NCBI GenBank assembly: GCA_039583875.1
Contig: CM077147.1
Location: 161,323,866-161,387,865, forward strand
Length of the DNA: 64,000 nt
From: Platanthera guangdongensis
Lineage: Eukaryota > Streptophyta > Magnoliopsida > Asparagales > Orchidaceae
Direction: 5' to 3'
Shown here piece by piece: positions 1 to 64,000 of this stretch (positions within the stretch are counted from its first letter, which is position 1; every line of letters begins with the position of its first letter). The notes under the pieces were generated by a model, which saw only the letters and a list, made by a program, of their open reading frames with translations, did no database searches and was not told where the DNA came from. The position numbers and the translations under genes are program-made.

Positions 1-358
1 TGGCAAAGCCTCACTTAACGCCAAGAACTGTATGGCGTTGAGTGGCAAAGCCTCCCTCAATGTCAAAGGCGAAAGGGCGTTCAGTGGCAAACCCTCACTC
101 AACGCCAAGAACTACAGGGCGTTGAGTGGCAAAGCCTCACTCAATGCCAAAGGAGAAAGGGTGTTGAGTGGCAAACCCTCACTCAATGCCAAGAACTGCA
201 GGGCGTTGAGTGGAAAAGCCTCAACTCCAAAGGCGAAAGGGCGTTGAGTACCAAACCCTCACTCAACACCAAGAACTGTAGGGCGTTGAGTGGCAAAGCC
301 TCACTCAACGCCAAAGGCAAAAGGGCGTGGAGTGGCAAAGCCTCACTCAACGCCAACT
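1..358. repeat. Tandem array of ~42-bp hairpin units
   Basis: Eight to nine degenerate units of about 42 bp begin at or before the window edge. Each unit has an 11-bp inverted repeat, GGCGTTGAGTG and CACTCAACGCC, around a 9-nt loop (GCAAAGCCT). Units are joined by two alternating spacers, one like AAAGGCGAAAG and one like AAGAACTGTAG, giving an 84-bp higher-order period. The stem is the same one found scattered in the LTRs of copia elements B (33646-34445) and D (58385-58920). I infer that the array is a detached, homogenised piece of a related LTR. Bases 359-485 show no recognisable feature. Confidence 0.8.
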
Positions 359-485
359 CTGAGGGAATCCCGCTTACCCATGAGCAAGCCTTCTCGCATG
401 CCCCGGGCGGGTACCCTCTCGGCTATCTACCTGTCTGATCCGGCTTCTAGCCTAAAGCTAGCCCAAGGCTAGCCCAACCTTGATC

Positions 486-1310
486 CTTCGGGCATTTGGG
501 TCCCACCCAACGAATATGGGATTGTACATATATATTAAGTTATAATCAATAGACCCTCGAATGTTTTTAAAACACTTTTGAGTGTTACCCAATGTGCACT
601 ACTCGGATTGCAAGTACATCTACTTAATTTGCCTACGATAAAAGATATGTCAGGCCCGATGTTATTAACAATATAAAATAGCGATTCTATCAGTTATTCA
701 TATCTATGTTGATCAATAGGGTCACCGAATTTTTTTATAAAGTTTTATATTAGCGTTATAAGGTGTAGAGGTATGTGTGGAATCATATTGACTAAATTTA
801 TATAACATTTTCTCGATTAAGTGAGAAAGTTATAATGATACACGTGTATCAGTTTTATCTAGTTTCATACTTAAGTTGACGTTAGGTTCTCCTAAATGTT
901 TCATAGAAAAATTAGATAATAGATGATTTTTAATATCATTAATAATTTTAAATAAAGTTTCAAATATTAAATGTCATTTACATAAACACAAAACAAAAAA
1001 GTGGCATTCCTTTGAGGCATGTTTTAGTCCATAAAGGACATAAAAGTTTGCAAACTTTATGTTCTTGGTTCTTAACTACTAATCATTTGGGTTGAGACAT
1101 GTACACTTTTTCATCTAAGTCTTCATTTAAGAATGAATTTTTTACATCCATTTAATGAATGATTAATTAATGAATCGAAGATAAGGCTATTAGCATATGA
1201 AGAGATATGATCCTAGCTACATGGGCACAAGTATCTAACTAATATATTCATTGCTTTAGAGCATAACTTTTAGCAACAAGGCAGGCCTTATACAATTCTA
1301 TAAAGTCATC
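486..1310 (-). pseudogene. Decayed Ty1/copia reverse transcriptase-RNase H relic
   Basis: There is no usable ORF, but the minus strand in patchwork frames reads as copia pol in the right order. About 1310-1240 resembles the KARLVAKGY block (here KACLVAKSY). About 1155-1100 reads MDVKNSFLNEDLDEKVYM. Near 1080 is an NQEHKVCKL-like stretch. 880-830 has DLGEPNVNL. 790-740 has SHLIEKML and YDSTHTSTPYNANIKLY. 640-600 has PDISFIVGKLSRCTCNPS. Then the sequence fades near 490. The region is AT-rich, full of stops and lacks the YVDD box. It is much older than the other copia elements here, and the Tat-like LTR abuts it on the right. The lineage within copia is undetermined. Confidence 0.7.
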
Positions 1311-1963
1311 TGTACAACCCCGTATTCGCCGAGTGGGTCCGTCAGATCAGGCGAGCGGAACAAGGCACCCTGCCCGCACCTAGAACAGTATGAGAGCAGG
1401 CAGCGGATAGCCAGCTCGCTCTCGCCCAAGCCAGGCAGGCGAGCCGCGCGAGCTGGCAGGACAGTGTGAGGGCAAGCAGCGGATGGCCAGCTCGCTCTCG
1501 CCCAGGTCGGGCAGGCGAGCCGCGCGAGCCGGTCCTTCCCCCCTCCATCTCTCTCTCGCGCGCCATTAATGAATCGAAGATAAGGCTATTAGCATATGAA
1601 GAGATATGATCCTAGCTACATGGGCACAAGTATCTAACTAATATATTCATTGCTTTAGAGCATAACTTTTAGCAACAAGGCAGGCCTTATACAATTCTAT
1701 AAAGTCATCTGTACAACCCCGTATTCGCCGAGTGGGTCCGTCAGATCAGGCGAGCGGAACAAGGCACCCTGCCCGCACCTAGAACAGTATGAGAGCAGGC
1801 AGCGGATAGCCAGCTCGCTCTCGCCCAAGCCAGGCAGGCGAGCCGCGCGAGCTGGCAGGACAGTGTGAGGGCAAGCAGCGGATGGCCAGCTCGCTCTCGC
1901 CCAGGTCGGGCAGGCGAGCCGCGCGAGCCGGTCCTTCCCCCCTCCATCTCTCTCTCGCGCGCC
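1166..1963. repeat. Perfect 399-bp tandem duplication
   Basis: Bases 1166-1564 and 1565-1963 appear identical base for base. The unit joins the last ~145 bp of the copia RT relic to the first ~254 bp of the Tat-like LTR, so the LTR start occurs twice, at 1311 and 1710. Inside each unit is a ~70-bp imperfect internal duplication rich in CCAGCTCGCTCTCGCCC. The lack of any difference means either a very recent duplication or a local assembly duplication. Confidence 0.85.
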
Positions 1964-2696
1964 GAGTCAGCATTCGTCGAACAGAGTTTGGGTCAGCATT
2001 CGTCGAGCAGAGTTCGGGCTCAATGGGTCCAGATCAGCGGTCCCCCTTCCGGGGCTCCCGCAGCGGCAGTTTGAGACCGGGCCAGCCCGCTCTTCTACAG
2101 GCGACCCTACCGCCAGCCCGCCTCGGCAGAGGCACAGGCAGGTCGCGACGGTCTTGCTCGTACTCATCCAAAAGGAGACGACGAGCTGCGGGAGCCAGGT
2201 CGCACTTGCCCCTAGGCGCGAAGAGCAGTGGAGAGCTGACCTACGAGTCTGTGGGACTTGCGTAGTGGGGCCCAGGGGTAAAATTACCTGGATGCCCCTC
2301 CCAAGGGTGCGAATAGCTTGTTAGAACAGCAGACTTGCGCTGTTGGCAGATCAAGTTGGGATGCACATAGCTGTTCTGAACATCGGAGGTTGGCTATTTG
2401 CATTCCGTTTTCAGAAATCTATAAATAAGACTCAAGGGGCACCTCAGAAGGCAGGCTTTCATACTCATTTGCCTCTTAGTCTTTTAGCGCTTTCTGGGGT
2501 AGCCTTAGCTCGGCTTTTGGCTAAGGAGGGGAAGCGCTCTAAGATCTTCCGGGTGTGTGGTGGGTCCTCCTCGCCGAGCCCTTAGGTTTGGTCCTTTTTG
2601 CTTCCTTTGTCATTTTGCTTGTGAGAAAGAAGTAGGTGTGGGATCACCCCTTCCCCAAGGGTGAACTCCACAGGAATCGAGTTTTCAGTTTCAACA
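1311..2696 (+). mobile_element. Putative 5' LTR of Tat-like gypsy element G4
   Basis: This GC-rich block runs from a TGTACAACCCC start, where homology to the copia relic stops, to TTTCAACA just before a primer-binding-site-like stretch at 2699. The ends are TGT and ACA. It contains a TATA box at 2419 and is followed by gag in the same orientation. Without the internal 399-bp duplication it would be about 990 bp. The matching 3' LTR is not visible because the element is cut by the scaffold gap. The end points are inferred and may be off by some bases. Confidence 0.55.
2419..2428 (+). promoter_or_regulatory. TATA box in G4 LTR
   Basis: CTATAAATAA lies about 270 bp before the LTR end, a reasonable place for the U3/R promoter of the element. 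Confidence 0.5.
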
Positions 2697-2716
2697 TTTT
2701 GGTGCGGTGAGCGTGG
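2697..2716 (+). other. Candidate primer-binding site of G4
   Basis: TTGGTGCGGTGAGCGTGG begins three bases after the LTR end. It resembles the TTGGCGCCGT-type primer-binding sites common in Tat and Athila elements, with substitutions. The tRNA cannot be named with certainty. Confidence 0.4.
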
Positions 2717-4090
2717 AGAGTGGTCAGCACAGAAAATTTCTAGTAGGCTTGATGACGGGAGGACAAGGCTCAGACAGGTCGGACTCGACGCCCCCGCCGC
2801 CCCTAGCCATGGTGGGGATGTTTGAGGATTTTAGGAACGAGGTACTCAGCCTCGTCAATTTCTCACTCGGCGCGCGGGTCGAGTGCTCGACTCCAGCCAT
2901 TCCAATTACTGTCGCCCCGTCTCTTGGCGAGGAGGCTCCCGGCAGGCGAGCTGGGAAGGAGGTTGTAGAAGAAGGAAGGGGATGCGAGCTCCCTGGGCGC
3001 GTGCTTTTCCCCGGCTCGGCAGATGGAGGCCGGTTCGGCGACATGGGCGCGAGGTATGCTCTGGCTCTCCCGGCAGGGGGAGGCAGCCCCTTCAGCGAGT
3101 TAGTCTCTTCTGCCCCAGTTCTAGAGGGGTTCAGGGAACCGAAGATGTCTTACTACACCGGGAAGGGAGACCCAGTCCAACACGTCCAGTGGTTTGAGGA
3201 CGTGGTCTCGATCCGGCAGATGTCGGATGGCTTCAAGTGCCGACTCTTCGCCATCACCCTCAAGGAGAAGGCGAGGGAGTGGTTTCACCAGCTGCCGGCC
3301 AGCTCCATCTACTGCTTTGAGGACCTGTGTTAGGGGGTTCATGCTGAGGTTCACCACCTCGAAGAGGAGGAAGGAGTCGGAGTCCTTGTTCCACATCAAG
3401 CAGGGAGTGAATGAGACCTTGGGGAGCTACGTGGACCGGTTCCAGGAGGAGGTCACCTAGGTCCAGGAGATGTCGGGCCATAGCCTGATGATGTCCTTCA
3501 CCCTGGGGCTGCAGCAGGGTTTCTTAAGGATGGAGTTGAAGAGAGTGCCCCCCCCCCCTCTCCTACGAGGAGCTAATGGAGAGGGCAGCGAGAGAAGTTG
3601 ACGGGGAGGTGTCAAATCCGGAATTTGCCCGGAAGCTGGCCAGGTGGGCCACGGAGGAAGAGAAGGAACCGAGAGGCGGCAGGGTAGAGAAGGAGAGGAG
3701 AGCCGAGCCCCGACAAAGGGAGCAGAGGCGGCTCCAGGGGCAGCAGCAGCCCAGGTGGGGGCGACAAGAGTCGGACCGTCGGTTGGGCTGGACGCCCGAG
3801 TGGCAAGAGCCGGGGCCACGGAGAGGATATCAGGGAAAGGACCACCACCAGGGGGCCAGGATCAATTCCACCCCCCCCCCCCCGGGTTGGAAGCAGGCAC
3901 AAAGACCTCCCCTCCCCAATTAGGATCAGGCTATGGCCATAGCCATGGGGAGAGGAGGAGAGCAGCGCGGAGGAGGAGGAGAGAAGTAAGGGTAGAGTTG
4001 CCCTACTGCGACTTCCATCAAGAGGAAGGGCACGCCACAGCCACGTGCCCAGAGTTCCTCGAGATGAGGGAAAATAGGGAGCAGCCGTAG
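2707..4090 (+). pseudogene. gag of Tat/Retand-like gypsy element G4 (frameshifted)
   Basis: The first segment (2707-3333) holds the typical Tat gag core: PVQHVQWFEDVV, then CRLFAITLKEKAREWFHQLP. The frame then shifts; the next frame continues with RGFMLRFTTSKRRKESES and ends at a TAG near 3458. It shifts again at a poly-C run around 3549, giving SYEELMERAAREVDGEVSNPEF (3576-3923), and again at a poly-C run near 3880. The last part has the YCDFHQEEGHATATC zinc-knuckle-like motif (about 4003-4050). Two of the breaks sit in C homopolymers, so sequencing error is as likely as true decay. The protein would form the particle shell and bind RNA. Confidence 0.7.
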
Positions 4091-4111
4091 CAACAGCAGG
4101 GGCGACAGGAA

Positions 4112-5321
4112 GTGAGGATCGAGGAGGTCCTTCCTCGGGTGGAGGAGGATCGATGCGAGGACCGGGTGGACGTCGGGACCCGAGGGGGGATCGGGGTGAT
4201 CCATGGGGGAGTGGGGGTTGAGGCTTCCTGGAGGGCGAGCCTCCACACCATGTATCGCCGGAGCGTTGGCTCCACATGCCAGACCCCACCCCTAGAAGAG
4301 AGTATTACCTTCTCGAGGAGCGATATGCCGGATCATGAGGATCCATTTTGGAATGCGCTGGTCATCCAGACGGCCATCGAAAATTTCACGTTCTCCCGGA
4401 TCCTCGTCGACAATGGAAGCTCCGTCAACGTCGTCTTTAAGAAGGCGTTTGACGCGATGAAGGTGGAGGCGGAGAGAGTGTTGGCCTCGGATGGGCCCTT
4501 GTTTGGATTTTCGGGGGAGAGGAAGGAGGTAGAAGGAGGAGTGGGGCTCCATGTCACCCTGGGGGGGCAGTCCCGGAACTGCAGGTTTGTCATCGTGGAC
4601 ATCCCCAGCAGCTACAGCTCCATCTTCGGGAGGCCCCTCATCAGCGCCTTCCGCTGCGTCTCCTCGTCGTTCCATCAATGCTTGAAGTTCAATGCTGAGG
4701 GGATCTAGGTCCGGGTCCGGGGGGACCCCAAAGTGGCGCGGGAATGCTACATCACCGCCGTGAACTCCATCTCTTGGCACAAGGGAGCCGAGGAGATGGA
4801 GCGAAGGATGGAGGAGGTGGTGCAGGAAGCTGGCAGGGAGGAGATGGAGGTGGAGAGTTGCACCGAGGTTTAGGTGGCAGGAGGAGATCGGGAGGAGTCG
4901 GTCGAGGCGATGGCTATGGAGGAAGAGGTGGAGGCGGAGGTCCTCGTCCCAGAGGAGAGGGATGTTGGAGAATGGGGGAGCATTCCAGGCTGGAGGCTGC
5001 GGAAGAGGTGGTGGAGCTGGAGGTCCTCACCCGTGGAGGCAGGGTGGAGAAGGTCCGCGTCAGTGGAGGGCTGACCCCGGAGGCTCAACACAGGATGCTA
5101 GCTTGCATCCAGAAGAACGTGGACATATTCGCATGGAGCGTCGCGGAGATGCCGGGGGTTGACGCGGATGTGGCTTTCCCACCGCCTCAACCTGGACCCG
5201 GAAGCACGCCCCGTCCAACAAAAAAAGTTCCACCGCTGACAAGCTGGCCGAGCTCATCAGAGAGGATGTGGCAAAGCTTCTCAAGGCTGGCTTCGTATCC
5301 GTTAATCCACATACCCCGGCT
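4112..5321 (+). pseudogene. Protease and start of reverse transcriptase of G4, cut by the gap
   Basis: 4112-4708 is an open aspartic-protease region with the active-site stretch RILVDNGSSVNVVF, a DNGSS variant often seen in Tat elements, and later SSIFGRPLISAF. A TAG ends the frame at 4706-4708. About 5000-5230 matches the linker and start of RT (LTRGGRVEKVRV, NVDIFAWSVAEMPGVD). After a frameshift, REDVAKLLKAGFVSV follows, which is the finger region of RT. The scaffold gap begins there, so RT, RNase H and integrase are missing. It clearly differs from the chromovirus pol at 43-46 kb and 50-53 kb. Confidence 0.7.
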
Positions 5322-5821
5322 NNNNNNNNNNNNNNNNNNNNNNNNNNNNNNNNNNNNNNNNNNNNNNNNNNNNNNNNNNNNNNNNNNNNNNNNNNNNNNN
5401 NNNNNNNNNNNNNNNNNNNNNNNNNNNNNNNNNNNNNNNNNNNNNNNNNNNNNNNNNNNNNNNNNNNNNNNNNNNNNNNNNNNNNNNNNNNNNNNNNNNN
5501 NNNNNNNNNNNNNNNNNNNNNNNNNNNNNNNNNNNNNNNNNNNNNNNNNNNNNNNNNNNNNNNNNNNNNNNNNNNNNNNNNNNNNNNNNNNNNNNNNNNN
5601 NNNNNNNNNNNNNNNNNNNNNNNNNNNNNNNNNNNNNNNNNNNNNNNNNNNNNNNNNNNNNNNNNNNNNNNNNNNNNNNNNNNNNNNNNNNNNNNNNNNN
5701 NNNNNNNNNNNNNNNNNNNNNNNNNNNNNNNNNNNNNNNNNNNNNNNNNNNNNNNNNNNNNNNNNNNNNNNNNNNNNNNNNNNNNNNNNNNNNNNNNNNN
5801 NNNNNNNNNNNNNNNNNNNNN
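5322..5821. other. Scaffold gap of exactly 500 N
   Basis: A round-number gap means unknown size. The sequence to its left is the RT of a gypsy element on plus, and to its right the integrase of a copia element on minus. The two sides have no shown physical link. ORFs reading through the N run are meaningless. Confidence 0.99.
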
Positions 5822-8282
5822 GATCCATTCATAGGATTTGGCAACAAACTTGGTCACATAGGACTTTCCATTGTTCAGCACATAGCACTTGCTTCCAAAA
5901 ATCCTGAAGTATGATAAGTTTGGTTTTCTACCTTTCAAGATCTCATAGGGAGTTTTCTTATGGCTTTTGGTGATAGAAGCCCTATTAAGGACATGACATG
6001 CATTGTTTACTATCTCAGCCCAGAAATATTCTGGGAGAGTTGTGGCATTTAGTAAAGTCCTTCCAACATCTATGAGAGTCATGTTTTTCCTCTCAGTAAT
6101 TCCATTTTGTTGTGTTCTTGGAGAGGAGAATTCTTGGTGAATTCCTTGCTCTTCACAGAAACTTGTCATGCTTGCAGACTGAAATTCAATTCCATGGTCA
6201 TTCCTGATTTTGACCACAGAACTATCTAGTTCATTCTATATCTGCTCGACAAAGTTCTTGAAGACATCAAGGGTTTCATCCTTTCTCTTAAGAAATGAAT
6301 ACCCAGGCAAACCTAGAATAGTCATCAACCACTACAGGGGTGTAGACTTTCCTACCAAGACTATGAATTGGCATAGGACCAAACATGTCCATATACAGGA
6401 GTTACAAGCACCTCACTGAGTCTTTGGTCCCAATGCTCTTGAAAGAGGTCTTGGTCTGTTTGCCCTTTTGACATGCATAACAAATACCCTCCTTAGTGTA
6501 TTTCAACTTGGGACTATTTCTAATTAGCTCTTCTCTAAAGAGCTTCCTAATGGTCTTGTAGTTCAAATAAACTAATCTCTTGTGTCATTGTACATAATAT
6601 GAGATTTTCTCATTTGCCACTAGACATATTGGAGAGTCCTTATCTAAGCATAAGAAATTTAAGCAATAAACATTTCCACTCCTAGTGTCTGTTAAGATGA
6701 TCTCTTGGTCACTTAGCCTCTTAATGTGGCACTCATCCTTATGGAAAACTATGTCATAGCCAAGATCACAGAGTTGGCTAATGCTTATCAGGTTATTTTG
6801 CAACCCTTCCACATATGCTACTTTTGTGATAGTGACTATGCCATTAGAGATCTTACCATAACCTCTTGTCACTCCCTTATCTGATCCACCAAAGATGACT
6901 TTGGGGCTATTCTTTACTGAAGAGTAATCCTTCAACAAGCTCCTTGTTCCAGTTATGTGCGTGGAATATCCATTATTCAAGTACCATATAGGGGTATGGT
7001 CACTTGGACTAACATGCAAGACATAAATCAGTTAACCTTAGGAACCCAATTCTTATTGGGTCCTAGGTGCAAGTTAGTTTGATAATGAACTTGCCTACCT
7101 GTAGTTCTTCTGACAGGTAAGCTCTCTCTTTCTCTTGACACACTTGGATTGTGCCAGCAATCAATAACATAGTGGACTACCTTGTCATAGCACCAACACT
7201 CATGGATATTATACCTACTTTTTAGAGCTGGTCTTGTAGCTTTGTTGACATTAACTCTCATCCAGAAGGTACATCAACAATCTTATTCTTGTATCTTCCA
7301 GCCTCTGTCTGACTTGGGTGTGTCTGATAGCGGAAGTACCATGAATATCTTGAGCCATACCAGTAGTAGTCTTCTTTCTAGAAAACATATCTTGATGGAC
7401 TTAGATATACCAAAGTCTGGTCTACTGACAGAATTGCCCTTATTCTGATAGTGGGTTGGGAGTTCCTAAGAGAAGACTGCCTCCTTACTCTTGAGTGTTG
7501 GGTCTGGTGCACGAAACATAAATGGTCCATGATGGGCCATTTGGATTTCCTCATGAGCTGCCCTAAAGGCACGTGCACCCTTGCTATATCTACCACCATA
7601 GTGTAGAACATCTTTGTTCCCACTAGTGGATCTACCATTCTCCTAGTGACCATAAATGCTCTCTTGGTCATACCTATTAGAAGGTAACAGAACTCTCTTG
7701 AATGGAATAGGTGGTACGGAGGCTAGTGGCTGCACTAGAGCTTTGTCATTTCCTTTGGGATGACAACTCTTGTGTGACCCTTAAAGCCAAACCTCTTCTT
7801 ACCCTTTTGGGAGGTGAAGGAGTCTATCAAGGGCGGCACTGAACTTGGCTTTAGAAAACTAGCCACTATCCTCTTCTCCCTCTCCAGCAACACTTTCAGG
7901 TCCCTTATTCGGTCTTCCTGGTATTCTATGGTGACTAACTAGATGAAGGAAATAGTTTCTAATTCACTGATTTCCCTCATTTTGAGATCCAATAGGGAAG
8001 CTGAGTCTGCATGCTGGGAAGCAGCAAGCTAAAGAGAAGAAATCTCCTTAGCCTGCTTCTTATCCAATAACTTGCTTTTCTTGAAGGCATTCAGCAAGAC
8101 ACCATACTTGTCAATAAAAGAATTGACATCTTCTTCTGATTTAGACCCATCTTCATCATAGGATGGAGATGCCTCTAACTCACGACTGGTTTCATAACCA
8201 GTTTCAGTGAAGTAATTTGACTGAGAATGTACCTTGACTAGACCAGACTGATCCTGGCTAGATTCCTCATTGAAATAACTAG
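5822..8282 (-). pseudogene. Copia element B: partial gag to integrase (left-arm copy)
   Basis: Mirror of 28429-30891. On minus it reads the C-terminal part of gag, a defective zinc knuckle (CWCYDKVVHYVIDC, 7204-7163), the protease box changed to WYLNNGYSTHITGT, the pre-integrase zinc finger, and the integrase core with NDHGIEF and TERKNMT (near 6194 and 6090). It carries the same stops as the right copy and extra 1-nt deletions, for example near 7260 and 7318. It stops at the contig end. See the right-arm entry for the fuller description. Confidence 0.85.
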
Positions 8283-8514
8283 TGCCTAAACACCTAGAGG
8301 GGGGGGGGGGGGGTGAATCGGTGCACTTAATCTTTTAAAACTTTTAAGGCAGCACTACAGTACAATAATTGCAATTCACAGCATAGATAACACAACAATC
8401 ACACAAGCATACAATCACAGAGAGCACACAGGATTTATAGTGGTTCCCCAAGGTCTGGGTACATCCACTTTCCCCCTTCGCCTATCTAGTAGTGTACTAG
8501 ATTCGGCCTAACTT

Positions 8515-8783
8515 CTCCACTACTCCTCAGATCCATAGATCTTACAGCTCAGAACCCAAATAGGTTCCTACAACTCAGAGTGATCCCACTCGTACAACTC
8601 AGGCACAAAGCCCTACCACTCAGTCTTCACCAAGACCTACACTCAGCCTTCAACAAGTCCTACACTCAGCCTTCAACAAGGCCTACACTCAGAGAAATGT
8701 ATCTCCTACACTCAGGCACATAGGCCCTACCACGCAGCCTTTATAAATATAGGCTTACAACTCAGATCCCTTAGGATCCTACA
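8515..8783 (-). repeat. Mini-hairpin chain in LTR A (left-arm copy)
   Basis: Mirror of 27931-28176: about eleven short inverted repeats with different stems (for example GAACC/GGTTC, GAGTG/CACTC, GTCTT/AAGAC) divided by a CTACAACTCAG-like linker. Details are given with the right-arm copy. Confidence 0.85.
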
Positions 8784-9295
8784 GAAAATAGAAAGTAAAA
8801 GGATTAATAACCACAACTCTGATTGAGAAAGTTGAGTTGACTGGCTTCTTGATGAGTTCTTGAAAGAACTTTGCTGAGATCAACCTCCCTTGACTTTTCT
8901 TCAAAGCTTCTTGAATTAGAACATAGTAGGGTTGAATCTCTAGGCAGATGATCTTCAATAAACTGCAGACTTGTGATTTTGATATCAATCTGAATCTTCT
9001 TTATCAGCCTGATTCAATAGCTGTCTTCTTAGAAGGAGCTTTCTCTCTCCAACTTCTTAGATCTTCACTTGAAGGTCTTCTTCTGGTTTGTTGTTTCTCA
9101 CTTCAATGATTGCTTCTCATCTGATTCGATTTACTTCTGTTGAAGGAATAAGCCTTTATATAGGCTTTCTTCATGGTGACCGGCTGATCTGGTTTCTAAC
9201 AACTTCTGACAGCTCTGACAGTAGCAGTTGACCGGTTGAAATGACAGCTGTCAAGTCATCCAGACACTTCTTGAAATCTCTGTCACTGTCTGAAA

Positions 9296-10121
9296 GTGTC
9301 GAGACAGATAGTCTTTATGTATCGACACAAATAGACCAAGTGTCGACACAAGTAGACTAAGTGTCGACACTAGCCTTCATGGTGTCGACACAACTCCTTG
9401 TGTTGTAGAAATAACTTCTCGACACTGCTTCTTCAGAATGTGTCGACACAGATCCTGTGTGTCGACACAAGTCCTTATTCTTCAATACTTAGTTGATTTC
9501 TGCAAAGTGTCGACACAACTCCTTTGTGTCGACACATCTTCTTGTGTTGAAACTTGTTAAGTGTCGACACATCTTCTTTGTATCGACACATGCCTTCTGT
9601 GTTGAAACTTTTGCTGAGTGTCGACACATCTCCTTTGTGTCGACACATTCTTTATGTGTTGAGACTTTTATTGAGTGTCGACACATCTCCTTTGTGTCGA
9701 CACTTGTACTTAAACTCTGTTGAAGTTTGCTGAGTGTCGACACAGCCTCCTAGTGTCGACACTTGTACTTGAACTTTGTTGATATTTTGCTGAGTGTCGA
9801 CACAGCCTCCTAGTGTCGACACTTGTACTTGAACTTTGTTGATGTTTTGCTGAGTGTCGACACAGCCTCCTAGTGTCGACACTTTTGATGTCGACAAAGT
9901 TCCTCGGGTGTCGACACTGCTTCTAAGTGTCGACACTGATTCTTTAGACATTTCTTCATTGTGTGTCGACACTGCCTGTATGTGTCGACACTTTCCTTCT
10001 GGTGTCGACTCTGCCTTCCTAGTGTCGACACAATTACTCTAAGTGTGACACTGCTTCTCTGGGTGTCGACACAAGCCTCCTTAAGTGTCGACACTTTTCT
10101 TCTAGGTGTCGACACATGGAC
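9296..10121 (-). repeat. GTGTCGACAC palindrome array in U3 (left-arm copy)
   Basis: Mirror of 26593-27420, with about 25-30 exact or near copies of the 10-bp palindrome. ORFs crossing it, full of VSTL or CRH repeats, are by-products of the array and not proteins. Confidence 0.9.
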
Positions 10122-10523
10122 TTAGAAACTTTTTGTTTTCCTTGCAATTACTTAACCTGCACAAATAAACTCAAAACACATTAAATATATCTTGATATAT
10201 ATCATTGAGTAGGGTGAGGCTTCTTCAAATCAGGTACATATATTCCAATGTACCCAACAATCTCCCCCTATTTGGAGAAGTCATAACCCTTAGTCAATGA
10301 TATACAACATACATAACAAATTCTCAGTATGATGTAAAACAGTAATATATGACAGGGAAAGAACTTAAACATGTATACACAGAACATATACAAACAGTTA
10401 TCTCAGAACAATTAATGTATATATAACATTGTTCTTACAAATTTCAACAATTTCATTAGTCAAAAGTTTACATAGAATTTTAATACAAATGATTACAATT
10501 TGTAAACTAAAGAAAATTCTATC

Positions 10524-13352
10524 CTAAGGCTGCTCTGGCTCCTTGATTACAATCCCTTTTCCAGATTGAATCTTTGCTTGAACTGGAGCTTCATGTCATC
10601 AGCAACAGCCGACTTCTTCCCTTTAAGATCTTTCTTTTTCAACTCTTCAGCCTTGATCTTTTGCCTTTCAAAGTAGTGATAAGGCTTGGGAAAATACTTG
10701 CCAGGCTCCTATGCATTAGGAGGTAGCTTTCCCAGTTTAGCCTTTCTTTTATATTGTACAATGACTTCTTGCCTATTCTCATGCTTCCTCCACTCCAGGT
10801 CAGAATACCATTTGCCTCTATCCAGGACATTGTCCTTAGCAGCCTTCCATGCAGTCAAGATGATATTCCTGGAAGTGGGGCTCCATTGTTCAAAATCAGG
10901 TCTCAATTCAGCTTGCTCTCTGAATCTTTTCTTAGACAATTGAGTCTCTTGTTCCTTTAATAAGGCCTCTTGTTCTTTCAGAATTTCCTCTAGCACAGGC
11001 TGAACTACTTTCTCTATGATGACATTCTGATTTCCCTCAGGAGGACTATACATAGATTGTATTTCTTGATGTATCATGTCAAAGTCTGGTGGAGGGTATA
11101 TCACTTGTGCTACTTCAGCTTGCTCTCCTCCAAGGTATGTAGGATTAATTCCAGACTCTGCAACATTGTCATCATCACATAAGGGTGGATATCCAAGAGT
11201 GGCTCTGATGGAATTTGAAATCCAGTTGACATGATCAGAGCCTGCCTTGACTAATACCCTCTCCCCCTTTATGACTTCTCTCTCTATATGATCCCTCAGA
11301 TCATCTTTCTGAAATCTATCTGTGCATTCAGATAGTTAACTCCATCCTTATAAAAAGGTTTCAACCTTTGGAGCTTTTCAGTTATAGCCTTTGAGAGTCT
11401 TCAATAGCAGTTTTAACAGCAGTTAGGCTCTCTTGCAATTGCTTGTCAAATTCAGCCTTGGCAGTAGCACTTGCTGCAGTCTGACCAGTAGCGATATTCT
11501 TCATTTCAGTTATTATGGCATTATGTGAAGCTGTCAAATTATCATTCATCCTTATCTGGTTTTCCAGGACATAGCCGTGCTTCACTTCTAGCTCATCAAG
11601 TTTTGTCTTTATTTTGTCTTGATGTGTAGCCAGATAGACTACTGCATTTCCTCCCTTATGGAAGCAGTCAGTCATTTACTTCTTGTTAAGATTTACTTCA
11701 AATCTGATTGACTTGATGTCTTGTGCAAGATCAAACTACAGGGATTTATTCCCTTCATCCACATATTTTTCGAGAGCTTGCCTCTGCTCATCTAGCTTGA
11801 TTTGTAAAGCCACCATCAGTGAACTGTAATCAGTAGAGGTGGCAGGCTGTGGAGCAATTGTTTGTAGGGCTTTCTTATAGTTCTGGCTCCTTCTCTTGAA
11901 GACTTGGAACTTTCTCTTTTTGGCTCTAACAGCCTCTTCATCCTCTGAAGCAGATGTGCTAGCAATATCCACTCTATCTTTAGGACTAGGATGTGAATCC
12001 TTCTCAGTCCTTGGTAGCCCTTCAGCATCTCTTGGCTCCTCAGTCTCCTTCCTTGCAGTTTCCTCTATAATCTCCACATGCTCCCCCTCAAGATTGATCT
12101 TCTCCACCTCAGCAACAGCTTGCTCTTTCTCAAAATCAGTTTGTAGAAGATCAGGGAACAGTTCTTCTAATGTAAATTCCTGTTAAGAATGGGCTGGTGA
12201 ATCTCTGATCTCATCAACCACTTTATCAACAACAGATGTGTCCTCCATGACAACATCTTGTGGTTGAGGTTGTATCTGTGTTTGCTGATGAATATCAGGT
12301 AATAAATCAGTCAAAATTTCTTCCTCAATAGTGAAATCTAATTGATTAATTGCAGTGATTACCTCAAGTATGGTTTGGGTAGCCCTTTCACTATCTAGTG
12401 GAGTTGGCTCTTCCACAAGTAGAGGCTCCCCCTGGAGTGAATCCAGGTGAATTGGGCTTGCTGAGGGTAGCTCCCCCTGCCTCTGTGCATCTTCTTGTCT
12501 TGCTGGAGATTGTCCAGTATTTCCTGTCCCTTCATCATCAGGAGTAAAGATTACTTGCTCTTCAGAGCTGCTAGAAGAATCTTGAGCCACAATGGCTGTC
12601 TTCTTCTTCTTTTTCTGGGGTGTGTCCTTTTCTGGTGTAGGCATTTCTTTTGTCAATACTCTATCCCATCTTGAGAAAATTCTCATATCCATCTTCCTCA
12701 TGTGGTTAATCTTTAAACCTGCAGCTTGGTTCATTACCTCAGGTATACTACCAGCTAGATATAGACTCAGAATTCTACCCAGATTGGGTTTCTTCATACT
12801 CACTTTTATCTTTTTAAACATAACTGTAGACCAATCAGTATCTAATTTGAAGATAATTCTTGTCATCAAATTGAACATATAAGCTGAAATCCTGTCATGT
12901 CCTCTAGGCTTGCTCAGGATGACCTTGCCAACTATTTCAGACAGAAATTTTCCTTGGATGTTCATACCTTTTCTGTTGAAAACAGATCCAATCTTCAGGT
13001 TTGAATCCAGTGCACACCATATCAATGCCTCTCTTGTCTTAGAAGCAGATACATCTTCTTCCTCCTTTGTCCTTGGTAGTTGAAGTATCTTTATCAGACT
13101 TTTTGGTGTGACCTTGACTTTGGTTCCATGAACTCTGGACTTAATCTTGAGGCCATAGTCATCAAGTGAAGCTGCACTCAGAAATTCTAGGACCTCCTTC
13201 TTCCAGATCTTGATTGGTTCAGAAACAAGGTATTCTAGTCCAGTCTCGGCAATTAGGGTTACCACGCCTTTGATCTCGGGTTCCGCGTCATCAAAGGCAT
13301 ATCGCACGAGTTCATATCCTTCATTAACATTCTCTTCTAGCTTGGGCGCCAT
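10524..13352 (-). pseudogene. Env-like accessory ORF of element A (left-arm copy)
   Basis: This copy keeps a longer open frame than its twin. From ATG at 13352 (MAPKLEENVNEG) it is open to a TAA at 12183-12185, about 389 codons. The right copy is broken by TAG, TAA and a frameshift in the same stretch. Further reading blocks (12107-11736, 11675-11382, 11104-10709) continue the same product but are separated by shared stops and by left-only 1-nt deletions near 11320 and 11390. Domain content is described for the right copy (23354-26185). Confidence 0.75.
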
Positions 13353-13664
13353 TAGGGTTTGAAGAAATTTGAATTTAGAGAAGAGAGATGTCGACACACA
13401 AGTTTGGTCTCGAAACTTTGGTGAGCGTGTCGACAAATAATGGCGAAAACCTATTTATACCTTTCTAGAATCGAAGATGAAAGGGCGCGTCAAAATACTT
13501 AAATTGTGTCGACACTGTTGAAAAGTGTCGACACCTACTTATAATGTCTCGACATCTATGTGTCGACACAAGTATAGTCGACAGAATATATGTGTCAACA
13601 CTTATATATGTGTCGACACCACCTTGGATGTGTCGACACCTTTTTACTTAGCCAATTTTGTAAA
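13353..13664 (-). promoter_or_regulatory. Candidate internal promoter before the env-like ORF (left-arm copy)
   Basis: Mirror of 23042-23353, with several GTGTCGACAC palindromes and a TATAAATAG box (minus, near 13453-13461) about 100 bp before the ATG. Confidence 0.55.
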
Positions 13665-16600
13665 CTATTCTAAGTTTATCATCCCTAATTCAATTTTAAA
13701 TTTATTGAATTTGGTTTCATCTAAGGGCTTAGTATACATGTCAGCTAGCTGATTATCTGTATTAATATACTCTAGTGAAATATCTTCTTTTTCCACATGT
13801 TCTCTTAGAAAATGGTATTTTATTTCTATGTGCTTAGTCCTACTATGGGAGACAGGATTATTTGCAATAGAAATAACACTTGTAGAATCACAAAAAAAGG
13901 TGTTCTACTTACTTGAATACCATAATCTTCTAGCTGATGTTGAATCCATAGAAGTTGAGCACAGCAACTTCCTGCAACAACATACTCTGATTCTGCTGTG
14001 GAGATAGCCACACTTGTTTGTTTCTTGCTACTCCATGATATCAGCCTTCCACCTAGGAATTGACAGGTACCTGTTGTACTTTTCCTATCTTCCTTGCAGT
14101 CTGCAAAATCTGCATCTGAATAACCTGTCAGTTAAAACACTCCATTCCTAGGGTACCAAAGGCCTAGATAAGTAGTGCCCTTAAGATATCTCAGAATTCT
14201 TTTGACTGCTGTCAAATGAGATTCTTTAGGGCAAGCTTGGTACCTAGCACAGACACATGTAACATACATGATATCTGGTCTACTTGCAGTCAAATACAAT
14301 AGGGAGCCAACTATCCCTCTATACAAAGTTTCATCTACAGGTTTCCCTGCATCATCTTTGCTTAGAGACATGCTTGACCCCATAGGAGTTTTCATGGTAG
14401 TGGATGATTCCATACCATACTTCCTTATCAATTCTAGGGTGAACTTAGACTGGCATATGGATAATCCATCTTCAGTCTGTCTAACTTGGAGACCCAAGAA
14501 GAACTTAAGTTCCCCATACTGCTCATTTCAAATTATCCTTGCATTAGTTTTGCAAACTTTCTGCAAAGACTACTTTCTGTACACCCAAATATGATGTCAT
14601 CTACATATATTTGGACTAAGATGATCTTATCTCTGGATTCCCTAAGGAATAGAGTCTTGTCTATTTTCCCCCTTGTGAATTTATTCTCAATGAGGAAACT
14701 AGACAGGGTTTCATACCAAGCCCTAGGGGCTTGTTTTAACCCATACAAAGCCTTCCTAAGTCTATAAACATAATTAGTTTTAGTAGAATCAACAAAACCT
14801 GATGGCTGTTCTACATAGACTTCTTCCTTCAGATTTCCATTCAGAAAAGCTGACTTAACATCCATTTGGTAGACCTTAAATCCTTGGAATGTTGCATAGG
14901 CAAGGAACATCCTTATTGCTTCCAGTCTGGCTACTGGAGCAAAGGTTTGATCAAAATCAATACCTTCTTCCTGCCTATATCCTTTTGCAACTAGTCTAGC
15001 TTTATTTTTATAATTACTCCATTTTCATCCAACTTGTTCCTAAAGATCCACTTAGTTCCAATAATGTTGTGGCCCTTTGGTTTAGGAACAAGCTCCCAGA
15101 CCTTGCATCTTTTGAACTGGTTCAGCTCCTCTTGCATAGCCTCAATCCAATGAGGGTCTATGATAGCTTCTTCAAATTTCTTTGGCTCTACTTGGGATAG
15201 AAAACTGGAGTAGAGAACTGAACTTAGATTCCTGCTTCTTGTTTGTACCCCTTGTCTGAGATCTCCAATGATTTGATTGGCTGGATGATCTTTTAAATGC
15301 CTATTTGCTGGAGGCAGCCTGTCTACTGGTTGTACACCTTCAGCTTCTTCATTCAGCTGCTCCTCTTGGTCTTCTTCAGCAACAGGAGTATCTTGTACTC
15401 CCCCTGGACAGCAGCCACTATCATCCACTTACTGACTTGCAGTAAAACCTTCTTCAATAGTAAGCTTGTCCATCTTCTCAGTCACACCTGTGGAACTGCA
15501 AACACTTCTAGACAATTCATTGTTAATAAGTCTAGCTTCATCAAACACTACATGTACTGACTCTTATACAACTATAGTAGTCAAGTTGTAGACCCTATAA
15601 GCCTTACTATTGTTGCTGTACCCAACAAAGATCCCCTCTTGGGATTTGGCAGCAAACTTGGTTAAATAAGACTTACCATTGTTAAGTATATATCATTTAC
15701 AACCAAAGATCCTGAAATAGGATAGATTTGGTTTTCTGCCCTTCACAATCTCATAGGGGGTCTTATTGTGGCTCTTGGTGATAGTAGCCCTATTGATCAC
15801 ATGACATGCAGTATTAACTGCCTCAGCCCAAAAATATTCTGGGAGAGATGTGTCACTCAATAGGGTTTTATCAGCCTCTATCAAGGTTCTATTTTTCCTT
15901 TCAGCAATACCATTTTGCTGAGGTGTTCTTGGTGAGGAAAATTCCTGAAATATCCCAAACTCTTCACATAGCTTTGTCATACTATCAGACTGGAATTCAG
16001 TACCATGGTCACTTCTTATTTTGACCACTGTACTGTCTAACTCATTCTGAATTTGTTTGACAAAACTATAAAAGATACTAGGAGTTTCAGATTTTTGCCT
16101 TAGGAAGAATACCCAGGAAAACCTTGAATAATCATCTACAACCATAAATGTGTAGACCTTCCTACCTAGGCTGTGAACTGGCATAGGACCAAAAAGATCC
16201 ATATGCAAGAGGTAAATGCACCTCACAACATCTTTGTTCTCAATGCTATGAAAGGTGGATTTGGTCTGCTTGCCCTTTTGACAAGCTGAGCATATCCCAT
16301 CCTTTATACACTTAACCTGAGGACCATTCCTCACTAACTCTTTGCTAAAGAGTTGGCCAATTGTCTTATAGTTAAGATGAGCCAGCCTCTTGTGCCATTT
16401 AACACAATGTGAGACTTTCTCATCAGCTATAAGATAAATAGGAGAACCTATGTTCTCACACATAATGTCTAGACAATAGACATTTCTCTTCCTATATCCT
16501 GTCAGAATGATCTTTTGATCACTTGACCTACTGATATGACAACCATTCTTGACAAATGAGATGTCATATCCTAAATCACTCAGCTGACTTATGCTAATGA

Positions 16601-16829
16601 GGTTATGTTTCAAACCCTTTACATAAGCCACTTGAGTAATTGTAACTAGGTTGATAGAAATGTTACCAAAGCCTTTGATGATTCCTTTTTCTGAACCACC
16701 AAAGGTAACCTTAGGACCATCTTTGATTGGTGTATAGTCCTTCAGTAATCCCCTAGTTCCAGTCATATGCCTGGAACATTCACTGTCCAAGTACCATATT
16801 GGGGCATGGCCACTTGAACTTACCTGCAA
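13665..16829 (-). pseudogene. Copia element A pol: protease, integrase, RT, RNase H (left-arm copy)
   Basis: The first block, 16829-15693, is open for 378 codons: WYLDSECSRHMT protease box, HKRLAHLNY...CSACQKGK pre-integrase finger, and integrase with [15 protein letters not shown] and GIAERKNRT. This shows that the frameshifts in the right copy are not shared. RT follows from 15428 to about 14132 with [10 protein letters not shown], then RNase H to the TAG at 13665. Stops shared with the right arm include a TGA after FGCK, a TAA before SVHV, a lost base before LVAKGY and a TAA after KLMQG. The element is dead in both copies. Confidence 0.85.
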
Positions 16830-16835
16830 AATAGA

Positions 16836-18355
16836 TTACTTAACCTTAGAACCCAAATAATTCTTGGGTCCTTGGTGCAAGTTAGTCTGACTCTTAACAA
16901 AACTACCTGTAGCTTTTCTAGCAGGCAGTTTGCTACTCACCTTGGCACTTGAATTATGCCAACAATCTATGGCAAATGGCCTACCTTGCCACAACACCAG
17001 CATTCAAACCTGTTGTACCTTTGTTTGGATACAACCCTAGCTGTAGTATCTATAGCAGGCTTTTTGTTGAGTACTGAGGCTTTGCCCTTAGATTTGGACT
17101 TTACTGTACAAGCAGGTTTTGTAAACCCCAATCAAGTTTTACCCTTATGATGTACAAATTCATCTATCAAAGGTAGAACAGATTTTGGTTTAGAGAAACT
17201 TGCTACAATATCTCTCTCCTTCTGAAGACTAATCTCCAGATTTCTAATTTGATCATTTTTAAATGTAATAGTCCCCATCTGAATAACTATAATATTCTTC
17301 AGTCTGACTATTTCGTTTAATTTCTGATCTAATAACTTGTCAAAATCTGTTGCAGCCACTTTAAGACTAGCAATCTCCTTAGCCTGAGTCTGGACCAAGA
17401 GTTTGCTTTTCTTCAAAGCCTGCAACCATACTCTATATTCATCAATCAACTGATGAATGTCTCCTTCAGATTTAGATCCACTCACATCACTTGATGTTGA
17501 TGTATCTGATTCTGATCCAGCACTAGAAATTGAACTTGAAGAACAATTTTGTACCTGACTAGGTCCAGGCTGATCCTGGATTTTGTCTCCTTCTGATAAG
17601 CCCATCAGTCTCTTGCACTGAATGTCCTCCTGCTCATAAATTGAGTTCATTAGCTGCATGAACTCATTTTCTTCTTCTTCAGCAAACAAGTCAATATAGG
17701 CTTCAGCTTCTGAGTCTATTTCTGAAGATGACATATCAGTCAGACTTTTATCCTTCTTAGCAACAAAGGACCTTTCCTTTTTGCCCTTGAACTGTGTCTT
17801 TTTCTTATCAGTGGACTCTTTCCTCTTTTCTGGACAATCAGCTATTACATGTCCTTGTCTATTGCAACAATAGCATACTATCTTTGAGGATGTAGTTTTA
17901 TTAGACTTGGACTTTCTCCTGTCATTCCTTGACGACTTCCTTTTCTGGTAGTAGTCATCTTTTGTCTGTGTAGTGGATGGCTTGGACCTCCACTGCTTCT
18001 TCTTTAGAAACTTCTGAAAATGCCTTTTAAATACAACAAAGTCTTCATCACTTTCACTGCTTACTGACTTCTTGCTATCTGATGTATCTGATACTGTCTC
18101 AGCAACTATTTGTGGTGGAGATGGAGACTTGCTTCTATATTTCTTAGTGGCTTCAGTCTTGAAGGCCACAGCTCTTTCTTTGTGCTCCACCCTAGTAGTC
18201 TTTTCTTCCTCCTTCCTTACCATTAACTGCATCTCATAAGATAACAGTTTTCCAAACAATGTTGGAGGAGGTATATCAGCTAGTTTGGCCATTTCCCTTA
18301 TGGCACAAATCTTAGTATCCCAGTCTTTAGTTAGGGATCTCAAGAACTTATCATT
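16836..18355 (-). pseudogene. Copia element A gag (left-arm copy, truncated at the palindrome centre)
   Basis: 18343-17132 is open for 403 codons. It starts inside gag (FNDKFLRSLTKDWDTK) because the palindrome centre removes the N-terminal part. CYCCNRQGHVIADC is a first CCHC zinc knuckle. Acidic and serine-rich stretches and a coiled-coil-like region follow (KSKLLVQTQAKEIASLKVAA, about residues 310-390). After a shared TGA at 17132-17134 the frame resumes with a second knuckle, CWCCGKVGHFAIDC, and ends at 16836. The product would be the particle protein. This is the cleaner of the two copies. Confidence 0.85.
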
Positions 18356-18357
18356 GA

Positions 18358-19872
18358 AATGATAAGTTCTTGAGATCCCTAACTAAGACTGGGATACTAA
18401 GATTTGTGCCATAAGGGAAATGGCCAAACTAGCTGATATACCTCCTCCAACATTGTTTGGAAAACTGTTATCTTATGAGATGCAGTTAATGGTAAGGAAG
18501 GAGGAAGAAAAGACTACTAGGTGGAGCACAAAGAAAGAGCTGTGGCCTTCAAGACTGAAGCCACTAAGAATATAGAAGCAAGTCTCCATCTCCACCACAA
18601 TAGTTGCTGAGACAGTATCAGATACATCAGATAGCAAGAAGTCAGTAAGCAGTGAAAGTGATGAAGACTTTGTTGTATTTAAAAGGCATTTTCAGAAGTT
18701 TCTAAAGAAGAAGCAGTGGAGGTCCAAGCCATCCACTACACAGACAAAAGATGACTACTACCAGAAAAGGAAGTCGTCAAGGAATGACAGGAGAAAGTCC
18801 AAGTCTAATAAAACTACATCCTCAAAGATAGTATGCTATTGTTGCAATAGACAAGGACATGTAATAGCTGATTGTCCAGAAAAGAGGAAAGAGTCCACTG
18901 ATAAGAAAAAGACACAGTTCAAGGGCAAAAAGGAAAGGTCCTTTGTTGCTAAGAAGGATAAAAGTCTGACTGATATGTCATCTTCAGAAATAGACTCAGA
19001 AGCTGAAGCCTATATTGACTTGTTTGCTGAAGAAGAAGAAAATGAGTTCATGCAGCTAATGAACTCAATTTATGAGCAGGAGGACATTCAGTGCAAGAGA
19101 CTGATGGGCTTATCAGAAGGAGACAAAATCCAGGATCAGCCTGGACCTAGTCAGGTACAAAATTGTTCTTCAAGTTCAATTTCTAGTGCTGGATCAGATC
19201 AGATACATCACATCAAGTGATGTGAGTGGATCTAAATCTGAAGGAGACATTCATCAGTTGATTGATGAATATAGAGTATGGTTGCAGGCTTTGAAGAAAA
19301 GCAAACTCTTGGTCCAGACTCAGGCTAAGGAGATTGCTAGTCTTAAAGTGGCTGCAACAGATTTTGACAAGTTATTAGATCAGAAATTAAACGAAATAGT
19401 CAGACTGAAGAATATTATAGTTATTCAGATGGGGACTATTACATTTAAAAATGATCAAATTAGAAATCTGGAGATTAGTCTTCAGAAGGAGAGAGATATT
19501 GTAGCAAGTTTCTCTAAACCAAAATCTGTTCTACCTTTGATAGATGAATTTGTACATCATAAGGGTAAAAATTGATTGGGGTTTACAAAACCTGCTTGTA
19601 CAGTAAAGTCCAAATCTAAGGGCAAAGCCTCAGTACTCAACAAAAAGCCTGCTATAGATACTACAGCTAGGGTTGTATCCAAACAAAGGTACAACAGGTT
19701 TGAATGCTGGTGTTGTGGCAAGGTAGGCCATTTTGCCATAGATTGTTGGCATAATTCAAGTGCCAAGGTGAGTAGCAAACTGCCTGCTAGAAAAGCTACA
19801 GGTAGTTTTGTTAAGAGTCAGACTAACTTGCACCAAGGACCCAAGAATTATTTGGGTTCTAAGGTTAAGTAA
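18358..19872 (+). pseudogene. Copia element A gag (right-arm copy)
   Basis: Same gag as on the left arm, but broken by many 1-nt losses in short homopolymers. Examples: near 18391 (AAA to AA), 18521 (GGG to GG), 18568, 18598, 19198 and 19210. The open parts are 18975-19220, 19186-19575 and 19576-19872. First zinc knuckle at about 18835-18876, second at about 19704-19745. It shares the TGA at 19573-19575 with the left copy. The concentration of 1-nt deletions here suggests poor consensus quality and not biological decay. Confidence 0.85.
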
Positions 19873-19878
19873 TCTATT

Positions 19879-22800
19879 TTGCAGGTAAGTTCAAGTGGCC
19901 ATGCCCCAATATGGTACTTGGACAGTGAATGTTCCAGGCATATGACTGGAACTAGGGGATTACTGAAGGACTATACACCAATCAAGATGGTCCTAAGGTT
20001 ACCTTTGGTGGTTCAGAAAAAGGAATCATCAAAGGCTTTGGTAACATTTCTATCAACCTAGTTACAATTACTCAAGTGGCTTATGTAAAGGGTTTGAAAC
20101 ATAACCTCATTAGCATAAGTCAGCTGAGTGATTTAGGATATGACATCTCATTTGTCAAGAATGGTTGTCATATCAGTAGGTCAAGTGATCAAAAGATCAT
20201 TCTGACAGGATATAGGAAGAGAAATGTCTATTGTCTAGACATTATGTGTGAGAACATAGGTTCTCCTATTTATCTTATAGCTGATGAGAAAGTCTCACAT
20301 TGTGTTAAATGGCACAAGAGGCTGGCTCATCTTAACTATAAGACAATTGGCCAACTCTTTAGCAAAGAGTTAGTGAGGAATGGTCCTCAGGTTAAGTGTA
20401 TAAAGGATGGGATATGCTCAGCTTGTCAAAAGGGCAAGCATACCAAATCCACCTTTCATTGCATTGAGAACAAAGATGTTGTGAGGTGCATTTACCTCTT
20501 GCATATGGATCTTTTTGGTCCTATGCCAGTTCACAGCCTAGGTAGGAAGGTCTACACATTTATGGTTGTAGATGATTATTCAAGGTTTTCCTGGGTATTC
20601 TTCCTAAGGCAAAAATCTGAAACTCCTAGTATCTTTTATAGTTTTGTCAAACAAATTCAGAATGAGTTAGACAGTACAGTGGTCAAAATAAGAAGTGACC
20701 ATGGTACTGAATTCCAGTCTGATAGTATGACAAAGCTATGTGAAGAGTTTGGGATATTTCAGGAATTTTCCTCACCAAGAACACCTCAGCAAAATGGTAT
20801 TGCTGAAAGGAAAAATAGAACCTTGATAGAGGCTGATAAACCCTATTGAGTGACACATCTCTCCAGAATATTTTTGGGCTGAGGCAGTTAATACTGCATG
20901 TCATGTGATCAATAGGGCTACTATCACCAAGAGCCACAATAAGACCCCCTATGAGATTGTGAAGGGCAGAAAACCAAATCTATCCTATTTCAGGATCTTT
21001 GGTTGTAAATGATATATACTTAACAATGGTAAGTCTTATTTAACCAAGTTTGCTGCCAAATCCCAAGAGGGGATCTTTGTTGGGTACAGCAACAATAGTA
21101 AGGCTTATAGGGTCTACAACTTGACTACTATAGTTATATAAGAGTCAGTACATGTAGTGTTTGATGAAGCTAGACTTATTAACAATGAATTGTCTAGAAG
21201 TGTTTGCAGTTCCACAGGTGTGACTGAGAAGATGGACAAGCTTACTATTGAAGAAGGTTTTACTGCAAGTCAGTAAGTGGATGATAGTGGCTGCTGTCTA
21301 GGGGGAGTACAAGATACTCCTGTTGCTGAAGAAGACCAAGAGGAGCAGCTGAATGAAGAAGCTGAAGGTGTACAACCAGTAGACAGGCTGCCTCCAGCAA
21401 ATAGGCATTTAAAAGATCATCCAGCTAATCAAATCATTGGAGATCTCAGACAAGGGGTACAAACAAGAAGCAGGAATCTAAGTTCAATTCTATACTCCAG
21501 TTTTCTATCCCAAGTAGAGCCAAAGAAATTTGAAGAACCTATCATGGACCCTCATTGGATTGAGGCTATGCAAGAGGAGCTGAACCAGTTCAAAAGATGC
21601 AAGGTCTGGGAGCTTGTTCCTAAACCAAAGGGCCACAACATTATTGGAACTAAGTGGATCTTTAGGAACAAGTTGGATGAAAATGGAGTAATTATAAAAA
21701 TAAAGCTAGACTAGTTGCAAAAGGATATAGGCAGGAAGAAGGTATTGATTTTGATCAAACCTTTGCTCCAGTAGCCAGACTGGAAGCCATAAGGATGTTC
21801 CTTGCCTATGCAACATTCCAAGAATTTAAGGTCTACCAAATGGATGTTAAGTCAGCTTTTCTAAATGGAAATCTGAAGGAAGAAGTCTATGTAGAACAGC
21901 CATCAGGTTTTGTTGATTCTATTAAAACTAATTATGTTTATAGACTTAGGAAGGCTTTGTATGGGTTAAAACAAGCTCCTACGGCTTGGTATGAAACCCT
22001 ATCTAGTTTCCTCATTGAGAATAAATTCACAAGGGGGAAAATAGACAGGACTCTATTCCTTAGGGAATCCAGAGATAAGATCATCTTAGTCCAAATATAT
22101 GTAGATGACATCATATTTGGGTGTACAGAAAGTAGTCTTTGCAGAAAGTTTGCAAAACTAATGCAAGGATAATTTGAAATGAGCAGTATAGGGGAACTTA
22201 AGTTCTTCTTGGGTCTCCAAGTTAGACAGACTGAAGATGGATTATCCATATGCCAGTCTAAGTTCACCCTAGAATTGATAAGGAAGTATGGTATGGAATC
22301 ATCCACTACCATGAAAACTCCTATGGGGTCAAGCATGTCTCTAAGCAAAGATGATGCAGGGAAACCTGTAGATGAAACTTTGTATAGAGGGATAGTTGGC
22401 TCCCTATTGTATTTGACTGCAAGTAGACCAGATATCATGTATGTTATATGTGTCTGTGCTAGGTACCAAGCTTGCCCTAAAGAATCTCATTTGACAGCAG
22501 TCAAAAGAATTCTGAGATATCTTAAGGGCACTACTTATCTAGGCCTTTGGTACCCTAGGAATGGAGTGTTTTAACTGACAGGTTATTCAGATGCAGACTT
22601 TGCAGACTGCAAGGAAGATAGGAAAAGTACAACAGGTACCTGTCAATTCCTAGGTGGAAGGCTGATATCATGTAGTAGCAAGAAACAAACAAGTGTGGCT
22701 ATCTGCACAGCAGAATCAGAGTATGTTGTTGCAGGAAGTTGCTGTGCTCAACTTCTATGGATTCAACATCAGCTAGAAGATTATGGTATTCTAGTAAGTA

Positions 22801-23041
22801 GAACACCTTTTTTTGTGATTCTACAAGTGTTATTTCTATTGCAAATAATCCTGTCTCCCATAGTAGGACTAAGCACATAGAAATAAAATACCATTTTCTA
22901 AGAGAACATGTGGAAAAAGAAGATATTTCACTAGAATATATTAATACAGATAATCAGCTAGCTGACATGTATACTAAGCCCTTAGATGAAACCAAATTCA
23001 ATAAATTTAAAATTGAATTAGGGATGATAAACTTAGAATAG
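19879..23041 (+). pseudogene. Copia element A pol: protease, integrase, RT, RNase H (right-arm copy)
   Basis: In order: protease box with DSE instead of the usual DSG (about 19918); GAG-pre-integrase zinc finger (HKRLAHLNY to CSACQKGK, 20311-20440); integrase D-D-E core (HMDLFGP about 20503, RSDHGTEF about 20692, GIAERKNRT about 20800); RT ([19 protein letters not shown] about 21720, [15 protein letters not shown] about 21841, YVDD about 22100); RNase H (SDADFADCKEDRKSTTGTC about 22588, TAESEY about 22708, ending GMINLE at 23041). PR-IN-RT-RH order marks Ty1/copia. Right-only defects are 1-nt losses near 19986, 20838 and 20866; the shared stops are listed with the left copy. Substitutions against the left arm approach 1% in the RT part. 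Confidence 0.85.
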
Positions 23042-23353
23042 TTTACAAAATTGGCTAAGTAAAAAGGTGTCGACACATCCAAGGTGGTGTCGACACATAT
23101 ATAAGTGTTGACACATATATTCTGTCGACTATACTTGTGTCGACACATAGATGTCGAGACATTATAAGTAGGTGTCGACACTTTTCAACAGTGTCGACAC
23201 AATTTAAGTATTTTGACGCGCCCTTTCATCTTCGATTCTAGAAAGGTATAAATAGGTTTTCGCCATTATTTGTCGACACGCTCACCAAAGTTTCGAGACC
23301 AAACTTGTGTGTCGACATCTCTCTTCTCTAAATTCAAATTTCTTCAAACCCTA
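23042..23353 (+). promoter_or_regulatory. Candidate internal promoter with LTR-type palindromes
   Basis: Between the RNase H stop and the env-like ATG there are about six exact or near GTGTCGACAC palindromes, some degenerate (GTGTTGACAC, TCTGTCGACT). A TATAAATAG box follows at 23247-23255, 99 bp before the ATG at 23354, and another GTCGACAC lies beyond the TATA box. In the LTR of the same element the same palindrome array precedes the TATA box. I infer an internal promoter for the accessory ORF; transcript 5'-end mapping would be needed to show it. Confidence 0.55.
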
Positions 23354-26185
23354 ATGGCGCCCAAGTTAGAAGAGAATGTTAATGAAGGGTATGAACTCGT
23401 GCGATATGCCTTTGATGACGCGGAACCCGAGATCAAAGGCGTGGTAACCCTAATTGCCGAGACTGGACTAGAATACCTTGTTTCTGAACCAATCAAGATC
23501 TGGAAGAAGTAGGTCCTAGAATTTCTGAGTGCAGCTTCACTTGATGACTATGGCCTCAAGATTAAGTCCAGAGTTCATGGAACCAAAGTCAAGGTCACAC
23601 CAAAAAGTCTGATAAAGATACTTCAACTACCAAGGACAAAGGAGGAAGCAGATGTATCTGCTTCTAAGACAAGAGAGGCATTGATATGGTGTGCACTGGA
23701 TTCAAACCTGAAGATTGGATCTGTTTTCAACAGAAAAGGTATGAACATCCAAGGAAAATTTCTGTCTGAAATAGTTGGCAAGGTCATCCTGAGCAAGCCT
23801 AGAGGACATGACAGGATTTTAGCTTATATGTTCAATTTGATGACAAGAATTATCTTCAAATTAGATACTGATTGGTCTACAGTTATGTTTAAAAAGATAA
23901 AAGTGAGTATGAAGAAACCCAATCTGGGTAGAATTCTGAGTCTATATCTAGCTGGTAGTATACCTGAGGTAATGAACCAAGCTGCAGGTTTAAAGATTAA
24001 CCACATGAGGAAGATGGATATGAGAATTTTCTCAAGATGGGATAGAGTATTGACAAAAGAAATGCCTACACCAGAAAAGGACACACCCCAGAAAAAGAAG
24101 AAGAAGACAGCCATTGTGGCTCAAGATTCTTCTAGCAGCTCTGAAGAGCAAGTAATCTTTACTCCTGATGATGAAGGGACAGGAAATACTGGACAATCTC
24201 CAGCAAGATAAGAAGATGCACAGAGGCAGGGGGAGCTACCCTCAGCAAGCCCAATTCACCTGGATTCACTCCAGGGGGAGCCTCTACTTGTGGAAGAGCC
24301 AACTCCACTAGATAGTGAAAGGGCTACCCAAACCATACTTGAGGTAATCACTGCAATTAATCAATTAGATTTCACTATTGAGGAAGAAATTTTGACTGAT
24401 TTATTACCTGATATTCATCAGCAAACACAGATACAACCTCAACCACAAGATGTTGTCATAGAGGACACATCTGTTGTTGATAAAGTGGTTGATGAGATCA
24501 GAGATTCACCAGCCCATTCTTAATAGGAATTTACATTAGAAGAACTGTTCTCTGATCTTCTACAAACTGATTTTGAGAAAGAGCAAGCTGTTGCTGAGGT
24601 GGAGAAGATCAATCTTGAGGGGGAGCATGTGGAGATTATAGAGGAAACTGCAAGGAAGGAGACTGAGGAGCCAAGAGATACTGAAGGGCTACCAAGGACT
24701 GAGAAGGATTCACATCCTAGTCCTAAAGATAGAGTGGATATTGCTAGCACATCTGCTTCAGAGGATGAAGAGGCTGTTAGAGCCAAAAAGAGAAAGTTCC
24801 AATTCTTCAAGAGAAGGAGCCAGAACTATAAGAAAGCCCTACAAACAATTGCTCCACAGCCTGCCACCTCTACTGATTACAGTTCACTGATGGTGGCTTT
24901 ACAAATCAAGCTAGATGAGCAGAGGCAAGCTCTCGAAAAATATGTGGATGAAGGGAATAAATCCCTGTAGTTTGATCTTGCACAAGACATCAAGTCAATC
25001 AGATTTGAAGTAAATCTTAACAAGAAGTAAATGACTGACTGCTTCCATAAGGGAGGAAATGCAGTAGTCTATCTGGCTACACATCAAGACAAAATAAAGA
25101 CAAAACTTGATGAGCTAGAAGTGAAGCACGGCTATGTCCTGGAAAACCAGATAAGGATGAATGATAATTTGACAGCTTCACATAATGCCATAATAACTGA
25201 AATGAAGAATATCGCTACTGGTCAGACTGCAGCAAGTGCTACTGCCAAGGCTGAATTTGACAAGCAATTGCAAGAGAGCCTAACTGCTGTTAAAACTGCT
25301 ATTGAAGACTCTCAAAAGGCTATAACTGAAAAGCTCCAAAGGTTGAAACCTTTTTATAAGGATGGAGTTAACTATCTGAATGCACAGATTAGATTTCAGA
25401 AAGATGATCTGAGGGATCATATAGAGAGAGAAGTCATAAAGGGGGAGAGGGTATTAGTCAAGGCAGGCTCTGATCATGTCAACTGGATTTCAAATTCCAT
25501 CAGAGCCACTCTTGGATATCCACCCTTATGTGATGATGACAATGTTGCAGAGTCTGGAATTAATCCTACATACCTTGGAGGAGAGCAAGCTGAAGTAGCA
25601 CAAGTGATATACCCTCCACCAGACTTTGACATGATACATCAAGAAATACAATCTATGTATAGTCCTCCTGAGGGAAATCAGAATGTCATCATAGAGAAAG
25701 TAGTTCAGCCTGTGCTAGAGGAAATTCTGAAAGAACAAGAGGCCTTATTAAAGGAACAAGAGACTCAATTGTCTAAGAAAAGATTCAGAGAGCAAGCTGA
25801 ATTGAGACCTGATTTTGAACAATGGAGCCCCACTTCCAGGAATATCATCTTGACTGCATGGAAGGCTGCTAAGGACAATGTCCTGGATAGAGGCAAATGG
25901 TATTCTGACCTGGAGTGGAGGAAGCATGAGAATAGGCAAGAAGTCATTGTACAATATAAAAGAAAGGCTAAACTGGGAAAGCTACCTCCTAATGCATAGG
26001 AGCCTGGCAAGTATTTTCCCAAGCCTTATCACTACTTTGAAAGGCAAAAGATCAAGGCTGAAGAGTTGAAAAAGAAAGATCTTAAAGGGAAGAAGTCGGC
26101 TGTTGCTGATGACATTGAAGCTCCAGTTCAAGCAAAGATTCAATCTGGAAAAGGGATTGTAATCATGGAGCCAGAGCAGCCTTAG
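23354..26185 (+). pseudogene. Env-like accessory ORF of element A (right-arm copy)
   Basis: This large ORF between RNase H and the 3' LTR is typical of Sireviruses, where it is called env-like. I see no signal peptide or membrane segment. The N-terminal ~240 residues form a globular region (EYLVSEPIKIWKKE, KIKSRVHGTKVKVTPKSL, PRGHDRISAYMFNLMTR in the left copy). Its look recalls the plant-transposon-protein domains found in other plant elements; this is a guess. A lysine run (QKKKKK) and an acidic serine stretch follow, then a long charged, coiled-coil-like part, and a basic end with FEQWSPTSRNIILTAWKA and KYFPKPY. Shared stops: TAA at 24521-24523, TAG at 24968-24970, TAA at 25028-25030, TAG at 25997-25999. 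Right-only: TAG at 23510-23512, TAA at 24209-24211 and a frameshift near 23670. The end is homologous to 59293-59645 in element D. Confidence 0.75.
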
Positions 26186-26449
26186 GATAGAATTTTCTTT
26201 AGTTTACAAATTGTAATCATTTGTATTAAAATTCTATGTAAACTTTTGACTAATGAAATTGTTGAAATTTGTAAGAACAATGTTATATATACATTAATTG
26301 TTCTGAGATAACTGTTTGTATATGTTCTGTGTATACATGTTTAAGTTCTTTCCCTGTCATATATTACTGTTTTACATCATACTGAGAATTTGTTATGTAT
26401 GTTGTATATCATTGACTAAGGGTTATGACTTCTCCAAATAGGGGGAGAT
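26186..26449 (+). other. 3' non-coding tail and polypurine tract of element A
   Basis: AT-rich sequence of about 250 bp leads into AAATAGGGGGAGATT at 26436-26449, the polypurine tract priming plus-strand synthesis, directly before the LTR start TGTTGGGT. Confidence 0.8.
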
Positions 26450-26592
26450 TGTTGGGTACATTGGAATATATGTACCTGATTTGAAGAAGCCTTACCCTAC
26501 TCAATGATATATATCAAGATATATTTAATGTGTTTTGAGTTTATTTGTGCAGGTTAAGTAATTGCAAGGAAAACAAAAAGTTTCTAAGTCCA

Positions 26593-27420
26593 TGTGTCGA
26601 CACCTAGAAGAAAAGTGTCGACACTTAAGGAGGCTTGTGTCGACACCCAGAGAAGCAGTGTCACACTTAGAGTAATTGTGTCGACACTAGGAAGGCAGAG
26701 TCGACACCAGAAGGAAAGTGTCGACACATACAGGCAGTGTCGACACACAATGAAGAAATGTCTAAAGAATCAGTGTCGACACTTAGAAGCAGTGTCGACA
26801 CCCCGAGGAACTTTGTCGACATCAAAAGTGTCGACACTAGGAGGCTGTGTCGACACTCAGCAAAACATCAACAAAGTTCAAGTACAAGTGTCGACACTAG
26901 GAGGCTGTGTCGACACTCAGCAAAATATCAACAAAGTTCAAGTACAAGTGTCGACACTAGGAGGCTGTGTCGACACTCAGCAAACTTCAACAGAGTTTAA
27001 GTACAAGTGTCGACACAAAGGAGATGTGTCGACACTCAATAAAAGTCTCAACACATAAAGAATGTGTCGACACAAAGGAGATGTGTCGACACTCAGCAAA
27101 AGTTTCAACACAGAAGGCATGTGTCGATACAAAGAAGATGTGTCGACACTTAACAAGTTTCAACACAAGAAGATGTGTCGACACAAAGGAGTTGTGTCGA
27201 CACTTTGCAGAAATCAACTAAGTATTGAAGAATAAGGACTTGTGTCGACACACAGGATCTGTGTCGACACATTCTGAAGAAGCAGTGTCGAGAAGTTATT
27301 TCTACAACACAAGGAGTTGTGTCGACACCTTGAAGGCTAGTGTCGACACTTAGTCTACTTGTGTCGACACTTGGTCTATTTGTGTCGATACATAAAGACT
27401 ATCTGTCTCGACACTTTCAG
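26593..27420 (+). repeat. Array of ~25-30 GTGTCGACAC palindromes in U3 of LTR A
   Basis: The perfect 10-bp palindrome GTGTCGACAC (SalI core GTCGAC) recurs every 15-40 bp. Between about 26828 and 27000 it sits in three near-perfect 60-bp tandem units (AAGTGTCGACACTAGGAGGC and following). A few copies are degenerate, such as GTGTCGATAC. The array ends about 130 bp before the TATA box. It could serve as protein-binding sites, or fold as hairpins in read-through RNA; neither is shown by sequence alone. Confidence 0.9.
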
Positions 27421-27548
27421 ACAGTGACAGAGATTTCAAGAAGTGTCTGGATGACTTGACAGCTGTCATTTCAACCGGTCAACTGCTACTGTCAGAGCTG
27501 TCAGAAGTTGTTAGAAACCAGATCAGCCGGTCACCATGAAGAAAGCCT

Positions 27549-27557
27549 ATATAAAGG
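27549..27557 (+). promoter_or_regulatory. TATA box of LTR A
   Basis: TATATAAAG within AGCCTATATAAAGGCTTA, itself a short inverted repeat (AGCC/GGCT). It lies downstream of the palindrome array and about 380 bp upstream of the mini-hairpin chain, so transcription should start near 27580. Confidence 0.65.
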
Positions 27558-27930
27558 CTTATTCCTTCAACAGAAGTAAATCGAATCAGATGAGAAGCAA
27601 TCATTGAAGTGAGAAACAACAAACCAGAAGAAGACCTTCAAGTGAAGATCTAAGAAGTTGGAGAGAGAAAGCTCCTTCTAAGAAGACAGCTATTGAATCA
27701 GGCTGATAAAGAAGATTCAGATTGATATCAAAATCACAAGTCTGCAGTTTATTGAAGATCATCTGCCTAGAGATTCAACCCTACTATGTTCTAATTCAAG
27801 AAGCTTTGAAGAAAAGTCAAGGGAGGTTGATCTCAGCAAAGTTCTTTCAAGAACTCATCAAGAAGCCAGTCAACTCAACTTTCTCAATCAGAGTTGTGGT
27901 TATTAATCCTTTTACTTTCTATTTTCTGTA

Positions 27931-28176
27931 GGATCCTAAGGGATCTGAGTTGTAAGCCTATATTTATAAAGGCTGCGTGGTAGGGCCTATGTGCCTGAGT
28001 GTAGGAGATACATTTCTCTGAGTGTAGGCCTTGTTGAAGGCTGAGTGTAGGACTTGTTGAAGGCTGAGTGTAGGTCTTGGTGAAGACTGAGTGGTAGGGC
28101 TTTGTGCCTGAGTTGTACGAGTGGGATCACTCTGAGTTGTAGGAACCTATTTGGGGTTCTGAGCTGTAAGATCTAT
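27931..28176 (+). repeat. Chain of ~11 mini-hairpins with varying stems in R/U5 of LTR A
   Basis: A phrase of about 22 nt repeats: linker TGAGTTGTA or TGAGTGTAG, a short stem, a 4-10-nt loop, the complementary stem. Stems differ from phrase to phrase but stay complementary: GATCC/GGATC, AGCCT/AGGCT, GAGA/TCTC, GCCTT/AAGGC, GTCTT/AAGAC, GAGTG/CACTC, GAACC/GGTTC, AGATC/GATCT. One phrase (GACTT/AAGGC) has a mismatch, and two GGGC phrases have only 3-bp stems. It lies downstream of the TATA box, so it should be part of the RNA leader. The same architecture is found in LTRs B, D and E with other stems. Confidence 0.85.
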
Positions 28177-28428
28177 GGATCTGAGGAGTAGTGGAGAAGT
28201 TAGGCCGAATCTAGTACACTACTAGATAGGCGAAGGGGGAAAGTGGATGTACCCAGACCTTGGGGAACCACTATAAATCCTGTGTGCTCTCTGTGATTGT
28301 ATGCTTGTGTGATTGTTGTGTTATCTATGCTGTGAATTGCAATTATTGTACTGTAGTGCTGCCTTAAAAGTTTTAAAAGATTAAGTGCACCGATTCACCC
28401 CCCCCCCCCCCCTCTAGGTGTTTAGGCA

Positions 28429-31400
28429 CTAGTTATTTCAATGAGGAATCTAGCCAGGATCAGTCTGGTCTAGTCAAGGTACATTCTCAGTCAAATTACT
28501 TCACTGAAACTGGTTATGAAACCAGTCGTGAGTTAGAGGCATCTCCATCCTATGATGAAGATGGGTCTAAATCAGAAGAAGATGTCAATTCTTTTATTGA
28601 CAAGTATGGTGTCTTGCTGAATGCCTTCAAGAAAAGCAAGTTATTGGATAAGAAGCAGGCTAAGGAGATTTCTTCTCTTTAGCTTGCTGCTTCCCAGCAT
28701 GCAGACTCAGCTTCCCTATTGGATCTCAAAATGAGGGAAATCAGTGAATTAGAAACTATTTCCTTCATCTAGTTAGTCACCATAGAATACCAGGAAGACC
28801 GAATAAGGGACCTGAAAGTGTTGCTGGAGAGGGAGAAGAGGATAGTGGCTAGTTTTCTAAAGCCAAGTTCAGTGCCGCCCTTGATAGACTCCTTCACCTC
28901 CCAAAAGGGTAAGAAGAGGTTTGGCTTTAAGGGTCACACAAGAGTTGTCATCCCAAAGGAAATGACAAAGCTCTAGTGCAGCCACTAGCCTCCGTACCAC
29001 CTATTCCATTCAAGAGAGTTCTGTTACCTTCTAATAGGTATGACCAAGAGAGCATTTATGGTCACTAGGAGAATGGTAGATCCACTAGTGGGAACAAAGA
29101 TGTTCTACACTATGGTGGTAGATATAGCAAGGGTGCACGTGCCTTTAGGGCAGCTCATGAGGAAATCCAAATGGCCCATCATGGACCATTTATGTTTCGT
29201 GCACCAGACCCAACACTCAAGAGTAAGGAGGCAGTCTTCTCTTAGGAACTCCCAACCCACTATCAGAATAAGGGCAATTCTGTCAGTAGACCAGACTTTG
29301 GTATATCTAAGTCCATCAAGATATGTTTTCTAGAAAGAAGACTACTACTGGTATGGCTCAAGATATTCATGGTACTTCCGCTATCAGACACACCCCAAGT
29401 CAGACAGAGGCTGGAAGATACAAGAATAAGATTGTTGATGTACCTTCTGGATTGAGAGTTAATGTCAACAAAGCTACAAGACCAGCTCTAAAAAGTAGGT
29501 ATAATATCCATGAGTGTTGGTGCTATGACAAGGTAGTCCACTATGTTATTGATTGCTGGCACAATCCAAGTGTGTCAAGAGAAAGAGAGAGCTTACCTGT
29601 CAGAAGAACTACAGGTAGGCAAGTTCATTATCAAACTAACTTGCACCTAGGACCCAATAAGAATTGGGTTCCTAAGGTTAACTGATTTATGTCTTGCATG
29701 TTAGTCCAAGTGACCATACCCCTATATGGTACTTGAATAATGGATATTCCACGCACATAACTGGAACAAGGAGCTTGTTGAAGGATTACTCTTCAGTAAA
29801 GAATAGCCCCAAAGTCATCTTTGGTGGATCAGATAAGGGAGTGACAAGAGGTTATGGTAAGATCTCTAATGGCATAGTCACTATCACAAAAGTAGCATAT
29901 GTGGAAGGGTTGCAAAATAACCTGATAAGCATTAGCCAACTCTGTGATCTTGGCTATGACATAGTTTTCCATAAGGATGAGTGCCACATTAAGAGGCTAA
30001 GTGACCAAGAGATCATCTTAACAGACACTAGGAGTGGAAATGTTTATTGCTTAAATTTCTTATGCTTAGATAAGGACTCTCCAATATGTCTAGTGGCAAA
30101 TGAGAAAATCTCATATTATGTACAATGACACAAGAGATTAGTTTATTTGAACTACAAGACCATTAGGAAGCTCTTTAGAGAAGAGCTAATTAGAAATAGT
30201 CCCAAGTTGAAATACACTAAGGAGGGTATTTGTTATGCATGTCAAAAGGGCAAACAGACCAAGACCTCTTTCAAGAGCATTGGGACCAAAGACTCAGTGA
30301 GGTGCTTGTAACTCCTGTATATGGACATGTTTGGTCCTATGCCAATTCATAGTCTTGGTAGGAAAGTCTACACCCCTGTAGTGGTTGATGACTATTCTAG
30401 GTTTGCCTGGGTATTCATTTCTTAAGAGAAAGGATGAAACCCTTGATGTCTTCAAGAACTTTGTCGAGCAGATATAGAATGAACTAGATAGTTCTGTGGT
30501 CAAAATCAGGAATGACCATGGAATTGAATTTCAGTCTGCAAGCATGACAAGTTTCTGTGAAGAGCAAGGAATTCACCAAGAATTCTCCTCTCCAAGAACA
30601 CAACAAAATGGAATTACTGAGAGGAAAAACATGACTCTCATAGATGTTGGAAGGACTTTACTAAATGCCACAACTCTCCCAGAATATTTCTGGGCTGAGA
30701 TAGTAAACAATGCATGTCATGTCCTTAATAGGGCTTCTATCACCAAAAGCCATAAGAAAACTCCCTATGAGATCTTGAAAGGTAGAAAACCAAACTTATC
30801 ATACTTCAGGATTTTTGGAAGCAAGTGCTATGTGCTGAACAATGGAAAGTCCTATGTGACCAAGTTTGTTGCCAAATCCTATGAATGGATCTTTTTTGGG
30901 TACAGTAACCACAATAGGCATATAGAATCTATAACTTGACAATTCAAGTTGTAGAAGATTCAATTCATGTTATCTTTGGTGAATCAAACATAATTAACAG
31001 TGAGCTGCCTAGCTCTTCTTCTAATTTTGCAGGCATAGAGAAGGTGATGGGCAAACTCACCATCAAGGAAGATAATCCAGCAGTCCAGGATAAGGATGAG
31101 AATATATGTTGTCCAGAGGGTGCACAAAACACAGAAGTTGTGGATGAAGTTCAGCCAGATGGATCCATTAATGCTCAATAAGGTGAAGCAAGGTTGCCTC
31201 CAGCTGTAAGGCATCTGAGGGATCATCGATCACATCAGATCATTGATGATGCAAGCCAAGGAGTCTAAACCGGAAGCAAGAGTTTCAACATTGTAATCTA
31301 CTCAAGTTTTCTGTCACATGTAGAGCCCAAGAAATTTGAAGAGGCCAACATAGACTAATTCTGGATTGGAGCAATGCAAGAGGAACTAAACTAAATCAAG

Positions 31401-32848
31401 AGAAGTAAGGTCTGGAAGTTGGTTCCTAGACAAAAAGGACATAATGTCATTGTAGTTAAGTGGATCTATATGAATAAACTTGATGAAAATGGTATTATAG
31501 TGAAGAGCAAGGCTATACTGGTGGCTAAGGGATACATGCAAGAATAAGGGATTGATTTTGATCAGATATTTGCCCTAATAGCTAGATTCAAAGCTATAAG
31601 ACTCTTCCCTGCATTTGATGTCTACCAAGGATTAAAAGTCTACCAGATGGATGTGAAGTCATCCTTCCTGAATAGGGACTTAAAAGAAGAGGTCTATGTT
31701 GAACAGCCTCCAGGTTTTGTTGATTCTAACTCACCTGATTTTGTTTATAGACATAGGAAAGCTCTATTTGGGTTGAAGCAAGCCCCTAGAGCATGGTATG
31801 ATACCTTTCCTAGCTTCCTCATTGAGAATAAATTCTCAAGGGGGAAGATAGACAAGATCTTATTCATAAGAGAATCTAAAGGCAAGATCATCCTAGTCCA
31901 GATATATATTGATGACATTATCTTTGGATTTACTAATGACAACCTTTGTAGAAAGTTTGTTATACTTATGCAAGGGAAGTTTGAGATGAGTAGTATAGGT
32001 GAGCTCAAGTTCTTCTTGGGATTCCAAGTTAGACAGACTAATGATGGCTTGTCCATATCCCAAACAAAATTTATTAGGGAGTTGATTAAAAAATATGGTA
32101 TGAAGAGTGCCTCCACCATGAAAACTCCCATGGGGTCAAGTATGCCTACAGGTAAAGATGAAGCAGGGAAACCTGTTGATGTGACTTTATATAGAGGGAT
32201 AATTGGCTCCATTCTATATCTTACTACTAGTAGGCTTAACATCATGTATGATACATGTGTCAATGCTAGGTATCAAGCCTGCCCTAAAGAATCTTGTTAC
32301 TCTACTGCAAAGAGAATCTTGAGGTATCTTAAGGGCACACTAGATATTGGACTATAGTACCCTAGAAATAGGGATTTTGAAATAACATGTTATTCAGATG
32401 CAGATTTTGCAGGCTGCAAATAGGACAGGAAAAGCACTTCAGGATCCTGTCAATTCTTAGGTGGGAGACTAGTATCTTAGAATATTAAGAAGCAAACCAG
32501 TATGGCAATCTCAACTGCAGAGTCAGAGTACATATCAGCAGGTGCTACTTCACTCAGTTGTTATGGATCCAGCATCAACTCAAGGATTACAACCTCCAAT
32601 TAAGTAGAACTCCTCTTTATTGTGACTGTACTAGTGCTATTTCTATTGCTAGGAATCCTGTATCACACAGTAGGACTAAGCGCATAGAAATTAGGTATCA
32701 CTTTATTAAGGAGCATGTGGATAAGGAAGACACCAGTTTAGAGTTTGTCCCCACAGACAAGCAAGTGGCTGATATCTTTACTAAGCCACTAGATGAAGCA
32801 AAGTTCAACACCTTCAAGTTTGAGTTGGGTATGTTGAACTCAACATAG
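28429..32848 (+). pseudogene. Copia element B gag-pol (5' truncated, many stops)
   Basis: It begins in the C-terminal part of gag, interrupted by LTR A: SKSEEDVNSFIDKYGV and KKSKLL match the coiled-coil region of A gag. A zinc knuckle with its second Cys changed to Tyr (CWCYDKVVHYVIDC) is near 29510. The protease box is WYLNNGYSTHIT (catalytic Asp lost, near 29730). The pre-integrase finger CYACQKGK is near 30236. Integrase (NDHGIEF, TERKNMT) runs at 30496-30939. RT is open at 31647-32357 with QIYIDDIIFG. RNase H is at 32558-32848 (VPTDKQVADIFTKPLDEAKF). Many nonsense codons and frameshifts make B much more decayed than E. There is no env-like ORF after RNase H. Confidence 0.85.
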
Positions 32849-33466
32849 CTTTAGTTACTCCCTAGGATATTTTTGGTGCAGGATTTGTTCTTCTTGCAGG
32901 TGATAAATACCTGAAGTGGCAATGGGGACAAAAGTGTATATCATGAACATGATGATAGAATATATTCCTATTGAGTGGTAGCAAGTCTAGCAGCTGCATG
33001 AGAAAACTCAGCCTCATGAAGAGAGGAAGCTGGCAGCTATACCAGTGGTATCATCTGCAATCAGCTAGGGAGAGAAGACAATCAAGGCAGACCAGCTCCT
33101 CCCTGACTATTCAGAAGTTAAAAAGGGGGAGAGAAGAGATTAATCAAGTAGCATTAGAGGTTGATCAAGTAATCAAGTGAATCAAAGGGAAAGGAAGATG
33201 ATCAATGTCATGCAGTAAATACAGGGGGAGAAAAAGATGTCCCTTTATAGGGTAATGGGGTAAAGGTAATCAAGGCCTTCAAGTGGTATCACATACCTTG
33301 CAGCAATTCAGGGGGAGTAGGTGATGCTCACCATACCGACAGGGAATGTTATAATCTTCCAAGATCTGCTCTATCACTATAGTATATTTTGTTGTTGCAT
33401 ATGTTGTGCATGTCATTGACCAAGACAGTTGATAGTGAGTTTTGACTTCTTGAAATAGTGGGAGAT
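32849..33466 (+). other. 3' non-coding region of element B with repeated polypurine tracts
   Basis: About 600 bp without a credible ORF. GGGGGAG tracts occur near 33124, 33224 and 33311, before the primer tract AATAGTGGGAGATT next to the LTR. Repeated tracts of this kind are a known Sirevirus trait. Confidence 0.65.
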
Positions 33467-33645
33467 TATTGGGTCCATTGATCCCAATGTCCCAGATTTG
33501 TAAGAAGTCAAATAAGGCAATGACATACATATAGTTGTATCTAGTGTGTGTTTAAGTTCATGCATGCAGGATAATCCTTGTCACATTAATTTGATAGGTG
33601 GACATAATGAAGGATGCTGGAAAGGAAGGAAACTGCCTAAATCCA

Positions 33646-34445
33646 CAGGCGTTGAGTAAAGCAAATTCACTCAACGCCAGAGGTCAAGGAGAATGCTGAT
33701 AAAGGGCAAGATTCTGGTCAAGTCCAGAAGCATTGATAGAGGATAGCTCACTCAACGCCAGATAAGCAAAAGCATTGATTCAGGTGTGGATAGTCAAAGT
33801 CAAGCTTCAGCAAGCAGAAAGATCGATTAAGTCCACATACGTTGAGTGATGTCAACTCACTCAACTCCATGCTGCATAATCGTTGAGTAAAGCTCAGCGT
33901 GTCAAAGCCACAGAGTTTCTGGCAAAGGAAAATATTCTAAGTACATAAGCATTAAGTGAAGCTAGTTTACTCAACGATGTGTTGTTTCTCTCAAAGCCAA
34001 AGAAGATAGATAGAAAAATCTGTCTAATTCCAAAAGCATTGAGTGAAACCAGTTCACTCAATGCCATATGATAGAAGTGTTGAGACAAGCTTAAGCAGTC
34101 AAAGCCAGAAGAAAAGACAGGATTTGACTAAGTACAGAAGCGTTGAGTGAAGCAGTTCACTCAACGCCTAGTCAAAAGATGAGACTGGGGCAGGAAGCGT
34201 TGAGTGAAGTCAACACACTCAACACCTCCATTCAGAAGAAAAGTTTCTAAGTACAAAAGCGTTGAGTGAAGTCAGTTTACTCAATGCCTTAACAGTTGGC
34301 AGAGTTCAGAAGGAGCTAAGACAAATGGCATTGAGTAAAGGCCAACCACTCAATGCTCTCAATGCCATAGATGCAGAAAGAGCTGAAGAATAAGCTAAGT
34401 CCAGAATCGTTGAATGAAACCAGTTCACTAAACGCACTCAACCAT
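33646..34445 (+). repeat. CGTTGAGTGA/TCACTCAACG hairpin array in U3 of LTR B
   Basis: About ten pairs of a stem like GCGTTGAGTGA followed 8-12 nt later by TCACTCAACGCC, spaced 60-100 bp apart, with many decayed copies (CATTGAGTGA, TCACTCAATGCC). The loops vary. The changes are mostly C-to-T or G-to-A, as expected for methylated CpG. The motif is shared with LTR D and with 1-358. Confidence 0.8.
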
Positions 34446-34644
34446 GGAGTGATTATGTGAATTTGGCTTAGTCCAGAATGGCTGACGTCAGCAAAGTCAA
34501 CACAGTTCAAATTCTTTGCGGGAAAGCTGTAGTATGCCTTTAATGGTGTCGACGGACAGCAGTTGTCGTTTTCTGCAAATGGAAGGTGGTAACTTATCCT
34601 GTTTAGTCTGGGACCACATTATAAAGAGTCGTTGATCAGCTGAC

Positions 34645-34652
34645 TATAAAAG
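34645..34652 (+). promoter_or_regulatory. TATA box of LTR B
   Basis: TATAAAAG lies about 200 bp after the hairpin array and 387 bp before the mini-hairpin chain, matching the spacing in LTR A. Confidence 0.6.
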
Positions 34653-35031
34653 GATAAGATTGGTTGAAAGGAAATAAGTTTTTAGGGTTTTCTGATTATG
34701 CAGTACGGCTGAACATCATCATCTTTCTCACTATTATTGACGATCTTGAAGGTTTTGTTCTGATCATTGAACCTAAAAGCAACAAGAGTTAGCTGTTGCA
34801 ATTAACATCTATGATAGCAGGTTCAGAAGCAATTTATGAGAGGGAATAAGAAGAGGCAGATCAATAAATTTTTGCAAGAAAAGGTTGCTGATTGAAGAAT
34901 AATAGAACTATCATCTCCATAGTCTTCATCAACAGAAGCTAGGGATGAAATCTGCTCAGCCCAGGAAGAAGTGGACACAGTGTAATTACTCGAGTGTCAA
35001 TTCAAAACAATTAACCTTACATTCTCTTTGT

Positions 35032-35310
35032 AGGATCTTGTCTAGGATCTGAGTTGTAAGCCTTTCTTTAAAGGACGAGTAGTAGGATTCTATGCAGTAT
35101 CTGAGTTGTAGGCCTGTGTCATAAAGGCTGAGGTAAGATCCATTTTGGGATCTGAATGTAAGGCTGTCCTCACAGCCTGGGTTGTAGGGTAATTGGTCTG
35201 AGGTACGTGGTTGTTTAATCACTGAGTTGTAGGGTCTTGTGCCTGAGTTGTAAGTCTTGAAGGAGACTGATTGGTCCTGCGGGATCGAGTTGTAAGCTCT
35301 TTGGAGCCGA
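35032..35310 (+). repeat. Mini-hairpin chain in LTR B
   Basis: Same phrase structure as in A, with linker GAGTTGTA. Perfect stems include CCTTT/AAAGG, AGATCC/GGATCT, AGGCT/AGCCT, AGTCT/AGACT and GCTC/GAGC. Several other phrases are decayed. Confidence 0.75.
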
Positions 35311-35525
35311 GAAATTGGTCAAGTGTCTTATCTAACAAGATGTTAGAAAGGAAAAGAGGAACAGTAGACGTACCAATAATCTGGGGAACTACTATTAATA
35401 TATGTGTCTTCTGTGTATATGTGTTGAAAGCTAGAATAATCAAAACACTAAGCACAGTTTATTCGGGGTTAGGTCTAGATATTTTTAAAGAGGTCTAAAA
35501 CCTATTCTCCCCCTAGGTGTTAGAT

Positions 35526-35877
35526 AACCTTGAAAACAAAGACTTTCAGACATTCTTCTCAACGAATTTGTCACGAACAGTTGAGACAAATATAACAATA
35601 TCTGTAACTATTCTAAAACTTATTTTAGAACAACTTAAACCTATAGAATGAGAGAAGTAGATGGTCTATCAAATATATTATGCACTTAGCAATGAAGGTG
35701 ATGCCTCTTCAAATCCAAGGAACATTGAAGGGCAATATTCCCAACAAGTATGAATCGACACCCTAGAGCTTGAATAATCGGGTAGAAGCCCACAATAGGC
35801 TTCATCATATTTGTCTTGATCAACACTTAAAATAATTTTCTTGGAATGACTACATGAAAACCTTTTCTAAGGATAAC
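35526..35877. other. Spacer between LTR B and LTR D
   Basis: About 350 bp with no gene. CCCAACA at 35740-35746, preceded by sequence resembling the first ~45 bp of a Sirevirus-like LTR on minus (TGTTGGGAATATTGCCC, then TTTGAAGAGGC), hints at a very short LTR remnant. The rest shows nothing recognisable. Confidence 0.35.
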
Positions 35878-36115
35878 TAAACACCTAGATGGGGCGGGGA
35901 TGAATAGGTTTGTTTTAAATCTTTTTGAATCTTTTCAACTTTGAGTATGGTGTGTGTTTGAGTTAGTAGTTAGCTTTCAAGATAACAAAACAACACCCAA
36001 GATTTATAATGCTTCCCCTATCTAGGGAACATCCACTTTCCCCCTTCACCTATCTAGTAGTGTGCTAGATTCAGCTAACTTCTCATTTATACTCGGCTCC
36101 TTAAGCTTACACCTC

Positions 36116-36391
36116 AGATCCCTCAGGATCTTACAACTCAGAGTTCAACAACTCCTACAACTCAGATCTTAACCAAGATCCTACCTCAGATCACTCCAGG
36201 ATCCTACCTCAGATCCACCCTAGGATCCTACCTTAGATCCACTATAGGACCCTATCTCAGAGTTCAACAACTACTACCTCAGAGTTCAACAACTCCTACC
36301 TCAGAGTTCAACAACTCCTACCTTAGACTGCTTCACAGTCCTACACTCAGCCTTTATAATTCAAGCTAATAACTCAGATCTCACAGAGATC
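36116..36391 (-). repeat. Mini-hairpin chain in LTR D
   Basis: About a dozen phrases divided by CTACAACTCA or CTACCTCA (plus strand). Perfect stems include GATCC/GGATC, GAGTT/AACTC (four phrases, one decayed), GATCT/AGATC and ACTG/CAGT. Some stems repeat, others are unique. Confidence 0.8.
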
Positions 36392-36718
36392 CAACAGGTT
36401 TGAGTACAGGTTTGATGAAACTGACTCTTGAGAAAAATCTTTGAGTCTTCTTCCTGGACTGTATAAAAAACAATTCCTCTTCATAGCAACAAGAAAGTAT
36501 ATATTTAGTGTTGTATCAGCTTGTGTTGTGAAGATCTTCTACAGGGCTCTGCTCCTTCTTCAAGCTTGAGAAAATTTGAGTTATATATAGCAGGTTTGAC
36601 GTTGAACAGTTAAATTTCTTGAGCTCTGCTGGCCGACGTTTGCAGAAAGAATTAGGGTTTGAGAAGTAGCCAAAAGTTCTTCCTCCAAAAGTTCTTGCAA
36701 ATATTGACCCTGCACTGC

Positions 36719-36726
36719 TTTTATAT
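36719..36726 (-). promoter_or_regulatory. TATA box of LTR D
   Basis: Minus strand TATAAAAG lies between the hairpin array (higher coordinates) and the mini-hairpin chain, about 330 bp before the chain. Confidence 0.6.
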
Positions 36727-37179
36727 GACAGTCATGACAACGACTTCATGCCTCATTTAGAACGTGGCATGGGTAGCTTTAATTGTTGCTTTATCCCCGA
36801 TAAATCTATCAGAGAAGTATGACATTCTTTGTATTTTAGTGCTCTATCTGCTTTAATTTGAATTTAATAATGACGTCAGCATATTTGACATTCCCCCTGT
36901 GGACTTAGAAAAAGTCTTCCTGACAATTAGTACAGGCATTGAGTGACTCAACGAATTAGTTATAAACGGTTAAGTACATAAGCATTGAGTGAACAACCTT
37001 CACTCGATGCATTTATACTTAGCAGAATTCTACCTTACTGAAGAGGCGTTGAGTGAATGTTGACCACTCAACGCTTTTGACTTCAAATTCTTTCTAAAGC
37101 AGAAGTTTAGTGAACTGATTTCTATAACGCCCTGAAACTCAAAAGAGGGACGGGCAGCATTTAGAGCCAAGTTTGGGAC

Positions 37180-37620
37180 TTGGTAGTGGTCACACGGCCT
37201 GGGACACGGGCGTGTCACAGGGCTGTGTCGTGCTCGGGTTCGACGATCGTCTCGAGTGGTCGACGAAATGTACTCGAGACAGCGAACACGACCTGAGACA
37301 CGGGCGTGTCCCAGGCCGTGTCCTGCTCGGGCTATTAGCCGACCTGTGTCGGTGGAGGAACACGGCTTGGAGCTCAGGTGTGTTTGGATTTACACGGGCG
37401 TGTCAAATTCTACACGGGGGTGTCGAGTACCCGTGTCCTCTTCGGGTGGTTTTGGTCCTGTGTCGATGGAGGAACATGCCCCGCAACATGGGTGTGTACT
37501 GATTGACACGGGCATGTCAAGTGTGACATGGGCGTGTCGAGAGCCTGTGTCCTGGTCTGGATGTGATGGTTTCGGCATCGTTTGAGGCACACGACCGTGG
37601 ACACGGGCGTGTCACAAGCC
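37180..37620 (+). repeat. ACACGGGCGTGTC palindrome array in G1 LTR
   Basis: About ten variants of GACACGGGCGTGTC and partner half sites (CCTGGGACACGGGCGTGTC) are scattered over 440 bp. The same array is in the 3' LTR at 46890-47335 and, in related form, in G2 (37980-38120) and G3. Confidence 0.75.
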
Positions 37621-38142
37621 TTGTTCGACCCAGGAAATTGATTTTAAGTGCGAATAGTGGTCGTCCGTTTCCTTCTTTTGGGATCCAAGGGCCCAGGATA
37701 GTTCTTGCTGGGTTTAATCCGGGAATAGGGTTTGAAACCCTCATTTCCCATTGAGCATTCTCTTTTTAAAGCCTTAAAGAGAAGGGAGAGCAAGGAAGAA
37801 GGAGGAGGAAAGATCCGGCCGCCGGTGGAGCTTCGGAGCCCCAAATCACAAGCCGAGTTCATATCTACGAAGATGAGGCTGTTGCGGTGCTTTTCATCCG
37901 TGTAGATCTTCATGGCGCCAAACAGAAATGCAAGGGTAACGTGTAACAGGCCAAAGTCTGAAATTGGCAAAAACAATTGGGTGACACGGCCTGGGACACA
38001 GGCGTGTCCCAGGGCGTGTCCCGCTCGGGTTGCGTCGTGAGGCGCGAGGTCGACGATTTTTCGGTCGACGAAGTGTTTGGGTGGTCACGCCCTGTAACAC
38101 GGGCGTGACAGGGGGCGTGTCCCATTGGTTCGACGATTTTGC

Positions 38143-38309
38143 AGAGATCGTCGAGGGGAGATCGTCGAGCGGAGATCGTCGAGCGGCGATCGTCGAGCGG
38201 AGATCGTCGAGCGGAGATCGTCGAGCAGAGATCGTCGAGCGGAGATCGTCGAGCGGAGATCGTCGAGCGGAGATCGTCGAGCGGAGATCGTCGAGCGGAG
38301 ATCGTCGAG
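38143..38309 (+). repeat. 14-bp tandem repeat, about 12 copies
   Basis: Unit AGATCGTCGAGCGG, repeated almost without change, with a few single-base variants. A single or double copy of a related motif is present in G1 (CGATCGTCTCGAG) and G3 (AGATCGTCGACC), so the array arose by local expansion in G2. It creates meaningless ORFs in several frames. Confidence 0.9.
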
Positions 38310-38612
38310 TGGGTGACACGCCTTGTGTCACGGGCGTGACTAGGATGACACGGGCGTAACATGGACGTGTCAACTTGGCATGGATAAGTTTGGATAAGTC
38401 GGTTTGTGCACCGCTTTGCGGGACACGGCCTGTGAAACGGGTGTGTCATAGGGCGTGTCAGGGCCGAAACATGATTTTTCAGTGTTTTTCTGGCCGTTGA
38501 TTTCTCTGTCCTGGATCCAAGGGATTAGGCTTTATCCATGTGAATTTCTGGCCGAGATCTGAGGTTTTAAGCCCTTCTTCTTCTTATTCTTATTCTTCAT
38601 CTCATTTCAAGA

Positions 38613-39418
38613 GAGAGAAAGAGAAGGAGAGAGCAAAGGAAGGAAGGAGGAAAGTAAAGCCAGCTGCTGGAGGAGCTGCGGAGTGTGGAGCGAAGATCCG
38701 AGAGCGGATTCGTGAAGGCATAACCGAGGCGGTGACTTCCATCCGGCTACTTCATGACACCGAAGCAATCTTCGAGGGTAACGATCTCCTTCTTGGACAT
38801 CGAAGTCCTTTCTTTATGCATATGAGTGGAATCCTCCACCAAAAGGTGGATTGCGAAGTGATTCCGTGGTTGAGTCTGCATCTAGAGCCGGAATTGTGGA
38901 GTACGACATAGGCATGCTGTGTGAAGCCCATCTGGACCGTTAGTCTGGATTGGTGATGATCATGGGTAAACCGGAGAAGACTCTGTGGGTTTGCAAAGAT
39001 GAGCTATATGCTTTTTAGAGAAACAGAAGGAGAGAGCAAAGGAAGGAAGGAGGAAAGTAAAGCCAGCTGCTGGAGGAGCTGCGGAGTGCGGAGCGAAGAT
39101 CCGAGAGCTGATTCGTGAAGGCAGAGCTGAGGTGGTGACTTCCATCCGGCTACTTCATGGAACCGAAGCGATCTTCGAGGGTAACGATCTCCTTCTTGGA
39201 CATCGAAGTCCTTTCTTTATGCATATGAGTGGAATCCTCCGCCAAAAGGTGGATTGCGAAGTGATTTCGTGGTTGAGTCTGCATCTAGAGCCGGAATTAT
39301 GGAGTACGACATAGGCATGTTGTGTGAAGCCCATCTGGACCATTAGTCTGGATTTGTGATGATCATGGGTAAACCGGAGAAGACTCCGTGGGTTTTCAAA
39401 GATGAGTTATATGCTTTG
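38613..39418 (+). repeat. 403-bp tandem duplication inside G2
   Basis: 38613-39015 and 39016-39418 are about 95% identical by eye. The unit starts in a GA-rich stretch (GGAGAGAGCAAAGGAAGGAA) and ends near GATGAGCTATATGCTTT. The number of differences shows that it is not an assembly duplicate. Confidence 0.85.
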
Positions 39419-40140
39419 TATTTTGGATGAAGGAATGATATGTGTGGATGGTATGCTCATGCATGAGCTAGCCATAGTTATGATTTTGGATGTGAGCGTT
39501 GTGTGTGCTCGTTTGCTCTGTGAGAGCGGAAAGCTGCGGCTACCCGGGAAGGAAAGGCCTGCCCGCGTCACGGTGCGCCAGTGACGATGTGAGCACGGGC
39601 AAGGCTAACCTGTACCTGGGCATGTTGGAGAGATCTATTGGTGGCAGTGTTCGGGAGCGTGCGATAGCCCGACTTGCTACACCGAAATAAAAGCGGGTCG
39701 ATCTGATGGATTAATGCTCATGTTTGCCATGCGGTACCGACCTCTGCTTGGTTTGGGCGGAATGCAACCAGCATGCGTGTTGTGGTGACTAGGACCGGCC
39801 AACCAACAAGTTAATTATCGTTCGTTGGTGGTGTTACCACAGGTTTCCGGTACACCGTAAGGTTCCCTGAGTGCACGAAGCGTCTGACTGTGGTCGGTGT
39901 TTGTGATGTGAATGTGCTTGATAGGTTGATAAAGAGAATGATATATATGATGCTTGATGATAGATGATGGCAATGCATACAAGGAAGGAACCACTGCCCC
40001 GGGTAGGGGGTAGGGTCATTATAATGGGTCAGCAAATGCTGACCGTTACTTTGTTTTCTGTTTTGACTTGGATGGCAAATTGCAGGTAGAATGATAAAGT
40101 GGAATGGATGGGATGAGTTAAGGATGGAACTCCCGAGTTC

Positions 40141-40434
40141 GGTGAGCCAAGGCTTCCATGAGTTGGTAGACGCAGCTCGTGCCTTGGAGAAGGATATGAA
40201 GCGAGTGTAAGAAACGAGGAGACTGGCGATGGAGAAGCCAGAATTTAAAGTTCTGCAGTCGGAACAAGGGAAGTTTCAGAAATGAGAAAAGAAGAGGTTC
40301 AAGCCCGTGGAACAAACCTCTTCGAATGCTGCGTCGGAAGCAACGTATGGATAAAGACGTGTTGAGACACGTACCTGTTTTAAATGCGGGAAACAGGGGC
40401 ATATAGCCTCTAATTGTCGAAGCGGCCTTCCCTT
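40141..40434 (+). pseudogene. Gypsy gag fragment captured inside the G2 LTR
   Basis: The forward strand reads HELVDAARALEKDMKRV, then stop codons, then TCFKCGKQGHIASNC, a CCHC zinc knuckle. It is homologous to the end of G1 and G3 gag (LVNTARSLENDLRNVQAKR to the knuckle). Left and right of it lie sequences homologous to the region around 41570-41720 of the G1 LTR, so the fragment sits inside the LTR body. At least three stops show it is not translated now. Confidence 0.75.
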
Positions 40435-42026
40435 CCTGTTTAGATTTCATGTGTGGTCGGCCTGCGTGCCGATGTACGAAAATGTAATTGTGTGAAAAGA
40501 GAAATTTTTAAGGCCTTAAGGCTAGTGTGTGCGTTGTATACATTCCTGGTGTTGTTATATAAATGTGGAGTTTATATAGAAATGGACATTCTCTGAGCTG
40601 AGTTCTTTAACTTAAAAATGCTGCGCTCGAATATATTGAGTTAAGGATGCGAATAGAATTTGATTTCCACAAGTAATTCCACTACTTGTCTATGACATAT
40701 GGCATGGGGCCCGGACCAGACCCACCGTTATATGCCATGTGACGAATAGGGGCGTTACATAACGATTCATCTTGGACATGTGAAGTCCACTTTCTGTTTG
40801 CATAGGAATCCCGCTCTCGCTAGTATGCAGTGAGTGTGAGGTGTTCCTTCGGGTAGACATGAATAGTCCCCGTTGTTTTGCATGTAGAGACCGGAATCGA
40901 AGTACGGACATAGGCATGGTATTTGAAGCCTACCCGGACAAGTTGGTCTGGATTGGTGATGTTGCATCTCATGAATGGCCGGAGAAGACTCCGCGCCGAT
41001 GGTTGTTTTTCGGGTTTTCTACGTGGTAGATTGCAATAAGGAGCCTTGGGGACTAACCTCAAGGTGCACCTGAAAAACTGGGCAGAAACGTGGTTCTGCC
41101 ATCTTGTTGGCATGGGAGCCAACTTGTACATAACTGGGTTATGTAATATTGTGTGTTCGATACTCGGGATTCGGGGAAGCTTGACCCGCGCCGATGACTT
41201 AAATTGCTGTGGCAAGGTAAGCAACGGGTTGAGTGGAACTGTACTTGCTTTATGTGGTTCGGTTTTAGAGGCCTACCGATGGCATAGAGGACGGGTCTTA
41301 GGCTTTCAATCTCTTCAATTGACGTGACTTCTGCCGGAAAGACTCAAATTCTCACGAGTTTGTCGTCCATGGGGCGGTGGTGAGACCGTGGATTTTGACC
41401 GGGTTCACCGAGAATGTACCCTGAGAGTACGGGGTGTGTGGTCGCGCGAGTCGACGCCTGTGATGATGTGTAATTTCACAACGGTTAAGCTATGCTAATA
41501 AAGTGCATGGAAGGAGCATCGCCGTCCCGAGTTTAGGGTTGGGATCGTTATAATTTGGTTAGCTTTAGTTGACCGTTGCTTTTGCTTGCCACCACTTTGG
41601 TGGATTGTTGCTTGCAGGTGCTGCGGAGCCTAGTGGCAAATAGTGGGCAAAAGCCCTTGTTGCTGAGCCGGCCCTCGAAGGCCTTTATATGAATGTTTAC
41701 CTTTATTCTCATATGTGACCGGCTGCGTGCCGAGGTTTGGAAGACACTATTTATTTGAGTAAACTCTTGTAAGGACATAAGGCCATGGTACTTTGTGTAT
41801 TTTGTACGTTCATTCCTTTTGGGTTAATGTTAGTGGACATTCATGCTGTGGCTGGGTTCTTAATTTCAACATTTAAAATGCTTCCGCTAGAATGTACTTT
41901 GTATAGGACGTTGGTTATTGGAAGGATGGTTTCATTGCGTAACCCTTCAGTCTGTCTGTGGTATATGGCGTCGGGCCCCGGCCGGACCTACTGCTATATG
42001 CTATGTGACGGATAGGGGGTGTTATA

Positions 42027-42045
42027 ATTTGGTATCAGACTACTG
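42027..42045 (+). other. Primer-binding site of G1
   Basis: ATTTGGTATCAGACTACTG directly follows the 5' LTR. TGGTATCAGA fits the 3' end of initiator tRNA-Met, usual for chromoviruses. Confidence 0.75.
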
Positions 42046-42218
42046 ATTTCGGTCAACTTAAATAAATTTGTGGACTAATTATTTTAAGGGGTGGTGAGCA
42101 TATGCGTGTGCGTCATCATTATAACATAAAAAGAACCCATGAATGTCCACTTAGGAATGAAAATACACATGTTTGCAATTTTGTTTGGTCGCTTAATGGT
42201 GTTTTGTACGACTATAGG

Positions 42219-43383
42219 TGACCAAGAGTGGTGAAGAGCCGTCAGAACATCCAGTTTTTTGAGGCAAGTAGCGCACTGAATGATGTGCCTGCAACACCTC
42301 CCTCGGCAAAAACCATACGATTGGTGGTTGAAGCGGTGTTTGCTATGATTAATGATTAATGCCTAGCCTGTAAGACAAATACAGCAGCCTGCTCATGCGG
42401 TGGAGCAGGTACCACTTCAAGCGGCTGAACCGAGAAGGGTGGAGTAAGTAGTGGTGGATCCATTGGTACCTAGGAGAGCAACTGAAAGACAGCTCAAGCA
42501 TGTTATGGGCTTCAATCCTTCGGTGTTCTTGGGGACTGGAACCCCATCCCAAGCTGAGGATTGGCTCTCCCGAGTAAAGAGAGTCTTGACAGCTACAGAA
42601 ACGGATGAGTGGCAGATGACCCCCATAGCTACTTTCCTGTTGGACGGAGATGCAAGGCTGTGGTGGGAAGATTTGGAGCTACATCACCTGAGGGGAAGGC
42701 AACTCACGAACATCTCGATGGAAGAATTTTTGAGACTAATCTTGGCAAGGTACCTTCCCTCGGCTAAGAGGATCGCGATGGAGAATGAATTCCAGAGGTT
42801 GATGCAAGGAGAGAGTAGCATGGACGAGTATCTCCATGAATTTATGCGATTAGGTCGGTACTCTAGCTCTATATTTGTTGATGAGGAGCGTAAGACGAAC
42901 CGATTCTATGAGGGTCTGAGGGATGACCTAAGGCTATTGCTCTCAGGGCCTATGATGCAGGGCTTCTTGACCCTGGTCAATACGGCCCGGTCTTTGGAGA
43001 ATGATCTGAGGAATGTTCAAGCAAAGAGAGACACTGGGGCTAAGAAGACAGAGTTCAAGGTGCCGACTAACTCGAAGTCTGGGTATCATAAGTTCCATAA
43101 GAAGGCTAGGACTTCAGGTCCAGCCCCATCTTCCGGTGCTTCAGGGGCAACTACAAGCTGAACCCCGGGCGCATACTATAATTGTGGGAAGCCGGGAAAC
43201 TTTGCCAGAGACTATTGGAGCGGACGTCCAAAGTCCGAGAGGAAGCTGGGAGAAACCTATGAGGAGAAGGGCAAGGCGGTGGAGTCAACCGCATCCCATT
43301 ATTCTCCAGCTCAACCTAGAGTCTATAACCTTGCCCAGCAGGAGGCCATAAAGCAAGCAGATGTGGTGACAGGTACGGTTTAA
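42219..43383 (+). pseudogene. gag of chromovirus G1
   Basis: The main open block 42451-43161 (236 codons) covers the retrotransposon gag domain (RRATERQLKHVMGFNP, EDWLSRVKRVLTATET, MDEYLHEFMRLGRYS). Homology to G3 shows that gag starts upstream, near 42219, behind stops. The zinc knuckle after 43161 is ruined: CGKPGNFARDYW has lost the His and the last Cys. The frame ends at 43383 near GTV, as in G3. Confidence 0.8.
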
Positions 43384-43439
43384 ATTTATAGCAAGTTAGC
43401 TTTAAATACTTGTTACCTTGCGCATGTTACCTTATTACT

Positions 43440-46400
43440 TTTGTATAGGCTTTATTTTGATTTGCGATAATCCGGCGAGACACTCTTTGGTACGGGGGCT
43501 TCACACTCCTTTTTGTCTGAAGGATTTATATCGTGCATCGAAGTACCTTCTTAGATGGCAAAGGACAAACTGGATGTGTTGTTGCCGAATGGGTGTTCAA
43601 TGCACGCGGATAGAGTCTGTGGCGTAAAGATACAAGTTGGGAGTCAGGAGTTCGACTTGCAAGCGTCGTTACTGCTGATAGTGGAGTTCGACGTGATTTT
43701 TGGTATGGACTGGCTCTCAGAGTAGCAGGCATATATTGATTGCAATCGCAAGGAGGTCAAATTGGGAACTGGTCGTGAGACGACATTTGCGGGCTTGAAA
43801 GGGTCGAGCAAGACTTTGATGTCTGCTCTTCAGGTGGTTAAGGCGGTTCGTGCTGGTGCAGAGCTATTCTTCACGCTAGTGGAGGTTTCAAAGCCTAAGA
43901 CTTCTTTGGACAGCATCCTAGTGGTATCCGAGTACCCTGATGTGTTCCCTGGAAATCTCCCTGGAGCCCCACCTCAGCGGGAGATAGACTTCACTATTGA
44001 GCTAGTGTCAAGTGCCAAACCTGTGTCATGCTCTCTGTATCGGCTAGCGCCTAAGGAGATGGTGGAGCTGAAGGTTCAACTTCAAGAGCTGTTGGAACAG
44101 GGTTATGTGCATCCATGTTCGTCACCTTGGAGCGCACAAGTCCTTTTTGTTAAGAAGAAGGACGGAAGTTTGTGGCTCTGTATCGATTATCGAGAGCTGA
44201 ACAAGTTAACGGAGAAAAACAAGTACCTGATCCCAAGGATTGATGATCTGTTTGATCAGTTATTCAGGTCATCGGTGTACTCGAAATTGGATCTTAAATC
44301 CAGATATTATCAGTTGAGGATAAGGGAAAGTGATATCCCGAAGACAGCTTTCAGCACGAGATACGGGCATTATGAGTTTACGGTCATGCCATTTGGGCTG
44401 ACTAATGCGCCATTCGTGTTCATGGATCTGATGAACAGGACTTTCAGAGAGTACCTGGACCACTTCGTGATCGTCTTTATCGACGATATATTAGTGTACT
44501 CACAGAGTGAAGAGGATCACTTTAAGCATCTGCGAGTTTTGGTTATCCTCAGTAGCATTCCTTGGTCACATAGTTAGTGGAGAGGGAATTGCGGTGGATC
44601 CGACAAAGATAGTTGCTATACGGGAGTGGCCTGTGTTGTCTACGGTAGGGAAGTTCAGAGTTTTCTAGGGCTTGTCGGCTATTACAGGCGCTTCGTGGAG
44701 AACTTCTCGCAGATAGCGTTACCCCTCACGACTCTGACGAGGAAAGAGCAGAAGTTTGTTTGGACGCCTGAGTGCGCACAAGCTTTCGAAGAGTTGAAAA
44801 GTTGGTTGACCACAGCACCTGTTCTAAGTTCGCAGAGTGGGACCGAAGGCTTTGAGATCTATAGTGATGCTTTGGGCAGTGGATTGGGTTCTATTCTACT
44901 GCAGCATGGAAGTGTGATAGCTTATGGTTCGCGTCAGCTGAAGGTGCATGAGAGGAATTATCTAGTTCATGACTTGGAGTTAGCGGCCGTGATATTTGCC
45001 CAGAAGCTGTGGAGGCACTACTTGTACGGTGTGAAGGTCGATATCTATACCGACCACAAGAGCCTGAAGTACTTGTTGGATCAGAAGGATCTAAACATGC
45101 GATAGCGGAGATGGATGGAGTTCCTGGGAGACTACACATTTAAGATTTATTATGTGTCTGGGAAAGGCAATGCAGTTGCGGATGCGTTGAGTCGTCGGTC
45201 CCCCGTGCAAACTAACTGGTTGTCGGTTCATGACGAGTGTTTAATTCGGGAGTTGGAGGCATTGGAGATCTCTTGTGTTGACAAGCAGACTAGTGCCGAA
45301 CGGCAATTGAACTGGACAGAAGTTCAGTATGACCTGTCTGATCGGATTCGGCAGGCTCTGGATTTGGATGGCCACTTGAAGCAAATCATGGTTGAGGCTT
45401 TGGATGGGTCAAATTTCCAATTTGATATTGTGGATGGAGTGTTATGGAAGGACAGTCATCTGTGTGTCCCAAATGTGGTCAAACTGCGGGTGGAATTGAT
45501 GTACGAGGCTCATCATACCAAGTACTCGATTTACCTAGGGAGCACGAAGGTGTACCATGATATGAAGAAGCTGTTCTGGTGGTCAGGACTTAAGAAGGAT
45601 GTGGCACTTTATGTGGCGAAGTGTCAAACGTGCGCCTTAGTGAAGGCGGAGTGCTAGAAGCCTGGAGGTTTCCTAAAGTCTTTGCATATCCCGGAATGGA
45701 AGTTCGACAATATTACAATGGACTTTGTGCATGGGCTTCCTAGGTCACAGAAGGGAAACGACGCCATCTGGGTGATCGTAGATCGTTTGACAAAAGTGTC
45801 GCACTTCATTCCGCACAGGAAGGATGATTCTATGGAGAAATTGGCAAAACTGTATGTGGATAACATTGTGCGGCTTCACGGTGTGCCCCGCAGTAACGTG
45901 AGTGACCGAGATGTGCGGTTCACGTCCAATGACTGGAGGATGGTGCAGCAGATGTTGGGACCAAGCTGAGTTTCAACACGGCTTTTCATCCGCAGACGGA
46001 TGGTCAGACCGAGAGGGTCAACAGGACGATGGAAGACATGCTTCGTATGTGCGTCTTGAATTTCGGGAAGCAGTGGGAAGATCACATGTATTTGGTGGAA
46101 TTTGCTTATAACAATAGCTACCAGGCGAGCATCCAAATGGCGCCCTTCGAGGCCCTTTATGGTAGGAGATGTCGCACGTCATTGTCATGGTTGGAAACAG
46201 GTGAGTCAAAGTTTTATAAGCGGCAAGAAGTGGAAGATGCAACATCGTTGGTATGAACTATTCGAGAAAGATTGCTAATCGCTCAGGACCGGCAAGCTAA
46301 GTACTATAATGTCAAGCATAGGAACGTTGAGTTCGCTATTGGTGACTGGGTGTATTTGAAGAATAAGCCGTTCAAGGGTGTCTCACGGGTACGACGCTTG

Positions 46401-46769
46401 AAGAAGCTAAGCTCGAGGTATCTTGGACCGTTTGAGGTTTTGGAGCGGATTGGCGAAGCAGCTTATCGATTAAAGCTATCAGCGGAACTGAGTGGTCTAC
46501 ACGACGTATTCCACATATCGTTGCTGCGTAAGGCAGTGCAAGATCCTTCGCAAGTGATTGTGATCGATCAAGTACCGGTTGATAATGGGTTGACGACGAA
46601 GGTCAAGCCCGTTCGCATTGAGCACTCAGAAGTCAAGCGACTGCGTAACAAAGACATCATGATGGTCAAGGTCCGTTGCGACAACTGCGGTCGGGAGGAA
46701 CTCTCGTGGGAGCGAGAGCAGACCATGCTTGAGGAGTACCCAGAGTTATTTCACTCAGGTACCGTTTAA
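43440..46769 (+). pseudogene. pol of chromovirus G1 (Tekay/Del-like), multiply broken
   Basis: Homologous along its length to G3 pol. The protease motif is out of frame near 43480. RT (44000-44560) has [18 protein letters not shown] and [10 protein letters not shown]. After a frameshift near 44545, RNase H reads [13 protein letters not shown] (44850-45100). A TAG at 45103 replaces the Gln codon present in G3. The integrase finger has HHTKYS...CQTC (intact, unlike G3); another TAG lies at 45655. The core has MDFVHGLP (45720), VSDRDVRFTS (45900) and [10 protein letters not shown] (46000). The tail 46272-46769 holds the chromodomain-like end (MVKVRCDNCGREELSWERE). Several stops are CAG-to-TAG changes. 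Confidence 0.85.
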
Positions 46770-46817
46770 GTTTTGTTTATATCTTTTCCTTTCTGTAATT
46801 TTGGGACGAAATTCTTT

Positions 46818-46832
46818 TTAGAGGGAGGTAAT
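46818..46832 (+). other. Polypurine tract of G1
   Basis: TTTAGAGGGAGGTAA directly precedes the 3' LTR start TGTAACACC. Confidence 0.7.
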
Positions 46833-47812
46833 TGTAACACCCTGAAACTCAAAAGAGGGATGGGCAGTGTTTAGAGCCAAGTTTGGGACTTGGTAGGGGT
46901 CACACGGCCTGGGAAACGGGCGTGTCCCAGGGCCGTGTCGTGCTCGGTTTCGATGATCGTCTCGAGTGGTCGGCGAAATGTACTCGAGACAGCGAACACG
47001 GCCTGAGATGCGGGCGTGTCCCAGGTCGTGTCCTGCTCGGGCTGTTAGCTGACCTGTATTGGGGGAGGAACACGGCTTGGAGCCCAAGCTTGTTCGGGTT
47101 GACACGGGCGTGTCAAATTCGACACGGGCGTGTCGAGTACCCGTGTCCTCTTCGGGTGATTTTGGTCCTGTGTCGATGGAGGAACACGCCCTGCAACACG
47201 GGTATGTACTGATTGACACGGGCGTGTCAAGTGTGACACGAGCGTGTCGAGAGCCCGTGTTCTGGTCTGGATGCGACGGTTTTGGCGTCATTTTAGGCAC
47301 ATGGCCTTGGACACGGGCGTATCACAAGCCGTGTTTGGCCTAGGAAATTGATTTTAAGTGCGAATCATGGTTGTCCGTTTCCTTCTTTTGGGATCCAAGG
47401 GCCCAGGCTGGTTCTTGTTGGGTTTAATCCAGGAATAGGGTTTGAAACCTTCATTTCCCTTTGAGCATTCTCTTTCTAAAGCCTTAGAGAGATGGGAGAG
47501 CAAGGAAGAAGGAGGAAAGATCCGGCCAACGGTGGAGCTTCGGAGCCCCAAATCGCAAGCCGAGTTCTGATCTACGGAGGCGAGGCCGTTGCAGTGCTTT
47601 TCATTCGTGCAGATCTTCATCGCGCCAAAGAGAAACTCAAGGGTAACAATTCTCATCTTGGACATGTGAAGTCCTCTTTCCGTTTGCATAGGAAGCCCGC
47701 TCTCGCGAGTATGCGGTGAGTGTGATGTGTTCCTTCGGGTAGACATGAATAGTCCCTGTTGTTTTGCATGTAGAGTCCGGAATCGAAGTACGGACATAGG
47801 CATGTTGTGTGA
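46833..47812 (+). mobile_element. 3' LTR of G1, first part (interrupted by G3)
   Basis: Homologous to 37123-37941 plus 40765-40920. It starts TGTAACACCCTG and carries the ACACGGGCGTGTC array. It ends in TGTGA (47808-47812), the target-site copy at the G3 insertion; the rest follows at 57276. Confidence 0.9.
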
Positions 47813-50095
47813 TGTAACGCCCCCTATCCGTCTCATAGCATATAGCAGTAGGTCCGGCCGGGGCCCGACGTCGTATGCCACATACAGACCGGGTGGTTAC
47901 TCATGGAAACCATCCAACCAATCACAACGTCCTACACAGAGCATTCTAGCGGAAGCAGATTAATAATAGTTGCAAATAAGAACTCAGCACTAAAGCTTGA
48001 ATGTCCACTAATCCAAAATAGGAATGTTATACAAATACCAACACAAGCCTTAAGGCCTTACAAAATGTTTCACTTGATATTACATGATTTACAAACCACG
48101 GCACGTAGGCCGGTCACACATGAATAAAACAGTAAACACTTCCAATTAGGCCTTCGAGGGCCGGCTTCGCACTTGGGCTTTAGCCCGCTATTGACTGCTT
48201 GGTCCAGCAGCACCTGTAAGCAACAAACCACCGCACGGTGGCAAAACAAGGCAACGGTCAGCAATGCTGACCAAATTATAACGATCCCGCCCCTAACTCG
48301 GGGCGGCGATGCTCCTTCCCTGCATTTCATTAGCATAAGAGAGCAATATATAACCATATTCATTTCATCACAGGCGTAGGCTCATACAGCCACACACCCC
48401 ATGCACTCAGGGCACATTCTCGGTGAACACAGTCTAAGTCTACCGACTCACCACCATCCCTTTGGACGGCCAATCAATGAGCAGTTTGTCTTCCCGGCAT
48501 GGGTCACAGTAATTAAAACCATAGACCGTCGAAGACTCTCATCTATGTCAATGGCTCTAATCCGAACGACATAGAACGGGTACGGTTCCATCTAACCCGT
48601 GCTCACAATGCAACGGTAATTTAAACCATATGCGCCCGCAACGGTAATTTAAACCATATGCGCAGGTCAAACTTCTCCTGAGTTCCGTTTCCATCACATT
48701 TCACATAACTCGGTTATGTTCAAGTTGGCACTCAGACCACCAAGTTGGCAAGATCACGCATCTGCCCAGTTTTCCGGGTGTACCTTTGGGTTAATCCCCA
48801 AGGCTCCCTGTTGCAATCTACCGTGTAGAAAACCCGAAAAACAACCAATAGCACGGAGTCTTCTCCGGCATTATGTAATGCAACATCACCGATCCAGACC
48901 AACATGTCCGGGTAGGCTTCACACATCATGCATATGTCCGTTCTCGCTTACGGACTCTAAACAACGGGGACTTCACATATCTACCCGAAGGAACGCCTCC
49001 AACTCTCCGCAAACTCGCGAGAGCGGGCTTCCTATGCAAAGAAGGAGAGCTACTCATGCTCAAGAAGAGAATCGTTACCCTAGCATTCCCCTTTGGCGCC
49101 ATGGAAAAATAAGCGGATGAAAAGCACCGCACTAGCTTTGCCTCCGTGGATCCGGAGTCGGCTCGCGATTTGGAGCTTCGAAGCTCCTCCAATGGCCGGA
49201 TCTAGCTCCTTCTTCCTTCCTTGGCTCTCCTCTCTCTCTAAGCTTTTAGAAAGATAACAACTTATGAAAAGTGAGGGTTTCTAAGTCCAATCATGAGTAT
49301 ATCTCATCAGGAACAACCCCCAGCCATTGGATCCCAAAATAAAGAAACGAACGGCTTTGATTCGGGACTGAAATGCCCAATCTGGACCGCATACGGCCTG
49401 GCACACGCCCGTGTCCAGGGCCGTGTGCCTCATTCGCCGTCAAAATCGGCTCTTCTGGAACAACACACGGGTATCGAACACGCCCGTGTTCCACCTGACA
49501 CGCCCGTGTTCCACCTGACACGGCCGTGTGGCCGGCCGTGTACCCCCATCATTTTTCCCCGAAAATAACCCGAGCACTGCACGGGTTCTAGGACACGCCC
49601 GTGTCCTTGCCCGTGTCACCTCAACACGCCTGGGCTCCAGGCCGTGTACACGGTCTCGACACTCGACACTTCGTCGAGCGAAGATCGTCGACCTGATGAC
49701 ACAGCCTTGGACACGCCCGTGTCCTAGGGCGTGTGCCTTGTCTCAACACATCGTCGAGCAGAGTGTTGACTTCCCGGGACGAGTGTCGACACGGGTTGAC
49801 ACGCCCTGCGACACGCCCGTGTCGCAGGCCGTGTGCCATGTCTCGACACTTCGTCGAGCGTAGAGTGTCGACTTCACGGGCTAAGTGTCGACACGGGTCG
49901 ACACGCCCGTGTCGCAGGCCGTGTGCCCAGTCTCGACACAATGTCGAGCTCAAAATGTCGACTTCCCGGCTGAGTGTCGACACAGGCTTGACACGCCCTG
50001 GGACACGCCCGTATCCCAGGTCGTGTGCCTGCAGCCAGAACCCAAAACTGGCCCAAAACGTCCCCCGTCACTCCTTTGAAATTCGGGGCGTTACA
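47813..50095 (-). mobile_element. 3' LTR of G3
   Basis: 2283 bp, TGTAAC to GTTACA. It contains a duplicated 22-bp stretch (CAACGGTAATTTAAACCATA and following, 48612-48661) and the palindrome-rich segment 49385-50035. Confidence 0.9.
49385..50035 (-). repeat. ACACGCCCGTGT and GTGTCGACAC arrays in G3 3' LTR
   Basis: At least ten ACACGCCCGTGT-type palindromes, in pairs like GACACGCCCGTGTC...GGCCGTGTG, are followed by four modules with TCTCGACACNNCGTCGAGC and GTGTCGACAC (near 49786, 49885 and 49975). The latter decamer is the same as in copia LTR A. Confidence 0.8.
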
Positions 50096-53000
50096 ACTCT
50101 CCCCCTCTTAAAAGAATTTCGTCCTCGAAATTATATAAAGGAAAGACATGTATAAAACCAAAATTTGTACCTGAGCTGAACAACTCCGGATATTCGTCAA
50201 GCATAGTCTGCTCTCTCTCCCAAGAGAGCTCCTCACGACCGTAATTGTCCCACCGGACCTTGACCATCCTGATCTCTTTATTGCATAGCCGCTTGACCTC
50301 CGAGTCCTCAATCCGCACGGGCCTGACCTTTATCGTCAGCCCACTATCCACCGGCACTTGATCAACCGCGATCACTTGCGTAGGCTCTTGCACCGCCTTC
50401 CGGAGCACCAAAATATGGAATACATCATGTAAACCACTAAGCTCCACTGAAAGCTTCAACCGATAGGCCGCTTCACCAACTCGCTCCAGAACCTCAAACG
50501 GCCCAAGGTACCTCGGGCTTAGCTTTTTCAATCGCCGCACCCGCGAGACACCCTTGAACGGCTTGATCTTTAAGTACACATAATCGCCCACAGCGAACTC
50601 CACGTTCCTGTTCTTGGCATTATAGTACTTCGCTTGCCGGTCCTGAGCGATAAGCAACCTCTCCCGAATGGTTCTCACCAAAGAAGTAGCATCCTCCACT
50701 TCTGATCGCTTATACAACTTTGACTCACCCGTTTCTAACCAAGACAACGGCGTGCGACATTTTCTACCATATAGGGCCTCGAAAGGCGCCATCTGAATAC
50801 TCGCTTGGTAGCTATTGTTGTATGCGAACTCCACCAAATATAGGTGGTCTTCCCACTACTTTCCAAAATCCAAGACACACATGCGGAGCATGTCTTACAT
50901 GGTTCTATTGACCCTCTCGGTTTGCCCATCCGTTTGCGGATGGAAGGCTGTGCTGAATTTCAGCTTTGTTCCCAACATTTGCTGCACAAGCCTCCAATCA
51001 TTGGACGTGAACCACCCATCTCGGTCACTCACGATGCTGCGGGGCACACCATGAAGCCGTACTATGTTATCCACATAAAGCTTTGCCAACTTCTCCACCG
51101 GATCATCCTTCCTATGTGGAATAAAATGCGACACCTTCGTTAACCGATCCACGACCACCCAAATGGCGTCGTTCCCCTTTTGCGACCTTGGAAAACCGTG
51201 CACAAAGTCCATAGAGATGTCGTCAAATTTCCACTCCGGAATAGGCAAGGACTTAAGAAATCCTCCTGGCTTTTGGCACTCCGCCTTCACCAAGGCGTAA
51301 GTTTGGCACTTCGCTACGTAGAGTGCCACATCTTTCTTCAAACTCGGCCACCAAAATAGTTTCTTCACATCACGGTACATCTTCGTGCTCCCCGGGTGAA
51401 TCGAGTACTTGGTATGGTGTGCCTCGTACAACAACTCCACCCGCAAATTACCCATACTTGGGATGCACAGACGACCGTCCTTCCGAAGTAATCTGTCCTC
51501 CACGACGAATGGGGAATTTGACCCATCCAGAGCCTTTGACATGAACTGCTTCATATGAGCATCCATATCCAAAGCCTGTCGAATACGATCAGGCAGGTCA
51601 TATTGGACTTCAGTCCAATTCAGAACTGCTTCAGCACTTGATTGTCTATCCACACAAACAATCTCCAACGCCTCCAACTCCCGCACCAACCGCTCATCAG
51701 GCACCGATAGCCAATTGGCTTGAGCTGGGGCTTGGCAACTCAATGCGTCCGCAACCGCATTCCCTTTACCAGGCACGTAGTGGATCTTGAATGTATAGTC
51801 CCCCAGGAACTCCATCCATCTACGCTGCCGCATATTCAGATCTTTCTGATCAATAAGATACTTCAGGCTCTTGTGATCGGTGTAGATATCAATCTTCACA
51901 CCGTACAAGTAGTGTCTCCACAGCTTCAAGGCAAAAATCACGGCCGCTAACTCCAAGTCATGGACCGGATAGTTCCTTTCATGCACTTTTAGCTGTCTCG
52001 AGCCATAAGCTATTACACTTCCGTGTTGCAGTAGCACGCAACCCAAACCGCTGCCCGAAGCATCACTGTAAATCTCATAGCCTTCGGTCCCACATGGCGA
52101 ACTCAGCACAGGCGCCGTGGTCAACCGACACTTCAACTCCTCAAAAGATCGCGCGCACTCCGGCGCCCAAACGAACTTATGCTCCTTCCTCGTCAAAGTA
52201 GTGAGCGGTAACGCTATCCGCGAGAAGTTCTCTACGAAGCGCCTATAATAGCCGGCAAGCCCCAAAAAGCTCCGGACTTCCGCTACCGTAATAAGCTCAG
52301 GCCACTCCCGTATCGCAACAATCTTCGCCGGATCCACAGCAATACCCTCTCCACTCACTATATGCCCGAGGAACACCACTGAGGATAGCCAAAACTCGCA
52401 CTTCGAGAACTTGGCATACAACTGATTTCTCCTTAGTGTCTCCAGAACCAAATGAAGATGCTTGAAGTGATCTTCCTCACTTTGCGAGTACACCAAAATA
52501 TCGTCGATGAAGACGATCACAAAATGGTCCAAGTACTCCCTGAAAGTCCTGTTCATCAAATCCATGAACACTGACGGCGCATTAGTCAGCCCAAACGGCA
52601 TGACCGTAAACTCATAATGCCTGTATCTCGTACTAAACGCTGTCTTCGGGATATCACTCTCCCTTATTCGTAGCTGATAGTACACAGCCTTGAGATCTAA
52701 CTTCGAGTACACCGTCGACCCGACTAACTGATCAAAAAGATCATCAATTCGGGGGATCGGGTACTTGTTCTTCTCCGTCAGCTTGTTGAGCTCTCGATAA
52801 TCAATACATAGCCTCAAGCTTCTGTCCTTCTTCTTAATAAAGAGGACCGGTGCGCTCCAAGGCAAAGAACTCGGGCGCACATACCCTTGCTCCAACAACT
52901 CTACCAGTTGAACTTTCAGCTCCGCCATTTCCTTAGGCGCTAGCCGATAAGGAGATCGTGACACAGGCTTTGCACCTGGCACTAGCTCAATCGTAAAATC

Positions 53001-53573
53001 TATCTCCCGCTGAGGCGGGGCTCCAGGAAGATCTGCGGGGAACACATCAGGGTATTCCGATACCACGGAAATACAATCCAACGAGGACTTCGGCTTTGCA
53101 ACCTCCACTAGTGTAAAGAACAGTTCTGCACCGGCACGAACCGCCTTCACCACCTGAAGAGCAGACATCAACGTCTTGCTCGACCCCTTTAAGCCCGTAA
53201 AAGTCATCTCACGACTTGCTCCCAGCTTGACTTTCTTCCGACCGCAATCGATATAGGCTTGCTGCTCCGAGAGCCAGTCCATGCCAAATATAACGTCGAA
53301 CTCCACCAACGGGAGTAAAGACACCTGCAGGTCGAACTCCTGATTCCCAATACGAATCTTAACATCGCAGATCCTATCCGCTCGCATCGAACACCCATTG
53401 GGCAACAACACATCCAACTTATCCTTCATCATCGAAGAAGGGACTCCGATGCGTGATATAAATCCTTCGGACAAGGAGTGTGAAGCTCCCGTATCGAAGA
53501 GTGCTCGTGTCGGATTTTCACAAATCAATACAAATCCTAAACAAGCAGTGGTAAGGTAACATGTGCATAACAA
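50091..53573 (-). pseudogene. pol of G3: protease, RT, RNase H, integrase, chromodomain-like tail
   Basis: 53573-50895 is open for 892 codons. Protease has [10 protein letters not shown] (about residue 27). RT has [16 protein letters not shown] and [10 protein letters not shown] (about residue 365). RNase H has [32 protein letters not shown] and [10 protein letters not shown]. The integrase finger is HHTKYSIH...CQTY, where Tyr replaces a zinc-binding Cys. The core has [17 protein letters not shown] (G1 has VRFTS at the same place) and [14 protein letters not shown] at the 892-codon end and a TAG (CAG in relatives) about 40 bp on split off the last block (50837-50091), which holds GLHDVFHILVLRKAV and the chromodomain-like VKVRWDNYGREELSWERE. 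Its formal stop is the TAA in the LTR's own TGTAAC end. Close to intact, but not functional as read. Confidence 0.88.
50098..50112 (-). other. Polypurine tract of G3
   Basis: On minus AAGAGGGGGAGAG lies next to the 3' LTR start. Confidence 0.75.
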
Positions 53574-53599
53574 GTATTTAAATAAATTGACTTGCTATA

Positions 53600-54756
53600 A
53601 TTTAAACCGTACCTGTCACCACATGAGCCTGTTTGATGGCCTCCTGTTAGCCAAGATTATACACCCTTGGTTGGGCCGGAGCATAGTGGGATGCGGTCGA
53701 CTCCACCGCCTTGCACTTCTCTTCATAAGTAGCTCCCGACTTTCTCTCGGACTTAGGACGTCCGCTCCAACAGTCACGGGCAAAGTGCCCCGTCTTTCCA
53801 CAAGTAAAACACGCGCCCGGGGTTCGACTCGTAGTCGCCCCAGAAGCACCAGAAGGAGCTGGACCCAAAGTCCTATGCTTCTTAAAGAATCTTTGATAGC
53901 CAAACTTTGAAGTAGTCGGCACTTTGAACCCAGATTTCTTCTCGCCCAAGCCTTTCTTTGCCTGCACATTCTTCATGTCCTTCTCCAAGGACCGGGCCGT
54001 GTTGACCAAGGTTAAGAAACCCTACGTCATCGGCCCCGAGAGTAGTAATCTCAACTCATCCCTCAAGCCTTCGTAGAATCGATTCGTCTTACGCTCCTCA
54101 TCCGCGATGGTGGAGCTAGCATATCGACTCAAACGAGTAAACTCATGGAGATATTCATCCACGCTCTTCTCACCCTGAACCAACTTCAGAAATTCGTTCT
54201 CCAACGCTATCCTCTGTGTCGAAAGAAGGTATCTAGCCAAGAACAATCTCGAGAATTCTTCCATCGAGACATCACCAAGTTGCCTACCTCTCAGTAAGTG
54301 CAGCTTCAATCCTTCCCACCACATTCTCGCTTCACCGTCCAGAAGGAACGTAGCGATGGTGGTCATTTGCCATGCCTCTGTCTCCGTTGCTGTCATGACT
54401 CTCTTCACCATGGAGAGCCAGTCTTCAACCTGAGATGGGGTTCCCAACCCCGAGAATACCGGAGGGTTAAAGCTCATAACATGCTTAAGCTGCCTCTCGG
54501 TTGCCCTCCTTGGCACCACCGGTTCCACAACCACTTACTCCACTCTCCTCGGCTCAGCCTCTTGAAGAGGTTCCTGCTCCATCGCAGGAGCGGGCTGCTG
54601 CGTTTGCCTTGCAGGCTACGCATTTATCACGGCCAACACAGCTTCTGCCACCAAGCGTATGTTCTCAGCCGATAAAAGTGTTGCAGGAGCAACAGCTGGT
54701 GCACTGCTAGCCTCAGAAACTCGGCGTTCTGACGGCCCAACACCACTTCTGGTCAC
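53600..54756 (-). pseudogene. gag of G3
   Basis: 54534-54022 (170 codons) has the gag domain (RRATERQLKHVMSFNPP, LLDGEARMWWEGLKL, VDEYLHEFTRLSRY). One stop (GPMT then TAG) separates it from 54009-53647 with an intact CCHC knuckle CFTCGKTGHFARDC. Upstream reading to about 54756 (SGVGPSERRVSEASSAP) is homologous in G1 but has a TAG and a TAA; the TAA after PRRVE is also present in G1, so it may be ancestral. Confidence 0.82.
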
Positions 54757-54960
54757 CTATAGTGGTACAAAACACCGTTAAGCGACCAAATAAAATAACA
54801 AACAGCAATTATAGGAACACGCAGGTTCCTCAAACACGTGTATTTTCATTCCTAAGTGGACATTCATGGGTTCTTTTACTGTTATAACGATGACGCACAC
54901 AATGTGCTCACCACCCATTAAAAAAATTCGTCCGCGAATTCATGTTAATCCCGATCAAAA

Positions 54961-54980
54961 CCAGTAGTCGGATACCAAAT
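54961..54980 (-). other. Primer-binding site of G3
   Basis: Minus strand ATTTGGTATCCGACTACTGG follows the 5' LTR directly, initiator tRNA-Met type with one change against G1. Confidence 0.75.
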
Positions 54981-57275
54981 TGTAACGCCCCATATCCGTT
55001 GCATAGCATATAGCAGTAGGTCCGGCCGGGGCCCGACGCCGTATGCCACAGATAGACTGGGTGGTTATTCATGGAAACCATCCAACCAATCACAACGTCC
55101 TACGCAGAGCATTCTAGCGAAAGCAGATTAATAAGAGTTGCAAATAAGAACTCAGCACTAAAGCTTGAATGTCCATTAATCCAAAATAGGAATGTTATAC
55201 AAATACCAACACAAGCCTTAAGGCCTTACAAAATGTTTCACTTGATATTACATGATTTACAAACCACGGTACGCAGGTCGGTCACACATGAATAAAACAG
55301 TAAACACTTCCAATTAGGCCTTCGAGGGCCGGCTTCGCACTTGGGCTTTAGCCCGCTATTGACCGCTTGGTCCAGCAGCACCTGCAAGCAACAAACCACC
55401 GCACGGTGGCAAAACAAGGCAACGGTCAGCAATGCTGACCAAATTATAACGATCCCGCCCCCAACTCGGGGCGGCGATGCTCCTTCCCTGCATTTCATTA
55501 TCATAAGCGAGCAATATATAACCATATTCATTTCATCACAGGCGTAGGCTCATACGGCCACACACCCTGTGCACTCAGGGCACATTCTCGGTGAACGCAG
55601 TCTAAGTCTGCTGACTCACCACCATCCCTTTGGACGACCAATCAATGAGCAGTTTGTCTTCCCGGCATGGATCACGGTAATTAAAACCATAGACCGTCGA
55701 AGACTCTCATCTATGCCAACGGCTCTAATCCGAACTACATAGAACGGGTACGGTTCCATCTAACCCGTGCTCACAACGCAACGGTAATTTAAACCATATG
55801 CGCCCGCAACGGTAATTTAAACCATATGCGCAGGTCAAACTTCTCCCGAGTCCCGTTTCCATCACATTTCACATAACTCGGTTATGTTCAAGTTGGCACT
55901 CAGGCCACCAAGTTGGCAAGATCACGCATCCACCCAGTTTTCCGGGTGCACCTTTGGGTTAATCCCCAAGGCTCCCTGTTGCAATCTACCGTGTAGAAAA
56001 CCCGAAAAACAACCAATAGCATGGAGTCTTCTCTGGCATTATGCAATGCAACATCACTGATCCAGACCAACATGTCCGGGTAGGCTTCACACATCATGCT
56101 TATGTCCGTTCTCGCTTACGGACTCTAAATAATGTGGACTTCACATATCTACCCGAAGGAACGCCTCCAACTCTCCGCAAACTCGCGAGAGCGGGCTTCC
56201 TATGCAAAGAAGGAGAGCTACTCATGCTCAAGAAGAGAATCGTTACCCTAGCGTTCCTCTTTGGCGCCATGGAAAAATAAGCGGATGAAAAGCACCGCAC
56301 TAGCTTTGCCTCCATGGATCCGGAGTCGGCTCGCGATTTGGAGCTTCGAAGCTCCTCCAATGGCCGGATCTAGCACCTTCTTCCTTCCTTAGCTCTCCTC
56401 TCTCTCTAAGCTTTTAGAAAGATAACAACTTATGAAAAGTGAGGGTTTCTAAGTCCAATCACGGGTATATCTCATCAGGAACAACCCCCAGCCGTTGGAT
56501 CCCAAAATAAAGAAACGAACGGCTTTGATTCGGGACTGAAATGCCCAATCTGGACCTCACACGGCCTGGCACACGCCCGTGTCCAGGGCCGTGTGCCTCA
56601 TTCGCCGTCAAAATCGGCTCGCCTGGAACAACACACGGGTATCGAACACGCCCGTGTTTGACCTGACACGCCCGTATTCCACCTGACACGACCGTGTGGC
56701 CGGCCGTGTACCCCCATCATTTTTCCCCGAAAACAACCCGAGCACTGCACTGGTTCTAGGACGCGCCCGTGTCCTTGCCCGTGTCACCTCAAAACGCCTG
56801 GGCTCCAGGCTGTGTACACAGTCTTGACACTCGACACTTCGTCGAGTGAAGATCGTCGACCTGATGACACGGCCTTGGACACGCCCGTGTCCTAGGCCGT
56901 GTGCCTTATCTCGACACATCGTCGAGCAGAGTGTCGACTTCCCGGGACGAGTGTCGACATGGGTTGACACGCCCTGCGACACGCCCGTGTTGCAGGCCGT
57001 GTGCCATGTCTCGACACTTCGTCGAGCGTAGAGTGTCGACTTCGCGGGCTAAGTGTCGACACGGGTCGACACGCCCTGCTACACGCATGTGTCGTAGGCC
57101 GTGTGCCCAGTCTCGACACAATGTCGAGCTCAAAATGTCGACTTCCCAGCTGAGTGTCGACACAGGCTTGACACGCCCTGGGACACGCCCATGTCCCAGG
57201 CCGTGTTCCTGCAGCCAGAACCCAAAACTGGCCCAAAACGTCCCCCGTCGCTCCTTTGAGTTTCGGGGCGTTACA
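54981..57275 (-). mobile_element. 5' LTR of G3
   Basis: 2295 bp, TGTAACGCCCCGAAACTC on minus to GGGGCGTTACA. Same parts as the 3' LTR. Confidence 0.9.
56550..57215 (-). repeat. ACACGCCCGTGT and GTGTCGACAC arrays in G3 5' LTR
   Basis: Counterpart of 49385-50035, with scattered point changes (for example ACACGCATGTGT near 57081). Confidence 0.8.
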
Positions 57276-58381
57276 TGTGAAGCCTATCCGGACAAGTTGG
57301 TCTGGATCGGTGATGTTACATTGCATGAATGGTCGGAGAAGACTCCGCGCCGATGGTTGTCTTTCGGGTTTTCTATGCGGTATATTGTAACAGGGAGCCT
57401 TGGGGACTAAGCTCAAGGTGCACCCGAAAAACTGGGCAGAAACGTTATTCTGCCATCTTGGTGTCCTGGGAGCCAACTTGTATACAACTGGGTTATGTAA
57501 TATTGTGTGTTCGATGCTCGGGATTCGGGGAAGCTTGACCCACGCCGATGACTTAAATTGTCAGGGCGAGGTGAGCAACGGGTTGAGTGGAAGCGTACCC
57601 GCTCTATGTGGTTCGGTTTTAGAGGCCTATTGATGGAATAGAGGGAGGGTCTTAGGTTGTCGATGTCTTCAATTGACGTGACTTCTACCGGAAAGACTCA
57701 AATGCTCACGGGTTTGTCGTCCATGGGGCGGTGGTCAGACAGCGGATTTTGACCGGTTCACCGAGAATGTGCCCTGAGAGCACGGGGTGTGTGGCCGTGC
57801 GAGCCGACGCCTGTGATGATATGTAATTTTACTACGGTTAAGCTATGCTAATAAAGTGCAGGGAAGGAGCATCGCTGCCCCGAGTTTAGGGGTGGGATCG
57901 TTATAATTTGGTCAGCTTTAGCTGATTGTTGCTTTTGTTTGCCACCGCTTCGGTGGATTGTTGCTTGCAGGTGCTACGGAGCCTAGTGGCAAATAGCGGG
58001 CAAAAGCCTTTGTTGCTGAGTCGGCCCTCGAAGGACTTTATATGATTGTTTACTTTTATTCTAATATGTGACCGGCCTGCGTGTCGAGGTTTGGAAGACA
58101 CTATTTATTTGAGTAAACTCTTGTAAGGCCATAAGGCCATGGTACTTTGTGTATTTTGTACGTTCATTCCTTTTGGGTTAAGATTAGTGGACATTCATAC
58201 TGTGGCTGGGTTCTTAGTTTGCAACATTTAAAATGCTTCCGCTAGAATGTACTATGTGTAGGACGTTGGTTATTGGAAGGATGGTTTCATTATGTAACCC
58301 TTCAGTCTGTCTGTGGTATATGGCGCCGGGCCCCGACTGGACCTACTGTTATATGCTATGTGATGGATAGGGGGTGTTACA
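57276..58381 (+). mobile_element. 3' LTR of G1, second part
   Basis: After the TGTGA target-site copy (57276-57280) it matches 40920-42026 of the 5' LTR and ends GGGGTGTTACA at 58381, where LTR D resumes. Confidence 0.9.
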
Positions 58382-59116
58382 CCTTCACTCAATGCATTTG
58401 CACTTTGACAGCTTCCCTTTCTGCAGGCATTGAGTTAAAGGCCTTCACTCAATGCATTTACATTTAGCAGAATTTCTGAGTATGCATTGAGTGAACTTCC
58501 TTCACTCAACGCATTTCCACTTGGACAGAATTTCCTGAGTAGGCATTGAGTGAACTGCCTTCACTAAACAAATTTTCACTTGGACAGAATTTCTTGAGTA
58601 GGCATTGAGTGAACTGCTTCACTCAATGCTTTTGAACTTAGTTGAATTCTTTGAGCAATCGTTGAGTGAACCTTCTTCACTCAACACATTTGTAGCTAGC
58701 TGAATTATTTGAGCAGGCGTTGAGTGAACCTTTTTCACTCAACGCATTTGTACTTAGCTAAATTCTTTGAGCAGGCATTGAGTGAACCTTCTTCACTCAA
58801 CGTATTTATACTTAGCTGAATTTAAGTCCTGCTCCCTTGAGGCTTTGAATGACTGAATATCTGTCGATGTTTTTTTTTTCTCTGGTGTTGAGTGATGTGT
58901 GGTCACTCAATGCATTTGTGCCTAGTCAAATTACTAACTCTCCCAAGTGTTCTGTCTTCTGCCCAGCCAAACCTCTGATATATATAACATGTCTAATCAT
59001 TGAATAATAGACTTCTTGTATATATGTACTTGAACATATATCAAATATATGTTTATGTATATTATTGACATATGACCTTATTCAAATCAGGGACATTATA
59101 GTCAATGGACCCAACA
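58382..59116 (-). mobile_element. 3' LTR of copia element D, second part (U3)
   Basis: On minus the LTR starts TGTTGGGTCCATTGAC at 59116 after a tract AAATAGGGAGAGAT. It continues with U3 up to the G1 insertion at 58382 and resumes at 37122. Confidence 0.85.
58385..58920 (-). repeat. CATTGAGTGA/TCACTCAATGC hairpin array in LTR D
   Basis: About nine stems like GCATTGAGTGAAC and CTTCACTCAACGCA with short loops, spaced about 65 bp. Two further pairs lie beyond G1 at 36935-37080. Core identical to LTR B and 1-358, with CpG decay. Confidence 0.8.
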
Positions 59117-59292
59117 ATCTCTCCCTATTTGAAGAAGTCAGAACCCTAGTCAATGATATACACTATCTCACAAAAATAATAGTTTCACAAAGTAAAGAAC
59201 ATAAAATTGCACACAGACAAATTTTGATTAACACACAATTGGATAACCATTCATAGAAGTGTCCTAAGGCCCTAAGGAACCTATTTAACATG

Positions 59293-59645
59293 TCATTGTT
59301 TGGCATTAGGTTCCTTAAAGACTATGCCTCTGCTTGATCTTTTTGCAGCCTTGTCCACAGCTTCTTTCTTCTTTTGCCCCCATCTCTTAAAGTAGTTGTA
59401 TGGCTTTGGAAAGTATCTACTAAGCTCTAGAGCATCTGACTGAACAGTACAATCTCTCTTATCTCTTCTGAATTTTCTCCTCGCTTCTTCTTGCCTTTCA
59501 AACTTGGCCCATTCGATATAACTTATGAGTTTGTCCATGTCAGTCTTGTTCTCTTTGATTTGATCCCAGTCAGATATAATGATAGTCCTTGATTGAGGAC
59601 TCCATAACTCAAAATCTGGCTGGGTCTCCATGAAAGTCCACCTAG
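59293..59645 (-). pseudogene. C-terminal end of env-like ORF of element D
   Basis: About 117 codons: QPDFELWSPQSRTIIISDWD, EWAKFERQEEARRKFRRD, LSRYFPKPYNYFKRWGQKK, ending PNAKQ at a TGA (59293). It is clearly homologous to the end of the env-like ORF of A (RPDFEQWSPTSRNIILTAWK, KYFPKPYHYFERQK) at low identity, so the accessory ORF is conserved between two element families. The 5' side is cut by LTR E. 59117-59292 is its 3' non-coding part. Confidence 0.75.
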
Positions 59646-59830
59646 TGTCAACAAAGTTCACCTATGGGGGGGGGGGGAATAGGTGACGAGCAATGCTTTT
59701 GCGGAATTTACGAATGTACCTGCACAATAAAAATAAAAAGCACAGCACACAGAATACACAGGCAATTTATAGTGGTTCCCCGACTTGGGTACATCCACTT
59801 TCCCCCTTCGACCTATCTCCCAACAAGGGA

Positions 59831-59963
59831 TGACTCGGTCACTTCACCAACAGGATTGAAATTCAATCCTTGCACTAACGGAAGGAACCCTTCCACACGT
59901 AGGAGTCAACACTCCCACAAACCGGGTTGCACCCAACCCTTACAACACGGAACAATCGTTCCT
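59831..59963 (-). repeat. Mini-hairpin chain in LTR E
   Basis: Six consecutive perfect stems on the plus strand: TGAC/GTCA, AGGATTG/CAATCCT, GAAGG/CCTTC, GGAGT/ACTCC, GGGTTG/CAACCC, GGAAC/GTTCC, with loops of 3-5 nt and linkers of 6-12 nt. This is the cleanest chain, and none of its longer stems occurs in A, B or D. Confidence 0.88.
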
Positions 59964-60503
59964 TTACAACAAAAGTAAAATAGAATGTACACGAGATACA
60001 AACTTCGTTTGGAGACTACGGTGTTCCTCTTCGTTCGACGACATGTTCGTGAAGTCAACGAAGAGTCTACAACCTTGGTCTCTCTTGGAAAGGATCTCCC
60101 CGGAACCGGCGGCGGCAAGACGAGCGGCGGCGGCGGCAAGACGAGCGGTGGCTTGCTTCGGGATCGGCGGCTATGATGATGAGCGGCTGCTGAACTTAGA
60201 GATCCAATCTTCGTAGCGAAGCTAGCTTGGTCTTCCAACGGTCACATGAGGATCGGTCGTCTTGATCGATTCGGACGGGGAAGTTATTCCCGATCAACAA
60301 ATCAAGAGACAAGAGATCTCTGGATAGACACGTGAGACTCAAAGCTTTGCTAAGCTTCTGTCGTCGGAGATCGAGAGGAAACGCAATCAACAGCGGCGTC
60401 CAAATAGCGCGAGCGGCGACGGCGGCGGAGGAGCGATTTCGTGATTTTAGGGTTTTCTCTTGCTCGGCTTCTTTCTGTCTGAGTATTCCGTTCAAAATAC
60501 CCG

Positions 60504-60513
60504 AATATATATA
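60504..60513 (-). promoter_or_regulatory. TATA box of LTR E
   Basis: Minus strand GTATATATATTC lies between the U3 palindromes and the mini-hairpin chain. Confidence 0.5.
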
Positions 60514-60650
60514 CTGTATACAACTTGAATAAGACCGTTGTGGGACCCACAAGAAGAATCCCAAAGTCCCGGTCCAGAACATTGACAGCGGCAGAATCCG
60601 GTTCAGGAAGATCCAGAAAAAAGCCCAAGTCAAAATCGACGAGAATCGAA

Positions 60651-61010
60651 AGTGATTCTCGCCGAGTCGCCGAGAATCAAAGGTGATTCTCGACGATTCG
60701 GCGAGAATCAAGGATGATTCTCGTCGAATTTGCCTTGGTTGCACGCACTGCTTTAGGCCAGGTCGAGACGGCGAGAATCAACCAGTGATTCTCGACGATT
60801 CGACGAGAATCACTAGTGATTCTCGCCGAATCGGCGAGAATCACTTGGTGATTCTCGTCGATTCTTACTTAGAAGCAGAGGTGCTCGCTTAGAAGTGGCT
60901 GGATCGAGTTCGGCGAGAATCAACCACTGATTCTCGACGAATCGGTGAGAATCACTAGTGATTCTCGCCGAATCGGCAAGAATCACTTGGTGATTCTCGT
61001 CGATTTACAC
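60651..61010 (-). repeat. GATTCTCG/CGAGAATC palindrome array in U3 of LTR E
   Basis: About sixteen half sites alternate so that two palindromes interlock: GATTCTCGNCGA facing TCGNCGAGAATC, and GAGAATCACTAGTGATTCTC. Two modules of ~110 bp (60760-60870 and 60900-61010) are tandem copies. The segment could form long hairpins in DNA or read-through RNA. Confidence 0.88.
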
Positions 61011-61340
61011 TTAGACGAATTTTCGTCTTTCCACCCATGAGGTGCTCTTTGACCCATCCTTGCTCCTTGTCTGCTCCTGCATAGTTATAGCCCTATGCTT
61101 GAAAGTAAGTGCACTCCAATAGAGAGAGTACACGTAGGCCAACACACTGATCTGCTCAACGAGGGATTACGTCGTGCAGACCCATGTATATTGACCTACT
61201 GCACCCTGACATTGGTGTGCACTTAGCGTGGAAGAACTGCAAGCACAACTTGAAAGAGTTTATCAAATACATTGTCTATTGACCTTAGCTTGTCCAGGAG
61301 CTTCTTCAAATCAGGTACATTGTGGATACAATACCCAACA

Positions 61341-61642
61341 ATCTCCCCCTATTTGAAGAAGCCTAAACCCTACAAGCTAAGGTGAATAGAGCATATGGGA
61401 ATGAAAACCATAAACTTGAAATTGAGTTGAGTGAGTTATCAATACCAATTTCTTGGGAGCAAGCTTGGAAGCTTGGAGCCACCTTAGACTTAGCCGCGAG
61501 GGTAATCTCCCCCTTTTCAGCTTCTGCAAATCGGGGTCGGAGCATTAGACCCCTTGCTCCCCCTCAGTTCTTGCGTCTGTGCTCACACTTGAGGTCCTTG
61601 CTCCCCCTCAGATCGTGCACGAGCCTGGAGCTTCTGTAGTCT
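61341..61642 (-). other. 3' non-coding region of element E with repeated polypurine tracts
   Basis: No ORF. On minus there are four GGGGGAG-type tracts: the primer tract at 61342-61352, GAAAAGGGGGAGATT near 61508-61522, and two CTGAGGGGGAGCAAGG copies near 61552-61567 and 61599-61614. Confidence 0.7.
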
Positions 61643-64000
61643 TCATTCCTCATAGTTGAGCATCCCCAATTCAGTCTTGAAAAGATTGAACTTGGCCTCG
61701 TCTAAGGGCTTTGTGAATATATCAGCAATCTGCTTGTCCGTGGGGACATAACAGAGAGAGATGTCCTGGTTTTTCACGTGCTCCCGAATGAAGTGGTAGC
61801 GCACTTCAATATGCTTCGTTCTGCTGTGCGAGACCGGATTGTTGGCAATGGCAATTGCACTGGAGGAGTCGCAGTACAATGGTATGTCTTTGAACTGAAG
61901 GTCGTAGTCGGCTAACTGGTTTCTGATCCATAGGAGTTGTGCGCAACAGCTGCCTGCCGAGATGTATTCAGACTCTGCTGTGGAGGTTGCGACACAATTC
62001 TGTTTCTTGCTGTTCCATGAGATAAGCCTCCTGCGAGGAATTGATACGTCCCGGAGGTGCTTTTCCTGTCATCCCTACTCCCTGCAAAATCAGCATCTGA
62101 AAAACCTATTAGCTCGACATCATTGTTTCTCGGGTACCACAAGCCAAGATTGGGAGTACCTTTAAGGTATCTTAGAATTCGCTTTGCAGTGACATAGTGA
62201 TATTCCTTAGTGTTCACCTGATATCTGGCACAGACACATGTGGAGAACATGATATCCGGTCTACTGGCAGTAAGGTAGAGCAGGGATCCAATGATGCTTC
62301 TGTATTTGGTTTCATCGAAAGGTTTACCTTTCTCATCCTTATCCAGAGACATGGTGGATCCCATTGGAGTCCTCATAGAGGTTGCACTCTCCATACCGAA
62401 TTTCTTAAGGAGTTCATTTGTGAACTTCGTCTGAGAGATGAAGATTCCATCCTCAGACTGTTTCACTTGAAGTCCTAAGAAATACTTGAGCTCTCCCATA
62501 CTGCTCATTTCAAACTTTCCTTGCATAAGTTTAGAAAACTTTTTGCAAAGATTGTTGTCCGTTGAGCCGAATATTATGTCATCGACATAGATTTGCACCA
62601 GCAAAATCTTGCCTTTGACTTCCCTGAGAAACAATGTTTTATCTATTTTACCTCTAGAGAACTTGTTCTCAAGAAGAAAACTAGATAAAGTCTCATACCA
62701 AGCTCGTGGAGCTTGTTTCAACCCATATAAGGCTTTATTAAGAAAATAAACATGATTAGGATAAGTAGGATCGACAAAACCTGGGGGTTGAGCGACGTAT
62801 ACTTCCTCTTTCAGGTCTCCGTTCAAGAATGCTGATTTCACATCCATTTGATAGACTGTGAATCCTTTGTGTGAAGCATACGCCAGGAACAATCTGATTG
62901 CCTCGAGCCTTGCTACTGGTGCGAAGGTCTGGTCGAAGTCAATCCCCTCCTCCTGTCTGTAACCTTGAGCCACCAGCCTTGCCTTGTTCTTTATGATGAC
63001 ACCATGTTCATCCAGCTTGTTTCTGAAGATCCACTTGGTGCCAATCACATTCTGCTTGTATGATCTGGGAACTAGCGTCCAAACGTTGCAACGTTCGAAT
63101 TGATGTAGTTCATCTTGCATGGCCAGAATCCATGTCGCATCCTTATTCGCCTCGTCGAACTTCTTTGGCTCAACCTGTGACAGGAAGCTAAGATGCAATA
63201 CTTCGTTAATAGTACCTCTTCGAGTTCTGACACCGACACGAGGATCTCCGATGATCTGATCTCTAGGATGATCCCTCACGTGCCGGAGCTCTAGAAGTCT
63301 GGCGTCTGGAGCTTCAACTACTTCTTGGGCTTCTCTTTCTTCCAAGAGATTTTTTCCATTTTGATCTTTAACATTTTCAGATGACGTGGAGGTGGAGACT
63401 TTGACGTACTTAGGAGTATCATCTTTAGCGGTCTCATCCAGACTCAGCTGTTCCAGTCGTGCACCTGCATCTTCAAGAATACGACTGGAAGAGTTGCTGT
63501 TAAGCAAACTTCCTTCATCAAATACAACATTTATTGATTCTTCTACCACTAGGGTCTTCTTATTGAAGACCCTATATGCCCGACTGTGGGAACTATAGCT
63601 CATGAATATGCCTTCGAAGCATTTTTCACCAAATTTAGTACGCGGGTACTTCCCATTATTCAGTACATAGCATCTGCAACCAAAAATCCTCAAGTAGGAC
63701 ATGGTTGGTTTCCTTCCTTTCAGTAGCTCGTAAGGCGTCTTACGATGATGCTTGTTGATCAATGCTCGGTTTTGTACATGACAAGCTGTATTGACATCCT
63801 CTGCCCAGAAGTATTCCGGGAGAGAAGCGTCTTTCAACATTGTCATGCAGGCTTCAATGAGAGTTCTATTTCTCCTCTCCGCAACTCCATTTTGCTGAGG
63901 AGTGCGCGGGGAGGAAAACTCATGAAAGATACCTTGTTCTTCACAAAACTCTGTCATAGCACCAGATTCGAATTCTGTTCCATGGTCACTTCTGATTTTG
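61643..64000 (-). pseudogene. Copia element E pol: integrase core, RT, RNase H (runs off the window)
   Basis: 63957-61912 is open for 681 codons and extends past the edge ([10 protein letters not shown]). Integrase has [10 protein letters not shown]; then the variable linker. RT has [39 protein letters not shown] and [15 protein letters not shown]. RNase H starts with [19 protein letters not shown]. One 1-nt deletion near 62035 shifts the frame, and RNase H goes on in 61879-61643 (YCDSSSAIAIANNPVSHSRT, DIFTKPLDEAKF, ending MLNYEE). This is the best-kept copia pol of the window, so E is the youngest copia insertion here. The single frameshift could also be a sequencing error. Confidence 0.88.

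Follow-up and report, generated by a model that had tools for sequence, protein, structure and literature searches.

Retroviral packaging leaders contain several stem-loops within the 5′ leader, each distinct from the others, and are not known to have a repeated phrase with a constant linker. In Sireviruses, which make up about 21% of maize (PMC10760457), the LTR carries repeated motif (RM) palindromes that, like the chain described below, consist of many palindromic units; these are found before the TATA box, repeat one palindrome whose core is mostly CGG-CCG, and form CpG islands (PMC2829016). The miRNA-like hairpins of maize Copia LTRs also resemble the chain, in that predicted structure is concentrated in the LTRs (PMC10760457). 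BARE elements have two TATA boxes in the LTR; RNA from TATA1 is packaged, and RNA from TATA2 is capped and translated (PMC3735527). Here we describe a chain of mini-hairpins downstream of the TATA box in the LTR of element A, which lies in a 64-kb stretch of the Platanthera guangdongensis genome (the window, by which we mean the whole stretch of DNA analysed). This chain is a real feature and is apparently undescribed.

A chain of mini-hairpins in a Sirevirus-type LTR

Element A is of the Sirevirus type (Ty1/copia). We placed the start of its 3′ LTR (26450–28440, + strand) by the polypurine tract AGGGGGAGATTG, read from the sequence at 26440–26451 (+), and its end by the CA that precedes the PBS in other copies; because the window copy is a 3′ LTR, the PBS junction is readable at other loci and not in the window. 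The Sirevirus junction CA/A(T or G)TGG-TATCAGAGC, or a variant differing by a few bases, follows LTR A at 15 of 40 loci, 3 of which have TATCAGAGC exactly; 17 of the 40 have other flanks and 8 were left unplaced by the polyC pattern. TATA1 (TATATA, 27548–27553, +) is situated near the middle of the LTR and, as in Sireviruses, comes after an array of palindromic repeats. These tandem repeats of GTGTCGACAC (26594–27388, +) are the kind of repeated motif that Sireviruses carry before TATA (PMC2829016). Their core is GTCGAC, and the CGG-CCG core is absent from the A array; Tnd-1, one of 13 tabulated motifs, likewise has no CGG-CCG core (PMC2829016), so this core is not obligatory for a Sirevirus motif. 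Further downstream are a conserved block, GAAGGGGGAAAGTGGATGTACCC..GGGGAACCACTATAAATCC (28232–28280, +), with a second TATA-like box at 28272, and the polyC-rich signal together with the LTR end (28393–28440, +). This signal is positioned about 21 bp before the LTR end in Sireviruses (PMC2829016), and its C run in A ends 28 bases before the LTR end. It is also found in family D and in a mirror copy of A, and by eye families B and C have diverged C-rich forms.

Eleven phrases make up the chain (27931–28190, +), and in each of them a short inverted repeat precedes a near-constant, GAG(T)TGTA-like linker. A linker in A reads GAGTTGTA, GCGTGGTA, GAGTGTA, GAGTGGTA, GAGCTGTA or GAGGAGTA. All phrases are on the + strand, and their stems are GATCC/GGATC (phrase 1, 27931–27946), AGCCT/AGGCT (phrase 2, 27955–27974), GGC/GCC with three pairs (phrase 3, 27983–27996), GAGA/TCTC (phrase 4, 28004–28019), GCCTT/AAGGC (phrase 5, 28027–28042), GACTT/AAGGC (phrase 6, 28050–28065), GTCTT/AAGAC (phrase 7, 28073–28088), GGC/GCC again with three pairs (phrase 8, 28097–28109), GAGTG/CACTC (phrase 9, 28118–28133), GAACC/GGTTC (phrase 10, 28142–28160) and AGATC/GATCT (phrase 11, 28169–28182). 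The single mismatch of phrase 6 belongs to the window copy; 27 of 30 aligned copies, counting the window copy and its mirror, have another letter there. An initial annotation had claimed about eleven stem-loop phrases at 27931–28176, with a constant linker and several named stems. We found all of these stems and the GAG(T)TGTA-like linkers, with the chain reaching slightly further, to 28190. Immediately upstream, a pyrimidine-rich run (27907–27931) with TGTAG as its last letters ahead of phrase 1 looks like a 3′ splice site. A similar run is present in family B (35020–35033); TGTAG also occurs within the linkers, and the resemblance may mean nothing.

The density of hairpins exceeded chance when we tiled the chains of A and of three related families (B to D, below) and compared them with dinucleotide shuffles: 0 of 300 shuffles were as high for A, C and D, and 1 of 300 for B. 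Strict tiling of A gave nine hairpins, six of which coincide with phrases 1, 5, 7, 9, 10 and 11. To score the pairing of the arms we permuted the 3′ arms among phrases, which needs no alignment of copies; the linkers were cut with patterns drawn up by eye, a separate one for each element. Stem scores summed to 55.5 for the 11 phrases of A versus 35.4 (s.d. 3.55) after permutation, 56.0 versus 36.2 for the 12 phrases of B and 63.5 versus 42.6 for the 13 phrases of C, with 0 of 5,000 permutations as high in each case. Identical phrases were merged in a second test, which left 11 phrases in C and still gave 0 of 5,000. Taken together, the 40 phrases of A to D had 167 Watson–Crick pairs, versus 119.2 when permuted.

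Perfect stems and global folds gave a more mixed picture. When the whole window was scanned for perfect stems 5 bp or longer, 12 of 1,262 scan windows of 200 nt reached six or more, C and D among them; A and B were below this threshold. Outside the LTRs, 6–7 such hairpins per 200 nt were counted at 16301–16551 and its mirror 20151–20451, both in the pol reading frame, and at 29651–29850. Global folds compared with shuffles gave z scores of −4.77 for D, with the first four hairpins preserved side by side in its predicted fold, −3.63 for C, −2.06 for A and −0.17 for B. The folding of the leader that the initial annotation had recommended is more stable than in shuffles for C and D, modestly so for A, where local hairpins are mixed with long-range pairs, and no better for B. 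Rfam 15 gave four weak matches in 26400–28500, all below the gathering score.

The window has several other features. A 25-kb inverted repeat (5822–30891), 99.5% self-identical, begins directly after exactly 500 N (5322–5821); it is probably an assembly artefact that doubles the features within it. Copia integrase and reverse transcriptase, expected of a Sirevirus, are represented by the Pfam domains Pol_BBD, rve and gag_pre-integrs in 15693–16835 and RVT_2 in 31548–32357. Between pol and LTR lies an open reading frame at 12183–13454 (−), mirrored from 23513 onward, which has no Pfam match and five relatives in the protein collection, all of them Platanthera proteins; from its position it may be env-like, an ORF type that Sireviruses often carry. 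Further long repeats at 37125–37940, 40797–42175 and 46835–58379 are probably other LTR elements, and there are tandem arrays, for example at 58382–58822 and 60636–61003. Elsewhere in the genome, neighbouring copies of A form two LTR-like pairs (L027/L040 and L026/L031) that are 97.1% and 97.6% identical over about 2 kb, and at this identity the insertions are not very recent.

Related chains and the pairing of their arms

The chain of A has a mirror copy at 8461–8810 (−); it is the mirror image within the inverted repeat and therefore not independent evidence. Three other, diverged LTRs in the window share this layout, each in the corresponding position: family B, with 12 phrases (35033–35308, +), family C, with 13 phrases (36095–36392, −), and family D, with six hairpins in the tiling and other linkers (59817–59941, −). 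Each chain in the window is followed by a block, about 48 nt long, that includes a second TATA-like box, at 28232–28280 in A and near 8434, 35364, 36025 and 59787. In MAFFT alignments between families, the block is 60–89% identical versus 47–65% for the chain.

We searched the host assembly (4.245 Gb, 274 contigs) for each family and scored the best 40 candidates. The best 40 of 3,542 candidates for A were 96–97% identical, the window copy and its mirror excepted, and the best 40 of 416 for D were 96–99% identical. Families B and C were more diverse: relatives among the best 40 of 4,230 candidates were 79–87% identical to B, the window copy excepted, and the best 40 of 5,419 for C yielded 50 matches that were 73–89% identical, a range that leaves out the window copy and one 46-base piece. 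From these we retrieved 39 C-type and 20 B-type stretches for comparison. Phrase number varies, with 7–15 linker matches per stretch in the 39 C copies, and recent tandem duplicates are visible in phrases 5–7 of A and in the GGAGTTGTTGAACTC repeats of C.

So that the chain itself played no part in the choice, we picked 15 LTRs by the pattern of the 3′ block alone and then inspected the upstream sequence. A chain was recognized by eye in 12 of them; seven are B-like and five constitute a further family, E, with different stems such as GATCCG/CGGATC. The other three have no clear chain (last phrase only in L136, none in L131 and L132). Tiling of the 230 nt beside the block was matched by no more than 5 of 100 shuffles in 9 of the 15 LTRs, versus 1 of 15 for a control stretch 250–450 nt upstream of the block, which can contain the start of a long chain. 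Tiling and inspection agree in part: L131 and L136 are among the nine high tilings, and L130, L133, L135, L138 and L139 have a chain by eye without a high tiling. The patterns of the 3′ block had no match in a viral contig collection or a genome contig collection. An integrase alignment found no relative in the viral collection and 20 loci in the genome collection, many of which resemble eukaryotic contamination; within the 3′ block, the stretch resembling GAACCACTATAAA had no match among those 20. Three of the loci, on contigs of a bacterial assembly, Labilibacter sediminis CG51 (L001, L002 and L004), encode a Copia-type integrase 41–47% identical to the query, which is probably contamination.

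Arm permutation was repeated for each related copy with identical phrases merged; the copies are kin, so these results are not independent of one another. The pairing of arms reached P ≤ 0.01 in 24 of 39 C-type chains (31 of 39 at 0.05) and in 15 of the 20 B-type chains tested out of 21 (19 of 20 at 0.05). Eight block-selected chains were tested, the other 7 of 15 having fewer than four distinct parsed phrases; five reached 0.05 and two reached 0.01. We also measured mutual information between the arm columns of 189 distinct phrases, mostly of C type plus those of A and B in the window, which remained from 227 after trimming and a length cut that dropped phrases outside 14–18 nt. True partners in columns 2–5 scored 0.39, 0.92, 0.79 and 0.62, and no other value in the same row or column was higher; column 1 had almost none (0.04).

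Changes among close copies told less. Within clusters of related phrases, one-sided changes from Watson–Crick to unpaired (43), to GU (33) and to AC (30) were counted alongside four two-sided changes from one Watson–Crick pair to another, and most of these changes look like the decay of dead copies. In the orthologous hairpins of C, the covariation score was 0.113 versus 0.091 (s.d. 0.006) in shuffles, 90.6% of cells were paired versus 88.5% when shuffled and 15–54% when slid (0 of 500 shuffles as high for either measure), and 16 cells had a two-sided change versus 10.1 (8 of 500), with the caveat that relatedness can lift sequences above shuffles even where there is no structure. The two measures graded least misleading by the covariation test were at shuffle level in C: 3 two-sided pairs versus 2.8 (299 of 500 as high) and 16 pair types versus 16.0 (332 of 500). 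In B, none of five measures rose above shuffles at 5% (119, 209, 77, 229 and 38 of 500 as high), the covariation score being borderline at 0.129 versus 0.121 (38 of 500). The test on close copies alone thus looks weak, because B and two C measures are at shuffle level.

Single positions in these alignments nonetheless exchange one pair for another. Column pair 104–110 of C is UA in 16 copies, GC in 12 and in other states in 12 (n = 40), and column pair 147–156 of B is AU in nine, GU in eight and GC in three, with none broken. The last hairpin of E, chosen by eye, is paired at six positions in six of six copies, with L136 counted as E; its sixth pair reads TA, GT, GC, AT, GC and TA, and its first pair is AT in five and GC in one. 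RNAalifold recovered seven pairs in the C alignment (−1.01 kcal/mol), none with a two-sided change, a scant result that may come in part from the shifting of unequal stems by MAFFT and from many decayed copies. The consensus fold of B mixes in long-range pairs, with a two-sided change at 5 of 55 pairs and a covariation term of −0.92.

Comparison of GU and AC pairs did not set RNA apart from DNA. Strict tiling gave 13 GU and no AC pairs on a GT-rich sense strand, and the permutation control gave no contrast (GU 10 versus 21.8, AC 2 versus 7.4). Shared variants had no clear asymmetry (GU to AC, 4 to 0 in B and 6 to 5 in C) in a count from which five pairs of alignment A3 were dropped as misaligned or often unpaired. 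L124, whose chain is cut off upstream, was left out of A3, and the mirror copy L023 was dropped from the rate count.

Overall, the two arms change together more between phrases and between families than they do among recent copies. The initial annotation had proposed that the two arms change together and that stem covariation be tested across aligned copies. Paired arm change held between phrases, over the 189 phrases and in some hairpins of C and E, and failed within B; across aligned copies, the C score stood above shuffles and two C measures and B did not.

A putative RNA leader and possible roles of the chain

If transcription begins 30 nt after TATA1, as we assumed, the putative leader is about 860 nt long to the LTR end. 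ATG is scarce in this region: A has 7 versus 16.8 in shuffles, C has 3 versus 12.6 and D has 3 versus 11.5 (0 of 400 shuffles as low in each), and B has 9 versus 15.9 (9 of 400). The chain itself is also poor in ATG (2 versus 5.6 in A, 2 versus 5.1 in B, 0 versus 6.4 in C and 0 versus 1.9 in D). Other triplets served as a comparison. CAT is near expectation after TATA1 in B and D, below it in C (5 versus 8.0; 53 of 400 as low) and low in A (4 versus 8.5; 21 of 400); ATG is not scarce in the U3 of A (14 versus 15.5), and part of the U3 of D is low in both ATG and CAT. Triplets also stray elsewhere, with 0 of 400 shuffles as low for GTA in the U3 of A and 5 of 400 for AGT in D. Seven short upstream open reading frames (uORFs) of 2–16 codons are present in A. 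The composition of the sequence after TATA1 suggests an RNA leader that is scanned, and because ATG is scarce in the chain, at least some chain-bearing RNA would be scanned. The earlier proposal that the chain is part of the RNA leader fits its place after the TATA box and the scarcity of ATG, with transcription itself presumed.

We know of no account of how Sireviruses tell genomic RNA from mRNA. The reading that we favour, tentatively and as one possibility among several, is that the hairpin array acts at the RNA level in the Sirevirus leader to mark genomic RNA for packaging or dimerisation. The chain would be transcribed from TATA1, and its structure would act as RNA; about 6 to 13 mostly weak hairpins would hold apart the short near-constant linkers, and a protein, most likely Gag, would read the linkers many times over. 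That the linker is constant and the stem sequence free suggests a reader of linkers, with the stems as spacers. In a retroelement the natural reader would be Gag, hence packaging or dimerisation, and Sirevirus Gag has an RNA-binding CCHC knuckle (PMC2829016). Tandem duplication would add and remove phrases, and the stems would stay paired through selection acting on master copies. We favour such a mark because of the arm permutation, the tiling, the folds of C and D, the mutual information, the compensatory pairs of C and E, the chain in 12 of 15 block-selected LTRs and the scarcity of ATG. It is weakened by the B covariation, two C measures and the B fold, all at or near shuffle level, by the scant RNAalifold result and the modest fold of A, and by decay-type changes, the lack of GU/AC asymmetry, stray triplets, the partial agreement of tiling and inspection, and the three LTRs without a clear chain.

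Since the chain lies between TATA1 and the second TATA-like box, the promoter used could determine whether an RNA includes it, and BARE is a precedent for two TATA boxes giving two RNA pools. RNA from TATA1 would then bear the chain and be packaged, and RNA from TATA2 would be without it and be translated; the label would be multivalent through its linkers, with stems free to vary if paired. We consider this more specific scheme doubtful, and a strict separation of RNA pools fits poorly because the scarcity of ATG in the chain argues that chain-bearing RNA is scanned. The block with the second TATA-like box may be a second promoter, an RNA end or a packaging signal.

That same scarcity of ATG, across a leader of about 860 nt and the chain within it, is what would be expected if the close rival of packaging or dimerisation held, namely that ribosomes scanning the long leader are slowed or diverted by structure in the chain, with short uORFs around it, and that only part of the RNA is translated. 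The seven uORFs of A are in keeping with such translation control; however, most hairpins are short, A and B have mixed best global folds, and a mere barrier would leave the near-constant linkers unexplained, and we judge it somewhat unlikely. The chain could also be without function. Template switching during replication or reverse transcription would then have produced the inverted repeats and tandem duplication would have multiplied them, so that the linkers are simply duplicates. The recent duplicates in A and C, the variable phrase number of C and the covariation at shuffle level in B and in two measures of C would all be accounted for in this way. Exchanges of single pairs at orthologous hairpins of E, C (104–110) and B (147–156), a layout kept at the same place in families A to E and the scarcity of ATG speak against it, and we regard an origin of this kind without function as rather unlikely.

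Arrays of palindromes are a known feature of Sirevirus LTRs (PMC2829016), and small RNAs are known at their palindromic regions (PMC10760457). The chain might accordingly act at the DNA level, as has been proposed for the palindromes before the Sirevirus TATA, either because a host factor binds the palindromes or because the hairpins feed small-RNA silencing, and the GU and AC counts do not favour RNA. Yet the known palindromes repeat one sequence before TATA, and the stems of the chain differ between phrases while the linker is constant, which makes them unlike one repeated binding site; the scarcity of ATG, moreover, suggests a leader. On balance a role in DNA seems improbable to us.

Comparison with described elements

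Among the matches listed for literature on palindromes, hairpins and leader structure in such elements, covered by titles and the beginnings of abstracts, none had a row of hairpins downstream of TATA, which agrees with the statement of the initial annotation that no described family has this design. The chain does not fall under the definition of the Sirevirus repeated motif: it lies downstream of TATA, has a different stem in each unit and keeps its linkers constant. Element A has both, an RM-type palindrome array and the hairpin chain. In maize Copia LTR hairpins, the most abundant motif is one palindrome, CACCGGACNNNGTCCGGTG (PMC10760457). For BARE, the excerpt consulted mentions no hairpin chain between the two boxes (PMC3735527); unlike BARE TATA2, the second box here is a conserved TATA-like sequence only. 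An array of hairpins with covarying arms, found between two TATA-like boxes in some five diverged families within a single genome, is a concrete candidate RNA element that can be tested, and it suggests that many weak hairpins can persist as an array without any single stem sequence being kept.
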